DNA of 64,000 nucleotides from Yinghuangia soli (lineage in GTDB: Bacteria > Actinomycetota > Actinomycetes > Streptomycetales > Streptomycetaceae), in assembly GCF_021502675.1 (NCBI RefSeq), contig NZ_JAKFHA010000008.1, positions 176,994 to 240,993 on the forward strand, written 5' to 3'. Below the pieces are notes generated by a model. That model was not told the DNA's origin. It made no database searches and was given only the letters and a program-made list of their open reading frames with translations. Made by a program: the position numbers and the translations under genes. Below, in pieces: positions 1 through 64,000 of the stretch. Numbering within the stretch: position 1 is the stretch's first letter; the number at the start of each line of letters is the position of its first letter.

Positions 1-39
1 GTGGCCGGGGGACGGAAGCCGGCCACCCCGCCGCCGTGA

Positions 40-2409
40 TCACGCGGAGGCGTCCGCGATCTCCCTGTCGACGGCCGCCACCAGGGCCTCGAGGTCGGCC
101 GGGGTGAACATCGCCCCCGCACCCGCGAACGCCCCGAACATCGCCAGCTTCCCGAGCGGCAGCCCGGCGACCATCTCGGGCAGCGACCGCTCGCCGCCGC
201 CGCGTTCGGCGTCCGCGCCATCCGCCGGAGGCCGCATGGCCGCAAGCTTCTCCAAGAGCGGGCCCACCAGTTTGCCGCCGATCGGGTGGCCGAGCCATTC
301 GCGCAGGCTCGACATCGCGGTGAGCGGGCCGAACACGCCGTCGCCGGGGAGTTCGACGCTCTCCCGGGCCCGGATGTCGCGGGACGAGAAGGCCGCGCGG
401 ACCTCCACTGTGCGCGCCTCGACCTTCCAGCGGTGCTCGGCCGCCGACCAGTATGCGAACGCCCGCTCGTCGAGGTGCAGCGTGATCGCCTCCGATTGCC
501 CGGGCGCGAGAGTGACCCGGCCGAACGCCTTCAGTTCGTGCACCGGGCGGTCGACCGACGACGCCGGGTCGTGCACATAGATCTGCACGGTCTGGGTGCC
601 GGTGCGAGCGCCTGTGTTGGTCACGGTGGCGGTCACCGTGCACGTATTGCCCGCGCCGCGCACCACGCTGAGCCCGGACAGCTCGAACGTCGTGTACGAC
701 AGGCCATGCCCGAACGGGTACGCGACCGGCGCGTTCAGGGAATCGAAGTAGCGGTAGCCCACGTACAGGCCCTCCGCGTACCGCACGTGCTGCTCGCTGC
801 CCGGGAAGTGCAGGTGCGCGGGGGTGTCCGCGAGGCGCAGCGGCAGCGTCTCGGTGAGGCGGCCGGACGGGTCGGCGAGCCCGAACAGCAGCTCCGCGGT
901 GGCACTGCCGCCGGCCTGGCCGAGCAGCCAGCCCTCCAGGAGGGCCGCGGCCCGGTCCTGCCAGTCGGCGACGGCGACCGCGGCCCCGTTGGAGAGCACC
1001 ACGACGGTTGCCGGGTTGGCGGTGTGCACCTCGGCGAGCAGCGCGAGCTGGTCGGCGGGGATGTCGATGTGGGTGCGGTCGTGGCCTTCGGACTCGGTGC
1101 CGGCCGGAAGTCCGAGGAAGAGCACCGCGACCTCGGCGTCCCGGGCGGCCGCGACGGCATCCGCGACCAGGCCGGGGTCGGGGGTGCCGTCCAGGGCGAA
1201 CCCGGGTGCGAAGGCGACGCGTTCGGGCCCGGCCAGGGCCGTGATGGCGTCGAGGGCGTTGTCGAGCCGGGTCGGCACCACGAGCGAGCTGCCGGAGCCC
1301 TGGTAGCGCGGGGTGCGGGCGAACTCGCCGATGACCGCGATGCGTCCGGTGCCGGCCGGGTCGAGCGGCAGGATGCCGTCGTTCTTGAGCAGCACCGCGC
1401 TCGACAGTGCGGCGGAGCGCGCGAGGCGGTGGTGCGCGTCGGCGTCGAAGACCGCGCCTTCGACGCGGGCGCCCGCGGTGCGCTCGATGAGGGTGACGAC
1501 TCGGCGGGCCGCGGCGTCCAGTTGCTCTTCGGTGAGGCGGCCGTCCTCGACGGCGGCGACTATCTGCGCATCGGTGCCCGACGGCGGCATCTCGATGTCG
1601 AGACCGGCCGCGAGCGCCTTGACGCGATCCGCGACGGCACCCCAGTCCGACACCACGAGGCCGTCGAAACCCCATTCCCCGCGCAGGACTTCGGTGAGCA
1701 GGAAGTGATGCTCGCTGGCGTAGGTCCCGTTGACCTTGTTGTACGCGCACATCACGGTGAGCGGCGCGGCGTCCTTCACGACGTGCTCGAACGCGGGCAG
1801 ATAGATCTCCCGCAGGGTGCGCTCGTCGATGTCAGCGCTGACCCGGAAGCGGTCGGTCTCCTGGTTGTTGGCGGCGAAGTGCTTGAGCGAGGTGCCGACG
1901 CCCTGCGACTGCACGCCGTGCACGTACGCCGCGCCGAGGCGTCCGGCGAGGAACGGGTCCTCGGAGAAGTACTCGAAGTTGCGGCCGCAGAGCGGCGAGC
2001 GCTTGATGTTGACGCCGGGGCCGAGCAGGACCGAGACGTTCTCGGCGCGGGCCTCGGCGCCGAGCGCTTCGCCGACGCGGCGCAGCAAGTCGGTGTCCCA
2101 CGAGGAGGCGAGGCCGACCGCGGGCGGGAAGCAGGTGGCCGGGAGGCTGGTGCCCAGGCCGATCGGGTCGGCTTCGGCGGGCTGCTTGCGCAGGCCGTGC
2201 GGGCCGTCCGCGACCATGACCGACTCGATGCCCGCCGCCTCGACGCCTTGCAGGTGCCAGAAGTCCGCGCCCGAGGTGAGCGACGCCTTCTGCGCGGTGG
2301 TCAGCTCGCGGACCCCGGGGACCCCCGCGGTTCCAGCGGTTCCGCCGGATGCGATGGATGCGGCGGAGTCGGCGGGTCCGGCGGGTCCGGCGGCAGGGGT
2401 GTCGTGCAT
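40..2409 (-). CDS. Glycoside hydrolase family 3 beta-glucosidase
   Basis: Retaining exo-glycosidase, expected to release glucose or a related sugar from the non-reducing end of oligosaccharides or glycosides. 789 aa from the chosen ATG. The GH3 (beta/alpha)8 domain comes first: KHFAANNQE at about residue 176 and VVSDWG around 255, where Asp255 is the expected nucleophile. A GH3 C-terminal alpha/beta sandwich with the ESEGHDR segment (likely acid/base Glu) follows, then a fibronectin-III-like domain. No signal peptide, so probably cytoplasmic, acting on imported sugars. The reading frame extends 16 codons upstream, but the ATG at 2409 has GAGGAG about 8 bases before it. It lies downstream of the TetR-LacI fusion gene, with LacI-type operators in between. 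Family assignment is secure; the substrate is inferred only from context. Confidence 0.93.
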   Translation of the reverse strand: MHDTPAAGPAGPADSAASIASGGTAGTAGVPGVRELTTAQKASLTSGADFWHLQGVEAAGIESVMVADGPHGLRKQPAEADPIGLGTSLPATCFPPAVGLASSWDTDLLRRVGEALGAEARAENVSVLLGPGVNIKRSPLCGRNFEYFSEDPFLAGRLGAAYVHGVQSQGVGTSLKHFAANNQETDRFRVSADIDERTLREIYLPAFEHVVKDAAPLTVMCAYNKVNGTYASEHHFLLTEVLRGEWGFDGLVVSDWGAVADRVKALAAGLDIEMPPSGTDAQIVAAVEDGRLTEEQLDAAARRVVTLIERTAGARVEGAVFDADAHHRLARSAALSSAVLLKNDGILPLDPAGTGRIAVIGEFARTPRYQGSGSSLVVPTRLDNALDAITALAGPERVAFAPGFALDGTPDPGLVADAVAAARDAEVAVLFLGLPAGTESEGHDRTHIDIPADQLALLAEVHTANPATVVVLSNGAAVAVADWQDRAAALLEGWLLGQAGGSATAELLFGLADPSGRLTETLPLRLADTPAHLHFPGSEQHVRYAEGLYVGYRYFDSLNAPVAYPFGHGLSYTTFELSGLSVVRGAGNTCTVTATVTNTGARTGTQTVQIYVHDPASSVDRPVHELKAFGRVTLAPGQSEAITLHLDERAFAYWSAAEHRWKVEARTVEVRAAFSSRDIRARESVELPGDGVFGPLTAMSSLREWLGHPIGGKLVGPLLEKLAAMRPPADGADAERGGGERSLPEMVAGLPLGKLAMFGAFAGAGAMFTPADLEALVAAVDREIADASA

Positions 2410-2488
2410 GGCAGCGCTCCTCGGGATCCACGGCCGCGTCCGGACAGCACGGAGCACGGCGGCCGGGGCGTGCCGCCCCGGAACCGAC

Positions 2489-2511
2489 GTAATCGTTTAC
2501 GAAAGCGCTTT
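2489..2511. promoter_or_regulatory. Tandem LacI-family operator-like palindromes
   Basis: Two adjacent CG-centred dyads: GTAATCGTTTAC at 2489-2500 (one mismatch from a perfect palindrome) and AAAGCGCTTT at 2502-2511 (perfect). Sites of this form are typical of LacI/GalR repressors. They lie 80 bases upstream of the beta-glucosidase start and just downstream of the TetR-LacI gene, so the fusion regulator probably controls the glucosidase here. The binding is inferred. Confidence 0.6.
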
Positions 2512-2548
2512 GCGGCGCAAGACCCCGGGGCAGGGCGATTGCCCCGTT

Positions 2549-4294
2549 TCACCGCTCCTGCGGGGCCGCGGTGCTGTCCCGGACGACGAGTTGCGGCGGC
2601 AGCGCCACCAGCGGCGCGCCGTCGTCCAGGCCGTCGAGCCGGTCCAGGAGCAGCCGGGCCGCGGCGGCGCCGAGCAGGTCCAGCGGCTGGCGCACGGTGG
2701 TCAGCGGCGGGGTCAGGAGAGCCGCGATCTGGTCGTCGTCGAAGCCCACGACCGCAAGATCGCGGGGCACTTCGAGGCCGAGCGCGGCGACCGCGCGGTA
2801 GGCCCCGCTGGCCAGCCGGTCGTTCATGGCGAACACCGCGGTCGGCCGGTCGTCCGCGGCGAGCAGCGCGTGCGTGGCCGCGATGCTGGTCGCCGGATCG
2901 AGGAATGCGCAGGTGCGGACCAGTGATTCGTCCCACACGCCGGCCTCGGCGAGCACCGCGCGGGCGCCGGCCAGCCGGTCCCGGGTGGCGGGGATGCCGT
3001 CCTCGCCGGTCAGGATGCCGATGCGGCGGTGGCCCAGCGCGAGCAGGTGCCGCACGGCCGCCGCGCCGCCCGCCACGTTGTCGCACGCGACCGTGGGCAG
3101 GTCCATTTCGGCCAGCGGGTCCACCACGACCACCGGCCGGCCGGCGGTGGCCGGGGAGGCCAGGTCCTTGGCGCCGCCGGGCGGCAGCACGACGAGCGCG
3201 CCGTCGAAGCCGTGCCGGCCGAGCTTGTCCAGGACCGGGCGTACCCGGCCGTGCTGGTCCTTGGTGGTGCCGACCGCGAGGCTGTAGCCGTGGTCGTCCA
3301 GGGTCTGCGCGATGCCGGCCAGGATGCGGGCCGTGTACGGGGTGTCCAGCCAGGGGAGGGTCACCGCGATGCGCCCGGTCCGCCCGGACTTGAGCGCGCG
3401 GGCCACGGAACTGCCGGTGAAGCCCAGCTCCTTCGCGGCCTCGACGACCAGGCCGCGGGTGGCGGCGGAGACGCCCGGCTTGCCGTTGAGGGCGCGGGAG
3501 ACCGAGGCGATCGAGACGCCGGTGCGGTCGGCGATGTCCTGGATGGTCACGGTGCGGCCCGCGTGCGGGGCGGTGCCCGGTGCGGTGTCCGCGGTGTCCG
3601 CCTCGGCGGCCGGGGCGTCCGCGCGTCCGGCCCGGCGGGCGACGGCGAGCGCCCAGGACTCCTCGGTGACCAGGCTCCGGAAGTACTGCCGCAGGTCGCC
3701 GGGCATGTCCACGGCGCCGGGGTCGAGCAGCCACTGGGTCTGCAGGCCGTCCAGCAGGGCGACCGTCGACCGGGCGGCCCGTACCGGGTCCACTCCGGGG
3801 CGCAGGTCGCCGCCCTCGGCGAGCTGCGCGAAGCCCTGGCCGACGTAGTCGCGGAACCAGTCGTAGCGCTGCTTGAAGTACTCGTGCGCCGGGTGCTCGG
3901 ACGAGGTGGCCTCGGCCGACAGGACGCAGAACAGCTCGGCCAGACCGCGCTGCCGCGTGTTGTACTCGGCCAGCTCGACCACCGCGAGCAGGGCCCCCGA
4001 GCCGCGCAGGTCGCGGCCCGCGGAGAAGGAGCCGTCGATCTGCTCGCGATGCCGCAGGGCCTCGATGAGCAGCGCGCTCTTGCTGCCGAAGTGGTGCAGC
4101 AGGCCCGGCGCGGTGATCCCCGCGGCTTCCGCGATGTCGCGTACCGAACTGGCCCGGTAGCCGTCCCGGGCGAAGACCTTGAGCGCGGCGTCGAGGATTT
4201 CGCGGCGCAGCTCGACGCTCTTGCGGTACGGGCCGCGCTTGCCGGTGCCGCGCTGCTGGTCAGTCATGCCGGACATCTTGCCGTGCCGGTCCAC
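2549..4294 (-). CDS. TetR-LacI fusion transcriptional regulator
   Basis: Single 581-aa frame holding two complete repressors. Residues about 29-215 are a TetR-family protein, with HTH SSVRDIAEAAGITAPGLLHHF at 49-69 and a full all-helical ligand/dimer domain. An Ala/Asp-rich linker spans about 221-247. Residues about 248-581 are a LacI/GalR regulator: HTH TIQDIADRTGVSIASVSRAL, hinge helix SSVARALKSGRTG at 295-307, then a periplasmic-binding-like sugar sensor ending VVRDS. The GTG start at 4294 has GAGGAGG 4 bases upstream; an internal ATG at 4267 lacks this. It is divergent from the family-5 ABC importer and upstream of the GH3 gene, so it probably senses a sugar and perhaps a second ligand. 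Both domains look intact, and no frame break marks the junction. The fusion is unusual; TetR and LacI proteins are normally separate. Confidence 0.93.
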   Translation of the reverse strand: MDRHGKMSGMTDQQRGTGKRGPYRKSVELRREILDAALKVFARDGYRASSVRDIAEAAGITAPGLLHHFGSKSALLIEALRHREQIDGSFSAGRDLRGSGALLAVVELAEYNTRQRGLAELFCVLSAEATSSEHPAHEYFKQRYDWFRDYVGQGFAQLAEGGDLRPGVDPVRAARSTVALLDGLQTQWLLDPGAVDMPGDLRQYFRSLVTEESWALAVARRAGRADAPAAEADTADTAPGTAPHAGRTVTIQDIADRTGVSIASVSRALNGKPGVSAATRGLVVEAAKELGFTGSSVARALKSGRTGRIAVTLPWLDTPYTARILAGIAQTLDDHGYSLAVGTTKDQHGRVRPVLDKLGRHGFDGALVVLPPGGAKDLASPATAGRPVVVVDPLAEMDLPTVACDNVAGGAAAVRHLLALGHRRIGILTGEDGIPATRDRLAGARAVLAEAGVWDESLVRTCAFLDPATSIAATHALLAADDRPTAVFAMNDRLASGAYRAVAALGLEVPRDLAVVGFDDDQIAALLTPPLTTVRQPLDLLGAAAARLLLDRLDGLDDGAPLVALPPQLVVRDSTAAPQER

Positions 4295-4458
4295 GATGCC
4301 TCCTCGCTGCGCCTCCCGCCGGGCCCCGATCCGGAATCGCCTCTCACGAAACTCTATCGCTCGTTCAGAATTCGATGTTAGCCTCGCCGCCGCGCACCAG
4401 GAGCCCGCAGCGGCCGTCCCGGTGATCTGCGCGACGACCCTGTTCGAGGAGCGAATCC
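4295..4458. promoter_or_regulatory. Divergent promoter region, fusion regulator / ABC importer
   Basis: 164 bases between the divergent starts. An A/T-richer core around 4348-4381 stands out from the GC-rich surroundings and probably holds the promoters. I could not identify a convincing palindrome matching the operators at 2489-2511. Each start has its own ribosome-binding site: GAGGAGG for the regulator and GAGGAG for the binding protein. Confidence 0.4.
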
Positions 4459-5988
4459 ATGATGCGATCGACCCACCGGCCTGCCGCGGCCGCGGGCGCT
4501 GCGGCGCTGGCCTTGTCCCTCGCCGCCTGCGGGGGCGGCACCGGAGACGGCGGCACGTCCGGCGGCGGCGGGACCGCGCCGCGCCTCACGCTCGGCCTCA
4601 ACGCGGCGCCCAAGAGCCTGCTGCCCACGGTGGCCGTCACCGGCGGCTCGACGCTGTTCTACACGCCGGTCTACGACACCCTCGTGCTGCTCGGCCCGGA
4701 CGGGTCGCCGCAGCCGATGCTGGCCACCGAGTGGAAGTACGACGAGGCGCAGACCGTCCTCACGCTCAAGCTCCGCACCGGGGTGAAGTTCACCAACGGC
4801 GAGGCGTTCGACGCCGCCGCGGCCAAGGCGAACCTGGACCGCAGCCTCAAGGCCGGGGCGAACACCCAGGCACTCGCCGCGCTCGCCGAGGTCGCCGCGC
4901 CCGACCCGGCCACCCTGGTCCTCACGCTCAAGCAGAAGGATCCGGGCGTCGTCTCGGCACTCGGCACGTCGGCCGCGTACATGCAGGCCCCGGGCACCTT
5001 CGACAAGCCCGACGCGGCCACCAAGCCGGTCGGCACCGGACCGTACACGCTCGCCGACACCACCATCATCGGCTCGGAGTACGTGTACAAGAAGAATCCG
5101 TCGTACTGGAACGCCTCCGCGATCAAGTACGACGAGGTCGCCCTGAAAGTCCTCGGCGACCAGAACGCGATGCTCAACGCGGTCAAGAGCGGGCAGGTGA
5201 ACGCCATCCAGATGGCCCCGGGCCAGAAGGACCAGGTCACCGCGGCCGGCTGGCAGGCCGTCGCCCAGGAGATCGACTTCGCCGGGCTGTTCCTCTTCGA
5301 CCGCACCGGCAAGGTCAACCCGGCCATGGCCGACAAGCGCGTCCGGCAGGCGATCAACCTCGCGGTCAACCGCGAGGCGCTGCTCAAGGCCGTCGTCGGC
5401 GGCCTGGGAACGCCCACCGCGCAGATCTTCAACGACGGTGCCGGCAAGTCGCTCGACCCCGCCCTCGACACGCAGTGGGCCTACAACCCCGAGCGCGCCA
5501 AGGCGCTGCTCGCCGAAGCCGGGCAGAGCAACCTCAAACTCGTGCTGCCCACCACGCCGCTCGCCAAGACCCTCATGGACGCCGTGAAGCAGCAGCTCGG
5601 CGCGGTCGGCATCAACGCCGAACTCCAGGACGCCGGGCCGAACTTCGTCACCGACATCCTGGGCGGCAAGTACGCCGCCTCGTACTTCCAGTTCCAGGCC
5701 ACCGACCCCTGGTACATGATGCAGTTCCTGCTGATGCCGCAGGGCGCGTACAACCCGCTGCACGCCGACGATCCGCAGCTGGCCGCACTGATCGACCGCT
5801 ACCGCGCCGGCGACGCCGCCGCGCAGCAGGCCGTGCTCAAGGAGATCAACGCCTACGTCACCGACCAGGCGTGGTTCGCCCCCTGGTACCGCGTGCAGAC
5901 CGTCTGGGCCGTCGACCCCAAGACCAGCGTGCAGCTGCTCAAGGGCTGGGCCTCGCCGTACGTGCTGAGCTTCGCCCCCAAGTCCTGA
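4459..5988 (+). CDS. ABC transporter family-5 solute-binding lipoprotein
   Basis: Extracytoplasmic solute receptor of the SBP_bac_5 (peptide/nickel/oligosaccharide) family, 509 aa. N-terminal signal with lipobox SLAAC (Cys24), so it is membrane-anchored after lipidation. Family features include RTGVKFTNGEAF near residue 110, VGTGPYTL near 195, and KRVRQAINLAVNRE near 295. Start ATG at 4459 is preceded by GAGGAG. It is the first gene of a four-gene importer operon with 6092, 7030 and 8799. The family carries oligopeptides in most annotated cases, but members importing cello- and other oligosaccharides are known. The neighbouring GH3 and LacI-type regulator favour a sugar or glycoside here (inference). 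Confidence 0.9.
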   Translation: MMRSTHRPAAAAGAAALALSLAACGGGTGDGGTSGGGGTAPRLTLGLNAAPKSLLPTVAVTGGSTLFYTPVYDTLVLLGPDGSPQPMLATEWKYDEAQTVLTLKLRTGVKFTNGEAFDAAAAKANLDRSLKAGANTQALAALAEVAAPDPATLVLTLKQKDPGVVSALGTSAAYMQAPGTFDKPDAATKPVGTGPYTLADTTIIGSEYVYKKNPSYWNASAIKYDEVALKVLGDQNAMLNAVKSGQVNAIQMAPGQKDQVTAAGWQAVAQEIDFAGLFLFDRTGKVNPAMADKRVRQAINLAVNREALLKAVVGGLGTPTAQIFNDGAGKSLDPALDTQWAYNPERAKALLAEAGQSNLKLVLPTTPLAKTLMDAVKQQLGAVGINAELQDAGPNFVTDILGGKYAASYFQFQATDPWYMMQFLLMPQGAYNPLHADDPQLAALIDRYRAGDAAAQQAVLKEINAYVTDQAWFAPWYRVQTVWAVDPKTSVQLLKGWASPYVLSFAPKS

Positions 5989-6091
5989 TCCCGCTCCTGC
6001 GCGCGCCGCGCGGCCCGCAGGACACCACCCCGGTCTGCCGGGTGCCGCCGCCATGGCACCCGGCAGACCGGGCCGGACCAAGGAACACCAC

Positions 6092-7033
6092 GTGCTGTCC
6101 TACCGGTTGCGGCGGACGCTGTCCGGGCTGCGCCAGCTCGCCGCGGCCACCGTCGTCTCCTTCCTCCTCCTCTACGCCGCATCCGGCGACGTCGCCCGCA
6201 ACCTCATGGGCGAGAGCGCCACCCGGGAGCAAGTCGACCAGAAGGCCGCGCAACTCGGCGTGGACCAGCCCGTCTGGACGCAGTTCGCCGACTGGCTCGG
6301 CGGGGCGTTCCAGGGCGACCTGGGCCGGTCCTGGTTCACCGGCCAGGAAGTCACCGAGGCGATCGGCATCCGCTTCCCGGTCACCCTGTCGCTGATCGTC
6401 GGCACCACGGTGCTCACCGCCCTGCTCTCCGCGGTGCTCGGCGTCTGGGCCGGCACCCGGCGCGGCGGCGCGGACCGCTTCGTGCAGGTGCTGTCCGTGC
6501 TCGGCGTCGCGCTGCCCGGCTTCGTGGTCGCCCTCGTGCTGGTCACCCAGTTCGCGATCCGCCTCGAATGGTTCCCGGCCACCGGCTACACCCCGGTCGA
6601 GGTGTCCTTCACCGGCTGGCTGAAGTCCATCACCCTGCCGGTCGTCGCACTCACCTTCGGCGGCATGGTCTTCGTGACCCAGCAGCTGCGCGGCGCGGTC
6701 ATCGACACGCTCCGCCAGGACTGGGTCCGCACCCTGCGCACCCGCGGACTCTCCTCGCGCCGCATCCTGTTCGTGCACGTGCTGCGCAGCGCCGCCGGCC
6801 CCGCCGTCTCCGTCCTCGGCCTGCACTTCATCGGGCTGGTCGGCGGCGCGGTCATCATCGAGCAGGTCTTCACCCTGCCCGGCCTGGGCCAGTACACGAT
6901 CGGCGCCACCGCGTCCGGCGACCTGCCGGTCGTCATGGGCATCGTCCTGCTCACCGCGGTCGTCGTCTTCGCCGCCAACCTGGCCACCGACCTCGCCGTC
7001 GGCTGGCTCAACCCGAAAGCACGCCGCTCATGA
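6092..7033 (+). CDS. ABC importer permease (DppB type)
   Basis: Membrane subunit of the family-5 importer, 313 aa. About six hydrophobic helices, beginning with QLAAATVVSFLLLYAASG, then the periplasmic loop usual in DppB/OppB. It has the cytoplasmic EAA-like loop (DWVRTLRTRGLSSRRILFVH) that contacts the ATPases. The frame is open from 6053, but GTG at 6092 is chosen because AAGGA lies 7-8 bases upstream and the helix then starts at the expected place. The stop overlaps the next gene start (ATGA at 7030-7033), indicating translational coupling. Confidence 0.9.
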   Translation: MLSYRLRRTLSGLRQLAAATVVSFLLLYAASGDVARNLMGESATREQVDQKAAQLGVDQPVWTQFADWLGGAFQGDLGRSWFTGQEVTEAIGIRFPVTLSLIVGTTVLTALLSAVLGVWAGTRRGGADRFVQVLSVLGVALPGFVVALVLVTQFAIRLEWFPATGYTPVEVSFTGWLKSITLPVVALTFGGMVFVTQQLRGAVIDTLRQDWVRTLRTRGLSSRRILFVHVLRSAAGPAVSVLGLHFIGLVGGAVIIEQVFTLPGLGQYTIGATASGDLPVVMGIVLLTAVVVFAANLATDLAVGWLNPKARRS

Positions 7034-8802
7034 CCGCTCCGTCCGCCGCGGCGGAAACCGCCGCGCGCCCCGGCCTCGGCACCCGGCTCCTGCGCAACCC
7101 GCTCGCGGCCGGCTCCTCGCTGGTCCTGGCCCTCGTCGCGCTCGCCGTGGTCCTGGCCCCGTGGATCGCGCCGTTCGGACCGAACGAAGGCGACATCGCC
7201 GACGCCCACCAGTCCGCGAGCGGCTCCCACTGGCTGGGCACCAACGCCATCGGCGGCGACATCTACTCCAACCTGCTGCACGCCGGCCGCTACAGCCTCA
7301 CCGGCGCCGCCCTCACTCTCGCCGTCGCCTCCGTCCTCGGCATCACCGCAGGACTGCTCGCCGGCTACTTCCGCGGCTGGTTCGAGAACGCCGCGACCGC
7401 AGTCATCGGCCTGCTCCTGGCGCTGCCCGGCATGATCGTGCTGCTCGCCGCGCGCGCCGCATTCGGACCGAGCCTGTGGACGTCGATGACGATCGTCGGC
7501 ATCCTCGCCGCCCCGGCGTACTTCTGGGTGGTGCACGCAAGCGTGAGCGCTGTACGCCGCGAGCCGTACATCGACGCGGCGCGCGTCTCCGGGCTCTCCG
7601 ACCCGCGGATCATCCGCCGGCACGTGCTCGCCGCGGTCCGCGGCCCCATCTTCATTCAGACCGCCGCGGTCGCGGGCGCCGCGATCGGCGTGCAGGCCGG
7701 CCTGGAGTTCATCGGCCTGGGCGACCCGAACATGGTCACCTGGGGCACGATGCTCAACGACGGGTTCAAGGACCTGTACGCCCACCCGATGCTGATGATC
7801 TGGCCCAGCCTCATGGTCAGCACGGTCTGCGTCGCCTTCACCCTGCTGGGCATCGGGCTCCGCGACACCACCGAGGGCGCCGCGGCCCCGCGCACCCGCC
7901 GGCGGAAGCGTCCGACACCGTCGCCGACGGCCGCCCGCACCGCGGACCGCGACGGCGCATTGCTCTCGGTGCGCGGCCTGCGCATCGGATACCCGCAGCC
8001 GGACGGCACCGTCACCGAAGTCGTCCGCGGCGTCGACCTGGATATCGCCCGCGGCCAAGTGCACGGCCTGGTCGGCGAATCCGGCTCCGGCAAGACCCAG
8101 ACCGCATTCGCGGTCCTCGGCGTCCTCCCCGAACCCGGGCACATCACCGGCGGATCCGTCCTCTTCGACGGCACCGAACTCGCGGACGCGCACGAACGCA
8201 CCTACGCCCCGCTGCGCGGCCTGCGCATCGCGTACGTCCCGCAGGAACCGATGAGCAACCTCGACCCGGCCTTCACCATCGGCTACCAATTGGCCGAACC
8301 GCTGCGCCGCCGCATGGGCATGTCCCGTGCCCAGGCCCGCACCCGGGCGCTGGAACTGCTGGACCGCGTCGGCATAGCCGACCCCGAAGGCACGCTGCGC
8401 CGCTACCCGCACGAGATATCCGGCGGCATGGCCCAGCGCGTCCTGATCGCCGCCGCCGTCGCCTGCGACCCGGACCTGCTGATCGCCGACGAGCCCACCA
8501 CGGCCCTCGACGTGACCGTGCAGGCCGAGGTACTCGACCTGCTCCGCGACCTGCGCGCGGAACGCGGGATGGGCGTCCTGCTGGTCACCCACAACCTCGG
8601 AGTGGTCGCCGACCTGTGCGACCACGTCTCGGTCATGCGGGCCGGCGAGATCGTCGAATCCGCCCCCGCAGCCCGGCTCTTCGACGCCCCGCAGCACGCC
8701 TACACGCGCGAACTGCTGGCCGCGGTCGTCGACGACGAAGGCCCGGCCCGCCCCCCGCTGAGCACCCCGAACGAGCCCGTCCCCCGCGAGGCCGCCGAAT
8801 GA
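7030..8802 (+). CDS. ABC importer permease-ATPase fusion (DppC-DppD type)
   Basis: 590-aa protein joining two normally separate subunits. Residues about 1-285 are a DppC-type permease (helix near 25-45; motif [21 protein letters not shown] loop ending RRHVLAAV). A basic linker (TRRRKRP) follows. Residues about 315-590 are a DppD-type ATPase with Walker [10 protein letters not shown] near 350, Q-loop [12 protein letters not shown], signature ISGGMAQR near 463, Walker [13 protein letters not shown] near 483 and the switch His in VTHN. Such permease/ATP-binding fusions occur in other actinobacterial peptide-type importers. Overlaps both neighbours by 4 bases, so the operon is tightly coupled. 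Confidence 0.92.
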
Positions 8803-9665
8803 CCACCACCGCTACGAGCGCCGACGCGACCGCCCCCGGCGAGGTGCTCCTCGCCGTCGACGGCCTGCGCGTCGCCTACCCCGGCCGCGGCCTGCGCCGC
8901 CGCCCCACCGAAGTCCTGCACGGCGTCGACATCGCCCTCCGGCCCGGCGAGACCCTGGGCCTGGTCGGCGAATCCGGCTCCGGCAAGTCGACCCTGGGCC
9001 GGGCCATCCTCGGCCTCGCCCCGGTCACCGCCGGCACCGTCGCCTACCGCGGCCGCGACATCACCCATGCGCCCCGCGCCCAACGCCGGGAACTGGCCCG
9101 AGAGATCCAGGTCGTCTTCCAGGACCCGTACGGCTCCCTCAACCCCGCCCACACCATCGGCCGGATCCTCGAAGAGCCGCTGACCGCGGTCCGCGCCATG
9201 ACCAGCACCGCGGCACAGGCGCGGATCGCCGCACTCCTTGACCGCGTCGCCCTGCCCGCGGGCGCCGTCCACCGACTGCCCCGCGAATTCTCCGGCGGCC
9301 AACGCCAACGCATCGCCATCGCCCGAGCCCTGGCCCTCGACCCGCGCGTGATCGTCTGCGACGAACCGGTCTCCGCACTCGACCTCTCGACCCAGGCGAC
9401 CATCCTGGACCTGCTCACCGAGATCCAGGAGACCACCGGCGTCGCCTACCTGTTCATCTCCCACGACCTCGCCGTCGTCCGCCGCCTCGCCCACCGCGTC
9501 GCCGTCATGTACCGCGGCGACATAGTCGAAACAGGAACCGGCGACCAGATCACCGCCCACCCGGAACACCCGTACACCAGAAAGCTCTTGATGGCGTCCC
9601 CAGTGGCCCACCCAGCCCGCCAGGCCGAACGCCGCACAGCCCGCGCCGCCCTGGCCGAAGGCTGA
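8799..9665 (+). CDS. ABC importer ATPase (DppF/OppF type)
   Basis: Second ATPase of the importer, 288 aa. Walker A GESGSGKST near residue 57, Q-loop VVFQDPYGSLNP, signature FSGGQRQR, Walker B VIVCDEPVSALD, switch His in FISHD. The C-terminal segment HPEHPYTRKLL is characteristic of oligopeptide-type ATPases. Start ATG overlaps the preceding stop (ATGA at 8799-8802). Last gene of the operon; a hairpin follows at 9698-9729. Confidence 0.93.
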   Translation: MTTTATSADATAPGEVLLAVDGLRVAYPGRGLRRRPTEVLHGVDIALRPGETLGLVGESGSGKSTLGRAILGLAPVTAGTVAYRGRDITHAPRAQRRELAREIQVVFQDPYGSLNPAHTIGRILEEPLTAVRAMTSTAAQARIAALLDRVALPAGAVHRLPREFSGGQRQRIAIARALALDPRVIVCDEPVSALDLSTQATILDLLTEIQETTGVAYLFISHDLAVVRRLAHRVAVMYRGDIVETGTGDQITAHPEHPYTRKLLMASPVAHPARQAERRTARAALAEG

Positions 9666-9697
9666 CGGCTCGGGGCCTGGACCCCTCCGACCGTGCT

Positions 9698-9729
9698 GCC
9701 CCTCGTATCGGCAACCCGGTGCGAGGGGC
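9698..9729. terminator. Hairpin between convergent genes
   Basis: Perfect 8-bp stem GCCCCTCG (9698-9705) with CGAGGGGC (9722-9729) and a 16-base loop. It sits in the 75-base gap between the importer operon and the convergent unknown operon, so it can serve both strands. There is no U-tract, as is common in high-GC actinobacteria. Confidence 0.6.
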
Positions 9730-9740
9730 GTCCGGTTCAT

Positions 9741-10811
9741 CTACAACCCCACGATCGGCGCGATCAGTTTGTCGAGCCAGCTCCGGGCGACCAGTACTCG
9801 GGCGCGGTAGTAGCTCGTCTGGTGCACACGGCTGGACGCCGGTCCGAAATCGGTCACCTTGGCGACTTCGCCGGCGGTGACAGGGCCATGCTGCTCGATT
9901 CGGGCGATCAGGTTCCTCGTGACGGGCGTGATAACGGTCTGGCCCAGTTCATGGTGGAGAAACACCAGGTCGGACGGATCGATGCGCCGCTCCACCTCTG
10001 TCCGGCCGTCCAGTACCACCGCGATGAGCTTCCTGGCGACGGCGAGGCGGGGCAGGAAGTCCCCGAACTGGCCCGCCACCCCGCCGAGCGCACGCTCCAG
10101 CTTCACTTCGACGGGCAGCAGGCCCCACCAGCCCTCGGGGTTCGGGGCGAGCCGGCCGAAGTCGGTGAACTCGCGGACGACCCCGTCCGATCCTTCGAGA
10201 GAGAACCTCACCACGCGCTCGGGCCGGCCGAAGGCCTGCGACACGATACGCGGCTTGCCGTCGACACCGCGCAAGGCCTGCGGCCCGAGCGTGAGGCCGG
10301 CGTTCATCAGGAGGACGAGGTCCGCCCCCAAGGCGTCCACGAACGCGACCAGGCCCGGCTCGTACTTGACCAGCCGCTCGAAGTACACCGAGCCGGCGAC
10401 GTTGCTCAGCCAGCCGGTGAGGCCGGCCTCGAAATCGGCGAGGGAGGCAGCCCCGGTCTCCATGCGGGTGAGCCGGTCGGAGAGGAGCTTCGGAACCTCC
10501 TCATAGGTCCCGAGGCCGAAGTGGGCCGGTTCGAGGGGCGTTTCCCGCATCCGCTTGGGGACCTCCGCCCGGAGTATGGAGTCCACCTTGGCCAGGAGCG
10601 CGAGCCGGGCCGTCCGCTCCCGATCACTGGTGAGGAGGTCGAACAGCAACTTCCGGCGCTGCGGGGGTGTCGTCGGCTTCAGACCCAGGGCGCGTGCGGC
10701 GCCTTCCGGCGAGGCGCCGTGGTCGGAAAGGGCCTTGACGACGCGCGCGGACAGAGAGCCCTCCGCGTTCTTCCCGATCGCCGAGATGTCGGCCTTCGCC
10801 AGTCCGCTCAC
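9741..10811 (-). CDS. Uncharacterised protein, possible PD-(D/E)XK nuclease motif
   Basis: 356 aa; I do not recognise the family. No signal peptide or clear membrane helix. The N-terminal 130 residues look helical and charged. In the C-terminal half, DFGRL at about 217 is followed 18 residues later by PVEVKLE (E235, K237). A D-x17-E-x-K arrangement with a preceding hydrophobic strand fits the core of PD-(D/E)XK nucleases, but this is only a motif reading. The last 60 residues (ARIEQHGPVTAGEVAKV) resemble a small winged-helix-like segment. Start GTG overlaps the upstream stop (GTGA at 10808-10811), so it is co-translated with the 562-aa gene. It is the last gene of the unknown operon. Confidence 0.75.
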   Translation of the reverse strand: MSGLAKADISAIGKNAEGSLSARVVKALSDHGASPEGAARALGLKPTTPPQRRKLLFDLLTSDRERTARLALLAKVDSILRAEVPKRMRETPLEPAHFGLGTYEEVPKLLSDRLTRMETGAASLADFEAGLTGWLSNVAGSVYFERLVKYEPGLVAFVDALGADLVLLMNAGLTLGPQALRGVDGKPRIVSQAFGRPERVVRFSLEGSDGVVREFTDFGRLAPNPEGWWGLLPVEVKLERALGGVAGQFGDFLPRLAVARKLIAVVLDGRTEVERRIDPSDLVFLHHELGQTVITPVTRNLIARIEQHGPVTAGEVAKVTDFGPASSRVHQTSYYRARVLVARSWLDKLIAPIVGL

Positions 10812-12496
10812 GGTTCGAGCAGCGTCTCGAGGTCGGAGTAGAAACCGCGGACGTGCATCAGCTCCCGGAACGGCGGCCAGGCGCCGGCAGCGGTGATCAG
10901 GGCGATCTCCAGGACGACGGACGCGGTGAGCTGCTCGCGGAAGTCGGTGCGCATGGAGAGGAGTTCACCGATGTGGGCGATCTCGGACGCGCTGCGCCGG
11001 TCGACCGCGGCGACCGCCATGGTGAGCCGGGCGTCGATCCGGTCGAGCTGGTCGAGCACGGCGAAGCACTGGAATGCCAGCAGACCGACGTTGAGATAGC
11101 CGGCCAGGGCGGTGAGCCACGAGCCGCTCGGAACCTTCAGCACCACGAACGAGAGCACGGCGGCAGCCTTGGCCAGGAGGCTCAGGAGTTCTTCCGCGAG
11201 CTCGCGGGTCCGCTGCTCGGCCGCGAGACGTCGCATCAGCTGCCGTCGGTAGTGGCTCCAGACCACATAGGTGAAGCTGTCCTTGGGGACGGTGCCGGTG
11301 GTGACGAGACGGTCGAGGACCGGCTCGGCGAGCATGCTCAGGCACCGGGCGCTGCCTCCCTTCTGGGTCAGCGCCACGTCGAGCACCCGGACTTCGGGCG
11401 ACCGCGCCGCGTACTCGGCGGGCGCCGGGCGGTCCGGAGCCCAGTCCGGCAGAGCCTTCGCCACCCAGCCGCCGTGGCGCGGCAGGTCCCCGACGATCCG
11501 CTCCGGTTCGCTGCGGAACACGGCGATATGCGCTCCGACAGCCTGCTGCACTTTCCACTCGGTGACCGGCTCCTGGACGGTGGCGACGGCCATCGCCGCG
11601 AGCGGTGTGACGGCGTGGATGCGCTTGAGCAGTTCCTCCAACTCGGCGGACACCTGCACGGCCTCGGCATCGAGTTCCGTGATGCGCAGTGCAGTCGTGG
11701 CGTCGCCAGGGGAGTTGACCGCGCTGAATTCTTCGCCGCCCCAGGCCAGGGCATCGGCGTTGTGCTCCCGGCGCAGCTTGATCTCGCCGAGCCGCCGGCG
11801 CAAGGCAACAGCGTCGGGCATCGATTCCATCAGCCGGCGCAGCGGTTCCGGCTTGGTCAGCCGGTAGAACGCGGGGGTCGGCTGCCACCATGCGCCCGGG
11901 GACGGGTGCCGCCGCTGCCCGTGTTCGTCCCGGTTGCTCGGCTCGACGCCAAGTGCCGTCCAGGCCGCGTTGACGAGGTTGGCGCTGAGGTTCAACTGCA
12001 CGACGAGATCCTCGGTGGCCCGCAGGTCGATCTCGACGAGTGCGGCGCGGACCCGTGCCCACAGACCGGCCACGGCGTACTCTGCGAACTCCCTGACCAC
12101 GTCCCACGGATGCAGAACCCGGCTGGGGAATTCCTCGGCAGCCGCGTCCAGCCCGGCCTGCAGGGCCTGCACACCGGCCCAACCGTGCCCCGTGTAGAGG
12201 CGCAGTACCTGCTGGTCCAGCGTGGCGTCGTAGACGACGTCGACAGTACGTCCGTCCACGGTGACCGGATGTCGCGGGCGCGGGCGGCCCGGGACGGAAC
12301 CGAGGGGAAGCCGCCGGTATCCGGACGCGAGATCGGCTTCGTAGACCGCGACCCGACGTCCCCAGTCGAGGCGTTGGCCCGCGGTCTGCCCCTTCCGCGC
12401 CTCGGCGCTCACGACGGTGGAGGAAACGAGGGCAGCATCGACGGTATGGCGACTGGGCCCCGGCACGAGATCGATGCCGTCCACTTCGACGCTCAC
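10808..12496 (-). CDS. Uncharacterised protein with C-terminal hydrophobic segment
   Basis: 562 aa, family not recognised. Mostly soluble and charged, with Trp-rich patches (GAWWQPTPAFY), then long amphipathic helices (RRLGEIKLRREHNAD; VSAELEELLKRIHA). A hydrophobic stretch at about residues 440-480 (LLAKAAAVLSFVVLK, ALAGYLNVGLLAFQCFAVL) may form one or two membrane or buried helices. The longer open frame begins at 12646, but GTG at 12496 forms a GTGA overlap with the stop of the 1020-aa gene. It is therefore the most likely start. The 4-base overlaps at both ends argue that the three proteins are made in fixed ratio and act together. Confidence 0.75.
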   Translation of the reverse strand: MSVEVDGIDLVPGPSRHTVDAALVSSTVVSAEARKGQTAGQRLDWGRRVAVYEADLASGYRRLPLGSVPGRPRPRHPVTVDGRTVDVVYDATLDQQVLRLYTGHGWAGVQALQAGLDAAAEEFPSRVLHPWDVVREFAEYAVAGLWARVRAALVEIDLRATEDLVVQLNLSANLVNAAWTALGVEPSNRDEHGQRRHPSPGAWWQPTPAFYRLTKPEPLRRLMESMPDAVALRRRLGEIKLRREHNADALAWGGEEFSAVNSPGDATTALRITELDAEAVQVSAELEELLKRIHAVTPLAAMAVATVQEPVTEWKVQQAVGAHIAVFRSEPERIVGDLPRHGGWVAKALPDWAPDRPAPAEYAARSPEVRVLDVALTQKGGSARCLSMLAEPVLDRLVTTGTVPKDSFTYVVWSHYRRQLMRRLAAEQRTRELAEELLSLLAKAAAVLSFVVLKVPSGSWLTALAGYLNVGLLAFQCFAVLDQLDRIDARLTMAVAAVDRRSASEIAHIGELLSMRTDFREQLTASVVLEIALITAAGAWPPFRELMHVRGFYSDLETLLEP

Positions 12497-15400
12497 GGGT
12501 TCTCGCCGTTCTTCTCGTCGGCGGCCGCTTGCGCGGCTTCGTCCTGCTCCGCCTTCGCGGCTTCGGCACGCTCCTTCCGGAGGTCGGGCAGTTTGTCGGT
12601 GCTGTCGTGCAGATACACCAGCGAGGTCGGCACCACGAAGGTCCACGCGGGTCCGTCCGGCGTCCCGCCGAGCCGGTCGTCGGTCTGCGCGCGCAGCTCC
12701 TCGTGCAGCGGTACGAACAGCGGGTCGCCGATCACCGGCGCCGGACCGCCGGACCAGGGCTCGCGGGTGGCGAGGTAGTGCAGCACCGCGTCCTCGTACG
12801 ACGGGCTCACGGCCACGAGTACCCGCGCCATGCCGGCGCGGAGAAACGCGGTGAACGCGGGGTCGGCGTCGTCGGAGCGGCCCATGAGCTCAAGCCAGCG
12901 CGGCATCTCCGCCCAGAAGTACGGATAGAACAAATAGGACAGATGCTCCCACTCGAAGGCTTGCTCCAGGAACTGCACCATGCGGCCTTGGGCCCGCGCG
13001 GCGTCGATGTCGATGGCCGGCCAGTCGACCTCGTCGCGCGCCTTCGTCTCGACGCGGGCGGTGGTGGGCGGGAGCGGCAGGCCGGTACCCGGCTCCTGGT
13101 TCTCCTGGAACTCGAAGCGGGTGTCGACCGGTGTGACCTTGCGGGTCTTCATCGCGGTGGTGCGGGGCAGCAGGTCGTCCGCGCCGTCGGAGTCGAACTC
13201 CTTGGTGATCAAGGTCAAGCAGTGCTTCTTGATCTCTTCGTCCATGACCGCTTTGTCGGCCGCGTCGGAGGTGCCTTGGAGGACGACGGAGACCGTGGCC
13301 GACTTCAGCGTGGCGAGCCGATCGCGGTAATCGGCGAGCCGACGTTCGTACTCGGCCTGCCGGGCCTGGTTGACGGCGCGCGTCTTCTTCTCCTCGGCCG
13401 CTTTGACGACGGCGTGGACGTCCTGCTGCCACTTCTGGCGGCGCTGCTCGGTGAGCTCCAGATAGAGCACCGCGCTGGCGTCGTAGTAGTCGATCTCTTC
13501 CCAGAAGCGAAGGCGAAGGGTGGTGTCGTCGTCCTGGAAGACCAGGTCCTCTCGCGGAGCGACCGACTCGTCCAAGTGCCAATAGCCCACGTCCGGCCGC
13601 GTCTCCTGCCACACCAGGCGGTCCGCGATCTCCAGCGCCATCTGGTTCTTGGGTGCCTTGCTCTTGAATTCCCCGTACCCGAAGAAGTCGACACGCACCG
13701 CCCGGTAGCCCCCGATGCCGGCGCCGCGGCACTCGAAGACCTTCGAGTGGTCCGCCCCCGAGATCTCCTTCTCCGCGAAGTAGCGCGATCCGGTGACCAG
13801 GTCGCGCAGGGCGACCGTCTTGCGGTCCTCGGGCACCGGAAGCGCCTCCAGGTCGTACTCGGCGCGCAGCCCGCGGTAGCTTGCCGCGGTGATGGTCTCC
13901 GGTGCGGGGATGTTCGGCACGTCGTAGACGGGCGGATCCGGCGGCTGCGGCACGCTCAGCGCCGTCGTGAACGCGCGCAGCTTGGCATCCGCCCAGGCGG
14001 CAGCGGGCTGCGGCACGAGGAACTCGAACATCAGCCGCTTGCCGTAGTTGAAGACCTGCGCCTTGTAGACCTTGTCCACCCACCGGTACATGCCCGAGAC
14101 GTGGCCGCCCGTGGAATTGGCGAAGACCTGCTTGTTGGACTCCTCGGTCTCGGTCAGCCGGGTCGTCGTGCGCTGGACGGCCGTCTGCGAGGCGACGCGG
14201 CTCACTGCCTTGTCGATGACGTCGCGCGCGAAGTTCCGCGAGGTCTTCGCGGTGTCCTCGGATGCCCTGTTGTAGGCGAACCCGGCGGTAAGTGAGGCGA
14301 CGACGGGCGTGCCCTGGTACGTCACGGTGGCGTTGGCGGTGACCCCGAGCGTGGTCTTGACCACGGCCTCGGCCTCGTCCTTGACCTCGAAGCGCTGCGT
14401 GGACTGGACGTCGCGGGTGGTGTCCCGGCTCCCTGACTCGCTCGCGGAGAAGGTGTCCTCGGCGCGTTCGGTCCGCCGGTGCCGGCGGGTTTTGGACTCG
14501 CCGCTCAGCACGTTGTGGATATGCGAGATCTCGCCCGGCCGGTACGCCACCAGCCACTGCCGCACGACCTTCAGGTCGCCGACCCCGATCGGCTTGATGG
14601 CGTTGAAGGGCCGCAGATAGCGCAGGAGCCGCGCGAAGACCGGGTGGATGACCGGGGTGGCGGTCAGATGGCGGCCCAGCGCCGACGTGTCGCCGATCAG
14701 CGGGAAGCCGGGCACGGCCGACCTCAGGTCCCAGCCGCGCAGGCCCGGATGGTCTTCCTCGAGCGCGGCCAGCAGGATCTGCTCGTTCCTGGTCGCCGTC
14801 CCGCGGGCCTGGATCCGCGCCACCGACAGGTCGACGGCAAGGGCTTCGAGCACATGCAGCGCGCGGAGCCCGTCGATGATGCGTTCCAAGCTCACCGTGG
14901 CCAGGCGGCGCAGCACGTACAACAGGTAGAGGGTATCGAAGAGCCGATGCTTCGCGGCGGCGAAGTCGTCGGTGTGCGCACCGGACGGTGCGAAGACGAT
15001 GTCCGTGAGCGGCGCGCCCAGAAGCTTCTCCAGCCGCTCGACGAGCCTCGGCAGGTCGGGGTCGGCGCCCTCGGCTGCCAAGACGTCCAGTACGCGGCCG
15101 AGCCCGGCCAGCAAAGGCAGCGGGGGCAGCAGATCCAGCCGGTCCGGCAGGACGTGGATCCTCCCGTTGCGGACCACGGTCGCGTAGCGGTCCAGTTCCT
15201 CCCACTGAAGCGGCTGCGAGGACGACCCGCGCGTGGTCAAGCCGCTCCCGCGGCAGGGGTCCGCGCACGGAGGCACCAGGTCGAGGACCTCGTCGAGAAG
15301 CAGCGCGAGCCGCTCTGCCTCGGTCTGCTCGGCGGCCTCGGGAGCGCAGGCGACCCTGCTGAAGACCAGGTGGCCGATCGCCGATCCGCCGGCCTCCGTG

Positions 15401-15555
15401 TGCAGGTCGCGCGGTTCGCGGCGGACGGCGGTGTCGAAGCTCCGGTAGGTGTCGTCGTGGATGTAGTGCATCCGAAGCGTCCCGCTGTCCACGGAATCGG
15501 GAGGACGCACGACCATGAAGTCGAACACCGGCTCCTGGCCGGTGCCGCCGCTCAT
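12493..15555 (-). CDS. Large uncharacterised protein with beta-rich core and coiled coil
   Basis: 1020 aa, no signal peptide and no obvious membrane helix. Regions seen: N-terminal domain 1-335; an Arg/Glu/Thr-rich stretch 338-400 starting RPGEISHIHNVLSGE; an alternating, beta-rich segment about 400-430; an amphipathic helix 436-456; then YRWVDKVYKAQVFNYGKRLM at 490-509. Next come a beta-rich domain 590-700, a coiled coil about 703-752 and an aromatic patch EWEHLSYLFYPYFW at 868-881. A charged Ala/Glu/Lys tail ends the protein. ATG at 15555 has GGAG 7 bases upstream. It is co-translated with the 562- and 356-aa genes. My impression is that the aromatic and GEISHIHNVL-type signatures recur in large uncharacterised bacterial proteins; this is recollection, not a search. 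Function unknown. Confidence 0.8.
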   Translation of the reverse strand: MSGGTGQEPVFDFMVVRPPDSVDSGTLRMHYIHDDTYRSFDTAVRREPRDLHTEAGGSAIGHLVFSRVACAPEAAEQTEAERLALLLDEVLDLVPPCADPCRGSGLTTRGSSSQPLQWEELDRYATVVRNGRIHVLPDRLDLLPPLPLLAGLGRVLDVLAAEGADPDLPRLVERLEKLLGAPLTDIVFAPSGAHTDDFAAAKHRLFDTLYLLYVLRRLATVSLERIIDGLRALHVLEALAVDLSVARIQARGTATRNEQILLAALEEDHPGLRGWDLRSAVPGFPLIGDTSALGRHLTATPVIHPVFARLLRYLRPFNAIKPIGVGDLKVVRQWLVAYRPGEISHIHNVLSGESKTRRHRRTERAEDTFSASESGSRDTTRDVQSTQRFEVKDEAEAVVKTTLGVTANATVTYQGTPVVASLTAGFAYNRASEDTAKTSRNFARDVIDKAVSRVASQTAVQRTTTRLTETEESNKQVFANSTGGHVSGMYRWVDKVYKAQVFNYGKRLMFEFLVPQPAAAWADAKLRAFTTALSVPQPPDPPVYDVPNIPAPETITAASYRGLRAEYDLEALPVPEDRKTVALRDLVTGSRYFAEKEISGADHSKVFECRGAGIGGYRAVRVDFFGYGEFKSKAPKNQMALEIADRLVWQETRPDVGYWHLDESVAPREDLVFQDDDTTLRLRFWEEIDYYDASAVLYLELTEQRRQKWQQDVHAVVKAAEEKKTRAVNQARQAEYERRLADYRDRLATLKSATVSVVLQGTSDAADKAVMDEEIKKHCLTLITKEFDSDGADDLLPRTTAMKTRKVTPVDTRFEFQENQEPGTGLPLPPTTARVETKARDEVDWPAIDIDAARAQGRMVQFLEQAFEWEHLSYLFYPYFWAEMPRWLELMGRSDDADPAFTAFLRAGMARVLVAVSPSYEDAVLHYLATREPWSGGPAPVIGDPLFVPLHEELRAQTDDRLGGTPDGPAWTFVVPTSLVYLHDSTDKLPDLRKERAEAAKAEQDEAAQAAADEKNGENP

Positions 15556-15740
15556 CTCGTCACTCCACCGGGGCGGGACATCCTGCCGTACTCGATCGAC
15601 TTCCGCGATAGGACCATGGCATCCGCCTTTGCCCTCAAGGGAGTTCGCGCAAACAGGACATCTTTACCGTAGAGCGTGCCGATCCGCGCGTACGGCAGAT
15701 CCGTCAATCCCGTGACGATTCCGGCCGCACAGATCGTCAC
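15552..15740 (-). CDS. Possible 62-aa leader protein of the unknown operon
   Basis: Short open frame whose TGA overlaps the ATG of the 1020-aa gene (ATGA at 15552-15555), the same junction style as the two other junctions of this operon. No convincing ribosome-binding site precedes the GTG at 15740; translation may begin at a later in-frame ATG near 15620 (MVLSRKSIEYGRM). The product is basic and unlike anything I recognise. It could be real and coupled, or an accidental frame. Confidence 0.35.
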   Translation of the reverse strand: MTICAAGIVTGLTDLPYARIGTLYGKDVLFARTPLRAKADAMVLSRKSIEYGRMSRPGGVTR

Positions 15741-15773
15741 TTCATGCTGTGCGGCCGGGCCCCGGGAACGGCG

Positions 15774-18700
15774 TCAGCCTGTTGCCGGGAAGAAGTCGTC
15801 GTCCAGGGTGGCGGCGTCGATCTTGTCGTGGGTGGTGGCCGGGCCTACTCGGGTGAGGATGCGTTCCAGGCTGGCGGTGAGCCTGGTGCGGGCGATGGTG
15901 TCCAGGGAGAGTTTGCCGAGGGCGCCTTCGAGGCGGTCGAGTTCTTCGAGGACGGCGACGGCGGTGGCGGCGCCGTCCGGGGCCAGTTCGGACCTCAGGT
16001 GGGCGGCCAGGACGGCGATGGTCGGGTGGTCGAAGACCACGGTGACCGGGAGCCGCAGGCCGGTGGCGGCCGAGAGGCGGTTGCGGAGTTCGACCGACGA
16101 GAGGGAGTCGAAGCCCAGGTCGACCAGGCTGCGCGTGATGTCGACGGCGTCCGGGGAGGCGTGTCCCAGGACGGAGGCGACGTCGGTGCGGACGAGGTCG
16201 AGGAGCAGGCGTTCGGCTTCCTCGGGGGACGCCTCGGCCAGCGACTTGGCGAGGTCCGCGCTGCCCGATGCGCGCCGGGCGGTGGGGATGCGGACCAGGC
16301 CGCGGAGGAGGAGCGGGACGGCGTCCGGGCCGATGGACTCGGCCTGGTCGGCGAGGGTCGCGAGGTCGAGGCGCACTGGGACCTGCACGGCGTCGGGGGC
16401 CGCGAGTGCGGCGTCGAAGAGGGCCAGGCCCTCGTCGGGGGACAGTACGGCCATGCCGCTGCGGGCCGCGCGCCGGGCGAGGTTGCCGCCGGTGCGGTCG
16501 GCCATCCCGCCGGACTGCTCCCAGGGTCCCCACGCGAGTGAGACCGCGGGCCGCCCGAGGGCGCGGCGGTGCTGGGCGAGTGCGTCGGTGAAGCCGTTGG
16601 CCGCGGCGTAGTTGGCCTGGCCGGGGGAGCCGAGCAGGCCCGCGGCCGAGGAGAAGATCACGAAGGCGGCGAGGTTGTGGTGGCCTTCGGTCAGGTCGTG
16701 CAGGTGCCAGGCGGCGTCGACCTTCGGGTCGAGGACCGCGTCGAGGCGTTCCGGGGTGAGCGAGTCGACCAGGCCGTCGTCGAGCGTGCCGGCCAGGTGG
16801 ACGACCGCGGTCAGCGGATGGGCGGACGGGACGGCCGCGAGCAGCCGCTCGGCGTCGCCGCGCCGGGTGGTGTCGGCGGCGATGACTTGCACCGAGGCGC
16901 CTGCGGCGGTCAGTTCTGCGGTGAGGTCCGCGATGCCTTCCGCGTCCGGACCGCGGCGGGACGCCAGGATCAGGCTCCGGACGCCGTGGGTGGCGACCAG
17001 GTGCCGGGCCAGGAGCATGCCCAGTGCGCCGGTGCCGCCGGTAAGCAGGACCGTGCCGTCCCCGAGTGGCGACGGGGCTGCGGTGTGCGACCGCTCGATG
17101 CGGGCCAGGCGGGGGACGAGAGCTTCGCCCGCCCGGAGGGCCAGTTGCGCCTCGCCGGTGGTGAGGGCGTGCGCGAGGGCGGCCGCCGATGCGTCCGTGC
17201 CGTCGGTGTCGACCAGCGTGAAGCGGCCGGGATGCTCGGACTGCGCGGAGCGGACGAGCCCCCAGACGGCGGCACCGGCCAGGTCGGCGACGGTTTCGCC
17301 GGGGGAGGTGCCGACCGCGTGCGTGGTGAGCAGGACGAGATGGCTCGCGGCGAAGCGCGGGTCGGCGAGCCAGGTGGAGAGCAACTCAAGCGTGCGCTGT
17401 GCCAGTTCGTGGGTGTGCGCGGCCGTGTCGCCGTCCTTGGCACGGACCGGGTCGGTGGCCAGGGGGACGATGACGGTGTCGGGGAGCGGTTCGGCGAGCG
17501 CGGCCAAGGCTGCTGCGGCGCTGCCGGGAGTGCTGCCGATGTCGGTGAGCTGCGGCGTCTCGGCGACCACCGCGAGCCGCTTGGCGGAGTCCCGGGCGGC
17601 CGGAGTCCACTGCACGCGGAACAGGCTCTCGTACGAGGTGCCGCCCGACGTGCGCAGCCGCTCGGCGGCGACCGGCAGGAACGCCAGCTCGCGGACAGAG
17701 GCGACCGGCTTGCCCTTCGGGTCGGTCACGGTGACCGCCATGCGCTCGCCGTCCAGCCGGGTCAGCCGCACGCGCAGCGACGCCGCGCCCGGGGCGTGCA
17801 CGCGCACGCCCGTCCAGGCGAAGGGCAGCGCCACGCGGTCGTCGTCGGCGTCGCGGCCTGCCGCGCCGGCGTGCAGCGCGGCGTCCAGGAGCGCCGGATG
17901 GACCAGGAAGTCGGCCGCCTGCGCCTGGAGTTCCTCGGGCAGATGGACCTCCGCGAAGACCTCGTCGCCGCGCTCCCAGGCCGCGGTGAGACCGCGGAAC
18001 GCCGGTCCGTAGCGGTAGCCGCGTTCGGCGAGCCCGGGATAGAAGCCGTCCAGGGAAAGCGGGACCGCGCCGGGCGGCGGCCAGACCGCGAGGCGCCCCG
18101 GCATGTCGTCGGAGTCGTCGGGGCCCAGCGTGCCGGTGGCGTGGCAGGTCCACGCCTCGTCCGCGCCCGGGTCCTCGGACCTGCCGTACACCGCGAGCAT
18201 GCGGACGCCGTCGGTGTCCGGGGGCCGCACCACGACGCGCAGCTGCACCGACCCCTCGGCGGGCAGCACCAGGGGTGTCTGCACGACGAGTTCGCGGACC
18301 AGGTCGCAGGCCACCCGGTCGGCGGTGAACGCCGCGAGTTCGAGCAGCGCCGTGCCGGGCACCACCACGGCGCCGAGCACCGCATGGTCGACCAGCCACG
18401 GGTGGGTCGCCGGGGAGACCCGGCCGGTGAGCACCAGGCCTTCGCTGGTCGGGAGTTCGACCACCGCACCGAGCAGCGGGTGGTCTGCGGCGCGCTGCCC
18501 GATGCCGGTGACGTCGCCCGCCCCGGCCGGTTGCTTCGGCAGCCAGTACGCCTTGCGGCTGAACGCGTGCGGCGGAAGCTCCGCAGGCCGGGCCCCGGCG
18601 AACACCGAACCCCAGTCCACGGACCCGCCGCGCGTGTGCACCCGCGCCAACGCCGTGGTCAGCGCCACCGGTTCGGAGCGGTCCGAACGCAGCGTCGGCG

Positions 18701-21644
18701 TGACGAGCGCGCCGCCGCCGTCCAGGCAGTCCTCGATCATCGCCGTGGCGGTACGCCCCGGACCCACCTCGACGTACGCCGCCACGCCCAGCTCGCGCAG
18801 CCGGCCGATGCCGTCCGCGAAGCGCACGGCCTGCCGCACATGGCGCACCCAGTAGCTGGGCAGCGCCAGTTCGCTCGCCGAGGCCAAGCGCCCGGTCACG
18901 TTGGACACGATCGGCACCGCGGGGGCCGCGTACGACAGCCGCTCGGCGACCCGCTCGAACGCGCCGAGCATCGGCTCCATCAGCTCGGAGTGGAACGCCC
19001 GGTTCACCCGCAGCCGCTTGACCAGCCGGCCCTTGGCGCGCCACTCGGCCGCGGCCGCCGCGACGGCCTCCTCGGGGCCGGACAGCACGACCGAAGCCGG
19101 CCCGTTGACCGCCGCGATGCTGTAATCGCGCCCCACCCCGCCGCCCGCGCGCACCTCGTCCTCGGACGCCAGCACGACGTACATGGCCCCGCCGGGCGGC
19201 AGTTCCTGCATCAACTTCGCCCGAGCGGTGACCAGTTCGGCGGCATCGGGAAGCGTCAGGACTCCTGAGACATGCGCCGCGGTCAGCTCGCCGATCGAGT
19301 GCCCGATCAGGTAGTCCGGACGCACGCCGCGTGCCCGCAGCAACCGGTACAGCGCCACCTGGAGAGCGAACAGGCCGGTCTGCGTGTACAGCGTCTCGTC
19401 GAGCAGCGCCGCCTCGGGCGACCCCGGCTCGGCGTGCACGATCTCGCACAGCGGCCGTTCGAGGTGCACGTCCAGCGCCGCGCAGACCTCGTCCCACGCC
19501 TCGGCGAAGACCGGGGAAGCCAGACAGAGTTCGCGGCCCATCCGGAGCCGCTGGGAGCCCTGCCCGGAGAACGCGAAGGCCAGCGGGCCGTCGCCGGCCG
19601 GGCCTTCGACCACCCCGGCGGCCTTGGGGGCCGTCTCGGACTCGGCCAGCACGCGCAGGTCGCGCAGCAGCTCCTCGCGGTTTCCGCCCACCACCGCGGC
19701 GCGGTACTCCAGCGCCGACCGAGTGGTGGCGAGCGCCGCCCCGATCTCGACCACGCCCAGTTCCGGGCGGGCCGTCGCGTGCGCATGCAACTGCCTTGCC
19801 TGCAGCAGGAGATCGTCGCGGGTCCGGCCGGACAGCAGCCACGGCACCGGGAACGCGCCGGACCGCAGCTCCGCCGGCTCCGCGTCCGCGACCCCGCCCT
19901 GAGCCGCCGCCGATGCCCGGTCGCGATCGCCTTCCTCGACGATCACGTGCGCGTTCGTGCCGCTCAGCCCGAACGACGACACCGCCGCCCGGCGCGGCCG
20001 CCCGGTCTCCGGCCAGTCGCGCGCCTCGGTGAGCAGCTCCACCGCCCCGGCCGACCAGTCGATCACCGGCGACGGCGCGTCCACGTGCAGGGTCCGCGGC
20101 AGCATCCCGTGCCGCATCGCCAGCACCGTCTTGATCACGCCGGCCAGCCCGGCCGCGGCCTGCGTGTGCCCGATGTTGGACTTCACCGACCCCAGCCACA
20201 AAGGCTGTTCGCGGTCCCGGCCGTACGCGGCGAGCAGCGCCTGCGCCTCGATCGGGTCGCCCAGCCGGGTGCCCGTGCCGTGCGCCTCCACCGCATCGAT
20301 ATCGGCCGGCGCGAGGTCGGCATCCGCGAGCGCCTGGCCGATCAGCCGCTGCTGGCTCGGGCCGTTCGGGGCGGTGAGCCCGTTGGACGCACCATCGTGG
20401 TTGATCGCGCTGCCGCGCACCACCGCGAGCACCGGATGCCCGGCCCGCCGGGCCTCGGACAGCCGCTCGCACACCAGCACCCCGACGCCCTCGGACCACG
20501 CCGTGCCGTCCGCGGCGGCCGCGAACGACTTGCAGCGCGCATCCGGCGCCAGGCCCTGCTGGCGGCTGAACTCGGTGAACACCACCGGCGTGGCCATCAC
20601 CGTCACGCCGCCCACCAGCGCCAAGTTGCACTCGCCTTGCTGCAGCGAGCGGCACGCCAGGTGCAGCGCGACGAGCGAGGACGAGCACGCCGTGTCGACC
20701 GAGAAGACCGGCCCTTCCAGGCCCAGCGAGTACGCGACCCGCCCCGAGATCACGCTCGACGCGTTCCCGGTGAGCAGGTGCCCCCACAGATCCTCGGGCA
20801 CGTCCTCGGCGCGCAGCGAGTAGTCGCTCTGCACGACCCCGGTGAACACGCCGGTACGGCTCCCGCGCAGCGCCGCCGGGTCGATCCCGCCACGCTCCAA
20901 GGCCTCCCACGACGCTTCCAGCAGCAGGCGCTGCTGGGGGTCCATCGTGATGGCCTCACGCGGCGACAGCTTGAAGAACTCCGCATCGAACTCGGCAGCG
21001 TCGTAGAGGAATCCGCCCTCGCGTACGGCCGACTTCGCGGTCTGCCCCGGGGCCGCCGCGAAGAGATAGTCCTCGTCCCAGCCGCGGTCGGTCGGGAACG
21101 GGCCGATGGCATCGCGGCCCTCGGTCAGCAGCGCCCAGAAGTCGTCGGGCGTGCGCACGCCGCCCGGGAACCGGCACGCCATCGCGACGATGGCGACCGG
21201 GTCGTCGGCCGGCTCACCGGTCCGGCCGGCCTCCTGAGCCGGACCGGCCGCCGGGTCCGCGGCCGCCGCGGAGGGCTGCGCGGAGTCGGCCGGAGGTGCC
21301 GACTCGGCCTCCAGGGCGGCGAGTTCGCCGCGCAGGTATTCCGCGAGCGCGACCGGAGTCGGGTAGTCGAAGACGAGCGTCGCGGCAAGCCGCAGCCCCA
21401 GCGCGCTGCCCAGTGCCTCGGCGAACTCCAGCGCGGCGAGCGAGTCGAATCCCGCTTCCTCCAGGCTGCGTTCCGCCGGTATCGCATCGGCGTCCGGGCG
21501 GTCCAGCACCTCGGCCGCCTTCTCGCGCACGATGCGCACCAGAGCGCGTGCCCGTTCGGCGTCGGAAGCCGCGGCAAGGCTGCGGCGGAATGCGGAAACA
21601 GAAGAAGAAGAGCCCATGGCAGTCCCCACGGAAGATGCCGGCAT
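15774..21644 (-). CDS. Single-module type I polyketide synthase, ACP-KS-AT-DH-KR-ACP
   Basis: About 1956 aa. Domains in order: N-terminal ACP (GFDSL, phosphopantetheine Ser near 68); KS about 150-570 with Cys in DTACSSS near 320 and His in HGTGT and NIGH; AT with GHSIGE near 785 and an AFHS motif, suggesting malonyl-CoA. Then DH with [10 protein letters not shown] near 1095 and DAALH; KR with TGGTGALG near 1535, an LDD motif (B-type) and Ser/Tyr in FSSAAG and NYAAAN; C-terminal ACP with GFDSL near 1850; and a short helical docking-like tail. No ER, thioesterase or reductase. One extension would give an alpha,beta-unsaturated acyl-ACP. The N-terminal ACP is well placed to take a starter from the divergent FAAL (21904). 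The frame opens at GTG 21656; ATG 21644 has GGAGG about 11 bases upstream. Release mechanism and product unknown. Confidence 0.93.
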
Positions 21645-21903
21645 CGACGTCACCACCTCCGGGGGAAGCTATCCGGAATCCCCCGATCGGCACCCATCTG
21701 CCGGTAACCGATCGCCCCCCGGACGCCGAGACCGGGCGGTGACCGAAAGATGGACGATGCCGCCGATATGGGCGGTAGCTTCGCCGACGAACACCGCGTT
21801 CGGGCCCGTTTGGGGAGGCGTGCCGCGTGAGCGAGCGAAGCGAGCGAGCCAATATAAGGATGCGTCCTGCGAAAGCGGCCGCCGAGCGAAGCGAGGCGGT
21901 TGC
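21645..21903. promoter_or_regulatory. Divergent promoter region with GAGCGAAGCGAG repeats
   Basis: 259 bases between the PKS and FAAL starts. The core GAGCGAAGCGAG occurs at 21833-21844, inside a near-symmetric GAGCGAGCGAAGCGAGCGAG (21829-21848), and again near 21884-21895. An A/T-rich AATATAAGGAT lies between them (21851-21861), the most promoter-like stretch in the gap. GAGCGAAGCGAG motifs of this type are common intergenic repeats in high-GC genomes, so they need not be operators. Confidence 0.45.
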
Positions 21904-23562
21904 ATGAGCAGGTTCATCGACACCATCGTCGCCATGTCGGCGAAATCGCCGAATGGCTTGACGACCGGGGAGCCGCACGAACCCGTCCGGCGCACGTGGG
22001 CGGAAATCCACCGCAAAGCCCGGGCCGGCGCCGCGGAACTCGTCGCCGGCGGCCTGCAGCCGGGGGACTCTGTGGCGATCCTCGCCGCCGACGTCGCCCA
22101 GGTGGCGCACACCGTGCAGTCCGTGTGGCTGGCCGGCGGCAGCACCACGATGCTGCACGAACCGGGCCACCGCGCGAACCCCGCCGCCTGGCAGGCCGCC
22201 ACGCTCCAGGCGCTGCGTACCGTGCACGCCGACCTCGTGCTGCTGGGCCGCCCGTACGAGTCCTTCGCCGAGGTCCTGCGCGCCCACGGCTTCGCGGCGC
22301 GCGCCATCGACGAGACCGAACGCCCGGGCGCCGGAGAGGCGTTCGTGCCCGTCGAGGTCGGCGAGGACGCGCCCGCGCTGCTGCAGCTCACGAGCGGCTC
22401 CACCGCAGAACCGAAAGCGGTGCGCGTGACGCACGGCAACGTCATGGCGAACCTCGAGGACTTCTCCGCGGCCCGCGGATTCGGCCGCCCCGACGACGTG
22501 ATGGTGTCGTGGGTGCCGATGTTCCACGACATGGGCCTGGTCGGCTGCTTCCTCGGTTCGCTCACCACCGGCATGGAATATGTCGCCATCACACCGGCGG
22601 AATTCCTCGGCTATCCCGGGCTGTGGCAAGAACTCATGCACAAATACCGGGGCACGATGACCGCGGCGCCGAACTTCTCGTACGTGCTCATGGCCCGCCA
22701 ACTCGCCGCCACCGAACCCGGCTCGCTCGACCTGTCGTGCGTCCGGATCATGGGCAACGGCGGCGAGCCCATCGACCCGGACGCGATGCACCGGCTCATG
22801 GCCGCGGGCGCCCCGTTCGGCCTGGCCCCCGAGACGCTCGCCTGCGTGTACGGCGCCGCCGAGAACGGCGTCTTGATCACCATTACGCCAGAGGGCGAGC
22901 GCATGGTCGTCGACGTCGTCGACGCGGCCGCGCTGGAGAAGAACCGCCGCGCGGTGCCGGCCGCCGCGGACGCCGCACCCGGTGAGGTGCGCCGCTTCCC
23001 GCTGCTTGGCTACGTACTGCCCTCCGTCAGCGCCCGCATCGTCGGCGACAAGGGCGAAGTGCTCGGCGAACGCGAGGTCGGCACCATACAGCTGCGCGGC
23101 GCCTCCGTGGCCGCCGCGTACTCCACCGAGGCCGGCATCGTGCCCGCGACCGACGCCGACGGCTGGCTCGACATGGGCGACGAGGGCTACTTCGTCGGCG
23201 ACCGGCTGGTCGTGTGCGGGCGCCGCAAGGACATCATCATCGTCGGCGGCCGCAACATCTTCCCGACCGACATCGAACGCGCTGCGACCGGCGCGGACGG
23301 CGTCCGGGCCGGCAACGTCATCGCGGTGCGGGTGGCCGCCGACGGCGTGGGCGGCATCGAGAAGGAGTCCTTCGCGGTCCTGGTCGAGTCCCGGCAGCAC
23401 GACGACCCGGCCGCCGCCGAGCGGATCCGCGACGCGGTCGCGGCCCGCGTCCTGTCCGACGTCGGGGTGCGCCCGGCCCGGGTGCTCGTCCTGCCGCCCG
23501 CCACGCTGCCCAAGACCTCCTCGGGCAAGCTCCGCCGCGCCGCGGCCCGCGACCTGCTCTGA
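21904..23562 (+). CDS. Fatty acyl-AMP ligase (FAAL)
   Basis: Adenylate-forming enzyme, 552 aa, that activates a fatty acid as acyl-AMP and passes it to an ACP. P-loop LTSGSTAEPKAVRVTHGN near residue 165; FAAL-type segments WVPMFHDMGLVGCFLGSL and AAPNFSY; C-terminal subdomain GRRKDIIIVGGRNIFPTDIE and the catalytic Lys region KTSSGKLRR. The ACP partner is probably the N-terminal ACP of the divergent PKS. Start ATG 21904 has GAGG about 9 bases upstream; the frame stays open for more than 300 bases upstream, but that part does not look FAAL-like. First gene of a five-gene run to the MmpL exporter. Confidence 0.93.
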   Translation: MSRFIDTIVAMSAKSPNGLTTGEPHEPVRRTWAEIHRKARAGAAELVAGGLQPGDSVAILAADVAQVAHTVQSVWLAGGSTTMLHEPGHRANPAAWQAATLQALRTVHADLVLLGRPYESFAEVLRAHGFAARAIDETERPGAGEAFVPVEVGEDAPALLQLTSGSTAEPKAVRVTHGNVMANLEDFSAARGFGRPDDVMVSWVPMFHDMGLVGCFLGSLTTGMEYVAITPAEFLGYPGLWQELMHKYRGTMTAAPNFSYVLMARQLAATEPGSLDLSCVRIMGNGGEPIDPDAMHRLMAAGAPFGLAPETLACVYGAAENGVLITITPEGERMVVDVVDAAALEKNRRAVPAAADAAPGEVRRFPLLGYVLPSVSARIVGDKGEVLGEREVGTIQLRGASVAAAYSTEAGIVPATDADGWLDMGDEGYFVGDRLVVCGRRKDIIIVGGRNIFPTDIERAATGADGVRAGNVIAVRVAADGVGGIEKESFAVLVESRQHDDPAAAERIRDAVAARVLSDVGVRPARVLVLPPATLPKTSSGKLRRAAARDLL

Positions 23563-23590
23563 CGGCGACCCACGCTCTGGAGGGCGACCC

Positions 23591-24730
23591 ATGCGATCCA
23601 TGGACCACGCGCGCGCGACCTGCGAGGGCTACCTGCCCGGACTCCTCGACGACGTCGCCCGCGTCCCGCTCGCCGACCGGGAGGCCCCGGGCAGCCCGGT
23701 CATCGAGCTCTTCCGCAAGCACCGCGGGCCCGCCCTGGTGATCCCCACCGAGTACGGCGGACTCGGCGCGGGCCCGCTGGAGGCCATGCGGGCGCTGCGC
23801 GCGATCGGCGCCGTGTCGCCGTCCCTCGCGGTCGCCTCGACCATGCACCACTTCTCCGTCGCCACCTTGTTCACGCTCGCCGAGAGCCTGCAGAACTCCG
23901 GCCTGGAATGGGCCCTCCTGGAGGCCGTCGCCCAGGAGAACCTCCTGGTCGCGTCCGGCTTCGCGGAAGGCCGCACCGAGCAGGGGATCCTGTCGCCCTC
24001 GATGAGCGCGGTGCCCGTGGAGGGCGGCTACCGCGTCAACGGGTCCAAGAAGCCGTGCAGCCTGGCGCACTCGATGGACCTGCTCACCGCGGCCATCACG
24101 GTGCCCGGCGCGGAGGGCAAGCCCGAGCTGGCCGTCCTCCTCATCCCGTCGACCATGGACGGCATCACCCGGCACCCCTTCTGGGGCAGCCGCATCCTGG
24201 CCGGCGCGGAGAGCGACGAGGTCAGGCTCAGCGACGTGTTCGTGGAAGAGCAGCTCGTCATGCGTACCGAGGCGCGCGAAGGCGACGGCCTGGACGAGCT
24301 GCAGACGGTCGGCTTCCTGTGGTTCGAGCTGCTCATCTCGGCCGGCTACCTGGGCGCCGCGAGCACGCTCGTCGAACGGGTCCTGACCGAGAAGCGCGGC
24401 TCCGCCTCGGAGCGCTCCGCCGTCGCCTGCCGGCTGGAGACCGCCACGCTCCTGCTGGAGTCGATCGCCCGGCGCATCGCCGACGGCGGCTCCGACAACA
24501 GCGCACTCGGCGACGTCCTCGTCGCCCGCTACGCGGCCCAGGACGCCCTCAACGACGCCGGCGCCAAGGCCGTCGAACTCCTCGGCGGCATGGCCTTCAT
24601 CGGCGGCGACGAGGTCGCCTACTACGCCGCGGCGTACCACGGCCTCGGCTTCCACCCGCCGTCCCGGTCCCGGACCGCGCCGTCCCTCTTGGACTACCTG
24701 GACGGCTCCGGACCGGTGCTGGTCGGTTGA
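23591..24730 (+). CDS. Acyl-CoA (acyl-ACP) dehydrogenase-like flavoprotein
   Basis: 379 aa, acyl-CoA dehydrogenase fold. Seen: N-terminal helical domain with VIPTEYGGLGAGPLEA; the middle beta domain with GYRVNGSKKPCSLAHSMD; a C-terminal helical domain with AVELLGGMAFIGGDEVAYY. Expected to introduce an alpha,beta double bond using FAD, possibly on an ACP-bound acyl chain made by the neighbouring FAAL. The catalytic Glu is not obvious to me. ATG 23591 follows GGAGG at 7 bases; 28 bases after the FAAL stop, so the same operon. The acyl carrier (CoA or ACP) is inferred from context only. Confidence 0.85.
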   Translation: MRSMDHARATCEGYLPGLLDDVARVPLADREAPGSPVIELFRKHRGPALVIPTEYGGLGAGPLEAMRALRAIGAVSPSLAVASTMHHFSVATLFTLAESLQNSGLEWALLEAVAQENLLVASGFAEGRTEQGILSPSMSAVPVEGGYRVNGSKKPCSLAHSMDLLTAAITVPGAEGKPELAVLLIPSTMDGITRHPFWGSRILAGAESDEVRLSDVFVEEQLVMRTEAREGDGLDELQTVGFLWFELLISAGYLGAASTLVERVLTEKRGSASERSAVACRLETATLLLESIARRIADGGSDNSALGDVLVARYAAQDALNDAGAKAVELLGGMAFIGGDEVAYYAAAYHGLGFHPPSRSRTAPSLLDYLDGSGPVLVG

Positions 24731-24785
24731 CCGGGCCCGGCGACCGCCACCCGCCCCTCCTCGACAGACAGACAGGAGCTCAGCC

Positions 24786-25772
24786 ATGACCGACCGCACC
24801 GGACCCGGCGCCGAGCCGCGCACGTACGCCGCGGAGGCGGACTGGGACACCGCGCGTGCCCTGTTCGACGGCGGCGACGAACTCGTCCTCTCGGCCGAGC
24901 AGTGCGGGATCCGCTACTGGTTCGACAACGTCCCCCAGGGCACGCTGCGCGGCCACGCCGAAGGCCACCTCCCCGAGGTGACCACCCCCGAGCTCGTCCG
25001 CGAGCCCGGACCGCTGCACGAGGCGCTCATCCAGGAAGTGGCGTTCCGCACGCTCGCCGAGGAGCGCGCCGCCGCCTCGCTCGCGTACCTCGTGCTGGAC
25101 GCCCCCGACCTGGTCTGCCACGAGTTCTACGCCACGCAGCTCATCGACGAGACCCGGCACGCGATGGTCTTCCGCGAGCACCTCGTCGACCTCGGCGTGC
25201 CGCGCGACCAGGTCCAGGCCCGCATCGACGAACTGGTCGGCGACGACCGGCAGCGCATCCTCACCCCGCTGGAGGACTACGTCCTCCCGGTGATCCGCGA
25301 CAACCACGACTTCATCGGCGCGGTCGTCCTGCTCACCACCCTCGTCGAGGGCGTGCTGGCCCCGGCGTTCGAGCAGAGCGAGCGCAAGTGGCGGCCGCTC
25401 GACCCGGTGATGGCCGACATCCAGAAGGGCGCCGGCATCGACGAGGTACGCCACCTCGCGGTCGGCAGCTCGCTGGTGCGCCGCCACCTCGAGAAGAACC
25501 CCGGGGACACCGAGCGCCTCGTGCAGATCGTCCGCGACGGCATGCACCTGTTCTACGAACTCCCGGTCATCGACCAGCTCTCCCGCTGGGAGGCGCTCTT
25601 CCAGGAGGGCATCGCGCAGCACGCCGAGCTGCTCGCCGACTACGAGGTCTGGCCCGGCCGCCGGCTCCTGGACACCACGCCCGAGGAGCGCATCGGCAAC
25701 ACCTTCGAGATGACCGCGCGGATCCACGAGCACCGGCTCAAGGACATGGGCCTCTCCGCAGCGCTGGCCTGA
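24786..25772 (+). CDS. Ferritin-like diiron oxygenase or desaturase
   Basis: 328 aa. A complete ferritin-like diiron ligand set is visible: E92/E93 (LAEER), E122-T-R-H125, E188 (LVEGV), E220-V-R-H223. Two E-x-R-H motifs separated by about 95 residues match the E/ExxH/E/ExxH pattern of R2-like and related oxygenases, so the protein should bind two irons and activate O2. Possible chemistry includes N-oxygenation, hydroxylation or desaturation of a carrier-bound intermediate; I cannot choose. Within a biosynthetic operon a tailoring role is most likely. Start ATG has AGGAG 8 bases upstream. Confidence 0.85.
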   Translation: MTDRTGPGAEPRTYAAEADWDTARALFDGGDELVLSAEQCGIRYWFDNVPQGTLRGHAEGHLPEVTTPELVREPGPLHEALIQEVAFRTLAEERAAASLAYLVLDAPDLVCHEFYATQLIDETRHAMVFREHLVDLGVPRDQVQARIDELVGDDRQRILTPLEDYVLPVIRDNHDFIGAVVLLTTLVEGVLAPAFEQSERKWRPLDPVMADIQKGAGIDEVRHLAVGSSLVRRHLEKNPGDTERLVQIVRDGMHLFYELPVIDQLSRWEALFQEGIAQHAELLADYEVWPGRRLLDTTPEERIGNTFEMTARIHEHRLKDMGLSAALA

Positions 25773-25831
25773 CCCGCCCGACCCGCCCGATCCGCCCGAC
25801 CCGCCTGAGCACCCGCCTGAGCACCCGCCTC
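25771..25831 (+). repeat. Short GC-rich tandem repeats between operon genes
   Basis: About 60 bases of imperfect repeats of CCGCCCGA followed by two copies of CACCCGCCTGAG, filling the gap between the diiron enzyme stop and the next gene. Probably slippage-derived; no further function seen. Confidence 0.6.
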
Positions 25832-25850
25832 CCGAGGAGGGATGAGCACC

Positions 25851-27584
25851 GTGACACTCCCCAACGGCTCCGCCCCGCAGCCCGGCGAGGAGCGGCGGCC
25901 CAAACCGCGCTTCCTCACCGAGTTCACCCCCACCCGCTACACCAAGCGCCTCCACCCGTTCTCGCGCAAGCCCGCCGTGGCACGGCTCGGCGAGCTGTGG
26001 CACGTCACCGCGCAGCGCAACCCGACCCAGGTGATGATCACCGACCGGCCGCCGGACACCGACCCGGACGGCGGCGCCACCCGCACCAACGTGCAGTGGG
26101 CCGAACTGGTCGACCGCACCGCGGCCTGGCTGCACGCGGCCGGCGTCCGCCCCTGGGACCGGGTGGCCGTCATGAAGGCCAACCACTTCGACATCTTCGT
26201 CACGGCCAGCGCGGTGGCCCGGATCGGCGCCATCCCGTGCCTGCTGTCCGGCACGTACGACGCCGAGACCGCGCAGATCCTGCTGCAGCGCCTGGAAAAG
26301 CCGTTCCTGCTGACCGACCGCGAGCACATCGAGCGGTGCGGCATCAGCGAGGAGGTCGTGGCGTCGTACACGGTCCGCACGATCAGCGTGGACGGGGCCG
26401 AGAACCGCCCCGACATCATCGACCTCGCCTCGCTCCGCGACGCAGGCGTGCCGCCGGCCGTGCCGCGCATGCGCGAGATGCACGAGCCGATGATCATCAC
26501 GCACACCTCGGGCACCACCGGCTACCCCAAACTGGTCATGCACTCGGCGGAGTCGGTGTACTCGATGGGCGTCGTGGAGAGCAACCGCTGGCCGCGGTGG
26601 CTCACCAAGAAGGACACCATGGTGTTCTGCGACCCGTACACGCATGAGCGCCTGACCACGTTCACGCTGGCGGTCGCCACCACCACGCCGCGCATGGTGT
26701 GGCTGAGCGGACCGGACATCGAGATCGCCCGCCGCATGATCGCCGAGTACAAGCCGACGCTGATCGAGACGCTCCCGAACATCTTCCTGTCCTGGGAGCC
26801 GCTGGCCCGCGACCCCGCCCGGCTGTTCAAGCAAGTCCGGTTGTTCCTCAACTCGTTCGACGCGATCCACACCCGCACGATCCGGCTCTTCATGAGCGCC
26901 ACGGACGTCAAGCTGCCCTTCTGGGTGCAGTCGTGGAGCCAGAGCGAGAACGGCGTGCTGTGCATGCGCCCGTACCTGCGCTTCATGGTGCGCAAGCGCG
27001 GCCACATGCCGCCGCCCACCCAGCTCATCGGCTGGGCGCTCTACCCGCACGCCAAGCTGCGCGCGGTGGACCCGGAGACCGGCGTCAAGCTCAAGGCCGG
27101 ACAGGTCGGCATGATCATGATCAGCCAGCCCGGCCGCTGCCTGGCGTACGTGCAGGAGCAGGACCGGCACGACCTCAAGGTCGTGGGCGAGTGGTGGAAC
27201 ACCGGCGACCTGGGCGTCATGAACAAGCTCGGCGCCTGCCGGCTCGTGGACCGCGAGGTCGACCGCATCGACAACGAGAACAACGACGCGGTCAGCGCCA
27301 TCGCCATGGAGGACATCATCCTCGACCGGCTCCCGCAGACCTCCGAGGTCGTCATCCTGCCGCAGGCCGGCGAATTGCCGGTTCCGGTGGTCAGCACCTA
27401 CGACGACGTGCCGATCGACGAGCAGGAGTGGGCCGACGCCATCGCCGACCTGCCCAAACTGGCTTCCCTGGTGCAGATTTCGTGGGATGCGTTCCCGCGC
27501 ACCGGCACCTGGAAGATCAAGCGCGGAGTACTCCGCGAACAACTGTTGGGCGCCAAGGGTATCGGCATAGGGCGCTGGACCTGA
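25851..27584 (+). CDS. AMP-dependent synthetase/ligase (second adenylate-forming enzyme)
   Basis: 577 aa, ANL superfamily. P-loop THTSGTTGYPKLVMH near residue 210; GEWWNTGDLG motif with the expected Asp; C-terminal subdomain DREVDRIDNENN and late GTWKIKRG with the catalytic Lys. It lacks the FAAL-specific signature of the first ligase, so it may be a CoA ligase or may activate a different carboxylic acid. ATG at 25842 is only one base from AGGAGG; GTG at 25851 is about 10 bases away and is chosen. It could supply a second building block or take part in product release. The substrate is unknown. Confidence 0.87.
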   Translation: MTLPNGSAPQPGEERRPKPRFLTEFTPTRYTKRLHPFSRKPAVARLGELWHVTAQRNPTQVMITDRPPDTDPDGGATRTNVQWAELVDRTAAWLHAAGVRPWDRVAVMKANHFDIFVTASAVARIGAIPCLLSGTYDAETAQILLQRLEKPFLLTDREHIERCGISEEVVASYTVRTISVDGAENRPDIIDLASLRDAGVPPAVPRMREMHEPMIITHTSGTTGYPKLVMHSAESVYSMGVVESNRWPRWLTKKDTMVFCDPYTHERLTTFTLAVATTTPRMVWLSGPDIEIARRMIAEYKPTLIETLPNIFLSWEPLARDPARLFKQVRLFLNSFDAIHTRTIRLFMSATDVKLPFWVQSWSQSENGVLCMRPYLRFMVRKRGHMPPPTQLIGWALYPHAKLRAVDPETGVKLKAGQVGMIMISQPGRCLAYVQEQDRHDLKVVGEWWNTGDLGVMNKLGACRLVDREVDRIDNENNDAVSAIAMEDIILDRLPQTSEVVILPQAGELPVPVVSTYDDVPIDEQEWADAIADLPKLASLVQISWDAFPRTGTWKIKRGVLREQLLGAKGIGIGRWT

Positions 27585-27588
27585 CACG

Positions 27589-29775
27589 ATGCTCCACATG
27601 CTGGGACGCCTCGCGTACCGACGCCGCCGGTGGATCGTCGCCGGAGCCGTGCTCTTCGTCGCCCTTGCGGGCCTATGGGGTTCCTCCGTCTTCGACCATC
27701 TGACGGGGACGGGGTTCACCTACAAGGAGAGCGAGAGTTCGCGGGCTGCGGAACTGCGGCGCGACGTCGGCGGGCAGGCCGACGCCGATGTCGTGGTGGT
27801 CTTCCGCAGCGACCGGATGACGGTCGACGACCCGGCCTACGAGCAGTCCGCCCAACGGGTGTTGACCGGTCTGCCCGCCGCGCGCGTCCAGACGGTGACG
27901 TCGTATTGGACCGCGCGGCGGGACGACCTGGTCAGCAAGGACCGGCGCACCACCTTCGCGGCGCTCGAGATGACCGGCGCCGACGAAGCCGAACGCACCC
28001 ACAACTACACGGAGATCGAGGACCTGCTCGCCTCGCCGGACCTCACGGTCACGGTCGGGGGACCGGCGGCGCTCTTCGACGAGGTCGACAAGCAGAGCAA
28101 GAAGGACCTGGCGAAGGCCGAAGGCCTGGCACTGCCACTCCTGTTCCTGCTGCTGATCGTGCTCTTCCGGAACGTGCGGGCGGCGTTGCTGCCGGTCGTC
28201 ATCGGGATTCTGGCGATCGTGGGGTCACTCGCCGCGCTGCGTTTCCTGACGTACTTCACGGACGTGTCGGTGTTCGCGGTCAACATCGTCACCCTGCTCG
28301 GGCTCGGACTGGCCATCGACTACAGCTTGTTCGTGGTCAGCCGGTTCCGCGAGGAGATGGACGCGGGGCACGACGTGCCCGAGGCGCTGCACCGGACGAT
28401 GCGTACCGCAGGCCGGACCATCGCGGTCTCGGCGGTCACCGTCGCGGTGGCGCTGTCCAGCCTGTTCGTCTTCCCGCAGGTCTTCCTGCGCTCGCTCGGG
28501 CTGGGCGGCATCGCAGCGGTGCTGCTCGCGGTGCTCTTCTCGCTGACCGTGATGCCGGCGCTGCTCGCGATGCTCGGGCCGAAGGCGGCCGCCTGGCGGC
28601 CCCGGCGCGGCGTGCGCGAGCGCCCCGCGGGCAAGCCCGGCAACTGGGAGCGCATCGCCCGCGCGGTGATGCGCCGACCGATCCAGGTTGCGGTCGGGGT
28701 CACCGCACTGCTGCTGTTCCTCGGACTGCCGTACCTGAACGTCTCGTACGGCTGGATCGACTCGCGGATCATGCCGGAGAGCTCGCACAGCCGGCAGGCG
28801 CAGGAGACGCTCGACCGCGAGTTCGCCAAGAACGTCACCAACCCGGTCGAGATCGCCGTGGTGCTGGCGGCGCCCGCGGACTCCGCGGAAGGCCGGGCGG
28901 CGCTGGCGGACTATGTCGGGCGCGTGGGCGCCGTGCCCGGCATCGTCGGCGCCGAGGTCACCGGCATCGGCGGGAACACCGCCAAGGTCGACGCGCGGTT
29001 CACCATCGAGCCGATCTCCGAGGCGGCCCGGGACCTCATCGAGGACATCCGCGCGATACCCCCGCCGCCCGGGGGAGAGGTCCATGTCGGCGGCAACACG
29101 GCCGTGTTCGCGGACCTGCTGGACATGCTGGGCGAACGGCTGCCGTGGATGCTCGCGATCATGGTGCTGGCGACCTTCGTGCTGCTCTTCTTCGCCTTCG
29201 GGTCGGTGGTGCTGCCGGTCAAGGCGATCCTGATGAACGTGCTGAACCTGCTGGCGGCGTTCGGTGTCGTGGTCTGGCTGTTCCAGTACGGGAACCTCAG
29301 CGGGCCGCTGGCGTTCACCTCGACCGGCAACATCGACGTCGTGCAGCTGGTGCTGATCCTGGCGATCGCCTTCGCGCTGTCGATGGACTACGAGGTGTTC
29401 CTGCTGTCGCGGGTGCGCGAGCAGTACGACCTGACGGGCGACAACCGCGAGGCGGTGGCGGTCGGACTGCAGCGGAGCGGGCGCATCATCACGGCGGCCG
29501 CGCTGCTGCTGGTCGTGGTGATCGGCGCCTTCGCGACCTCGCAGGTGCTCATCGTGAAGATCGTCGGGATCGGCCTGGCGACGGCGATCATCGTGGACGC
29601 CACCATCATCCGTGTCCTGCTGGTGCCGGCGACGATGCGGCTGCTCGGCTCGTACAACTGGTGGGCACCGCGCTTCGCCCGGCCGCTGTATGCGCGCTGG
29701 GGCGTGCGGGAGACGGCCGACGACGAGGAGCCGGAGGTGCGGCGGGAGTCGCTGCAGGGGACTACGCCGCCGTGA
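27589..29775 (+). CDS. MmpL-family RND exporter
   Basis: 728 aa membrane protein of the MMPL family, with two repeats of six helices and two extracytoplasmic loops. The proton-relay Asp-Tyr pairs are visible in LGLAIDYSLFVVSRF near residue 240 and ALSMDYEVFLLSRV near 598. Known family members export lipids and lipopeptides in actinobacteria. It starts 4 bases after the ligase stop with no strong ribosome-binding site, suggesting coupling. Last gene of the biosynthetic run; most likely the exporter of the PKS-derived product. A second ATG at 27598 is an alternative start. Confidence 0.92.
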   Translation: MLHMLGRLAYRRRRWIVAGAVLFVALAGLWGSSVFDHLTGTGFTYKESESSRAAELRRDVGGQADADVVVVFRSDRMTVDDPAYEQSAQRVLTGLPAARVQTVTSYWTARRDDLVSKDRRTTFAALEMTGADEAERTHNYTEIEDLLASPDLTVTVGGPAALFDEVDKQSKKDLAKAEGLALPLLFLLLIVLFRNVRAALLPVVIGILAIVGSLAALRFLTYFTDVSVFAVNIVTLLGLGLAIDYSLFVVSRFREEMDAGHDVPEALHRTMRTAGRTIAVSAVTVAVALSSLFVFPQVFLRSLGLGGIAAVLLAVLFSLTVMPALLAMLGPKAAAWRPRRGVRERPAGKPGNWERIARAVMRRPIQVAVGVTALLLFLGLPYLNVSYGWIDSRIMPESSHSRQAQETLDREFAKNVTNPVEIAVVLAAPADSAEGRAALADYVGRVGAVPGIVGAEVTGIGGNTAKVDARFTIEPISEAARDLIEDIRAIPPPPGGEVHVGGNTAVFADLLDMLGERLPWMLAIMVLATFVLLFFAFGSVVLPVKAILMNVLNLLAAFGVVVWLFQYGNLSGPLAFTSTGNIDVVQLVLILAIAFALSMDYEVFLLSRVREQYDLTGDNREAVAVGLQRSGRIITAAALLLVVVIGAFATSQVLIVKIVGIGLATAIIVDATIIRVLLVPATMRLLGSYNWWAPRFARPLYARWGVRETADDEEPEVRRESLQGTTPP

Positions 29776-29796
29776 TGAGGCGCACCCGCGGGTCTT

Positions 29797-29846
29797 CAGG
29801 CCCGCAGGCCCGCAGGCCCGCGAGCCCGCAAGCCCGCAGGCCCGGC
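29797..29846 (+). repeat. Tandem CAGGCCCG repeats
   Basis: Six imperfect copies of an 8-base unit (CAGGCCCG, with CGAGCCCG and CAAGCCCG variants) in the gap after the MmpL gene. No coding potential noted. Confidence 0.7.
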
Positions 29847-29890
29847 GCCGAGTTCGGGTGCCGGGTTCGGGCCGTAGGTGAAGCCCGCCG

Positions 29891-29942
29891 CGCTGCCGTG
29901 CGCGGAGGCGTCTGCGGGAGGACGCCTCCGTGAACGGCAGCG
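29891..29942. terminator. Strong two-part hairpin after the biosynthetic operon
   Basis: Outer stem CGCTGCCGT (29891-29899) with ACGGCAGCG (29934-29942), a 3x3 internal loop, then inner stem CGGAGGCGT (29903-29911) with ACGCCTCCG (29922-29930) and a 10-base loop. All 18 base pairs are perfect. Placed between the MmpL gene and the convergent small secreted protein gene, it can terminate both. Confidence 0.75.
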
Positions 29943-30044
29943 CGGCGATCGATCTGGCCGGCCAGACGTACCAGACCTACCAGACCTGCCAGCCCGGCCA
30001 GGCGGCCAAGGTCTGCGCTCGTCCGTGGTTGTGCCGCCTGCGAG

Positions 30045-30293
30045 TCAGCGCTGCGCGCCGCCCGCGGCGTCGTGGAGGGCGAGGGCGAGGTCGGTGATGG
30101 GGCTGTCCTCTTCGACAGGTACCAGCGTGAAGTTGTGTCCCTGGCTGTTGAGTTCGGTTCCCTGGACGCCCGGGGTGCCGGATCCGGCCGGGTTGCCGAG
30201 CCCGATCGAGTCGCCGGCGTGGGCGGTGCCGGCGATGCCCAGCGAGGCGACGGCGAGACCGAGGACGGCCGCAGCGCGATGCGAAGTCTTCAT
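30045..30293 (-). CDS. Small secreted protein, unknown
   Basis: 82 aa with a clear Sec signal peptide (basic MKTSHR, hydrophobic core, cleavage expected after TAHA at residue 26). The mature part of about 56 aa is Gly/Pro/Ser-rich, then acidic (LVPVEEDSPITDL); no Cys, so not a chaplin of the long type. Followed on its own strand by the hairpin at 29891-29942. Weak ribosome-binding site. Function unknown. Confidence 0.75.
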   Translation of the reverse strand: MKTSHRAAAVLGLAVASLGIAGTAHAGDSIGLGNPAGSGTPGVQGTELNSQGHNFTLVPVEEDSPITDLALALHDAAGGAQR

Positions 30294-30454
30294 GACCGGG
30301 GAAACGACCGAACCGGCACGCAGTCACCCCTTCGCGCACATGTGCGAGCATGCGGCGAGCGCGGCTCGCCCGCGTCCGGCGGCCGATCCGCATATCGGGG
30401 CGGTCCGTTGGGCAACCGTCGAGCGTCAGGCCGACCCGCCCAGGAGGAGGTCCC

Positions 30455-31876
30455 GTGACCCGGGAACTGTCCGATCAGGATGTGCAGATCGACGCCGGGC
30501 TGCTGTCCCCGGTACGGGCGGGCACCCCGGTCGAGGCGGCCGTGAGCGACCGGGCCTGGCTGGGCGCGATGCTGGCCGCGGAAGCCGCCCTGGCCCGCGC
30601 CCAAGCGCGCCTCGGCGTGGTGCCGCCCTCCGCCGCATCCGTGATCACCCAGGTGGCCCGCCACGGCCGGCTCAACGTACGGCAACTCGCCCTCGCTGCC
30701 CGGGAGACCGCGAACCCCATCGTCGGCCTCGTCCGCGAGTTCACCGCCCTCGTGGCCGCCGCGGACCCGGCGGCCGCGGAGTACGTCCACCGCGGCTCGA
30801 CCAGCCAGGACGTCTTCGATACCGGAGCGATGCTGGTCGCCGCCCGCGCGATCGACCTGATCCGGGCCGACCTCCAGTCGGTGGCCGCCTCCCTCGCCCG
30901 CCTCGCGGCCGCCCACCGAGACACCGTCACGGCAGGCCGTACCCTCGCGCTGCACGCCGTCCCCACCACCTTCGGCCTCAAGGCAGCGGGCTGGCGCGAA
31001 CTCGTCCTGGCCGCTGACGAACGCCTGGCACGCGTACGCCGCGAAGGCCTGCCCATCTCCCTGGGCGGCGCGGCCGGAACCCTCGCCGGGTACCTGGAGT
31101 TCGCCCGGGTCGACAACCCTTCCGACCCCGAGCCGGAGACGTACCACGCCCGCCTTGCCGAGGCCTTCGCCGACGAGACCGGCCTGGCCTGCCCGCGGCT
31201 CCCGTGGCACACCCTCCGCACCCCCATGGCCGACCTCGCCGCGGTACTCGCCTTCACCGCCGGCGCCCTGGGCAAGCTCGCCATCGACGTCCAGATCCTG
31301 ACCCGCACCGAGGTCGGCGAGGTGACCGAACCCGCCGTCGCGGGCCGCGGCAGCTCGTCCGCCATGCCCCACAAGCGCAACCCGGTCCTGGCCACGATGA
31401 TCCGCAGCGCGGCCCTCCAGGTCCCGGTCCTGTCCGCGGGCCTGACGCAATCGCTCCTCTCCGAGGACGAACGCTCCGGCGGCGGCTGGCAGTCCGAATG
31501 GCAGCTCCTCCGCGAATGCCTCCGCCTCACCGGCGGCGCCGCACACACCGCCGTCGAACTCGCCGAGGGCCTCGAAATCAACGCCGAGCGCATGCGCGCC
31601 AACGTCGACCTCACCGGCGGCCAGATCGTCTCCGAACGCATAGCCGCCGTCCTGGCCCCGCGCCTCGGCAAGGCCGCCGCCAAACGCCTCCTCTCCGAAG
31701 CCTCCGACGCAGCCCGCAAAACGGACCGCCCCTTGGGCGAAGTCCTCCTCGAAGCACCGGAGTTGACCGGCACCTTCACCCCGGACGAACTCCGCGACCT
31801 ATGCGCCCCGGAAAACTACACCGGGGCAGCGCCCGCCCTCGTGGACGCCGCCCTCCGCGACCTCGGAGACGCCTAG
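30455..31876 (+). CDS. pcaB: 3-carboxy-cis,cis-muconate cycloisomerase-like lyase
   Basis: 473 aa, aspartase/fumarase superfamily. Signature GSSSAMPHKRNP near residue 305 and HRGSTSQDVFDTG near 105 are as in PcaB proteins, which act in the protocatechuate branch of the beta-ketoadipate pathway. Start GTG 30455 has AGGAGG 4 bases upstream; the frame is open from 30350 but that part is unlike the family. No other pca genes lie in the window, so the assignment rests on sequence alone and another lyase activity of the superfamily is possible. Confidence 0.8.
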   Translation: MTRELSDQDVQIDAGLLSPVRAGTPVEAAVSDRAWLGAMLAAEAALARAQARLGVVPPSAASVITQVARHGRLNVRQLALAARETANPIVGLVREFTALVAAADPAAAEYVHRGSTSQDVFDTGAMLVAARAIDLIRADLQSVAASLARLAAAHRDTVTAGRTLALHAVPTTFGLKAAGWRELVLAADERLARVRREGLPISLGGAAGTLAGYLEFARVDNPSDPEPETYHARLAEAFADETGLACPRLPWHTLRTPMADLAAVLAFTAGALGKLAIDVQILTRTEVGEVTEPAVAGRGSSSAMPHKRNPVLATMIRSAALQVPVLSAGLTQSLLSEDERSGGGWQSEWQLLRECLRLTGGAAHTAVELAEGLEINAERMRANVDLTGGQIVSERIAAVLAPRLGKAAAKRLLSEASDAARKTDRPLGEVLLEAPELTGTFTPDELRDLCAPENYTGAAPALVDAALRDLGDA

Positions 31877-31948
31877 GGAGTTCCTGCGTAGAAGCGCGCT
31901 GTCCCCGTGGCCACGCAACGCTTGTCACGGTCATGCGACGATGGCCCG

Positions 31949-33457
31949 ATGATCACGTCGAGTCTGGCTCAGTCGTGGATGCGCGGCGTGGCGACCAATC
32001 CGGGCGCGTCCTCCGAGGTGCTCCTGCGGCTGCTCGATCCGGCGGGCCGGCCGGCGTGGGGGCTCCTGTGCGGGGAACGGATGTTGCCCGCGGTGGTCGT
32101 CGAAGCGGTCATCGCACACCCGGATCGCGCAGTCCGCAGCGCGTTCGCCCGAAACGACGTCGTCGACCCTGTGCAGCGAGGGCGGTTGGCCGAAGATCCT
32201 GACGGGCGTGTTCGCTCGCACCTCGCGTCGGGGCCCCGCCCGATCTCTCGCCCGGGTCGCCATCGCCCACTGCCCGACCACGTGGTGGAGGCACTCCTGC
32301 TCGGCGAAGCCGGCGACGGCGACGTGTACGTGAGCCGGTTCGAGATCTTCCAGGAGCTGCTGGCCTCGAGGCAGGTCCGCAGCGGTTTCCGGAGGGATGC
32401 GTACCGGCATCGCGACGCCAGGGTGCGGGCCTGGGCGGCCCAGAACTGGATCGTGCTGCCGCCGCGGCACCGCGCCGCCCTGCTGGACGATCCCGACCCC
32501 GACGTACGAACGGCCGCGCGAAAGGCCGCCTGTATCGAAGACCCCGAGGCCATGGCCGCCGACCTCCCCGACCGGGACTGCCACGCGCGGGCGGTCATCC
32601 TGGCCAACTTCGCCATATCCGAATCGGTCGCCGAGCGGTGCCTTGCGGAGAGGCGGGACCTCGTCGGGCTTGCAGGCAATCCGTACACGCCCCCGGGCAT
32701 TGTCGCGAAACTCGCGCGCGACCCGAACCCTCTGGTCCGCGAGTATGTCGCCGGTCGATTCGGCCTGGATCCCGTCCTCCTGGGCGAGTTGGCGAACGAT
32801 GCCGAGGCGACTGTTCGGACGCGCGCGCTCCTCCAATCGACAGTGCACACCAAGGCGGAGCATTCGGTCGTCCGCCGGTTCGCCCACGGCGTGACAGCGG
32901 ATGCCGTCGGTTATGTAGGCGATTTGCTCTGGGAACCGGAGCGAAGCTGGTACGAGGCCTGCGCGATGTCGCCGGACCCCCTGCGACGCCGAATCGCCGC
33001 CACCTGCCACGACCTGCCTGCCGCTTTGCTGAACGAGCTGGCTCAGGACCCTGACGCAGACGTCCGGCACCTGCTGGCCCTCAACCATCCGCAAGCACCT
33101 GCCGCGTTGCTCCTCGACGCGTTCATCGCCTGCCCGCGCCAACGCCCCTGGTTGCTGACGCTCCCCAACCTGCCCCGCACCGGACTCGCCCATCTTGCCG
33201 ACCACGACGACCCCGAGGTCCGGGCCCTGGCGGCCGCCGATCCGACGCTCGACGGGACGCTCCTGAGCCTGCTCGACGATCCGGACCCGGACGTCCGCCG
33301 CGCCGCCGCGGCAAACCCGTCACTACCCCCGGCGCGCATCAGAACGCTGCTCACCGATCCCGACCTCGCCCAGGCCGCCGCCGCAAACGCCCGGCTGCCA
33401 TCCGAGTGCCAGCACGAACTCCTGGACCGGGCGGGGATACCGCCGCTTGCGCGCTAG
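31949..33457 (+). CDS. HEAT/variant leucine-rich repeat protein
   Basis: 502 aa made largely of helical repeats of roughly 20-25 residues with the consensus LAxDPDxxVRxxxAxNP, for example LAEDPDGRVRSHLA, LARDPNPLVREYVA, LAQDPDADVRHLLALN and LDDPDPDVRRAAAANP. Repeats of this type form curved solenoids used for protein-protein contacts. No signal peptide or enzymatic motif. The frame opens at GTG 31907; ATG 31949 is preferred because family-like sequence starts there, though neither has a clear ribosome-binding site. Partner unknown. Confidence 0.8.
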   Translation: MITSSLAQSWMRGVATNPGASSEVLLRLLDPAGRPAWGLLCGERMLPAVVVEAVIAHPDRAVRSAFARNDVVDPVQRGRLAEDPDGRVRSHLASGPRPISRPGRHRPLPDHVVEALLLGEAGDGDVYVSRFEIFQELLASRQVRSGFRRDAYRHRDARVRAWAAQNWIVLPPRHRAALLDDPDPDVRTAARKAACIEDPEAMAADLPDRDCHARAVILANFAISESVAERCLAERRDLVGLAGNPYTPPGIVAKLARDPNPLVREYVAGRFGLDPVLLGELANDAEATVRTRALLQSTVHTKAEHSVVRRFAHGVTADAVGYVGDLLWEPERSWYEACAMSPDPLRRRIAATCHDLPAALLNELAQDPDADVRHLLALNHPQAPAALLLDAFIACPRQRPWLLTLPNLPRTGLAHLADHDDPEVRALAAADPTLDGTLLSLLDDPDPDVRRAAAANPSLPPARIRTLLTDPDLAQAAAANARLPSECQHELLDRAGIPPLAR

Positions 33458-33548
33458 CCAGGTGTGTCCGCGATGCCATCGCCGTTTTGGGTATCGCCGT
33501 CCCACTGGACGGTCAGGCCGGGCGTCACGAGTGCGGTCGCAACCTCGG

Positions 33549-34319
33549 CTATGTCCGACCCGTGTGGGCCCAGGAACGCAGCGCCGCAACGGCTTCGTCC
33601 CGGGGCAACGCACCGCCTTCCCGCGCGAGCTCCTTGAGGTGGCGCGACGCTGCTCCGACGACGGGGCCGGGGGCGACGCCGAGGATCTCCATGATCGTCC
33701 GGCCGTCCAGCACATCGGGCAGCTCGTCCGCCTGCCTACGCCTCGCGTGCTCGGCCTCTGCCCGGAACCCTTCCTCGCGATGGTCCAGGGCCGCTGCGTA
33801 GCCGGACTCCCGATCGGCTCGCCCGACCGCGCGCCACTCCTCGCTGCTGCGCTCCCAGCCCAGGCCGGCGCGGTGGAACAGGTCGAGGTACACCGGGCTC
33901 GCGCCACTGCGGTCGTCCTGCCGCGCGCCAAGCGAGGCCAGCGCGCGGTTGATCGGCCAGTCGGTGCGCGGATCCGTGAACTGCTCGTCGTGCACCGGGC
34001 CCCACGCCCGAACTCCGTCCCGCCACACGGCGGCGGCCTGGAAACCGGTGCCGCCGAAGAATTCGGCCTCGACGTACGCCACCGGCCCCCGCCGGGACCA
34101 CAGCGCCAGGGCGGCTTCGAATACGGGCGACACCACTGCGGGCGGCGCGCCCGGCTCCCGTCGTGCCGACGGGGTCCCGGGGGCGGGATCCCGGTCCGGC
34201 AGTACGTCCTCAGCGGCCACCAACCCCAGACCGTCCCGCAACACCGCGACCGGAATGTTCTCCGCGGTGCACGCGCACAGCAGCCCGTAACCCGCTATCA
34301 CCCCAGAAAGCTCGTACAT
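33549..34319 (-). CDS. Uncharacterised protein with CCA-transferase-like C-terminal tail
   Basis: 256 aa. The first ~155 residues are unrecognised (GPVAYVEAEFFGGTGFQAAAVW, cut here; then VHDEQFTDPRTDWPINRAL). The last ~55 (PDVLDGRTIMEILGV, then APGPVVGAASRHLKELA) closely resemble the C-terminal segment of bacterial tRNA CCA-adding enzymes and poly(A) polymerases, usually of the form DGxDLMxLLGLPPGPxIG. No nucleotidyltransferase domain is present. Start ATG 34319 with GGAGG 4 bases upstream. Whether the tail binds RNA is unknown. Confidence 0.75.
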   Translation of the reverse strand: MYELSGVIAGYGLLCACTAENIPVAVLRDGLGLVAAEDVLPDRDPAPGTPSARREPGAPPAVVSPVFEAALALWSRRGPVAYVEAEFFGGTGFQAAAVWRDGVRAWGPVHDEQFTDPRTDWPINRALASLGARQDDRSGASPVYLDLFHRAGLGWERSSEEWRAVGRADRESGYAAALDHREEGFRAEAEHARRRQADELPDVLDGRTIMEILGVAPGPVVGAASRHLKELAREGGALPRDEAVAALRSWAHTGRT

Positions 34320-34554
34320 GGGTCCTCCGTTGTCCTGGACACATCATCCGGAACGCCGGGCCGATGCGTCCCGCGGGATCTGCCGCATCGACGCCGGAGG
34401 CGGAAAAACGACTAGTCAGTTGATGCGTCCATCCGTATGATGCCGACGCCGCGCAGCGATCGTGCCGCGGCCGTGGGGGATCCGTCTGCGCCTGCGCCCG
34501 CCAGGGCCGACGGCGGCTGCCCTGTGTCTGTGCTGTGCAACGAGGAAGTACCAC

Positions 34555-37368
34555 TTGACCGCGTTCCTGAAGCGAACCGCGGCGGCTGCCTGCGCCGCCG
34601 CGTCCGTGTCGTTTGCCCTGCCGACCCTGGCTCCGCCGGTATTCGCCGCCGCGCCGTCCGTGACGGCCACGCCGGACATCCCGGCCGCTTTCCGGCCGGC
34701 CGCGCTGTCCGCCGAGGTGCCCGCGTCGGCGGACGCGAGCTATGTGAGCCGCCCGGACCTGCCGCGTTTCCACGCGGACACGACGACACCGGGACGACCG
34801 CATGACGGGCTGTTGTTCGGCGGTTTCACCGGCACGGATCCGTCCGGCAAGGGATCCGGCGCGGCAGTGTTCGACAACGCCGGCGAACCGGTGTGGATCC
34901 GGCCGGGGGCGGCCCGGGTGCAGCCCATCATGTACTGGGGGCGTCCTGGATATGCGGCCTTTGTCGCTCCCGGCACCTGGGAGATCTACGACGACCGCAA
35001 CCGCAAGGTGGCCGCGATCCCGGTCGAAACCGGCTTCCAAATGTACGGCTCGTCGATCGCGACCAGCGGAAACGGCGACGTCGCCCTGGTCAGTTCGACC
35101 TCCTATGTGCTTATGGACCTCACGCCGTACGGCGGGGACGCCCTTGCCCGGGTGATGGTCACGACCCTCAAGCGGGTGGTCATCCAGACCGGCGAAGTGA
35201 CCTGGACATGGCGCAGCCTGACCGAAGGTCAGGAAGCCGTTCCAGGGCAGGGGCCGATACCCCTGGCCGACTCCTTCGTTCGTCCTTGGGGCTTCATCGA
35301 CTACCTCGGTGTCACCGGCGTCGCGTTCGCCGAGGACAGCCGATACGTACTGATCAGTGCTCGCGGCGCCAATGCGGTCTACAAGATCGACACGCGCGAC
35401 GGCAGCATCGTCTGGACGCTCGGCGGCAAACGCTCCACAGTGACCGGTCTCGCCGACGAGAACCTGCCCAACAAGCCCTTCGCCGTGACGGTGGACAGCG
35501 ACGGGGCGGTGTACGTCGGTGACGCGGATCCCGCCACGAACGCCGCGCGCGGGCTCGTGTACAAGGTTGGCGCGGACAACTCCGCCAAGGTCGTCCGCAA
35601 GATGGTGCCGGAAGGCGGCCCGCAGGTCACCGAGGCTTCCCGGGGGACGTTCCAGCCGCTGCAGCGGGCCATCTCGTTCGGGGGCACCTACGCAGGGCTG
35701 CTCTCCGTCGACGGCAGGGCGATCGAGTTCGAGGCGAACGGCCCGGTGGTGTTCACCTCGTCGGCCCCCTCGGCGCAGCCCGCGTCCCGCATGTCGTGGG
35801 TGCCCTGGCTGGCGGCCGCGCCGACCGCTCCGCCGGACGTGAAGGCACGCTACGGAGCCGACGACCGGGAACGCGAGCTCTACGTGAGCTGGAACGGTTC
35901 GACGAGCGTCGCGAAATGGCAGGTCCAGCTCGGCAGCGACGCCGACCACCTGCGTACGGTCGTGACGGCTCCGCGCGCCGGCTTCGAGACCCGGATCACG
36001 GTACCGTTCGAGACCACGGACTACGTCGTCCGGGTGCAGGCGCTGGACGGGAGCGGGGCGGTGATCGGCAAGGCCGACCACACGGCGCTGTTCCAACTGG
36101 TCGCCGATCCCAGCCTGGGCGACGAGGTCTCGCGGCGCGAGGAGGCGGACTTCGTCGAGGTCGTCTACAGCGGGGGTACTGTCGTCCAGTGGTCCCGGCG
36201 CACGGGTGCTTGGCCGGTCTCTGGTGCGTACCTGGAGTGCATCCGCAGGGCCGACTGGGACGGCGGGCTGCCGACGTCGGGACCGTTCGGTGCGTTGCCG
36301 CTTCTCTCGACTCCCCACCAGCGGTTCGAGCGCGGCACCGTCTACCTGACCGGACCGAGTGCGCGCTGCGTCAGCGGCGCGTTCTGGGACAAATACGAGC
36401 GGTACATGGGCGCCGCGAACGGGGTCCTGGGCTTGCCGCTCAGCGACCGGGAGACGGTGCAGACGCCGGGAGGCACCGTCCGCTACCAGCGGTTCGAGCG
36501 CGGGACCATCGTGGCCCCGTATCCGGACACACCGGATACGGTCTTCGCGCTGTGGGGCGGCATCCACGATGCGTGGCTCAAGTCCGGCGGCCCCACGAGC
36601 CCTCTCGGCTTCCCGCTCATGCAGGAGCACCCGACCGCAGACGGCGGCCGCTATGTGCACTTCTCCAACAGCTGGAGCATCTTCTGGTCGCCGGCCACTG
36701 GTGCCCACACGGTCGACCCGGCCATCCGCGCGAAGTGGGCGCAACTCGGCTGGCAGGGCGGCTTCCTCGGCTACCCGGTCTCCGACAGCACCGCGTCCGC
36801 GGGCGGCCGCGTCGTGAACTTCCAGCGGGGCACGATCGCGTGGACCCCGGCGACCGGCGCACACGAAGTGCACGGCGCCATCCGGGACGTGTGGCTCGCG
36901 AACGGCGCCGAACGCGGCGGGCTCGGCTACCCGCTCACCGACGAACTGACCGCGGCCGACGGAGTGGGGCGCTACGTCCACTTCTCCGGCGGCGCCTCGA
37001 TCTTCTGGAGCCCGTCCACCGGCGCGCACATCGTGCAGCGCGGCATTCGCGACAAGTGGGCGGCGCTCGGTTGGCAGGGTGGCCTCCTCGGGTACCCGAC
37101 GAGCAACGAGGAGTCCACGCCTGCCGGGACCGGCCGCTACAACACGTTCCAGCGCGGTGCCGTCTACTGGACCTCGTGGGGCGGAACGGCTGCGATACGC
37201 GGTGGCATGTTGAGCACCTGGGATGCGTCCGGCCGTGAGAACGGGCGGCTGGGCTACCCGAGGAGCGACGAGTACCGCACGGACGACGGCCGCCAGCGGC
37301 AGGACTTCGACGGCGGGTGGATCTTCTGGGATCCGCGTACCCAGAGGACGACCATCCACTCCTACTGA
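34555..37368 (+). CDS. Secreted arylsulfotransferase-like protein with LGFP repeats
   Basis: 937 aa. TTG start at 34555, with GAGG about 9 bases upstream, begins a signal peptide (LKRTAAAACAAASVSF) ending near PVFAAA. Residues about 60-420 resemble the arylsulfotransferase/ASST-type beta-propeller (VKLDPKTG-like repeats such as YKIDTRDGSIVWTLGGKRS). A fibronectin-III-like domain follows at about 425-530. The remainder is six or so LGFP repeats of about 50 aa (LGLPLSD, LGFPLMQ, LGYPVSD, LGYPLTD, LGYPTSN, LGYPRSD), a module that binds cell-wall material in actinobacteria. Probably exported and wall-associated. Catalytic His/Arg residues of ASST were not verified. Confidence 0.85.
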   Translation: MTAFLKRTAAAACAAASVSFALPTLAPPVFAAAPSVTATPDIPAAFRPAALSAEVPASADASYVSRPDLPRFHADTTTPGRPHDGLLFGGFTGTDPSGKGSGAAVFDNAGEPVWIRPGAARVQPIMYWGRPGYAAFVAPGTWEIYDDRNRKVAAIPVETGFQMYGSSIATSGNGDVALVSSTSYVLMDLTPYGGDALARVMVTTLKRVVIQTGEVTWTWRSLTEGQEAVPGQGPIPLADSFVRPWGFIDYLGVTGVAFAEDSRYVLISARGANAVYKIDTRDGSIVWTLGGKRSTVTGLADENLPNKPFAVTVDSDGAVYVGDADPATNAARGLVYKVGADNSAKVVRKMVPEGGPQVTEASRGTFQPLQRAISFGGTYAGLLSVDGRAIEFEANGPVVFTSSAPSAQPASRMSWVPWLAAAPTAPPDVKARYGADDRERELYVSWNGSTSVAKWQVQLGSDADHLRTVVTAPRAGFETRITVPFETTDYVVRVQALDGSGAVIGKADHTALFQLVADPSLGDEVSRREEADFVEVVYSGGTVVQWSRRTGAWPVSGAYLECIRRADWDGGLPTSGPFGALPLLSTPHQRFERGTVYLTGPSARCVSGAFWDKYERYMGAANGVLGLPLSDRETVQTPGGTVRYQRFERGTIVAPYPDTPDTVFALWGGIHDAWLKSGGPTSPLGFPLMQEHPTADGGRYVHFSNSWSIFWSPATGAHTVDPAIRAKWAQLGWQGGFLGYPVSDSTASAGGRVVNFQRGTIAWTPATGAHEVHGAIRDVWLANGAERGGLGYPLTDELTAADGVGRYVHFSGGASIFWSPSTGAHIVQRGIRDKWAALGWQGGLLGYPTSNEESTPAGTGRYNTFQRGAVYWTSWGGTAAIRGGMLSTWDASGRENGRLGYPRSDEYRTDDGRQRQDFDGGWIFWDPRTQRTTIHSY

Positions 37369-37382
37369 GCGATGCCGTAGCA

Positions 37383-37402
37383 AGGCCCGGTGGGCCGGGC
37401 CT
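37383..37402. terminator. Hairpin between convergent genes
   Basis: Perfect 8-bp stem AGGCCCGG (37383-37390) and CCGGGCCT (37395-37402) with a TGGG loop, 15 bases after the LGFP-repeat gene and facing the convergent DUF6891 gene. Confidence 0.7.
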
Positions 37403-37515
37403 CCTGGAGAGGTCCGGCCCATCACGCCTTGCCGAGCAACGGGCTTCGACGCCGAACGCCGTCGCGCCCCGATGCGGACGTCCCGTCCGGCAGACCGCCC
37501 CCGAGGATTCGATCG

Positions 37516-38433
37516 CTAGCCGACCAGGCGGCGGCGCCAGTCCAGTGGGGTGACCGTCACGGCCCGGGCCGGGCTGCGGTCCCACGCCGCGGACAGGCCG
37601 GCCGCGTCGAGGGCGGCCACGATCTCGTGGCCGACGGCTGCGGTGGTCTCGGACGAGCCGTCGAAGCTGCCGTAGAGGAGTGACAACCCTCCGTCGGACG
37701 CCGCCGAATCCGTGCACTGGCTGTGGAAGTAGACGTAACCGCGAGCGTCAGGGGCGCCTGCGTCGGCAATCTCTGCGTCGCCGCAGGAACGGCAGCAGGC
37801 GAAGTTCTCGCGGGCGGTGATGCCGGACGCTTCGAGGGCCGCGAAGGCGCGGGTGAGGCGTTCCGGGTCGGTCTCGCCTTGCCATGCGGCCTGCTCGGCG
37901 ACGCGTTCCAGCCACAGGCGGTCGGCCATCGCGATGGCCTGCACGCGCGAGACGGGACGGCGGTCCTTGGTGACCAGGTAGTCCTCGGCGATCTCCGCCA
38001 GCTCGGCGCGGGTGGCGTAGCCGCCGACGAGGACCTCGCGTACGCGCTTGTGGAGTAGCTCGTACTCCTCTTCGTCGAGTTCGAGCGGCGGCACCTCGGG
38101 TTCGGGGCCCAGGTCGAGGACTGTCCAGTCGAGTGCGGCGTCCCAGCCGGGTTCCCGGGCGGCCCATCCGGTCAGTGCCGCGCACGCGGTCTCGGGGGCG
38201 TCGACCTTCACCTGGAAGTGCCGGTCCGCGCCGCCGTCGCGGTGCTCGAGCGTGTAGTCCCCGCCGGCCGCGTGCCAGACCTGGGCGAAGACATCGGGCA
38301 GGTCGGGTATGCGCTGGATCACCAGGAAGCGATCGCCGCTACCGCCGATGCGCCGGACCAGACCGGCCAAGTCCTCGGCGGACAAGCGGACGTGCCGCTC
38401 CCCGTTCTCCGTCTGCACCACGATCTCAAGCAT
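37516..38433 (-). CDS. DUF6891-type protein
   Basis: 305 aa, cytoplasmic. The C-terminal part has the features I associate with DUF6891: ENFACCRSCGDAEI followed by RGYVYFHSQCTDSAA and a GLSLLYGSFDG strand. The Cys residues CC..C could bind metal. Function unknown. Convergent with the LGFP gene and co-directional with the propeller-like gene upstream, 61 bases apart. Confidence 0.8.
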   Translation of the reverse strand: MLEIVVQTENGERHVRLSAEDLAGLVRRIGGSGDRFLVIQRIPDLPDVFAQVWHAAGGDYTLEHRDGGADRHFQVKVDAPETACAALTGWAAREPGWDAALDWTVLDLGPEPEVPPLELDEEEYELLHKRVREVLVGGYATRAELAEIAEDYLVTKDRRPVSRVQAIAMADRLWLERVAEQAAWQGETDPERLTRAFAALEASGITARENFACCRSCGDAEIADAGAPDARGYVYFHSQCTDSAASDGGLSLLYGSFDGSSETTAAVGHEIVAALDAAGLSAAWDRSPARAVTVTPLDWRRRLVG

Positions 38434-38494
38434 CCGCCGATGGTGCCACGACCGCCTGACACTGACGCCTCGGCCCGGCTGTCCGCAACGATCA

Positions 38495-39883
38495 CTACGC
38501 TTGATCCGGCGTACACGATTCCTTCAGCATCGTGTCGATGCGCCAGTGTACGAGTTGCGGGCCGTCGAGCCGGACGAGTTCGTGGTCGGCGGGATGGTAA
38601 TGGGTCGGGTGGAAGCCGGGGATCGCCGCCAGGCGGGCTCCGTCGACCGGGTCCCAGATCTCCAGGCCTGGGTCGGACGCCGAGTACAGCAGCGTCCCGT
38701 CGGAGAAGAGTGCGCCGCCGGGGCCCGGGAACGCGATGAGGGTCGCCTCGGGGACGTATTTGCGGGACGAACTCTGCTTGGTCACACAGACGTCGACGAT
38801 GCTGACGCCGGGAGCGACCAGGTCGTCGTCGTGCGGCAGTCCGCCTATCGCGAGCCGGCGTTCGTCGAGCCACACCATCGGACGGTCCCAGCCGGTCCAC
38901 TCCTGGTCGCCGACGGCCTTCCGGGTCTCGCCGTCCTCGGACTCGTAGGGGTTCCCGGCCAGCCAACAGTGCAGCTCGAACACGGTGACTATGCCTTGTG
39001 GGGTCCAGAGCCAGCAGTCCTGCGCGACGTGCCGACCGTCGGGACTGAGGTGCAGCGCGCCTTGGAAGGTGCCGCTGTAGTGCGTGGGGATTCCGTCGTC
39101 CCCCAGCTGCTCGAACTCCCTTGCGGTAAAAAGCCGTCCGGACTCCGCATCCGACGCGTCGAGTCGGTTCCAGGCAGTCCGGTGGAGGACCACCGTGCGC
39201 CTATCGTGCTCGGCGAAGGCGACCGAGAATGGGACGGTGTCGGGGTGGTACGTACCTCCGTCGAGAGCAAGCGTACGAGCACCGGTTGCCAGGTCCAAGA
39301 CCTCGCCTGTGTGGCCGTAATCGACCACCACCGCTGCGAATCGTCCGTCGCGGGAGGCATGGAGCCGCAGCGCGTGCGGCCTTCGGGCACTCGGCTCCTC
39401 CGGCAGCGCGATCGAGGAGTGCGCGACAGTCATGGCGGTCCCCTCTCCAAGATCGAAGCGGACCACTTCGCCGCCGTCGCACAACGCGAGCCACACCCCG
39501 GCGGACTGCGCGACCGGCGCGAGGCTGACGACGCGTCGCTCGGCTCCCAGGACGTCGGCGAGCACGGTGGTACGCAGCGTGCCGTCGACCGGCGTCGGCC
39601 GCGTGCGCAACTCGGGTGCGCCCAAAGTCTCGTCGTAGGGATCCCCGTACTGGTCCTCGAAGCAGGATTGGCACACCCGGTCCGTCACCACCACGTGTCC
39701 GTCGGCGATGCGGCCCCGGCACTCCAGACAGACGCGGTCGCTGGTGACCCCGACACCGGTGAACCTGATGAAGTAGTCGATGGAATCGTCCACATCCAGG
39801 TCCAGGTCCGGCACCGTCGCGCGCAGATGCGCGCAAACGGCCGGGCCGAACGGGCTGTCGTCGTGCCCGCACACAAGCGCCAT
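38495..39883 (-). CDS. Zinc-ribbon plus beta-propeller-like protein, unknown
   Basis: 462 aa. The N-terminal ~90 residues contain CGHDD, C-x2-C (CLEC) and C-x2-C (CQSC), a likely zinc ribbon. The rest consists of repeated strands with patterns such as LRLHASRDGRFAAVVV, ALHLSPDGRHVAQD and LLYSASDPGLEIWD, consistent with a WD40-like propeller. ATG 39883 with GGGAG 5 bases upstream is preferred over GTG 39901. No catalytic motif. Related proteins are usually annotated only as hypothetical. Confidence 0.75.
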   Translation of the reverse strand: MALVCGHDDSPFGPAVCAHLRATVPDLDLDVDDSIDYFIRFTGVGVTSDRVCLECRGRIADGHVVVTDRVCQSCFEDQYGDPYDETLGAPELRTRPTPVDGTLRTTVLADVLGAERRVVSLAPVAQSAGVWLALCDGGEVVRFDLGEGTAMTVAHSSIALPEEPSARRPHALRLHASRDGRFAAVVVDYGHTGEVLDLATGARTLALDGGTYHPDTVPFSVAFAEHDRRTVVLHRTAWNRLDASDAESGRLFTAREFEQLGDDGIPTHYSGTFQGALHLSPDGRHVAQDCWLWTPQGIVTVFELHCWLAGNPYESEDGETRKAVGDQEWTGWDRPMVWLDERRLAIGGLPHDDDLVAPGVSIVDVCVTKQSSSRKYVPEATLIAFPGPGGALFSDGTLLYSASDPGLEIWDPVDGARLAAIPGFHPTHYHPADHELVRLDGPQLVHWRIDTMLKESCTPDQA

Positions 39884-40083
39884 GGTTCTCCCTCTGACCA
39901 CCCGGCAGAAGCCGACTCACGACGACGACGAACGCCCGGTGCCCCGAGTTCCCGTCGACCCGCGACTGCGGATCCCGTTCTTGAGACTGCGCGGGCGACG
40001 AACACCCGTCCTCGCGGACCCAGCGGCCGACCAGGACGGTCCGGCGTAGGGCGGGAACGAGGACGGTGACTTCCGAAGGGGCC

Positions 40084-40137
40084 GACCGCCCGTTCTCTCT
40101 CCAGTCGTGTTCGTCGGCGAGGAGAGAAGGGGCGGTC
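40084..40137 (-). terminator. Long hairpin after the papain-like hydrolase gene
   Basis: GACCGCCC (40084-40091) pairs with GGGCGGTC (40130-40137), one mismatch, then TTCTCTC (40093-40099) pairs with GAGAGAA (40122-40128), around a 22-base loop. It lies about 43 bases past the stop of the 40180-41145 gene. Confidence 0.65.
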
Positions 40138-40179
40138 GATGGGCCGTGCATGCGGCATGCCGGGGATCGGGCCGTGGCG

Positions 40180-41145
40180 TCAGCGGCGGAGCAGTTGCGT
40201 GGCGGTCTTGATTGCCGGGGCGGTGTCCTCGTTCCGGTGGATCTCGGTGAGGGACGTGGTGCGCGCGAGGTCGCCGGGGGTGACGAAGTCGGGCGCGGCG
40301 TGGGTGGTGCGGATCGCCTCCACGGCCTGCTGCACGGTCGGCGGCCGGGTTGCATCTTGCTCCTGGCGCGGGGTCCGCGTGCGGTGCAGCGCGGCACCGA
40401 ATGCGCCGATCGAGGCCAGGAGTCCGCCGTCGGTGTCGGTGTCAGGGGGTACGACGGCGGAGGCGAGGCCGGGCCGCCCGGCCGCCGCGCTGAAGGCCGC
40501 GATCAGTGGCGAGAGGGCGGTCTCGGCCTTTGCCGGGTCGAAGCCGACGAGACGTGCGGGGGCGGCGACGGCGTCGAGATTCGGCTGGGTGCCGGCCCAC
40601 TGCAGCAGCGTGGGGGCGCCGTCGTGGGCATCGTCCGTGCCGATCTTCAGGACGTACGGCGCCTCGGGCCGTGCCTCGTGGTAGCAGCGGTAGACGAACT
40701 CCGAGCAGATCATCGGGTGTTGGCCCCGTTCGGCCATGGAGTTGAGGGCGGCTGCCGCCTGGTCGAGGACGCTGCGGATCATGCCGTGGGCGCCCGGGCC
40801 GAGCGCGGCCCGGCGGGTCAGGCACAAGACGGCCAGGAGCACGATCTGCTGATGGGCGTAGCGGGCGCCGCGTTCGAGGTGGACGTCGGCGACGGCGAGC
40901 ACCGGCTCCGGGTCGGCAGGCGTGGCCAGGGTGCGGGCGAGGATCAGGTCATGGCCCTCGCGCGCCTCGTCGAACGTGACGGTCTGCAGCCCCTGCCCGA
41001 CGGTCTCGGCGAGCCGGCCGTGCCGGTGAGCGAGCAGGGCGTGGCTGACCGGGCTGTCGTCGAGCAGGCAGATGGCACGCGAGATCCATCCGGTGCCGCG
41101 GGAGAGCACGATGTCGCCGGGCCGGATCGGGCTGGGGAAGGTCAT
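40180..41145 (-). CDS. Permuted papain-like (YiiX/NlpC-P60 type) hydrolase
   Basis: 321 aa, no signal peptide. RPGDIVLSRGTGWISRAICL near residue 9 with His in SPVSHALL, and the later MICSEFVYRCYHEA near 145, give the His-then-Cys order of circularly permuted papain-fold enzymes. These cleave amides or thioesters of lipids or peptides. The last ~120 residues are low in features. The longer frame from 41202 lacks a ribosome-binding site; ATG 41145 has a weak AAGGCGG. Substrate unknown. Confidence 0.75.
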   Translation of the reverse strand: MTFPSPIRPGDIVLSRGTGWISRAICLLDDSPVSHALLAHRHGRLAETVGQGLQTVTFDEAREGHDLILARTLATPADPEPVLAVADVHLERGARYAHQQIVLLAVLCLTRRAALGPGAHGMIRSVLDQAAAALNSMAERGQHPMICSEFVYRCYHEARPEAPYVLKIGTDDAHDGAPTLLQWAGTQPNLDAVAAPARLVGFDPAKAETALSPLIAAFSAAAGRPGLASAVVPPDTDTDGGLLASIGAFGAALHRTRTPRQEQDATRPPTVQQAVEAIRTTHAAPDFVTPGDLARTTSLTEIHRNEDTAPAIKTATQLLRR

Positions 41146-41417
41146 GGACGCCGCCTTGGTACTGGGAGCAGGGCAGGTGGACGGTTCACCCATACCGGGC
41201 ATGGTGGGCGTCCGGCCGCGTCACACGCCGGGATGTCCACCGATCGGCTGCACCACGGACGTTCGCGGCGGCGGTCGGAGCGTCGGTGCGGGCACGCTTT
41301 GCGATTCGTGCCCTTGGACGTCGGCCGTGCCGAGCCTGCCGGCGCGAGTTCGGCACAGCCATGTGCGAGATGAAGTAGGCCAGGGGAGCAGCGCTTCTCG
41401 ACGGTGTACGCCAAGAA
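41146..41417. other. Intergenic, nothing recognised
   Basis: 272 bases between the papain-like hydrolase start and the AraC regulator stop. It has short open frames rich in Arg and Pro without ribosome-binding sites; I see no gene or strong hairpin. Confidence 0.5.
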
Positions 41418-42563
41418 TCACCCGGAGGCGGTGACGTGGTTTTCGGTCGGACGGCCCGACGCGGTGCCGGTCCGGTCGCGGCGGTAGTCGCCCGGGGTGC
41501 GGCCCGTCCAGTTGCGGAAGGCCAGGTGAAAGCCGACGTCGGAGCGGTAGCCGACGCGTTCCGCGATGCGGGCGTTGGACAGTGTGGTCTCGGTGAGCAG
41601 GCGGGTGGCTTCCTGCATCCGGCGGGCCGTGAGATGGCGGATCGGGGGCTCACCGACCAGTTCGCGGAAGCCGGCGGCGAACGCCGAGCGGGACATCCCG
41701 GCTTCGGCGGCCAGGGTCTCCAGGGTCCATGGTTCTGCGAACCGGTTGTGGACGGCGAGGAGTGCCTTGGCGAGGGCGGGATGGCGCAGCGCCTGCAGGA
41801 CGGGCAGGCCGAGGCCGGTGGGGGAGCCAGCTGCCGTTCCGGTCTGCGCGGCGGCGTCCGGTTCGCGGAGTGCGACGCGCAGGGCCAGGACGTAAGCGAG
41901 TTCGAAGACGCGCAGTGCGATCAGTCCCGCGCCGGGCTCGCCCGGTGCCCATCCCGCGTCGAGGCTGCGCAGGGCGTCCGCGAGCAGCGGCTCGGTGGCG
42001 AGCAGCGCGGCGTCGAGGACGATCACCGGCGGGAGTGCACGGTACAGCGGGGCGGCCGCTGATCCGTCGTAGTGAAGGCCGCCGCAGAGAAAGGTGGTCG
42101 CCGGGCCGGGGCCCGGGATCTCGACGATGCCGGACCCGCCCGGCGGCCGGCTCGGGAGGACGGCGGCCAGCGGAATCGTCGCCCGGCCGGGGCGGTCGGC
42201 CAGGCGGTGCGGGGTGCCGTGCGGGAAGACGGCCAGGTTACCGGCGCGGAGCACGATGGCGTCCGGGTTGTATGGGTTGTCCGGGCCGCTCGGGCCGCTC
42301 GGGCTGCCCGGGATGCCCGGGCTGCCCAGGCTGCCGGGGAGTTCGACGGTGCATTCGCCGTCCTGGACGTAGTGCAGGATCGCGCAGTCCTCGCGCTCGC
42401 CCGCGACGCCCCAAGGTGCCCGGGCGGACCAGCGGCTGTGGAAGACGCCGCGCAGGCGCAGTGGCGCCAGCAGGTCGCTGAGCAGGTCGTCGTGCAGGTT
42501 GTCGGGCAGGTCATCGTGCAAGTTGTCGGTCAGGTCGTTGCGCGGGACACCACCAGATTGCAC
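41418..42563 (-). CDS. AraC-family regulator with collagen-like insert
   Basis: 381 aa. N-terminal cupin-type sensor (cupin_6 like) with VFPHGTPHRLAD; C-terminal AraC double HTH about 270-365 (WTLETLAAEAGMSRSAF, then IAERVGYRSDVGFHLAFRNW). Two oddities: the first 30 residues repeat DNLHDDL (tandem DNA repeats 42481-42541), and the cupin contains a Gly-Pro-Ser insert (GSPGIPGSPSGPSGP) encoded by short repeats near 42270-42335. GTG start with AAGGA 8 bases upstream. Divergent from the NmrA-like operon, which it probably controls. Confidence 0.88.
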   Translation of the reverse strand: MQSGGVPRNDLTDNLHDDLPDNLHDDLLSDLLAPLRLRGVFHSRWSARAPWGVAGEREDCAILHYVQDGECTVELPGSLGSPGIPGSPSGPSGPDNPYNPDAIVLRAGNLAVFPHGTPHRLADRPGRATIPLAAVLPSRPPGGSGIVEIPGPGPATTFLCGGLHYDGSAAAPLYRALPPVIVLDAALLATEPLLADALRSLDAGWAPGEPGAGLIALRVFELAYVLALRVALREPDAAAQTGTAAGSPTGLGLPVLQALRHPALAKALLAVHNRFAEPWTLETLAAEAGMSRSAFAAGFRELVGEPPIRHLTARRMQEATRLLTETTLSNARIAERVGYRSDVGFHLAFRNWTGRTPGDYRRDRTGTASGRPTENHVTASG

Positions 42564-42663
42564 GGACGATCCTTAAGTACTGGCGGACGAATGCTTGTCG
42601 ATCGTACTGGTCGGGATGATCAGGATGGAGGAGCCAGCTGATCGACCGATCCACGGAGTTCCC

Positions 42664-43650
42664 ATGACACCGGCCAAGACCACCACCCCGGACGCCGTAC
42701 GCTCGGCCGACCGCCCTCCGCATCGCCACCTGGTCTTCGGTGCGTCCGGGGCGCAGGGCGGAGCTGTCGTACGGCACCTGCTGAGCCAGGGCGCCGAGAT
42801 ACGCGGATTCGGACGCAAGGCGCGGAGGGGCGCCGACTTCGGCCTGGGTGCGGGGGCTGCGTCCTATACGCACGTCTCCGGCGACCTCGAGGACGCCGTT
42901 GCCGTGAAGGCCGCGTTCGCCGGCGTCACGCACGCCAGTGTGGTGCTGCCGATGGTCTACGTCCCGAGCCAAGTCGCCCGGTACGTCCGCAACATCATCG
43001 ACGGCGCTGCGGCGGCGGGCGTCGAGCGCCTGGTCTTCAACACGGCCAATCGCGTGCCGGGTACGTCCACGGGGATCGGTGCGTTCGAGACGCGCCGGAG
43101 CGCGGCGGAGGCCTTGCTGGCGTCCCCGGTGCCGACGGTCGTCCTGCGGCCGCCGCTGTACCTGGAGAACTTGTGCGCGCCGTGGGTCGCTGCGCAGATC
43201 GTCGGTGGTGGCGGCAGCCGCCCGTCCGGCGTGCTGCGCTATCCGTTGCCCGCCGACGTCCCGGTCGCCTGGCTCGGGCACGGCGACTTGGCGGCGGCGA
43301 CCGTCGCGGCGCTCACCCGTGACGGTCTGGCAGGGCGCACCATCGACCTCGGTGGCCCGGACACGGTCACGGGACGCGAACTCGCCGCGGCGCTGGGGGC
43401 CGAGCTGGGGCACGAAGTCGCCTACGAGGCACAGGATCCGAGCGAGTTCGAAGCCGCGCTGGCGCCGGTGCTGGGTGACGCGGCGGCAGCCGAGGTGGCC
43501 GCCACGTACCGCTGGGCCGCGCGCGACGCGGGCCTGTTCGCCGCGGATGCCGGCGCGCTGCGGGAGAGCCTCGGCGTACGCCTGACCCCGCTGCGGTCGT
43601 GGATCGCGGCGCAGCCGTGGCACGCGCTGGCGGCGGGCGCGAGCCGATGA
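42664..43650 (+). CDS. NmrA-like NAD(P)-binding protein
   Basis: 328 aa, atypical short-chain dehydrogenase. Rossmann motif VFGASGAQGGAVVRHLL near residue 23, then RLVFNTANRVPG and the NmrA-typical PPLYLENLCAP. It may act as a redox-sensing or NAD(P)H-dependent reductase. ATG 42664 has GGAG 5 bases upstream; upstream in-frame starts are weaker. Its stop overlaps the next start by 4 bases (ATGA). Confidence 0.85.
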   Translation: MTPAKTTTPDAVRSADRPPHRHLVFGASGAQGGAVVRHLLSQGAEIRGFGRKARRGADFGLGAGAASYTHVSGDLEDAVAVKAAFAGVTHASVVLPMVYVPSQVARYVRNIIDGAAAAGVERLVFNTANRVPGTSTGIGAFETRRSAAEALLASPVPTVVLRPPLYLENLCAPWVAAQIVGGGGSRPSGVLRYPLPADVPVAWLGHGDLAAATVAALTRDGLAGRTIDLGGPDTVTGRELAAALGAELGHEVAYEAQDPSEFEAALAPVLGDAAAAEVAATYRWAARDAGLFAADAGALRESLGVRLTPLRSWIAAQPWHALAAGASR

Positions 43651-44105
43651 GCGGAGGGCAGGCGCAGTCACGGGTGGCTGCCGAGATACGGCGGCACCAC
43701 CTGGTGATCGAAGAGTGGCTGACTGGTGCCGTTGCTCGGCCGGACGCCGGGACGCCGGCGGCAATCGAGGCCTCGTCCCACGCCTTTGCCGCCTTCGCGG
43801 ATGTGCACGACCCGGCATTCGACTTGATTGCGCCGAACGGCGAACGCCTTTTTCTGGACGCCGTGTTGGAGGCAGTGAGGAGGGCGTACGGCACCGCCCC
43901 GGCGTTGCGGCTGCGCATCTCGGACGTCGAAGTCGTGGCTTCCGGCGGTGGCGTACACGTCGCCGTCTATCGCGAAATGCACGAGAACGGCGAGTCGGCG
44001 GGTGCGGAGGTACGCCGCTCGACGGTGGTCCTGGTCGATGCGCCGCACGCGCCCTACGCGCCGCATGGGCTGTGGTGGAGGCACCTGCACGAGACCTGGG
44101 AGTGA
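43647..44105 (+). CDS. SnoaL/NTF2-like protein (DUF4440 type)
   Basis: 152 aa, single cone-shaped domain as in NTF2-like proteins: helix IRRHHLVIEEWL, then strands LRISDVEVVASGGGVHVAVYR and late WWRHLHETW. Such proteins are small hydrolases, isomerases or binding proteins. Translationally coupled to the NmrA-like gene, so likely works on the same substrate. Exact role unknown. Confidence 0.8.
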   Translation: MSGGQAQSRVAAEIRRHHLVIEEWLTGAVARPDAGTPAAIEASSHAFAAFADVHDPAFDLIAPNGERLFLDAVLEAVRRAYGTAPALRLRISDVEVVASGGGVHVAVYREMHENGESAGAEVRRSTVVLVDAPHAPYAPHGLWWRHLHETWE

Positions 44106-44233
44106 CCGTCCGGGTGGCGCGTCTCCTGCTTCGCCCCGTCGACGCCGTCGACGGCGCTCCGCGCCTCCCCGCTGGCGTCGGTGGGCCGGACTAGGCTCGA
44201 ATCTCCAGCCTGCCGAATCCTTGGAGAAGACGC

Positions 44234-44800
44234 ATGGGTGATGCAAACACCGGAGCCGAGACCGAATCCGGCACCAGCGCCGGGAAAGTGGTCGTGAACA
44301 GGGCGATGTCGTTGGACGGCTTCATCGCCGGCCCCGGCCACACGATGGACTGGATGTTCGAGCACCTGTCGGACGCCATGTTCCCGGAGGTCATGGAAGC
44401 CACGGGAGCCATGCTTGTCGGGCGGGGTACGTACGACGTCGCCAAGGGCATGTCCGCCGAGGAGACCTCGTACGAGGGCGGACCGCAGTTCGTCCTGACG
44501 CACAGACCGCCTGCCGAGCCGGACCCGAACGTCACGTTCCTCACCTGCGGCATCGAGGAGGCCGTCGCCACGGCCCGCAAGGCCGCGGGCGGCAAGAACC
44601 TGGAGATCCTCGGTGCGGACATCGCCGCCCAGTGTCTCCAGGCCGGGCTCGTGGACGAGATGCTGGTGTACGTCGTGCCGGTGCTGCTCGGCGACGGCGT
44701 CCGCATCACGCCCTCGGGCCTCGGCAGGGTCGACCTGGAGCCTTTCAGTACGGTCACGTCGGGTGCGGTGACGATGATGCGCTTCCGCGTTCGCAAGTAG
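44234..44800 (+). CDS. Dihydrofolate-reductase-like (RibD C-terminal) protein
   Basis: 188 aa. VVVNRAMSLDGFIAGPG near residue 20, MLVGRGTYD, then LEILGADIAAQCLQAGLVDEM (first 20 shown) match the RibD_C fold of DHFR-like reductases, which bind NADPH. Many stand-alone copies exist in actinobacteria with unknown substrates. ATG has GGAG 7 bases upstream. No obvious operon partner. Confidence 0.85.
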   Translation: MGDANTGAETESGTSAGKVVVNRAMSLDGFIAGPGHTMDWMFEHLSDAMFPEVMEATGAMLVGRGTYDVAKGMSAEETSYEGGPQFVLTHRPPAEPDPNVTFLTCGIEEAVATARKAAGGKNLEILGADIAAQCLQAGLVDEMLVYVVPVLLGDGVRITPSGLGRVDLEPFSTVTSGAVTMMRFRVRK

Positions 44801-44851
44801 GGCGTGGATGAAGGGAGTTGGCGGCGGTGTCCGGGGCCGATCGCGCCGTCG

Positions 44852-44897
44852 CCTGACGTCCTGAGTCCTGACGTCCTGACGTCTTGACGTGCTGACC
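44852..44897 (+). repeat. Tandem CCTGACGT repeats
   Basis: Five or so copies of CCTGACGT and close variants after the DHFR-like gene. Looks like replication slippage; no clear function. Confidence 0.7.
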
Positions 44898-44979
44898 GGC
44901 GGCGTCGACGAGGCAGGTGTCATCGTCGACGCCGCCGCGGTACGCGCGCCGCCGTCACCCCCTCCGGCAGGCGGCGGGC

Positions 44980-45315
44980 TCAGGCGAGCGTGAGCGCCTC
45001 GATGCGTTCCAGGTGCTCCTCGCCCCATTCACCGAGGGGCGCGAGCGCGGTGTTGAGGGATCGGCCGAAGTCGGTCAGCGAGTACTCCACCTTGGGCGGC
45101 ACCTGCTGGTAGACCTCGCGGTGCACGAGGCCGTTGGCTTCCATTTCGCGGAGTTGAAGGATCAGCATGCGCTCGCTGATGCCTGCGACCGTACGCCGCA
45201 ACTCGCCGAAGCGGACCGGCCCTTCGCCGAGTGCGAAGAGGATCAGGCCCTTCCATTTTCCGCCCATGACGGCGATGGCGGCGTCGAGTCCGCAGGTGTA
45301 CGTCTTCTTCGCCAC
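44980..45315 (-). CDS. HxlR-family transcriptional regulator
   Basis: 111 aa winged-helix protein. CGLDAAIAVMGGKWKGLIL near the N terminus contains the single conserved Cys (residue 8) that senses electrophiles or oxidants in many family members, then RFGELRRTVAGISERML as the recognition region. The frame opens at 45402 but GTG 45315 has AGGAGG 5 bases upstream and gives the usual length. Divergent from the imine-reductase-like gene, with an inverted repeat at 45342-45364 between them. Confidence 0.9.
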   Translation of the reverse strand: MAKKTYTCGLDAAIAVMGGKWKGLILFALGEGPVRFGELRRTVAGISERMLILQLREMEANGLVHREVYQQVPPKVEYSLTDFGRSLNTALAPLGEWGEEHLERIEALTLA

Positions 45316-45341
45316 GAGGCCTCCTACGAACAAAAGTGTCG

Positions 45342-45364
45342 GTACCTGACAGAAATGTAGGTAC
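45342..45364. promoter_or_regulatory. Candidate HxlR operator
   Basis: Perfect 6-bp inverted repeat GTACCT (45342-45347) and AGGTAC (45359-45364), 11 bases apart, in the divergent gap between the HxlR gene and the oxidoreductase gene. It also reads as a direct repeat GGTACCTGA/GGTACTTGA with a period of 19. Binding is inferred from position. Confidence 0.6.
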
Positions 45365-45494
45365 TTGATGGAAAGTATGCGCAACCCCAGCATGGAACAC
45401 ACGCCGCACCGCGGACATCACCGCTCGGTGCGGGCGTACTTCATGGGCGTTTCGTTCGACGCCCGAACCTTCCGACTGAGCAGTGGAGCGCAAC

Positions 45495-46409
45495 GTGACT
45501 GAGGACAACCGCACGCCCGTGACCGTCATCGGATTGGGGTCGATGGGGAGGGCATTGGCCGAAGCGTTCGTCGACGCCGGGCATCCGACGACGGTGTGGA
45601 ACCGTACGCCGGGAAAGGCCGAACCGTTGCTGGCCAAGGGGGCGTTCGGTGCGGAGACCGTGGCGGCCGCGGTCTCGGCGAGCCCGCTGGTGGTCACCTG
45701 CCTGACCACCTTCGAGGCCACCCGCCGCGCACTGGAGCCGGCCGTGGCCGCGCTTGACGGGCGTGCCCTTGTTACGCTGAACAGCGGCTCCCCGGCGGGC
45801 GCACGTGCCACGGCCGCTTGGGCGACCGCCTCCGGGGCCCGGTTCCTCGGCGGCGCGATCAAGAACGTGCCGTCCGCGGTCGGGGGAGCGGACACGCTGC
45901 TGTACTACGGCGGCGACAGGACCGTCTTCGACGAGTACGAGGGGACTCTCCGCGTTCTGGGCGGCGACACCGTGCATCTCGGCGACGCCGCGGACCTTGC
46001 GGCGCTGTACGAAATGGCGGTCGGCGGCACGCTGCTGCCGGCGCTAGTCGGCTTCTTCCAGGGCGCCGCCGCGGTCCAGGCCCGCGGGCTGAAGGTGAGC
46101 ACGCTGGTGCCGTTCACCGTGAAGTGGTTCGAGATGATCAATTCCGTGCTGCCGGTCTTCGCGGACGAGATCGACCGAGGCGATTACCGCGAAGCAGCCT
46201 CGTCCGTGAACCTCTTCGTGGCCGGCGCGGCCGAGGACGACGAGTTCGGCAAGGAAGCAAACGTCGACATGTCCTGGCACGCCCCACTGCGAGCTCTATT
46301 GGAGCGAGCGGTCGAGGCAGGCTACGGAGACCAGAGCATCTCGGCCCTGGTGGAGGTCCTGAAGCAGCCGTCCCCGGCGGCATCCAGCAGCACCACTACG
46401 CCGAGTTAA
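45495..46409 (+). CDS. NAD(P)-dependent oxidoreductase, imine-reductase-like
   Basis: 304 aa, 6-phosphogluconate/beta-hydroxyacid dehydrogenase fold. Rossmann motif VIGLGSMGRALAEAF near residue 10 followed by WNRT, which favours NADPH. The long C-terminal helical domain (YEMAVGGTLLPALVGFFQGA) is like that of imine reductases. GTG 45495 has GGAG 7 bases upstream; an earlier GTG at 45483 overlaps that site. Probably controlled by the divergent HxlR regulator. Confidence 0.85.
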   Translation: MTEDNRTPVTVIGLGSMGRALAEAFVDAGHPTTVWNRTPGKAEPLLAKGAFGAETVAAAVSASPLVVTCLTTFEATRRALEPAVAALDGRALVTLNSGSPAGARATAAWATASGARFLGGAIKNVPSAVGGADTLLYYGGDRTVFDEYEGTLRVLGGDTVHLGDAADLAALYEMAVGGTLLPALVGFFQGAAAVQARGLKVSTLVPFTVKWFEMINSVLPVFADEIDRGDYREAASSVNLFVAGAAEDDEFGKEANVDMSWHAPLRALLERAVEAGYGDQSISALVEVLKQPSPAASSSTTTPS

Positions 46410-46551
46410 GGCCGTTTCCCGCCGTGCCGAGGGGTCTGATCAGCCCGCTGCCCGAAGCGCGGGTCGTCGGGCAGCCGAGTCTGTCGTACGCCTCTTCATG
46501 TCCGTCCGCATCGCTACGGTCTCGGAGATTGCAGATGAGAGAGGCAGTGCT

Positions 46552-47139
46552 ATGGGTTACTGGGGCGAGTACGTGGTGGTGCGCAGTGATCGTCCGGCGC
46601 TGGAGATCGCAGTGCTGAGCGACGGCCGATGCCGCGAAGGCCACGAGATCGGCCTTTGCGACGTGGGATCGTTCGGCGACGGCTGGCAGGTCTTGTCGGT
46701 CTGCCACGCCCTGCCGGGCTCGCCTCCGGAGACAGTCCGGCAACTCGGCGAGGAGACCGGGGCGCCGGCCCTGAGCTGCTACATCCTGGACGATGACACC
46801 GGGCTCATCCACGGCTGGTCCCGCGAAGGCGGCTCTTGGCGTACCTGGTTTCACCCGAAGCTTGCAGCGGACTACGAGATGCCCAGTCACATCTGCTACG
46901 AGGACGAGACCGGCATGCCGTCGACCGCTTACCTGGCTGCCTGGGAAGCTGCGCATAGCCAGATAGTGGACGGCATGCCCGCCCGCGCGACGCAGATGGC
47001 GGCGTGGGCGACGGAGGCCGGCTGGACCCCGGACGGCGCGGTGCTCTTGAACGAGCTCCTCAGCGACGAAATCGGCTTTGCCCAAGCGCAGTTCCAGGTC
47101 TTGCTCGCGGCGATGGGAGCCCCTGGGGCCGGGCCCTGA
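46552..47139 (+). CDS. Conserved hypothetical protein
   Basis: 195 aa from ATG 46552 (MGYWGEYVVVRSDRP). Mixed alpha/beta, acidic, with no signal peptide; the C-terminal third (LAAWEAAHSQIVDGMPAR) looks helical. The frame is open from 46498, but GAGAGG precedes 46552. I do not recognise a domain. Similar short proteins are common as hypotheticals in actinobacteria. Confidence 0.7.
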   Translation: MGYWGEYVVVRSDRPALEIAVLSDGRCREGHEIGLCDVGSFGDGWQVLSVCHALPGSPPETVRQLGEETGAPALSCYILDDDTGLIHGWSREGGSWRTWFHPKLAADYEMPSHICYEDETGMPSTAYLAAWEAAHSQIVDGMPARATQMAAWATEAGWTPDGAVLLNELLSDEIGFAQAQFQVLLAAMGAPGAGP

Positions 47140-47507
47140 ACCCGCCGCACGGACAGGCCGGTCCGGGGGCGACGAGCATGGGCCCAGCGAGCAGGAGATC
47201 TCCGGCCTCCTGGAGGCGCAGCAGGATCCTGATCTCCGCGTAGCTGTACGTGCCTTCTTGGGGAACGTAGATCAGCTTGTCGGGGCCGCGCTCCTGGAGC
47301 GTGGCAGAGATTGCGTCGTCAGTCACCGACGGCATGGCCACCGCAGCACGTACGTCCCCGAATGTGAGTTCGGGCGTCTACTCGGGCATGTACCTGGCCG
47401 CGGGTCATGCTGAATGCAAGGGGCTCGACGCTGATCAACGCTGTGGCCTCCGCCTCCCACTGCTCGCGGTCGCCCTCCGCCAATACCGACCACATCGAAT
47501 CCGACAC
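47060..47507 (-). pseudogene. Frameshifted small gene, unknown
   Basis: GTG at 47507 has GGAG 8 bases upstream and opens VSDSMWSVLAEGDREQWEAE, continuing to SMTRGQVHARVD near 47376. There the frame runs into nonsense, while the frame one base over continues PELTFGDVRAAVAMPSVTDD, then LIYVPQEGTYSYAEIRI. Removing one base in the GACGCCC stretch near 47372 joins them into one protein of about 110 aa or more. The 3' end overlaps the convergent gene before it. Could be a real decay event or a sequencing error. Confidence 0.45.
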
Positions 47508-47558
47508 TGCACGTCTCCGCTCGCATCCGCGCGGCCTATGCGGCTTGCGACCGCACCG

Positions 47559-48497
47559 TCATTGCGGTGTCCGGACACGCAGGGCCTGGACGGACCAGTC
47601 GAACACCGGAGCCAGACTCTCCGGGGCCGACCAGCCGTTGACCACGGCGAGGAGTTGGAGGTATCGCTCCTTGCGGGGGTCGTTCACGCTTTCCAGTCGA
47701 GTGGTCAGGCGGCGGCGAAGCTCGACGTCGTCGGGGCGGTCGAGGAGGTGCGCGTAGTACGCCGTGAACGCCGCGACGATCGGATCGGCCTGGCGCGAGG
47801 CCGGGTCGATGCCGGCGGTCAGGGCCGGGCCGACCTGGTCGCGGACGGCTGCGGCGATGTCGCGGCGCGGGCCCATCGTGTCGCTTCGGGTCTGCTCGGC
47901 TGCCTGGTCCTCGGCCATCCGCCGCACGGCGGCCCGGAAATCCGGGTCCAGGGACATTTCTGCCAACTCCACCCACGCTTGGACCTGCTCCGCGTCCGGG
48001 TCGTCGGGCAGCTCGGGGGTCATCGAGCGCATGACCCCCGCGAATGCGGGGGCGGCGTCGAGACCGTCGAAGACGGCGTCGAGGAAATCGCCGATCAGAC
48101 GTCGGCGTTCGTCCTCGGAGAGCTGGGTCAGCCGGTGCATGAGTTCTGTCTCCTCAGGTGTGGACCCGCGCTCGGCCACCGCCGTCAGCACCGCGCGCCG
48201 CAGGCGCAGGACGCGGATCTGCACGGCCAGTGCTTCGGCGTGCGCCGCGGCTACCTCGGGAAGCGAGAGCTCGCGGTCCACGACCTTGCGGATCGTGGGA
48301 AGGTCCAGTCCCAGTTCGCGCAGGGTCCGCACGAGGTCCAGGCGTGCGACGGCGTCGATGTCGTACAGGCGGTAGCCGGCCGGGCTGCGGTCCGTCGGCG
48401 CCACGATTCCGCGATCGGAGTAGAACCGGATCGTCTTGACCGTGAGACCGGTCCGCCGAGCGAGCTCGCCGATCGAGTAGAGCGTGTCGCTGTCCAT
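47559..48497 (-). CDS. MerR-family transcriptional regulator
   Basis: 312 aa. N-terminal winged HTH YSIGELARRTGLTVKTIRFY, then RLYDIDAVARLDLVRTLREL, typical of MerR. The long C-terminal domain (about 110-312) is helical and resembles the drug-sensing TipAL-type or HTH-MerR multidrug class without a clear motif. No Cys cluster, so probably not a metal sensor. A MerR-type dyad lies directly upstream at 48512-48530. No neighbour is an obvious target, so self-regulation is the simplest reading. Confidence 0.88.
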   Translation of the reverse strand: MDSDTLYSIGELARRTGLTVKTIRFYSDRGIVAPTDRSPAGYRLYDIDAVARLDLVRTLRELGLDLPTIRKVVDRELSLPEVAAAHAEALAVQIRVLRLRRAVLTAVAERGSTPEETELMHRLTQLSEDERRRLIGDFLDAVFDGLDAAPAFAGVMRSMTPELPDDPDAEQVQAWVELAEMSLDPDFRAAVRRMAEDQAAEQTRSDTMGPRRDIAAAVRDQVGPALTAGIDPASRQADPIVAAFTAYYAHLLDRPDDVELRRRLTTRLESVNDPRKERYLQLLAVVNGWSAPESLAPVFDWSVQALRVRTPQ

Positions 48498-48511
48498 GCC
48501 CCCACCTTTGT

Positions 48512-48530
48512 GTCTCCCCCTGCTGGAGAC
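48512..48530 (-). promoter_or_regulatory. MerR-type promoter dyad
   Basis: GTCTCC (48512-48517) and GGAGAC (48525-48530) form a perfect 6-bp inverted repeat. On the minus strand a TTGAGT-like -35 box lies immediately upstream of it, as expected for MerR sites placed in the promoter spacer. It ends 15 bases from the MerR start codon. Confidence 0.55.
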
Positions 48531-48741
48531 TCAAGTCCCTTCGCCGACCAGTAGCCAACCACTCCTCATCCTTCTCCGCACCAACGGTAGGTGGCCCTGG
48601 GACGGAGCGCCTTCGAGTCGGCAGCCCCGTGGATCCGGCCGTCGGCAGTTGTCGACGTACAGCCTGCGTCGGCCCTGGCACTCAGCCGGCGCCCGGAACC
48701 GATCCCATCCTCGTGAGTCCTACCGCACGTCCGGGGCTGCG

Positions 48742-50103
48742 TTAGGTCGTGACGTCGGGACGGGGGCGGGAAGGGCCGGCTGCAGGCGCAGGCGCAGGCG
48801 CGGGCCCAGGCGCGGCGAGGGGACGGGCGGGGAGGGCGGCGGGTAGCCCAGGCATCACCGCGCTGGTCGCGGGGGTGGGGAAGCGGAGCAGGGTGAGGAC
48901 CGGGCCGGTGGCCACTGTCGTGATCAGGGCGACGATGACCAGGACGGTGTAGAGGGACTGGTCGATGATTCCGCTCTGCAGGCCGATGTTGAGCGCGATC
49001 AGCTCGGTCAGGCCGCGGGTGTTGAGCATGACGCCGACCACGGTCGCGTCGCGGGACGGCAGGCCGCCCAGACGCGCGCCGAGGTAGCCGCCGCCGATCT
49101 TGCCGATGGTGGCGACCACGGTGAAGATGCCCAGGAGCGCGAGGTCGGTCCCGCTCAGCGCGCCGATGTCGACGGACAGGCCGCTGACCATGAAAAAGAC
49201 CGGCAGCAGGATCGTGCCGCTGTCCTGGAGCGGGCGTACCAGGCTCGCGTCCGGCTCGCCGCCGGCGCCGCGCGGCATGACCAGCCCCGCGACGAAGGCG
49301 CCGAAGATGACGTGGAGTCCGAGTGCGGACGTGGCCCAGGCGGAGGCCATGGCGAGGGCCGCGACGACGGGGAGGTCGCCGCCGGGGACGGCCTCGGGCC
49401 GTGACAGCCACCGGCGCAGCGCGGGCCGTACGAGGAACACCATCGCGGTCATGTACGCGGCGAACAGGGCCACGGTCGCGGGGAGGGAGAGATGCTCCTG
49501 GCCTGGACTGCCCGCCGCGATCACGGCCGCGGCCAGCACGATCCAGCCCAGCGCGTCGATGATGCCCGCCGAGGTCATGGAGACGACCCCTGGGACACTG
49601 GTCGCCGCGCCGCGCTCGCGGATGATGCTGGCCAGGACCGGAACGGCGGTGACGGCCATGGCGACGGCCATGAAGAGGACGAAGCCGGTGTTGCCGGTCG
49701 CTGCGCCGCCCGGCGGGGTGTAGAGCGGTGCGACTAGGAAAGCGGCGCCGCCGCCCAGGGCCATCGGGATGACGAAGGCGCACGCCGCCACGGCCGGGAC
49801 GACCTTTCGCCGCTGCCGCAGCACCCGCAGGTCCAGTTCGCACGCCACGGCGAACAGGAAAGGCACCAAAGCGATTTGGGCGACCACGGAGAGGTAGGGG
49901 AGCACCTCGCGCGGAAACAGCCGGTCCATGTACCCGCCCGGCAGCCGGCCCAGCAGGCTGGGCCCGAGGGCGAGGCCGGCGAGGATCTGCCCGATCACCG
50001 CGGGTTGGCGTAACCTCCGGGCGGCCGCCCTGAGCAGATGGCTGAGAGCCACGATGACGGCTGTTCCGGCGACGACGTGGGTGACCAACTCGTCGGTGCT
50101 CAC
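48742..50103 (-). CDS. Kef-type cation/proton antiporter
   Basis: 453 aa, CPA2 family membrane protein with about 12 helices. Seen: RQPAVIGQILAGLALGPSLL near residue 26, VTAVPVLASIIRE, FGAFVAGLVMPRG, and the late VMLNTRGLTELIALNIGL. Such proteins exchange Na+ or K+ for H+ or are regulated K+ effluxers; no TrkA-N domain is attached. The C terminus is an Ala-Pro repeat. GTG 50103 is chosen because family sequence starts there; the frame is open far upstream. Confidence 0.88.
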   Translation of the reverse strand: MSTDELVTHVVAGTAVIVALSHLLRAAARRLRQPAVIGQILAGLALGPSLLGRLPGGYMDRLFPREVLPYLSVVAQIALVPFLFAVACELDLRVLRQRRKVVPAVAACAFVIPMALGGGAAFLVAPLYTPPGGAATGNTGFVLFMAVAMAVTAVPVLASIIRERGAATSVPGVVSMTSAGIIDALGWIVLAAAVIAAGSPGQEHLSLPATVALFAAYMTAMVFLVRPALRRWLSRPEAVPGGDLPVVAALAMASAWATSALGLHVIFGAFVAGLVMPRGAGGEPDASLVRPLQDSGTILLPVFFMVSGLSVDIGALSGTDLALLGIFTVVATIGKIGGGYLGARLGGLPSRDATVVGVMLNTRGLTELIALNIGLQSGIIDQSLYTVLVIVALITTVATGPVLTLLRFPTPATSAVMPGLPAALPARPLAAPGPAPAPAPAAGPSRPRPDVTT

Positions 50104-50381
50104 GCGCGATTCCCCCGAGGTCGGATGCGGATCGCGCTCAGGCTGGCGCAAGGCCCGCCGTTCGGGCAAACCGCCTGCGGCACCAGCGCATTGCGGATAC
50201 CCATCCGCGCGCCGCGGACGACGCCACACGGAACCGGCACCTGTCCGCACTGGCTCGGTTGTCTGCGCGTCCGGCGAAAGACCGGGGGAACCGTCTTCGA
50301 CTGCAGTGTGTTCGCCGTCCGAAACGCGCAGCGTTCCGGGGCTTCGTTGACTGGTGACACGCGTGCTTGCGACGGTTGCGC

Positions 50382-51098
50382 GTGCTTGCCATATGGATTG
50401 GGCTTGTGACTCTGGGGGGCGCGTCTCTGCAGAGGCTGACGGGCATGGGGTTTGCGTTGGTGGCCGCTCCGGGGCTGGTGCTGCTGTTGGGGCCTTGGCA
50501 GGGCGTGTTGCTGACGAATGCCGCAGCATGCGCGATCAGCGCGATCGGGCTCGCAGGTACGTGGCGTCGGGTGATGTGGTCTTCGATGCTGCCGCTCGTC
50601 GCCGCAGCGGCGCTGGCGATCCCGGTGGGCGCGCGGGTCGCCGGTGAGCTCAGTGCCCGGTCGTTGTCGATCGGCGTCGGCGCCGTGATCGTGGTCTCGG
50701 TTCTGCTGGTGATCGCGGGCGCTCGCATGCGGGCTCTGTCGGGGCGCGGCGGCGCGATCGCGGCGGGCGCGATGAGCGGATTCATGAACGCTACGACCGG
50801 GGCCGGCGGGCCGCCGATCTCGTTGTACGCGGCGAACGCCGGCTGGACTGCGGCGAAGTTCGTGCCGAACGTGCAGTTCTACAGCGTCGTGGCGAACGGT
50901 CTGTCTTTGACGGCGCGCGGAGTGCCCAGGCTCACCTGGTACGCGTGGTCGCTGACCGGGATCGGAGTTGTCGGCGGTGCGGTGGTCGGGACCGTTCTGG
51001 CGAAGCGGATCACGGACGATCGGGTCAAGAGCTTGGTCATGGGCCTCGCGCTGATCGGTGGGGTGCTCCTGCTCCTGAAGGGCCTGACGATGGGCTGA
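50382..51098 (+). CDS. TauE/SafE-family permease
   Basis: 238 aa, about 8 hydrophobic helices. FALVAAPGLVLLLGPWQGV near residue 25 and GAMSGFMNATTGAGGPPISL near 132 are typical of TauE/SafE sulfite/organosulfonate exporters. Start unclear: GTG 50382 and TTG 50367 are both possible and neither has a clear ribosome-binding site. Substrate unknown. Confidence 0.85.
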   Translation: MLAIWIGLVTLGGASLQRLTGMGFALVAAPGLVLLLGPWQGVLLTNAAACAISAIGLAGTWRRVMWSSMLPLVAAAALAIPVGARVAGELSARSLSIGVGAVIVVSVLLVIAGARMRALSGRGGAIAAGAMSGFMNATTGAGGPPISLYAANAGWTAAKFVPNVQFYSVVANGLSLTARGVPRLTWYAWSLTGIGVVGGAVVGTVLAKRITDDRVKSLVMGLALIGGVLLLLKGLTMG

Positions 51099-51242
51099 GC
51101 GGATTCCCCACGCGTGGTCACGTCGGTCAGGCGCCGGTCCGCTTGATGCGGACCGGCGCTCCGGGCATGGAACTCAGCCCGTCCCGAGCGCGGACGTCGC
51201 GTACCTCATGGTTCGTCTCCCCGGATGGACGGCGCCGTTCGG

Positions 51243-51434
51243 TCAGTCTGTCGCCTTCAGGGTCGCCGTCAGCGACGTCCACGATGACGCCGGAACCGTG
51301 AGGAAGCCGAGAGCCACATCCTTGGAGTCACGGACGCCGATGGCCGGGGACAACGACGCTGTCTCGAGGCAGTTGCCTCCCTGCTGCCCGCTGTAGGTCG
51401 ACTTTCGCCATGCGAGCCGGGAATGTGCGGTCAT
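51243..51434 (-). CDS. DUF397 protein
   Basis: 63 aa, matching the DUF397 pattern: LAWRKSTYSGQQGGNCLETA then VRDSKDVALGFLTV and a late W. DUF397 genes regularly follow an XRE regulator in actinobacteria and are thought to act with it. The start overlaps the regulator stop (ATGA at 51431-51434). Confidence 0.92.
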   Translation of the reverse strand: MTAHSRLAWRKSTYSGQQGGNCLETASLSPAIGVRDSKDVALGFLTVPASSWTSLTATLKATD

Positions 51435-52255
51435 GCCATGCCCTCCAAGAGGTCTCTCAGGTGCCGTTCCGTGCGGGCGGGCGACCACGTATCGGCCCGG
51501 AGCAGGTCGTATCGACGCTGAACCTCTGCAACGGTTCGTTCGTCAGTCGTCATGCTGCCTTCGGACATGTCCTCAGAGTAGGAGCATTCGCCTCTGCCTG
51601 GCACCGTGAACAGCACGAACGCGCCGTCCATGCACGGGTGCAGCCCGGTTTCGATCGGTACCAATTCCAGGATGACGTTCTCTCGCTCGATCATCTCGAG
51701 CATGAGGAGGAGCTGAGGCCTCGCCACCTCAGGACTTCGCATGAGACGCAAGAGGGCTGCCTCGTCCACGATGGCCCAGTACTCGGGCGGTTCGGACGCC
51801 AGAAGCAGGCGGCGGCGGTTGAGTCGGCGTTCGACCCACATGTCGGCGCGGGCTCCCGGTACCCGGGCACACCTGAGCAGCTTCCGCATGTACTCCTCGC
51901 ATTGAAGGAACCCCGGGATCACCTGCGGTTCGAAGGTGCGGATCCGCGTGGCAGCTCTCTCCGTCGCGGCGAAGCTCTCGAACCACTCTGTCGGGTCCGG
52001 CGTGAGCTTGTACGCCAACGTGGCAGTGGCTGTCAGCAGCCTTGTCCCGCCCGTGGCTTGGTCCAGTTGTGTGGCGAAGTCGAGGCTCGGCCTGCGCTCG
52101 GCTGTCTCGATCTGTCCAACGAAGGACCCTGTTGAATGCACTTCGCCCGCCAGTTGGGTCTGGGTCTTGCCGTCGTGCCGGCGGAGAAACCGCAGCAACG
52201 CGCCGAACAGATCCCACATAGAGTCTTCGGGCTCAAGGTCCTTTGGCGCAGGCAT
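51431..52255 (-). CDS. XRE-family regulator (DUF5753 type)
   Basis: 274 aa. N-terminal HTH GKTQTQLAGEVHSTGSFVGQIE near residue 30 (first 20 relevant), then the DUF5753-type C-terminal domain (VIPGFLQCEEYMRKLL; SPEVARPQLLLMLEM). ATG has GGAG 5 bases upstream. Paired with DUF397 and divergent from a small-peptide and methyltransferase cassette; an inverted repeat lies between them. Confidence 0.92.
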   Translation of the reverse strand: MPAPKDLEPEDSMWDLFGALLRFLRRHDGKTQTQLAGEVHSTGSFVGQIETAERRPSLDFATQLDQATGGTRLLTATATLAYKLTPDPTEWFESFAATERAATRIRTFEPQVIPGFLQCEEYMRKLLRCARVPGARADMWVERRLNRRRLLLASEPPEYWAIVDEAALLRLMRSPEVARPQLLLMLEMIERENVILELVPIETGLHPCMDGAFVLFTVPGRGECSYSEDMSEGSMTTDERTVAEVQRRYDLLRADTWSPARTERHLRDLLEGMA

Positions 52256-52324
52256 CGTTGCTCCATCCCCCAGATCCCACTGCTGTACGCCGAACGGTTC
52301 CCACCGTACGCCGTGGCGTGTTCT

Positions 52325-52348
52325 CTGAGTGACGGATTAGTTACTCAG
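52325..52348. promoter_or_regulatory. Inverted repeat in XRE/cassette divergent promoter
   Basis: CTGAGT (52325-52330) and ACTCAG (52343-52348), a perfect 6-bp inverted repeat with 12 bases between. It ends just before the AGGAGG of the 60-aa peptide gene, so it could be the operator of the divergent XRE regulator or a 5' hairpin limiting ribosome access. Confidence 0.5.
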
Positions 52349-52358
52349 GAGGCCGGAA

Positions 52359-52541
52359 ATGAGCGACGGGCGAATGCCGGGGCGGCGGGTGAGTCGGATG
52401 ACGATTCGCACCTACGAGGTGGGCGGTGAGCGCGGTGAGCCGCTTCGTGTCGACCGCCCGCGGGATCCGATTGCGGCCTTGCCGTCTCCGTTCGCGTGGC
52501 CGCCGTGCCGGTGCCCGTTGTGCGTGGGGGAGCGCAAGTGA
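52359..52541 (+). CDS. 60-aa Cys-containing peptide
   Basis: 60 aa, strong AGGAGG 7 bases before ATG. Basic N-terminal half, then RDPIAALPSPFAWPPCRCPL, followed by a Cys and basic end (C-x-C-x2-C in the last dozen residues). No signal peptide. The Cys pattern could bind metal. It is the first gene of a three-gene set with a zinc-knuckle peptide and a PIMT-like methyltransferase, so a substrate or partner role is possible. Family not recognised with certainty. Confidence 0.75.
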   Translation: MSDGRMPGRRVSRMTIRTYEVGGERGEPLRVDRPRDPIAALPSPFAWPPCRCPLCVGERK

Positions 52542-52586
52542 GCAGTCGACGGACCGCGGCAGTCGATGGATACCAATGGAGGCTTG

Positions 52587-52715
52587 ATGGCGAAGCGTAG
52601 GAAGCCTGTTCCCTGCACGTTGTGCGGTGGGAAGGGTTTCAAGGAGATCAGCCAGGACGGCAAGGTCGAGAAGAAGTCCTGCGGGCGCTGCAACGGGACG
52701 GGGATCGTCGGGTGA
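52587..52715 (+). CDS. 42-aa zinc-knuckle peptide
   Basis: 42 aa with GGAGG 5 bases before ATG. Contains CTLCGGKGF and CGRCNGTG, two CxxCxGxG-like motifs as in the DnaJ zinc finger, with a basic start (MAKRRK). Probably binds one Zn2+. Its stop overlaps the GTG of the methyltransferase (GTGA at 52712-52715). Too short for most gene finders. Confidence 0.75.
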   Translation: MAKRRKPVPCTLCGGKGFKEISQDGKVEKKSCGRCNGTGIVG

Positions 52716-53791
52716 CGGGCGAACTCGATTTGGTGCGGGAGATGTTGGGGAGGGACCGGACGCCCTTCCTGCCCGACGTCGTGTGGCGTTCGACTGCGGT
52801 CGGGTACGTCCGGCTTGATCGGCAGGTGGAGCCGGCTGCCTGGCAGGACGCTGCGGATGCTGACTGTGTTCTCGTCACGCAGTGGGATGACGGGGAGACC
52901 GAGGACACCGAAGGACTGCCCACGTGCTCGGCCTCGTTGCCTTCGCTGGTCGAGCAGATGCTGGACGCGACGGACATTCGCGAGGGGCACAGCGTCCTGG
53001 AGATCGGCACGGGGACCGGGTACACCGCCGCGCTGCTCAAGGACCGGGTCGGGGATGGTGGGTGCGTGGTGAGCGTGGAAGTCGACGCCGGACTGGCGGA
53101 GTTGGCGCGGGGGCGGCTGCGGGATGCGGGTGTGGACGTCGATGTGGTGCGCGGGGATGGGTTGCTCGGCTGGGGTGCCGGGGCTCCGTACGACCGGGTG
53201 CATGTGACCTGCGGTATCCGCCGCATTCCTGCTGCCTGGCTTCGCCAATGTCCGGACGGGGTGATCATGCTCCCGTGGGGGACCAGCCTCAGTGGCGAGC
53301 GGGACCGGATCCTTGCGCTGCGGACGAAAAACGGCGTGGGGGTCGGGCGGTTCGGGGACGAGGTCGGGTTCATGAAAGCGCGTTCGCAGCGGATCGGGGA
53401 GTGGGGTGACTGGCCGGACGGCGATGACACGGTCGAAGTTGAACTCCCGCTGCGCGCGGAGGAGATCGAGGCTTCGGTCGAGGCGTACGGCGGGTTTGTC
53501 GTGGGGTTGCAGCTCCCGAGAACGACATGCCGGCTGACCGGGGGCGGGGAAGGCGAGCGTGTGTTGTGGTTGCGGCGGGATGGCGTGCATGCGTCGATCG
53601 GGTTCGGAGAGGGGCATCGCACGTCGGTCGAAGGGGATGCGGGGCTGATTCGGGACTACGTCGGTGCCGCGCGGTGGTGGCTCGATCGCGGGCGGCCGGA
53701 GCCTGGGCGGTTCGGGTTGGCCGTGGGCGAGGGTGAGCAGCGGGTGTGGTTCGATGCGCCGGACGGCGAGTCGTGGAAAGTCAGTTGGTGA
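52712..53791 (+). CDS. Protein-L-isoaspartate O-methyltransferase-like enzyme
   Basis: 359 aa. SAM-binding motif SVLEIGTGTGYTAALL near residue 85, the next strand VVSVEVDAGLAELA, and FLPD near the N terminus match PIMT proteins. PIMT proper is about 210 aa; here a further ~150-aa C-terminal domain is attached. Such extended homologues occur with RiPP and small-peptide loci, where they methylate Asp side chains. GTG start overlaps the zinc-knuckle gene stop; the frame opens earlier at 52622 but without support. Substrate unknown, possibly the upstream peptides. Confidence 0.85.
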   Translation: MTGELDLVREMLGRDRTPFLPDVVWRSTAVGYVRLDRQVEPAAWQDAADADCVLVTQWDDGETEDTEGLPTCSASLPSLVEQMLDATDIREGHSVLEIGTGTGYTAALLKDRVGDGGCVVSVEVDAGLAELARGRLRDAGVDVDVVRGDGLLGWGAGAPYDRVHVTCGIRRIPAAWLRQCPDGVIMLPWGTSLSGERDRILALRTKNGVGVGRFGDEVGFMKARSQRIGEWGDWPDGDDTVEVELPLRAEEIEASVEAYGGFVVGLQLPRTTCRLTGGGEGERVLWLRRDGVHASIGFGEGHRTSVEGDAGLIRDYVGAARWWLDRGRPEPGRFGLAVGEGEQRVWFDAPDGESWKVSW

Positions 53792-53826
53792 TGACTGTGG
53801 GCTCCCACCTGGTCCCGTGACTTTTC

Positions 53827-53842
53827 AATCAGGCGCCTGATT
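53827..53842. promoter_or_regulatory. Perfect 16-bp palindrome upstream of cupin gene
   Basis: AATCAGGC/GCCTGATT with no central spacer, 63 bases before the cupin start. The lack of a loop argues for a protein-binding site rather than a terminator. The regulator is not identified. Confidence 0.6.
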
Positions 53843-53904
53843 CGTTGGGAACTTCTCGGTACTGTCGCGGTGTTCGTCGGACGACCGCGCATGGGGGATC
53901 GAAG

Positions 53905-54423
53905 ATGACCGAAGGATTACTGCTGCCGCCCGGCGGTGGGCGCCGGATCGAAGCCGTGACCATGACCATGAAGGTCGGTGCCGAACACTCCGACGTGTGG
54001 TCGATGTTCGAGACCGAAGTGCCTCCCGGCTTCGACGTCGGCGCGCATCTGCACCACAACGCCGAAGAGGTCTTCTACGTCATCGAAGGCGAGCTCGAAC
54101 TGCTCGCGTTCGAGCCGGTGGACCGCACGATCGGCGACTGGCGTACCTGGGAGTCGAAGACCGGCGGCCGCGTTTACCGCGGCGGCCCCGGCAGCGTGAT
54201 GTACGTGCCCAAGGGATGCCCGCACGCCTTCTACAACCCGGGCACCGAGATGGCCAAGATGATGTTCCTCGTCTCCCCGTCCGGCCACGAGGTCTACCTC
54301 CAGGAGATGGCCGACCTGCTCGCCGCGGGCGGTCCGCCCGACCCCAAGGCGATCGGCGAGCTGCGGGCTCGGCATGACATCCACCAGCTGACGGGTATGG
54401 CCAGGCCTCCGCAGGATCGCTGA
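53905..54423 (+). CDS. Cupin-domain protein
   Basis: 172 aa. Single cupin barrel: metal-binding motif GAHLHHNAEEVFYVIEGELE near residue 46 (two His and Glu) and the second motif PKGCPHAFYNPG. Related stand-alone cupins are dioxygenases, isomerases or sensors; the activity here is unknown. ATG 53905 is preceded by GGGGA at about 8 bases and by the palindrome above. Confidence 0.85.
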   Translation: MTEGLLLPPGGGRRIEAVTMTMKVGAEHSDVWSMFETEVPPGFDVGAHLHHNAEEVFYVIEGELELLAFEPVDRTIGDWRTWESKTGGRVYRGGPGSVMYVPKGCPHAFYNPGTEMAKMMFLVSPSGHEVYLQEMADLLAAGGPPDPKAIGELRARHDIHQLTGMARPPQDR

Positions 54424-54645
54424 TTCCTTACTCCTTACTCCTCTCTGGCTCCGCTGACTTTGCCGGCTGCCGCGCTGTTCGCTCTTCCGGGATGCAGCGC
54501 GGCGGCACGGCGAGATCGTCGACCGGCGGGTGCCGGTTGTTCATGTGGATGCCGTGTCGCCGTCCCCTGGGGCTGCGATCGTCCGTCGCGGTCGCCGGGC
54601 GCTCTGTTCCGGTGATCGGGAACGGGCGATCCGGGAGGAATGGCA

Positions 54646-56136
54646 ATGGGGTCTGGCGGCAGAGCAGTGGCGGGTCGTACCGCGGCGAGCGCACTCGCGG
54701 GTGTGCTGGCCGTCGCCGGAGCAGTGGCCGGTACGAGTGAGGCCCAGGCGGCCCCGGCCGGCGCTCAGGACGCGGCAGCGGCAGCGTCGGCGCAGCCAGG
54801 AACGCTGCTTGATGTCACGCTGGACGCCCTCCACCCCACGCAGCCCGTGGTCGGCTACGACGAGGTCTACTACAAGCTCGGCCGCTACCGCTCCGGCAAG
54901 GACGCCGCCAACGGCGACGCCAACAAGCGCTTCGACGACTGGTGCGAGGCGAGCGGCCAGGGCGAGGCGGCCTCGGCGCAGCCGGACGCGCGGCTCGACG
55001 ACGCGTCGACGTTCACCTGCGACCTGCCGCGCGGGCAGGAGACCGCGGCTTCGGTGGCGGCCATGAAGACCGCGGTGGTCGGTCCCGGCGGCAAGCTCTA
55101 CCTGACCGACGGCCACCACACCTTCACGTCGTTCCTGGAGACCGCGGACGGCGGCGCCGACACGCGCGTCCGGGTGCGGATCACGGACAACTTCAGCCAC
55201 CTGTCGAAGGCCGAGTTCTGGGCGCGCATGCAGGCCGAGGGCAAGGTGTGGCTGCGGGACGAGAACGACCAGCCGATCACCGCCGACCAGCTCCCGGCCC
55301 GGCTCGGGCTGGCCAACTTCCACGACGACCCGTACCGCAGTCTCGTCTACTTCACCCGCGACATCGGCTACGCGACGCCCGACGACGCCGCCGAGTTCCT
55401 CGAGTTCTCCTGGGGCTCGTGGCTGCGCGGCCGCGTCGACGTGAACGAGCACGACCTGAACGACCCGGCGGCCTACCTGGCCCTGGTCGAGCAGGCCTCG
55501 CGCGCGATGGTCGCGCTCGACCCGAACAGCCCGGTGGCGTACGGGCGTACCGCGGCCGAGCTGGGCAAGCTCGACCAGTGGAACGCCGGGAAGAAGCCCA
55601 CCGGCGGCGAGTTCGCCAAGCTCTCCAAGCCGATTGCCGAGGCCAAGCCCGGCAAGCTCGCGTACGCGCTCGACTTCAAGGCCGCCGTCGGCACCCCGCC
55701 CGTGTGCACCAACACCGTCACCGGCACCCACAACGGTCCACTGATCGCTGCGTCCGGGACGACGTGCATCGACCGCGCTCAGGTGCGCGGCCCCATCGTG
55801 GTACGCCCCGGCGCGGGCCTGGTCGTCAAGGGCAGCACCGTGAACGGGCCTATCTCGGCGGCGATGGCCACCACCGTCCAGGTGTGCGGCACCGACGTAC
55901 GCGGTCCGGTGGCGGTGACCGCGACCAGCGGCCTGGTCCGAATCGGCGGCACCGGCTGCACGGCCGACGCCATTTCGGGCCCGGTGAGCCTCACCGCCAA
56001 CCGCGGCGGCGTGGAGGTCTCCGGCAACACCATCGGCGGCCCGCTGGCCTGCGTCGCCAATGAGCCGGCGCCGACGAACGCGAGCAAGCCCAACACGGTC
56101 CGCGGCCCCCGGGCCGGCCAGTGCGCCGGGCTGTAG
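54646..56136 (+). CDS. Secreted ParB-like (ParBc_2) protein with repeat C terminus
   Basis: 496 aa. Signal peptide (GRTAASALAGVLAVAGAVAG) with cleavage near AQA/AP. Residues about 55-330 carry the ParBc_2/ParB-Srx nuclease-like signature (DVTLDALHPTQPVVGYDEVY; LYLTDGHHTFTSFLE). The last ~110 residues are repeats such as VRGPIVVRPGAGLVVKGSTV and ISGPVSLTANRGG, suggesting a short right-handed beta-helix. ATG 54646 is 7 bases from GGGAGG; the ATG at 54640 is too close. Export is predicted, so any action is outside the cell. Confidence 0.82.
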   Translation: MGSGGRAVAGRTAASALAGVLAVAGAVAGTSEAQAAPAGAQDAAAAASAQPGTLLDVTLDALHPTQPVVGYDEVYYKLGRYRSGKDAANGDANKRFDDWCEASGQGEAASAQPDARLDDASTFTCDLPRGQETAASVAAMKTAVVGPGGKLYLTDGHHTFTSFLETADGGADTRVRVRITDNFSHLSKAEFWARMQAEGKVWLRDENDQPITADQLPARLGLANFHDDPYRSLVYFTRDIGYATPDDAAEFLEFSWGSWLRGRVDVNEHDLNDPAAYLALVEQASRAMVALDPNSPVAYGRTAAELGKLDQWNAGKKPTGGEFAKLSKPIAEAKPGKLAYALDFKAAVGTPPVCTNTVTGTHNGPLIAASGTTCIDRAQVRGPIVVRPGAGLVVKGSTVNGPISAAMATTVQVCGTDVRGPVAVTATSGLVRIGGTGCTADAISGPVSLTANRGGVEVSGNTIGGPLACVANEPAPTNASKPNTVRGPRAGQCAGL

Positions 56137-56730
56137 ACGAAGCAAGGCGCGGGAAACTGGGGCTTGGGCGAATCAGGACTTGGGCGAATCAGGACTTGGG
56201 CGAATCAGGACTTGGGCGAATCAGGACCGGGGTGAATCAGGACCGGGGTGAATCAGGACCGGGGTGAAGCGGGGTCTGCGGGGGCTGGGAGCCGGGACCC
56301 GGGCGCAGTAAGGCCCTGGGAGCCAGGACCAGGGGCAGCCCGGATCCGGGCGGATCAAGACCGGCTGCGGCGCGACCTGGGGGAACGCGACCGGGGGAAC
56401 GCGACCTGGCCAAACCAGGTCCTGGGCCGATCGGGGCCTCGACGAACCGGCCCGCACACCCCCCGCCCCGACCCCGCGGGCGCTGCGCCCGAACCGCGCC
56501 CGCGGAGCAGCCGGCGATACCCGCCAGGGCCTGGATCGCCTCGCGCGATTCGGGCCCTGAACCGGCCGGGCCCCGGGTGCTGCCTGCGCGCAACATCTGG
56601 GGCCCTTCGTCAACATAACGGCGCTTCGGAGCCCCCGGACTGGTCCGGCGCACAGCATTGGCCTCCGACCGTTGTGCAAATGCCGTCGGCCATCCCGGCA
56701 GGCACGATCCACTCGCTAGGCTCCACCGCC
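56137..56730. other. Non-coding region with a tandem-repeat tract
   Basis: 594 bases without a convincing gene. It holds the 16-bp tandem repeat at 56163-56274, then GC-rich, partly repetitive sequence (GGAGCCAGGACC-like words), and the promoter of the PucR-like gene at its end. Open frames across it lack ribosome-binding sites and have repeat-driven composition. Confidence 0.6.
56163..56274 (+). repeat. Seven-copy 16-bp tandem repeat
   Basis: Four perfect copies of CTTGGGCGAATCAGGA (56163-56226), two perfect copies of the variant CCGGGGTGAATCAGGA (56227-56258) and a seventh degraded copy to 56274. The unit length is not a multiple of 3, which argues against coding. Confidence 0.9.
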
Positions 56731-57960
56731 ATGGGCTCCTCCTCGCGCAAGGTCCTCACCGCTGCCGCATTGCGGATGACGGACCAAATTCCGGAGATCA
56801 GCGAGCGCGTCGTCCGGCAGATCATCGCGCAGGAGCCCACCTACCAGTCGCACGGGCTGGTGCCGCGCGAGGTGCTCTCGCGGTCGGTGAACTCCAATGT
56901 CGGACGCATCCTGCGCGTCCTGGCCGGCGCCCAGGTCACCGACAAGGAAGAGGTCGCGACGGCCTTCACGACCGGCCGGCAGCGGGCCCGGCAGGGTGTG
57001 CCGCTGGAGGCGGTGCTGCGCGCGTACCGGCTGGCCGCCGAGGTGCTGATGCACACCACGCTCGCCGAGGCGGAGGCCGCGATCCGCGGCGACATGGCGA
57101 CCTTCCGGGACGTCGCCACCGCGATCATGAAGGTCAGCGACCGGCACTCCGAGGCGGTGGTGGCCGGCTACCGCGAGACCGAGGCCGAGCAGCAGCGCCG
57201 CGACGACCAGCTCCAGCAGGCGATGTTCGACGCGCTGCTCGACGGCCGCGGCAGCGACCCCGACTTCGCCCGGGAGGCACTCGCCGCCCTCGGGCTGCCG
57301 CAGGACGGCCCGTACGTCGTGCTGGTCTCGCGCTTCGACGTCGCCTCGCACGCCGCCTTCAGCCCCGCACGCGACACGTGTGCGGCGTACCTCTACCGCG
57401 CGGCCTGGCGGATCAGGGCCGGACACGAAGTGGGCATAGCGGCGCTGGGCCGCTCCAACGTCGACCGCCTCGTCGCCGCGCTGCGCGCCGAAGACCCCGG
57501 CTGCCTGGGTGTGTCCGACGCGATCGGCTCGGTACGCGATGTGCCCGCCGCGTACCGGATGGCCGAGGTCGCACTGCTGACCGTCGCGAACGAGGCCGCC
57601 GAAGTCGCCTGGATCGCCGAACGCCTGCCCGAGGCCTTGGTCGTCTCCAGCCCGGCGCTGGCCACCCGGCTGGCGCGCGGCGCCCTCGGGCCCGTCCTCG
57701 ACCTGCCGCCCGCGGAACGCGACGTGCTGCTGCGCACGCTGTCGGTCTGGTACCAGGAAGGCCGCTCGGCATCGCGCGCGGCGGCCCGGCTGTTCTGCCA
57801 CCGCAACACGATCATGAACCGGCTGCGCCGGGTGGAAGGCCTCAACGGCAACTCGCTGGAGGACCACCGCTATCTGCTCGCCTGCTACTTGGGCCTGCTG
57901 ACGCTGGAACTCATGCCCGCGGCGGTGCCGTTCCCGGCCGAGGCCGCCGCCACTACCTGA
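56731..57960 (+). CDS. PucR/CdaR-type transcriptional regulator
   Basis: 409 aa. A helical N-terminal domain (about 1-140, RsbT-co-antagonist/GGDEF-like middle follows) and a C-terminal PucR HTH_30-type region with SRAAARLFCHRNTIMNRLRR near residue 350. ATG 56731 has no ribosome-binding site but lies 9 bases after TAGGCT (56716-56721), a -10-like box, so the transcript may be leaderless. The upstream-open frame through the repeats is not believable. It probably governs the binding-protein gene 347 bases downstream. Confidence 0.88.
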   Translation: MGSSSRKVLTAAALRMTDQIPEISERVVRQIIAQEPTYQSHGLVPREVLSRSVNSNVGRILRVLAGAQVTDKEEVATAFTTGRQRARQGVPLEAVLRAYRLAAEVLMHTTLAEAEAAIRGDMATFRDVATAIMKVSDRHSEAVVAGYRETEAEQQRRDDQLQQAMFDALLDGRGSDPDFAREALAALGLPQDGPYVVLVSRFDVASHAAFSPARDTCAAYLYRAAWRIRAGHEVGIAALGRSNVDRLVAALRAEDPGCLGVSDAIGSVRDVPAAYRMAEVALLTVANEAAEVAWIAERLPEALVVSSPALATRLARGALGPVLDLPPAERDVLLRTLSVWYQEGRSASRAAARLFCHRNTIMNRLRRVEGLNGNSLEDHRYLLACYLGLLTLELMPAAVPFPAEAAATT

Positions 57961-58306
57961 GACGGGGACACCGAAGCGGTTGCGCCGCCCGCTGTCGCGA
58001 CCGCCCGAGTGCTCGCGACCGCTCGAGCCGGCGCGCCTGCCCAAGCCGTCCGAGCCGTCCGTGCCGTCCGGGCCCCCGACACTGTCGCCACGGCCTGACC
58101 ACCGCACCTGACGCTGTGCGCGAGCACAGCCGCAGCCCCCCGGACGCTGGACGTTCGCCCATCGATCGGCGCCGTGCGGTCCGCGAGCATCTACCGCACT
58201 GCGTACCGCCCTTCCGCGCGCCCGTGTTCCGGCCGGAGGCACCGGCCGAGTGCCGTGCCCCGCCGGCCGTCCGGCCCCGCCCGGCCCGACGTCAGGAGAC
58301 CAGGCC
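57961..58306. other. Intergenic, GC-rich, no gene seen
   Basis: 346 bases of very GC-rich sequence with short direct repeats of GCCGTCCG (about 58038-58070). No gene, hairpin with clear terminator form or operator could be supported; the AGGAG of the next gene lies at the end. Confidence 0.5.
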
Positions 58307-59656
58307 ATGACGACGCACGCCCGCACGCCCCGGCACCCCCGCACACCCCGGCACCTCCACTCGCTCCGGCACCCCCACGCGCTCCGGCGCCGCCGCACAC
58401 CCCGGCTCGCCCTCGCGCTGCTCGCCGCCACCGCGCTCGTGGCGACCGGATGTGCCGCGGAGTCCGATTCCTCGAAGATAAGACCGCAGTCGTCATGGCA
58501 GGCCGTCGCGTCCGGTCCGGGGGTGGACGACAAAGTGGTCAGGCTCGGCGCCCTCACCGACCTGAGCGGCGTCTACGCGACCCTCGGCAAGAGCCTGACG
58601 CAGGCCCAGCAGCTGTACTTCGAGCGCTTCAACGCCGCCGGCGGAGTCTGCGGCCGCAAGGTCGAACTCGTCGTGCGCGACCACGGATACGACGTCAAGC
58701 GCGGGGCCGCCGCGTACGCCGAGATCGCCCCGCAGATCGCCGGACTGCCGCAGCTGCTCGGCTCGCCGGTGGTCGGCGCGGTGCTGCCCGACCTGGCCCG
58801 CGACCGGCTGCTGGCCATCCCGGCGGCGTGGCCCTCATCGATGCTGAAGGAGAAGTACGTCCAGATCGTCGGGGCCACCTACGACATCGAGATGATCAAC
58901 GGAGTGGGCTTCCTGCTCCAGGAGGGCCGGATCGCCGCGGGCGACAAGATCGGCCACATCTACTTCGAAGGCGAGTACGGCGAGAACGCCCTGACCGGCG
59001 CCAGGTACGCCGCGGAGCAGGCCGGCCTCACCCTCGTCGAGCAGCGCATCAAGGCCACCGACGCCGACATGGCAGCGCAGGTCGCCGCGCTCAAGCGGGC
59101 CGGGGTCAAGGCGATCCTGATGAGCACCGGCCCGAAGCAGTCCGCGTCCGCGGCCGGCACCGCCGCCGCGGTGGGCCTGAACGTGCCGATCGTGTCGAAC
59201 AACCCCGGCTTCTCCCCGCAGCTCCTCGCCACCCCGGCGGCGGCCGCGCTGCAGAAGAACTTCTACGTCGTCAACGCGGTCCAGACCGCGAACGCCCAGG
59301 TCTCCGGCGTCATCGAACTGGTCTCCGCGTACCAGGCCCGCTACCCGGACGCGCCGCTGGACAGCGCGGTGTCGCTCGGCTGGGTGACCGCAAAGGTCTT
59401 CGGCGACAGCCTCAAGCGGGCCTGCGACGCCAAGGACCTGACCCGCGAGGGCATCCTCGCCGCGCTGCACACCATCGACCAGTTCGACTCCGGCGGCGTC
59501 ACCGCGGTGCTGGACTTCAGCAAGATCGGCCATGTCGGCACCCGGCAGTCGTTCATCCAGATGCCCGACGCGAACGCCAAGGGCGGCCTGGCCGGTATCG
59601 CCGGACCGCTGCCGTCCCAGATGGCCATGCAGTACCCGATGCCCGGCCAGACCTGA
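58307..59656 (+). CDS. ABC-type amino acid-binding lipoprotein (Peripla_BP_6)
   Basis: 449 aa. Long basic N terminus with repeated RTPRH words, then a signal core and lipobox-like ATGC, so probably a lipoprotein. The two-lobed receptor domain follows: VVRLGALTDLSGVYATLGK, GVCGRKVELVVRDHGYDV, GPKQSASAAGTAAAVGLNVP. The family serves branched-chain amino acid and other importers. No permease or ATPase is adjacent, so its transporter is encoded elsewhere or it acts as a receptor. ATG 58307 with AGGAG 9 bases upstream. Confidence 0.88.
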   Translation: MTTHARTPRHPRTPRHLHSLRHPHALRRRRTPRLALALLAATALVATGCAAESDSSKIRPQSSWQAVASGPGVDDKVVRLGALTDLSGVYATLGKSLTQAQQLYFERFNAAGGVCGRKVELVVRDHGYDVKRGAAAYAEIAPQIAGLPQLLGSPVVGAVLPDLARDRLLAIPAAWPSSMLKEKYVQIVGATYDIEMINGVGFLLQEGRIAAGDKIGHIYFEGEYGENALTGARYAAEQAGLTLVEQRIKATDADMAAQVAALKRAGVKAILMSTGPKQSASAAGTAAAVGLNVPIVSNNPGFSPQLLATPAAAALQKNFYVVNAVQTANAQVSGVIELVSAYQARYPDAPLDSAVSLGWVTAKVFGDSLKRACDAKDLTREGILAALHTIDQFDSGGVTAVLDFSKIGHVGTRQSFIQMPDANAKGGLAGIAGPLPSQMAMQYPMPGQT

Positions 59657-59693
59657 CGGCGCGGAGCCTTCCCGGGTGGGAGCGCACAGCGCG

Positions 59694-59707
59694 CCGACAC
59701 GTGTCGG
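59694..59707. promoter_or_regulatory. Perfect 14-bp palindrome CCGACACGTGTCGG
   Basis: CCGACAC/GTGTCGG with no spacer, followed by GGTTTAT. It lies 37 bases after the binding-protein stop and 84 before the small secreted protein. Could be an operator or part of a short terminator. Confidence 0.5.
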
Positions 59708-59790
59708 GTTTATCCAATACCCGCCGGTAGCCGGTCCTGGACGCTTGCCACGCGTCGCCTGGCGCTCCCCCTCCAGGAAGGTTCCGAAGC

Positions 59791-60165
59791 ATGTCTGCAC
59801 GCAAGCGGTTCGCCGCGATCGGCCTGTCCGCCACGATGCTGTCCGGGGTCGGCGTCGCGCTCACCGCGACCGACGCGGCGGCCGCCACGTACGCCTGCAA
59901 CTACACGCGGACCACGAACCCGTACCGCACCTACGCCGGGCACTACAGCGGCAGCACCCACATTCCCACCAAGGGCAGTTGGAGCAAGGCCAACATCGAG
60001 GCCCAGTGCCTGCTGAAGAAGGACGGCTGGAACCCCGGCCCCATCGACGGCATCTACGGTGACCAGACCCTCTCCGCCGTCATGTACATGCAGGCGCGCT
60101 ACGGCATCGGCATCGACGGATACATGGGCCCGGAGTCCTGGCCGATCCTGCGCTACTTCGCCTGA
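59791..60165 (+). CDS. Small secreted peptidoglycan-binding-domain protein
   Basis: 124 aa. Signal peptide MSARKRFAAIGLSATMLSGV with cleavage near AAAATYA. The mature ~90 residues contain a PG_binding_1-like domain (LLKKDGWNPGPIDGIYGDQT, then GYMGPESWPIL) and two Cys (Cys36, Cys73 approx.) that may form a disulfide. Likely wall-associated. No catalytic domain. Confidence 0.85.
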   Translation: MSARKRFAAIGLSATMLSGVGVALTATDAAAATYACNYTRTTNPYRTYAGHYSGSTHIPTKGSWSKANIEAQCLLKKDGWNPGPIDGIYGDQTLSAVMYMQARYGIGIDGYMGPESWPILRYFA

Positions 60166-60229
60166 CCGGCGCGGACCGCGGTGCCCCGCCCACCGGCGCA
60201 CCGCGGTCCCCAGGGTTCGTGACGGACCG

Positions 60230-60895
60230 TCACTCCCAGACGGTGACCTGGAACTTGACCGGCGTCTCGATGGCCACGGCAGTGAGGACCTTGAGGTAGG
60301 CCGTGTGCCCCTCGTCGGTCTGCACGCAGTACCGGGCGCCGCGCGTCAGGTCGCCGGCCTGGTAGCTGCCGCGCTTCTGGACGGCGTCCGCGCATTCGGC
60401 GGCGGTCGGGTCGGGGCCCTCGGCGGGCAGCAGCGCGAGGGTGTTGGGGGAGCCCTCGGTGACCAGGCCGGGGGAGCCGACGTTGAAGAGGGCGACCAGG
60501 TCGGCGCTCTTGCCGGACGGCATCGCCAGCGGCGGCGCGGTGTCCAGGTCGAGGTAGTTCTGGCCCGGCTTCAGGGTGATCTCGGCCGGACCGGACAGCA
60601 CCTTGGCGGGCGCGTCCGGGGCCGGCGCCGGCGGTCCGGATGCCGACCCGGTGGATCCGGCAGACCCCGACGACCCCGACGCGCCGGCCGACGCGTTCCC
60701 GGCGGCACCGCCCGACTGGCCGCCCGACTGGCCCCCGCCCGACTGCCCGCCGGTCGCGGACTGCGTCTCCCGCGCGGTGTTGTCCGCATCGGACGACGAA
60801 CCCCCGGCCGCCCAGATCGTCACCAAGATGCCGATCACCGGGATCACGATGCCGACGACCCACCAGGCCCACTTCGGCTGGCTCGAAGCGCTCAC
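60230..60895 (-). CDS. Membrane-anchored protein with Gly/Ser linker, unknown
   Basis: 221 aa. A membrane helix near the N terminus (WAWWVVGIVIPVIGILVTIW), a low-complexity Gly/Ser/Gln linker of about 50 residues, then a C-terminal extracytoplasmic domain of about 120 residues (ITLKPGQNYLDLDTAPPLA; GARYCVQTDEGHTAYLKV). Similar extracytoplasmic domains end some actinobacterial protein kinases. GTG 60895 has GGAG 6 bases upstream; the longer frame overlaps the divergent ABC gene and is rejected. Function unknown. Confidence 0.8.
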   Translation of the reverse strand: MSASSQPKWAWWVVGIVIPVIGILVTIWAAGGSSSDADNTARETQSATGGQSGGGQSGGQSGGAAGNASAGASGSSGSAGSTGSASGPPAPAPDAPAKVLSGPAEITLKPGQNYLDLDTAPPLAMPSGKSADLVALFNVGSPGLVTEGSPNTLALLPAEGPDPTAAECADAVQKRGSYQAGDLTRGARYCVQTDEGHTAYLKVLTAVAIETPVKFQVTVWE

Positions 60896-61031
60896 TCGAC
60901 TCTCCGCACGCTGTGGTTCCTCGAAGCGTGGCGACCCTACCAGCGGGATTCGGCTGCGGTCGGGGTGCGGACGCGGAGCGGACGGGCCGATATCGTCGTG
61001 CACGAACCGCCCCGACGGACCGGGAGTGACC

Positions 61032-61862
61032 GTGACCGTGCCCAGTTCTGCCGAGCAGTCCGCTTCTGCCGTCGCCGAGCTCAGCGGTGTGAGCGTGCGC
61101 AAGTACACCACCGGTCAGGTCATCCTCGACGGCATCGACTGGACGGTACGCGCGGGCGAGCACTGGGCGCTGCTCGGTCCCAACGGCGCCGGGAAGACGT
61201 CGGTGCTGCGGCTGGTCGGGGCCACCATGCACCCGACGACCGGCACCGTCGACGTGCTGGGGCACCGGCTCGGGCGTGTCGACATGCGCGAACTGCGGGC
61301 CCGCATCGGCTTCGTGTCCAGTGCGCAGAAGGTGCCGCTCGACGAGACCGCGCACACGGTCGTGCTCACCGGTGCGACCGGCACCATCCAGCCGCTGTGG
61401 CGCAAGTACGACGACGCCACCCGGCAGCGCGCCCACGAACTGCTCGCCGAACTGGAGCTCAAGGAGCTTGCGGACCGGCCGTACGGGGTCTGCTCGGGCG
61501 GCCAGCGGGCCCGCATCCTCATCGCCCGCGCGCTGATCGCGGACCCCGGACTGCTGCTGCTCGACGAGCCGTTCAACGCTCTGGACCTGCCCTCGCGCGA
61601 GGACCTCATCGACGCCATGCACCGGCTCGCCGAGACCCGCCCCGCGCTGGCCACCGTCACGGTGACCCACCACCTCGAGGAACTCGCCCCGAACATCGGG
61701 CACGTACTGCTGCTGCGCGACGGCCGGGTGCAGGCGTCGGGTGCGGCCGCCGAGATCCTGACGGGCGCGCAGATGACGGCGTGCTTCGGGCGGCCGATCG
61801 AGGTCGTCCACCACGAGGGCCGCTGGTCGGCCCGCTCGGCCCGCGGCGGCATCCGCAGCTGA
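61032..61862 (+). CDS. Stand-alone ABC transporter ATPase
   Basis: 276 aa. Walker A LLGPNGAGKTSVLRL near residue 46, signature CSGGQRARI near 150, Walker B LLLLDEPFNALD near 173, His in VTHHLEEL. No permease gene is adjacent, so the partner is unknown. Three in-frame GTGs lie at 61026, 61032 and 61038; 61032 is 5 bases from GGGAG and is preferred. Divergent from the membrane-anchored protein. Confidence 0.85.
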   Translation: MTVPSSAEQSASAVAELSGVSVRKYTTGQVILDGIDWTVRAGEHWALLGPNGAGKTSVLRLVGATMHPTTGTVDVLGHRLGRVDMRELRARIGFVSSAQKVPLDETAHTVVLTGATGTIQPLWRKYDDATRQRAHELLAELELKELADRPYGVCSGGQRARILIARALIADPGLLLLDEPFNALDLPSREDLIDAMHRLAETRPALATVTVTHHLEELAPNIGHVLLLRDGRVQASGAAAEILTGAQMTACFGRPIEVVHHEGRWSARSARGGIRS

Positions 61863-61940
61863 GCCTGCGCCTCCGGGTCCTCCCGACCGGCTCCGGCCGC
61901 CGTTCCGCCGAACCGTTTCCGGCCCTCTGCATCCCTGCGG

Positions 61941-62126
61941 GTTCCCGCATGTTCCCGCACCTCGCGCGCTGCGGGAACGGCACTTCACGGTGGTGAAACC
62001 CGACGCCTCGTTGTGTCCAGCGGCCCTTGCCCCGACAGGTTGACGGGGCATCAGCTTGCTTCGGTCACATTCCCGTGTCGGCGCGAGAATCGTTCCCGCA
62101 AACTCTTGCGGAGGAACGTTCCCGCA
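61941..62126. promoter_or_regulatory. Five copies of GTTCCCGCA upstream of an importer operon
   Basis: GTTCCCGCA at 61941-61949, 61951-61959, 62092-62100 and 62118-62126 and inverted at 61970-61978 (TGCGGGAAC), plus a one-base-longer inverted variant near 62107-62117. The 61951/61970 pair is a perfect 9-bp inverted repeat with 10 bases between. In the 351-base gap (61863-62213) before the binding-protein gene, this looks like a multi-site operator. Confidence 0.65.
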
Positions 62127-62213
62127 TCAATACTCACCGACACCTGCCAGGACGCGTCGTCCGTTGGCAAGCATCTCCGGGCTTCTGCCGTCCCTCCGAA
62201 AGGGGTGGGTTCT

Positions 62214-63842
62214 TTGCGCATTTTCCGAACTACCGCACTGGCCGCCGCACTGGTCCTGTCCGCCGCGGCCTGCAGCGGCGGAGGGAGCAGCGACAACTCC
62301 TCCGACTCCGGCAAGCCGTACGAGATCACCAACCTCACGCCGCCCGGCAAGGGGCCGGTCGACCAGGTCAAGTGGTCGCTGTACGCGGAACCGCAGACCC
62401 TGGACTACGCCTACGCCTTCGACTACCCGATCAACGCGGTACTGGCGAACGTGTGCGAAAGCCTCCTCCGGGTCACCCCGGAGTTCAAGCTCACCCCGGG
62501 CCTCGCGGCGAGCTTCGCCAACCCGGACCCGCTGACGTGGACCTACAAACTGCGCAGCGACGTGAAGTTCCACGACGGCACCGCGATGACGTCCAAGGAC
62601 GTCGTGGCCAGCCTCGAGCGCCAGATGGACCCCGAGGTCGGCTCGGTCTACGCCACCGTCTTCAAGGACGTCGAGTCGATCAAGGCCACCGGCCCGCTCG
62701 ACGTCACCATCAAGCTCAAGCGCCCCAACGTCCTGCTCAACGAGCAACTGGGCGCCTCCGCGGGCACCATCGAGAGCGCCGACTTCCTGGCCAAGGCCGG
62801 CAAGGACTACGGCAACCCGCAGGGCGGCGTGAACTGCACCGGGCCGTACTCCCTCAAGGAGTGGAAGCCCGGCACCGCGATCACCATCAAGAAGAACGAC
62901 GCCTACTGGGACAAGTCGCTGACGCCCCAGGTCGGCGAGCTCGAGTTCGTCTTCATCCAGGACCCCGCCGCGCGCGCCAACGCGCTCATCACCGGCGAGG
63001 TCGACGGCGGCTACCTGCTGCCCACCGACGCCTACCAGAAGCTGCAGGCCGGCGACGGCAAGCTCTACTTCGGCGACATCACCGGCAACTACTCTGCCGC
63101 GGTCACCAACCTCAAGGGCGCGCTCGGCGACCAGAAGGTCCGCCAGGCGCTGTCGCTGGCGATCGACCGCGAGGGCATCATCAAGGCCGGCCTCAACGGC
63201 TACGGCGTGCTCGCCAAGGCGCCGATCCCGGCCTCCGGCTGGGGCACCATCCCCGCGGTCCAGGCCGCCCAGCAGTACACCGACCTGCCCGAGCCGAAGC
63301 AGGACCTCGAGGCCGCCAAGAAGCTCGTCGCGGAAGCCGGCGCGACCGGCAAGAAGATCGTCGTGGCGACCAGCCCGCTGGCCACCGAGATCACCGTCTC
63401 CACCAACGAAATCCAGCGCGCCGGCCAGGCCATCGGCCTGGAGGTCGAGCTCAAGACCATCTCGCCGGACGCGTACACCGCGCTGTTCACCGACCCGAGC
63501 GCGCGCGACGGCATCGACATGCTGGTGACCAGCGGCTACGACGTCACGCCCGACCCGCTGGAGTTCTACCAGACGCTGCAGACCGGTGAGTTCGCCAACT
63601 ACGGCAGCTGGTCCAACCCCGAGTACGACGCGATCATCCAGGAGGCCCTGGGCACCGCCGACCCGGCCGCCCGCGCCGCCCTCACCGCCAAGGCCCAGGC
63701 GATCGCGCTGCGCGAGCTGCCCGGCATCCCGCTGTGGGAGTCCCCGCTGTCGCTCTACATGAGCAAGCGGATCACCGGGGCGACCTCCAACATCAGCCAC
63801 CTGTCCTTCCCGTGGGCCGCCACCCTGGGTGCCGCGGGCTGA
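62214..63842 (+). CDS. ABC transporter family-5 solute-binding lipoprotein
   Basis: 542 aa, SBP_bac_5 family. Signal peptide with lipobox AAAC (Cys20). Seen: WSLYAEPQTLDYAYAFDYP, RSDVKFHDGTAMTSKDVVAS, NCTGPYSLKEWKPG, QKVRQALSLAIDREGI. TTG at 62214 is chosen: AAGGGG ends 8 bases upstream; an in-frame GTG at 62205 overlaps it. Its stop shares one base with the next start (TGATG). First gene of a second peptide/oligosaccharide-type importer; substrate unknown. Confidence 0.88.
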   Translation: MRIFRTTALAAALVLSAAACSGGGSSDNSSDSGKPYEITNLTPPGKGPVDQVKWSLYAEPQTLDYAYAFDYPINAVLANVCESLLRVTPEFKLTPGLAASFANPDPLTWTYKLRSDVKFHDGTAMTSKDVVASLERQMDPEVGSVYATVFKDVESIKATGPLDVTIKLKRPNVLLNEQLGASAGTIESADFLAKAGKDYGNPQGGVNCTGPYSLKEWKPGTAITIKKNDAYWDKSLTPQVGELEFVFIQDPAARANALITGEVDGGYLLPTDAYQKLQAGDGKLYFGDITGNYSAAVTNLKGALGDQKVRQALSLAIDREGIIKAGLNGYGVLAKAPIPASGWGTIPAVQAAQQYTDLPEPKQDLEAAKKLVAEAGATGKKIVVATSPLATEITVSTNEIQRAGQAIGLEVELKTISPDAYTALFTDPSARDGIDMLVTSGYDVTPDPLEFYQTLQTGEFANYGSWSNPEYDAIIQEALGTADPAARAALTAKAQAIALRELPGIPLWESPLSLYMSKRITGATSNISHLSFPWAATLGAAG

Positions 63843-64000
63843 TGAACCGCAACCTGCTCCGGTTCATGCTGGGGCGCGTCGTGGGCCTGGTGCTCGTGCT
63901 GCTGGCGACCTCGTTCGTGGTCTTCAGCGCCGTGCACCTGGCCCCGGGCGACCCGGTCACCTTCCTGATGCGCGGGCGTCCCATCACGCCCGCGGCCCGC
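63842..64000 (+). CDS. ABC importer permease (DppB type), partial
   Basis: First 53 codons only; the gene runs off the window. N terminus MNRNLLRFMLGRVVGLVLVL with a membrane helix and then VHLAPGDPVTFL, as in DppB/OppB permeases. Start ATG overlaps the binding-protein stop by one base. Confidence 0.85.
   Translation, partial: MNRNLLRFMLGRVVGLVLVLLATSFVVFSAVHLAPGDPVTFLMRGRPITPAAR

Follow-up and report, generated by a model that had tools for sequence, protein, structure and literature searches.

Gene content of the locus

Which product would be made by a locus that sets a one-module PKS and a fatty acyl-AMP ligase (FAAL) beside an ACAD-fold flavoenzyme, a diiron enzyme, a second AMP-ligase (LIG2), and an MmpL exporter? 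This question was raised by the window, a stretch of 64,000 nucleotides from Yinghuangia soli (contig NZ_JAKFHA010000008.1, positions 176,994 to 240,993). The original prediction described a reduced gene set for an exported lipid, analogous to mycobacterial FadD-Pks-MmpL loci. The analysis pointed, with slightly better than even confidence, to a cluster of ten genes, the larger half of it at this locus, that would make an exported, nitrogen-functionalised lipid; LIG2 would join a second partner to the nitrogen of a hydroxylamine. The cluster looks like an apparently undescribed variant of a route to natural products with the rare nitrogen–nitrogen bond; to our knowledge, few N–N bond-forming enzymes are known for aliphatic natural products.

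ORF and Pfam/NCBIfam searches confirmed the predicted layout, with the PKS divergent from the FAAL, ACAD-family, diiron, AMP-ligase, and MmpL genes, and the ORFs at 15774-29775 showed strong coding GC3. The PKS (15774..21656, minus strand) contained one ACP-KS-AT-DH-KR-ACP module (Pfam; NF045894, 1822.6 bits) and a C-terminal tail of the docking-domain type, and no TE domain was found in it by Pfam. All active-site motifs were present (GFDSL twice in the ACPs, C-H-H in the KS, HxxxGxxxxP in the DH, LDD and Tyr in the KR), and the AT carried GHSIGE and the malonyl-like motif RAFH; a malonyl extender and an enoyl product are predicted. The FAAL, for starter loading (about 21904..23562, plus strand, with an ATG start chosen), scored 677.4 bits against NF005850 (cut-off 572), and its next-best profile matches were other fatty acyl-AMP ligases. 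The MmpL/RND lipid exporter (27589..29775, plus strand) matched PF03176 (274 bits) and partially the MmpL3 model NF052608 (479 bits, under the cut-off). FAAL, PKS, and MmpL are compatible with the exported lipid that had been proposed, and as had been stated, no match to a named natural product was obtained within the sources searched. No Pap/TE-type release or acyl transfer domain was found in the PKS, the annotated neighbours, or the conserved gene set. The genes at 9741–15555 matched nothing in Pfam, whichever strand was read, and lacked counterparts in the loci of the relatives; they were therefore excluded from the cluster.

Conservation and the split cluster

The six window genes from PKS to MmpL co-occurred in seven genomes, namely this one and six actinobacterial relatives (Yinghuangia, Micromonospora, Rhizocola, and a MAG), at 49-83% identity. 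Two of the seven were nearly identical; the co-occurrence indicates that the association is not due to chance, and the conserved unit that had been proposed was thus borne out. Four more genes accompanied them in the six relatives, coding for an aminotransferase, an SDR of the thioester-reductase-like kind, an SRPBCC protein, and an enoyl-CoA hydratase. Here the four were found to the left of the PKS at a distance of about 17.5 kb, showing that the cluster is split in this genome, while the ten-gene block was contiguous or nearly so in the Micromonospora, Rhizocola, and KJ-029 genomes. Outside the window, the class III aminotransferase was found at C78:172352-173620 (with counterparts at 70-82% identity in every one of the six other carriers) and the stand-alone SDR (NAD_binding_4) at C78:173617-174720. 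The set that had been called reduced is one part of this split cluster, with a nitrous-acid gene after it. Neither that gene, CreD at 30350-31876, nor the four partners lying to the left of the window had been mentioned in the original prediction.

VlmH-like and VlmB-like enzymes

The ACAD-fold flavoenzyme (about 23591..24730, plus strand) gave only weak scores with Pfam/NCBIfam. Judged by its sequence it is a homologue of the VlmH-type amine N-hydroxylases, sharing 51.2% identity over 377 aa with the protein in the VlmH position of L053, a Kitasatospora valanimycin-type locus that holds the VlmB of PDB 6d9f, and it was placed among azoxy-locus sequences. VlmH-type proteins were paired with VlmB homologues in 18 of 18 loci. 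On this constant pairing and the 51% identity an ordinary acyl-ACP dehydrogenase was rejected, and the acyl dehydrogenase of the original prediction was reassigned.

The ferritin-like diiron enzyme (24786..25772, plus strand) had no Pfam match and is a VlmB homologue: it matched PDB 6d9f ('putative VlmB homolog') at E 4.7e-88 and shared 48.0% identity with the VlmB of L053. The metal ligands E92, E122/H125, E188, and E220/H223 were kept. The window-type VlmB sequences formed their own clade (100/100), sister to the VlmBs of azoxy clusters, which makes a swap plausible. No VlmR flavin reductase was found in the cluster, which tells somewhat against the favoured reading.

Absence of VlmA and VlmO

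In azoxy pathways the N–N bond is built by VlmA, a tRNA-dependent aminoacyltransferase, and VlmO, a hydrazine synthase. Ordinary azoxy (VlmB) loci contained VlmO in 18 of 18 cases, VlmA in 15 of 18, and LIG2 in none (0/18), while window-type loci contained LIG2 in seven of seven and VlmA and VlmO in none (0/7). A tblastn search for VlmA (1e-3) gave no match in the window or in the window-type loci of the relatives (azoxy controls, 8/8 positive). VlmO was absent from the window locus in the locus-level search and from the whole genomes of this strain, Y. seranimata, and three Micromonospora-type carriers, with two copies in both controls. The genome-wide search was made with a VlmO protein query, since DUF4260 (PF14079) as a probe missed the VlmO copies of the control genomes G168 and G196. 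LIG2 occupies the place of the absent VlmA/VlmO. That a conserved cluster has kept VlmH and VlmB homologues without VlmA or VlmO suggests that a different enzyme, LIG2, does the coupling.

Relationships of LIG2

LIG2 (25842..27584, plus strand) was identified by Pfam/NCBIfam as an AMP-ligase of the ANL superfamily and is perhaps an N-N bond-forming, nitrite-activating ligase. The best Foldseek match was the diazotase CmaA6 (8ztz). By VIA Z score, CmaA6 was tied with FadD13, MenE, other ANL enzymes, and many acyl ligases, so no function was read from that ranking. The ANL tree (midpoint root) grouped LIG2 with Tri17-like, CmaA6, and 9xb8 (support 96), apart from the genome's other 30 ANL proteins. 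LIG2 relatives shared no more than 22-25% identity with the Tri17-like diazotase, and the wider LIG2 family (37-40%) was common in Streptomyces with CreD mostly not nearby; this divergence, the tie in fold, and the usual lack of CreD would speak against a nitrite-dependent LIG2. Relatives were also found in two Amycolatopsis, beside VlmH-like, SDR, aminotransferase, and SRPBCC genes without VlmB. A separate cluster in Streptomyces (L135/L136) had one together with CreE-CreD. In G309 and G348, LIG2 homologues of 39-41% were divergent from CreE. These associations speak for the favoured reading.

Nitrous-acid genes

CreD, a nitrosuccinate lyase (30350..31876, plus strand; NF052556, 777.9 bits, cut-off 650), was located directly downstream of MmpL, with the true start probably at a GTG near 30455, and was the single gene in the genome over that cut-off. 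The loop SSAMPHKRNP agreed with the SS-loop consensus. The equivalent of His347 was Gln in both Yinghuangia CreDs and His in all other KRNP-loop CreDs examined; the His347 to Ala variant of ScCreD lost activity (PMC13411527). In Y. seranimata, CreE-CreD directly followed MmpL. No creE remnant was found by tblastn between MmpL and CreD in this genome, and the CreE probe PF13454 gave one strong match, 45 kb away, the sole CreE of the genome (C78:146783-148666, in a triacsin-like cluster).

None of the five carriers outside Yinghuangia had a CreD over the cut-off in its genome, and nitrite from CreE/CreD is therefore not a general feature of the carriers; in the MAG carrier a CreD match was 1 bit under the cut-off with CreE beside it. 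This distribution and the Gln of the Yinghuangia CreDs may weigh against nitrite as the partner of LIG2. For alanosine, nitrate/nitrite reductases have been reported as nitrite source (PMC11705231), and by analogy they could serve carriers without CreD.

Proposed pathway and alternative explanations

In the proposed pathway the FAAL would put a fatty acid onto the N-terminal ACP of the PKS, which would extend it with malonate and, by reduction and dehydration, give an enoyl-ACP. Because the PKS has no TE, release of the chain, as an aldehyde, is assigned to the stand-alone SDR. The class III aminotransferase would convert the aldehyde to an alkenylamine, and the VlmH-like enzyme would N-hydroxylate it. 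With ATP, LIG2 would activate a second partner, most likely nitrite (from CreE/CreD in Yinghuangia), and couple it to the nitrogen of the hydroxylamine; the product of this step would be an N-nitrosohydroxylamine or a similar N-N group. The VlmB-like enzyme would then oxidise the N-N (or N-O) group, and MmpL would export the product. The sequences themselves establish the gene content, the seven-genome conservation, the VlmH/VlmB homology, the VlmA/VlmO absence, and the adjoining CreD. Conversion of a lipid amine to an N-oxidised product is considered highly probable and an N-N bond in that product fairly probable, while use of nitrite by LIG2 is put a little below an even chance. It is slightly more tentative still that LIG2 is a nitrite-dependent ANL ligase forming the N-N bond directly on alkylhydroxylamines in place of VlmA and VlmO, which would be a further route to aliphatic N-N lipids.

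LIG2 might also adenylate an amino acid and condense it with the alkylhydroxylamine in place of aminoacyl-tRNA and VlmA; a further partner would rearrange the ester to a hydrazine for oxidation to azoxy by the VlmB-like enzyme, with CreD/CreE as a Yinghuangia-only addition. The known VlmB reaction, hydrazine to azoxy (PMC11705231), agrees with such a route, and hydrazine would not be an obvious product of the nitrite route. The SRPBCC protein and aminotransferase, shared with 14 of 18 azoxy loci, and the non-Yinghuangia carriers lacking CreD over the cut-off are also in its favour. It is nevertheless judged unlikely, as neither this genome nor four of the six further carriers have VlmO, the enzyme known to form the N-N bond by rearrangement, nothing obvious stands in for it, and LIG2 accompanies VlmH without VlmB in the two Amycolatopsis. 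An equally doubtful explanation dispenses with the N-N bond: LIG2 would acylate the hydroxylamine to an N-alkyl hydroxamate, or act as a second acyl/CoA ligase, the diiron enzyme would oxidise the amine or hydroxylamine to an oxime, nitroso, or nitro group, and CreD would serve the triacsin-like cluster. The placing of the genome's single CreE in that cluster and of its single CreD in the window, and the structural tie of LIG2 with ordinary acyl ligases, fit this, but the CreE-CreD of Y. seranimata adjoin the window-type cluster (the other CreE-like match there scored 297 against 682 bits) and a LIG2 relative accompanies CreE-CreD in another cluster. A structural or signalling lipid of the mycobacterial FadD-Pks-MmpL type, with the diiron enzyme as desaturase or hydroxylase of the acyl chain, would suit the MmpL and a FAAL next to a PKS that carries an ACP of its own at the N-terminus, but is very improbable and was rejected as the main reading given the VlmH/VlmB homologues, paired in azoxy loci, and the conserved aminotransferase and reductase.

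Comparison with known systems

The aliphatic azoxy clusters (valanimycin vlm, azodyrecin ady, KA57-A, elaiomycin) share the VlmH-type N-hydroxylase and VlmB-type diiron enzyme with the window, and most azoxy loci examined also have the aminotransferase and SRPBCC protein. The azoxy logic of acyl to aldehyde to amine to hydroxylamine (PMC9379638, PMC11705231) is proposed here as well. The window cluster differs in lacking VlmA, VlmO, and VlmR, in having LIG2, PKS and FAAL, MmpL, and CreD (with CreE in the sister species), and in an SDR where azoxy clusters have an aldehyde dehydrogenase-type reductase. This shared amine/hydroxylamine core left the mycobacterial analogy of the original prediction largely wrong: mycobacterial loci have FAAL, PKS with N-terminal ACP, and MmpL in common with the window, whereas the window has a single module and amine/hydroxylamine enzymes, and no Pap acyltransferase or TE was seen.

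The nitrite-dependent ligases CreM, AvaA6, CmaA6, and Tri17 with CreE-CreD resemble the window in having an ANL ligase next to a nitrosuccinate lyase, but they act on an arylamine or hydrazone where LIG2 would take an alkylhydroxylamine, and CreDE are not nearby in most window-type relatives. If the favoured reading is true, it would connect nitrous-acid genes with lipid chemistry that has an MmpL exporter. The Dob/DOBA diazo cluster of Nocardia also combines one PKS with a ferritin-like diiron N-oxidase, but uses hydrazinoacetate and an AurF/CmlI-type enzyme (PMC12154687); a hydrazinoacetate/hydrazone route was rejected here because the diiron enzyme resembles VlmB rather than AurF and such genes were not noticed in the locus. 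Published mining for azoxy producers relied on VlmA–VlmH pairs (PMC9379638), and the window-type group would therefore go unseen by it.

Gene content of the cluster

The analysed region (G000:C78:176994-240993) lies in an actinomycete genome of 9.7 Mb from the genus Yinghuangia, which also holds the sister species Yinghuangia seranimata (G001). ORF calling and profile matches showed that the six genes named in the original prediction (PKS, FAAL, ACAD, diiron enzyme, ligase, and MmpL) were real. The PKS (15774-21656, minus strand) had the order ACP-KS-AT-DH-KR-ACP with a full set of catalytic motifs and no TE, and the RAFH motif in its AT suggested malonyl-CoA as the extender. Diverging from it on the plus strand were the FAAL (from about 21904), the ACAD-fold gene (from about 23591), the diiron gene (24786-25772), the ANL-superfamily ligase LIG2 (25842-27584), and MmpL (27589-29775), with intergenic gaps of just 28, 55, 69, and 4 bases, so these five genes probably form a single operon.

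Elsewhere in the window, a single open frame of 581 aa (2549-4294, minus strand) carried both TetR-type and LacI-type regulator domain sets; this is either a gene fusion or two separate genes run together. Three neighbouring long minus-strand frames (9741-15555; 356, 612, and 1020 aa) had high GC3 and no Pfam match, and a 968-aa protein (34462-37368) showed a weak match to arylsulfotransferases as well as six LGFP repeats.

The two oxidoreductases

The diiron protein matched the VlmB homologue PDB 6d9f (E 4.7e-88), and its relatives in all 18 azoxy loci (L040-L057) adjoined a homologue of the ACAD gene. One of these, L053, on a chromosome presumed to be that of Kitasatospora setae, encoded a protein equal to 6d9f when the sequences were compared by eye, surrounded by VlmA, VlmO, a flavin reductase, and a PLP decarboxylase. 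The diiron protein was 48.0% identical to the L053 VlmB protein, while the ACAD protein, originally predicted as an acyl dehydrogenase, was 51.2% identical to the protein in the VlmH position and is better described as a VlmH homologue. In valanimycin biosynthesis, VlmH acts as an N-hydroxylase on isobutylamine and VlmB forms the azoxy group by oxidising a hydrazine (PMC11705231, PMC9379638). Given this role and the homology, the ACAD gene most likely encodes an amine N-hydroxylase.

Distribution of the cluster in related genomes

When named genomes were searched with LIG2 as the query, the six-gene core also turned up in Y. seranimata, Micromonospora sp. C31, Micromonosporaceae KJ-029, M. craterilacus, Rhizocola hellebori, and a Corynebacteriales MAG; KJ-029 and M. 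craterilacus were nearly identical to each other. Left of the window, C78:171169-175256 encoded a class III aminotransferase, a NAD_binding_4 (thioester-reductase-like) SDR, an SRPBCC protein, and an enoyl-CoA hydratase. The aminotransferase had a counterpart in all six other carriers (70-82% identity). Where the assemblies reached, in M. craterilacus (L208), C31 (L203), Rhizocola (L204), and KJ-029 (L205), the four genes directly adjoined the PKS, in the contiguous order enoyl-CoA hydratase, aminotransferase-SDR-SRPBCC, PKS, FAAL-VlmH-VlmB-LIG2-MmpL. The two parts lay about 17.5 kb apart in Y. soli, separated by glycosyl hydrolases, a regulator, and a peptide-type ABC transporter that look unrelated to the cluster. 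Those of Y. seranimata were on different contigs, and SRPBCC was not beside the PKS.

Comparison with azoxy loci

Searches by tblastn with VlmA and VlmO, each from two azoxy loci, gave no match in the window, in the flank to its left or in any locus of the window type, while both were present in 8 of 8 azoxy loci tested. Within the stretches examined, VlmO occurred in 18 and VlmA in 15 of the 18 azoxy loci; LIG2 was found in none, save one 25% cross-hit, and neither was CreD or CreE. Genome-wide, VlmO was absent from Y. soli, Y. seranimata, and the three Micromonospora-type carriers (both control genomes had two copies), and Rhizocola and the MAG each had one, located away from the cluster. 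The seven window-type proteins grouped in one clade of the VlmB tree (100/100), sister to azoxy-type L040-L044. Together with the missing VlmA and VlmO, this makes the window type look like an azoxy-family cluster in which these genes were replaced and LIG2 (with SDR, PKS, FAAL, and MmpL) was gained. As VlmA and VlmO are two defining genes of the azoxy family, the cluster is presented as a new variant rather than a member of it, one whose chemistry would follow the azoxy route as far as the hydroxylamine.

Nitrous-acid genes

The gene directly after MmpL (30350-31876), omitted from the original prediction, scored 777.9 bits against the NCBI nitrosuccinate lyase model (cut-off 650), the sole gene above that cut-off in the Y. 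soli genome, and by this match encodes CreD, which catalyses the second step of the nitrous-acid pathway. The MmpL gene of Y. seranimata was immediately followed by creE and creD; no recognisable creE remnant was found at the corresponding site in the window. The SS-loop of the window CreD, SSAMPHKRNP, agrees with SSxMPxKRNP, a consensus put forward for nitrating enzymes (PMC13411527). Both Yinghuangia CreDs had WQSEW, and the other CreD sequences examined with that loop had WHAEW, which places Gln in the former and His in the latter at the position of ScCreD His347, where replacement of His by Ala led to loss of activity (hydronitration; PMC13411527).

A triacsin-like cluster lay left of the window (G000:C78, about 137-159 kb; L058, L157), with a Tri17 (N-nitrosylase) ortholog (1017 bits to 8tf7/9bq0), a UbiD decarboxylase, CreE, and an 82-aa ORF as a candidate ACP. 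Since this cluster held CreE without CreD and the window CreD without CreE, the two may share one nitrous-acid pathway.

LIG2 and its possible second substrate

LIG2 had the usual ANL-superfamily motifs. The first Foldseek match of its AlphaFold model (pLDDT 84.7) was the diazotase CmaA6 (8ztz), although VIA Z-scores tied across ANL enzymes. A tree placed the LIG2 family with Tri17-like proteins, CmaA6, and 9xb8 against 30 other genome ANL proteins (SH-aLRT 96), a weak grouping from a quick, midpoint-rooted tree with long branches. Close LIG2 relatives occurred with CreE-CreD in another Streptomyces cluster (L135/L136), and more distant ones were divergent from CreE in G309 and G348. These observations make nitrite the leading candidate for the second substrate. 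None of the five non-Yinghuangia carriers had a CreD above the model cut-off (that of the MAG, beside CreE on a contig other than the cluster's, was 1 bit under it), so another nitrite source or another LIG2 partner must be allowed.

Proposed pathway

The gene content, conservation, homologies, and absence of VlmA and VlmO from the cluster are observed; the pathway itself is inferred, and in it FAAL would load the PKS, followed by reductive release, transamination, N-hydroxylation, LIG2 coupling, diiron oxidation, and MmpL export. The two likeliest structures for the product are an N-nitrosohydroxylamine and an azoxy-type lipid. No description of this gene combination was found in the open-access literature, subscription papers and MIBiG lying outside the search.

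Other loci with LIG2 homologues

Two Amycolatopsis loci (L134, L138) had a compact VlmH-SDR-aminotransferase-SRPBCC-LIG2 cassette without VlmB, VlmA, and VlmO. In the Streptomyces loci L115 and L116 (G473, G490), MmpL was flanked by two LIG2 homologues. L135 and L136 (Streptomyces huiliensis and S. sp. I05A-00742) combined an ACAD, a tRNA-synthetase-like protein, a NAD_binding_4 reductase, CreE, CreD, a LIG2 relative, and a small protein, possibly an ACP. In L112 (G309:C1:2657000-2676500), a LIG2 homologue divergent from CreE-CreD was accompanied by MmpL, an amine oxidase-like protein, and a polyprenyl synthetase, and the product is perhaps an N-N terpenoid.
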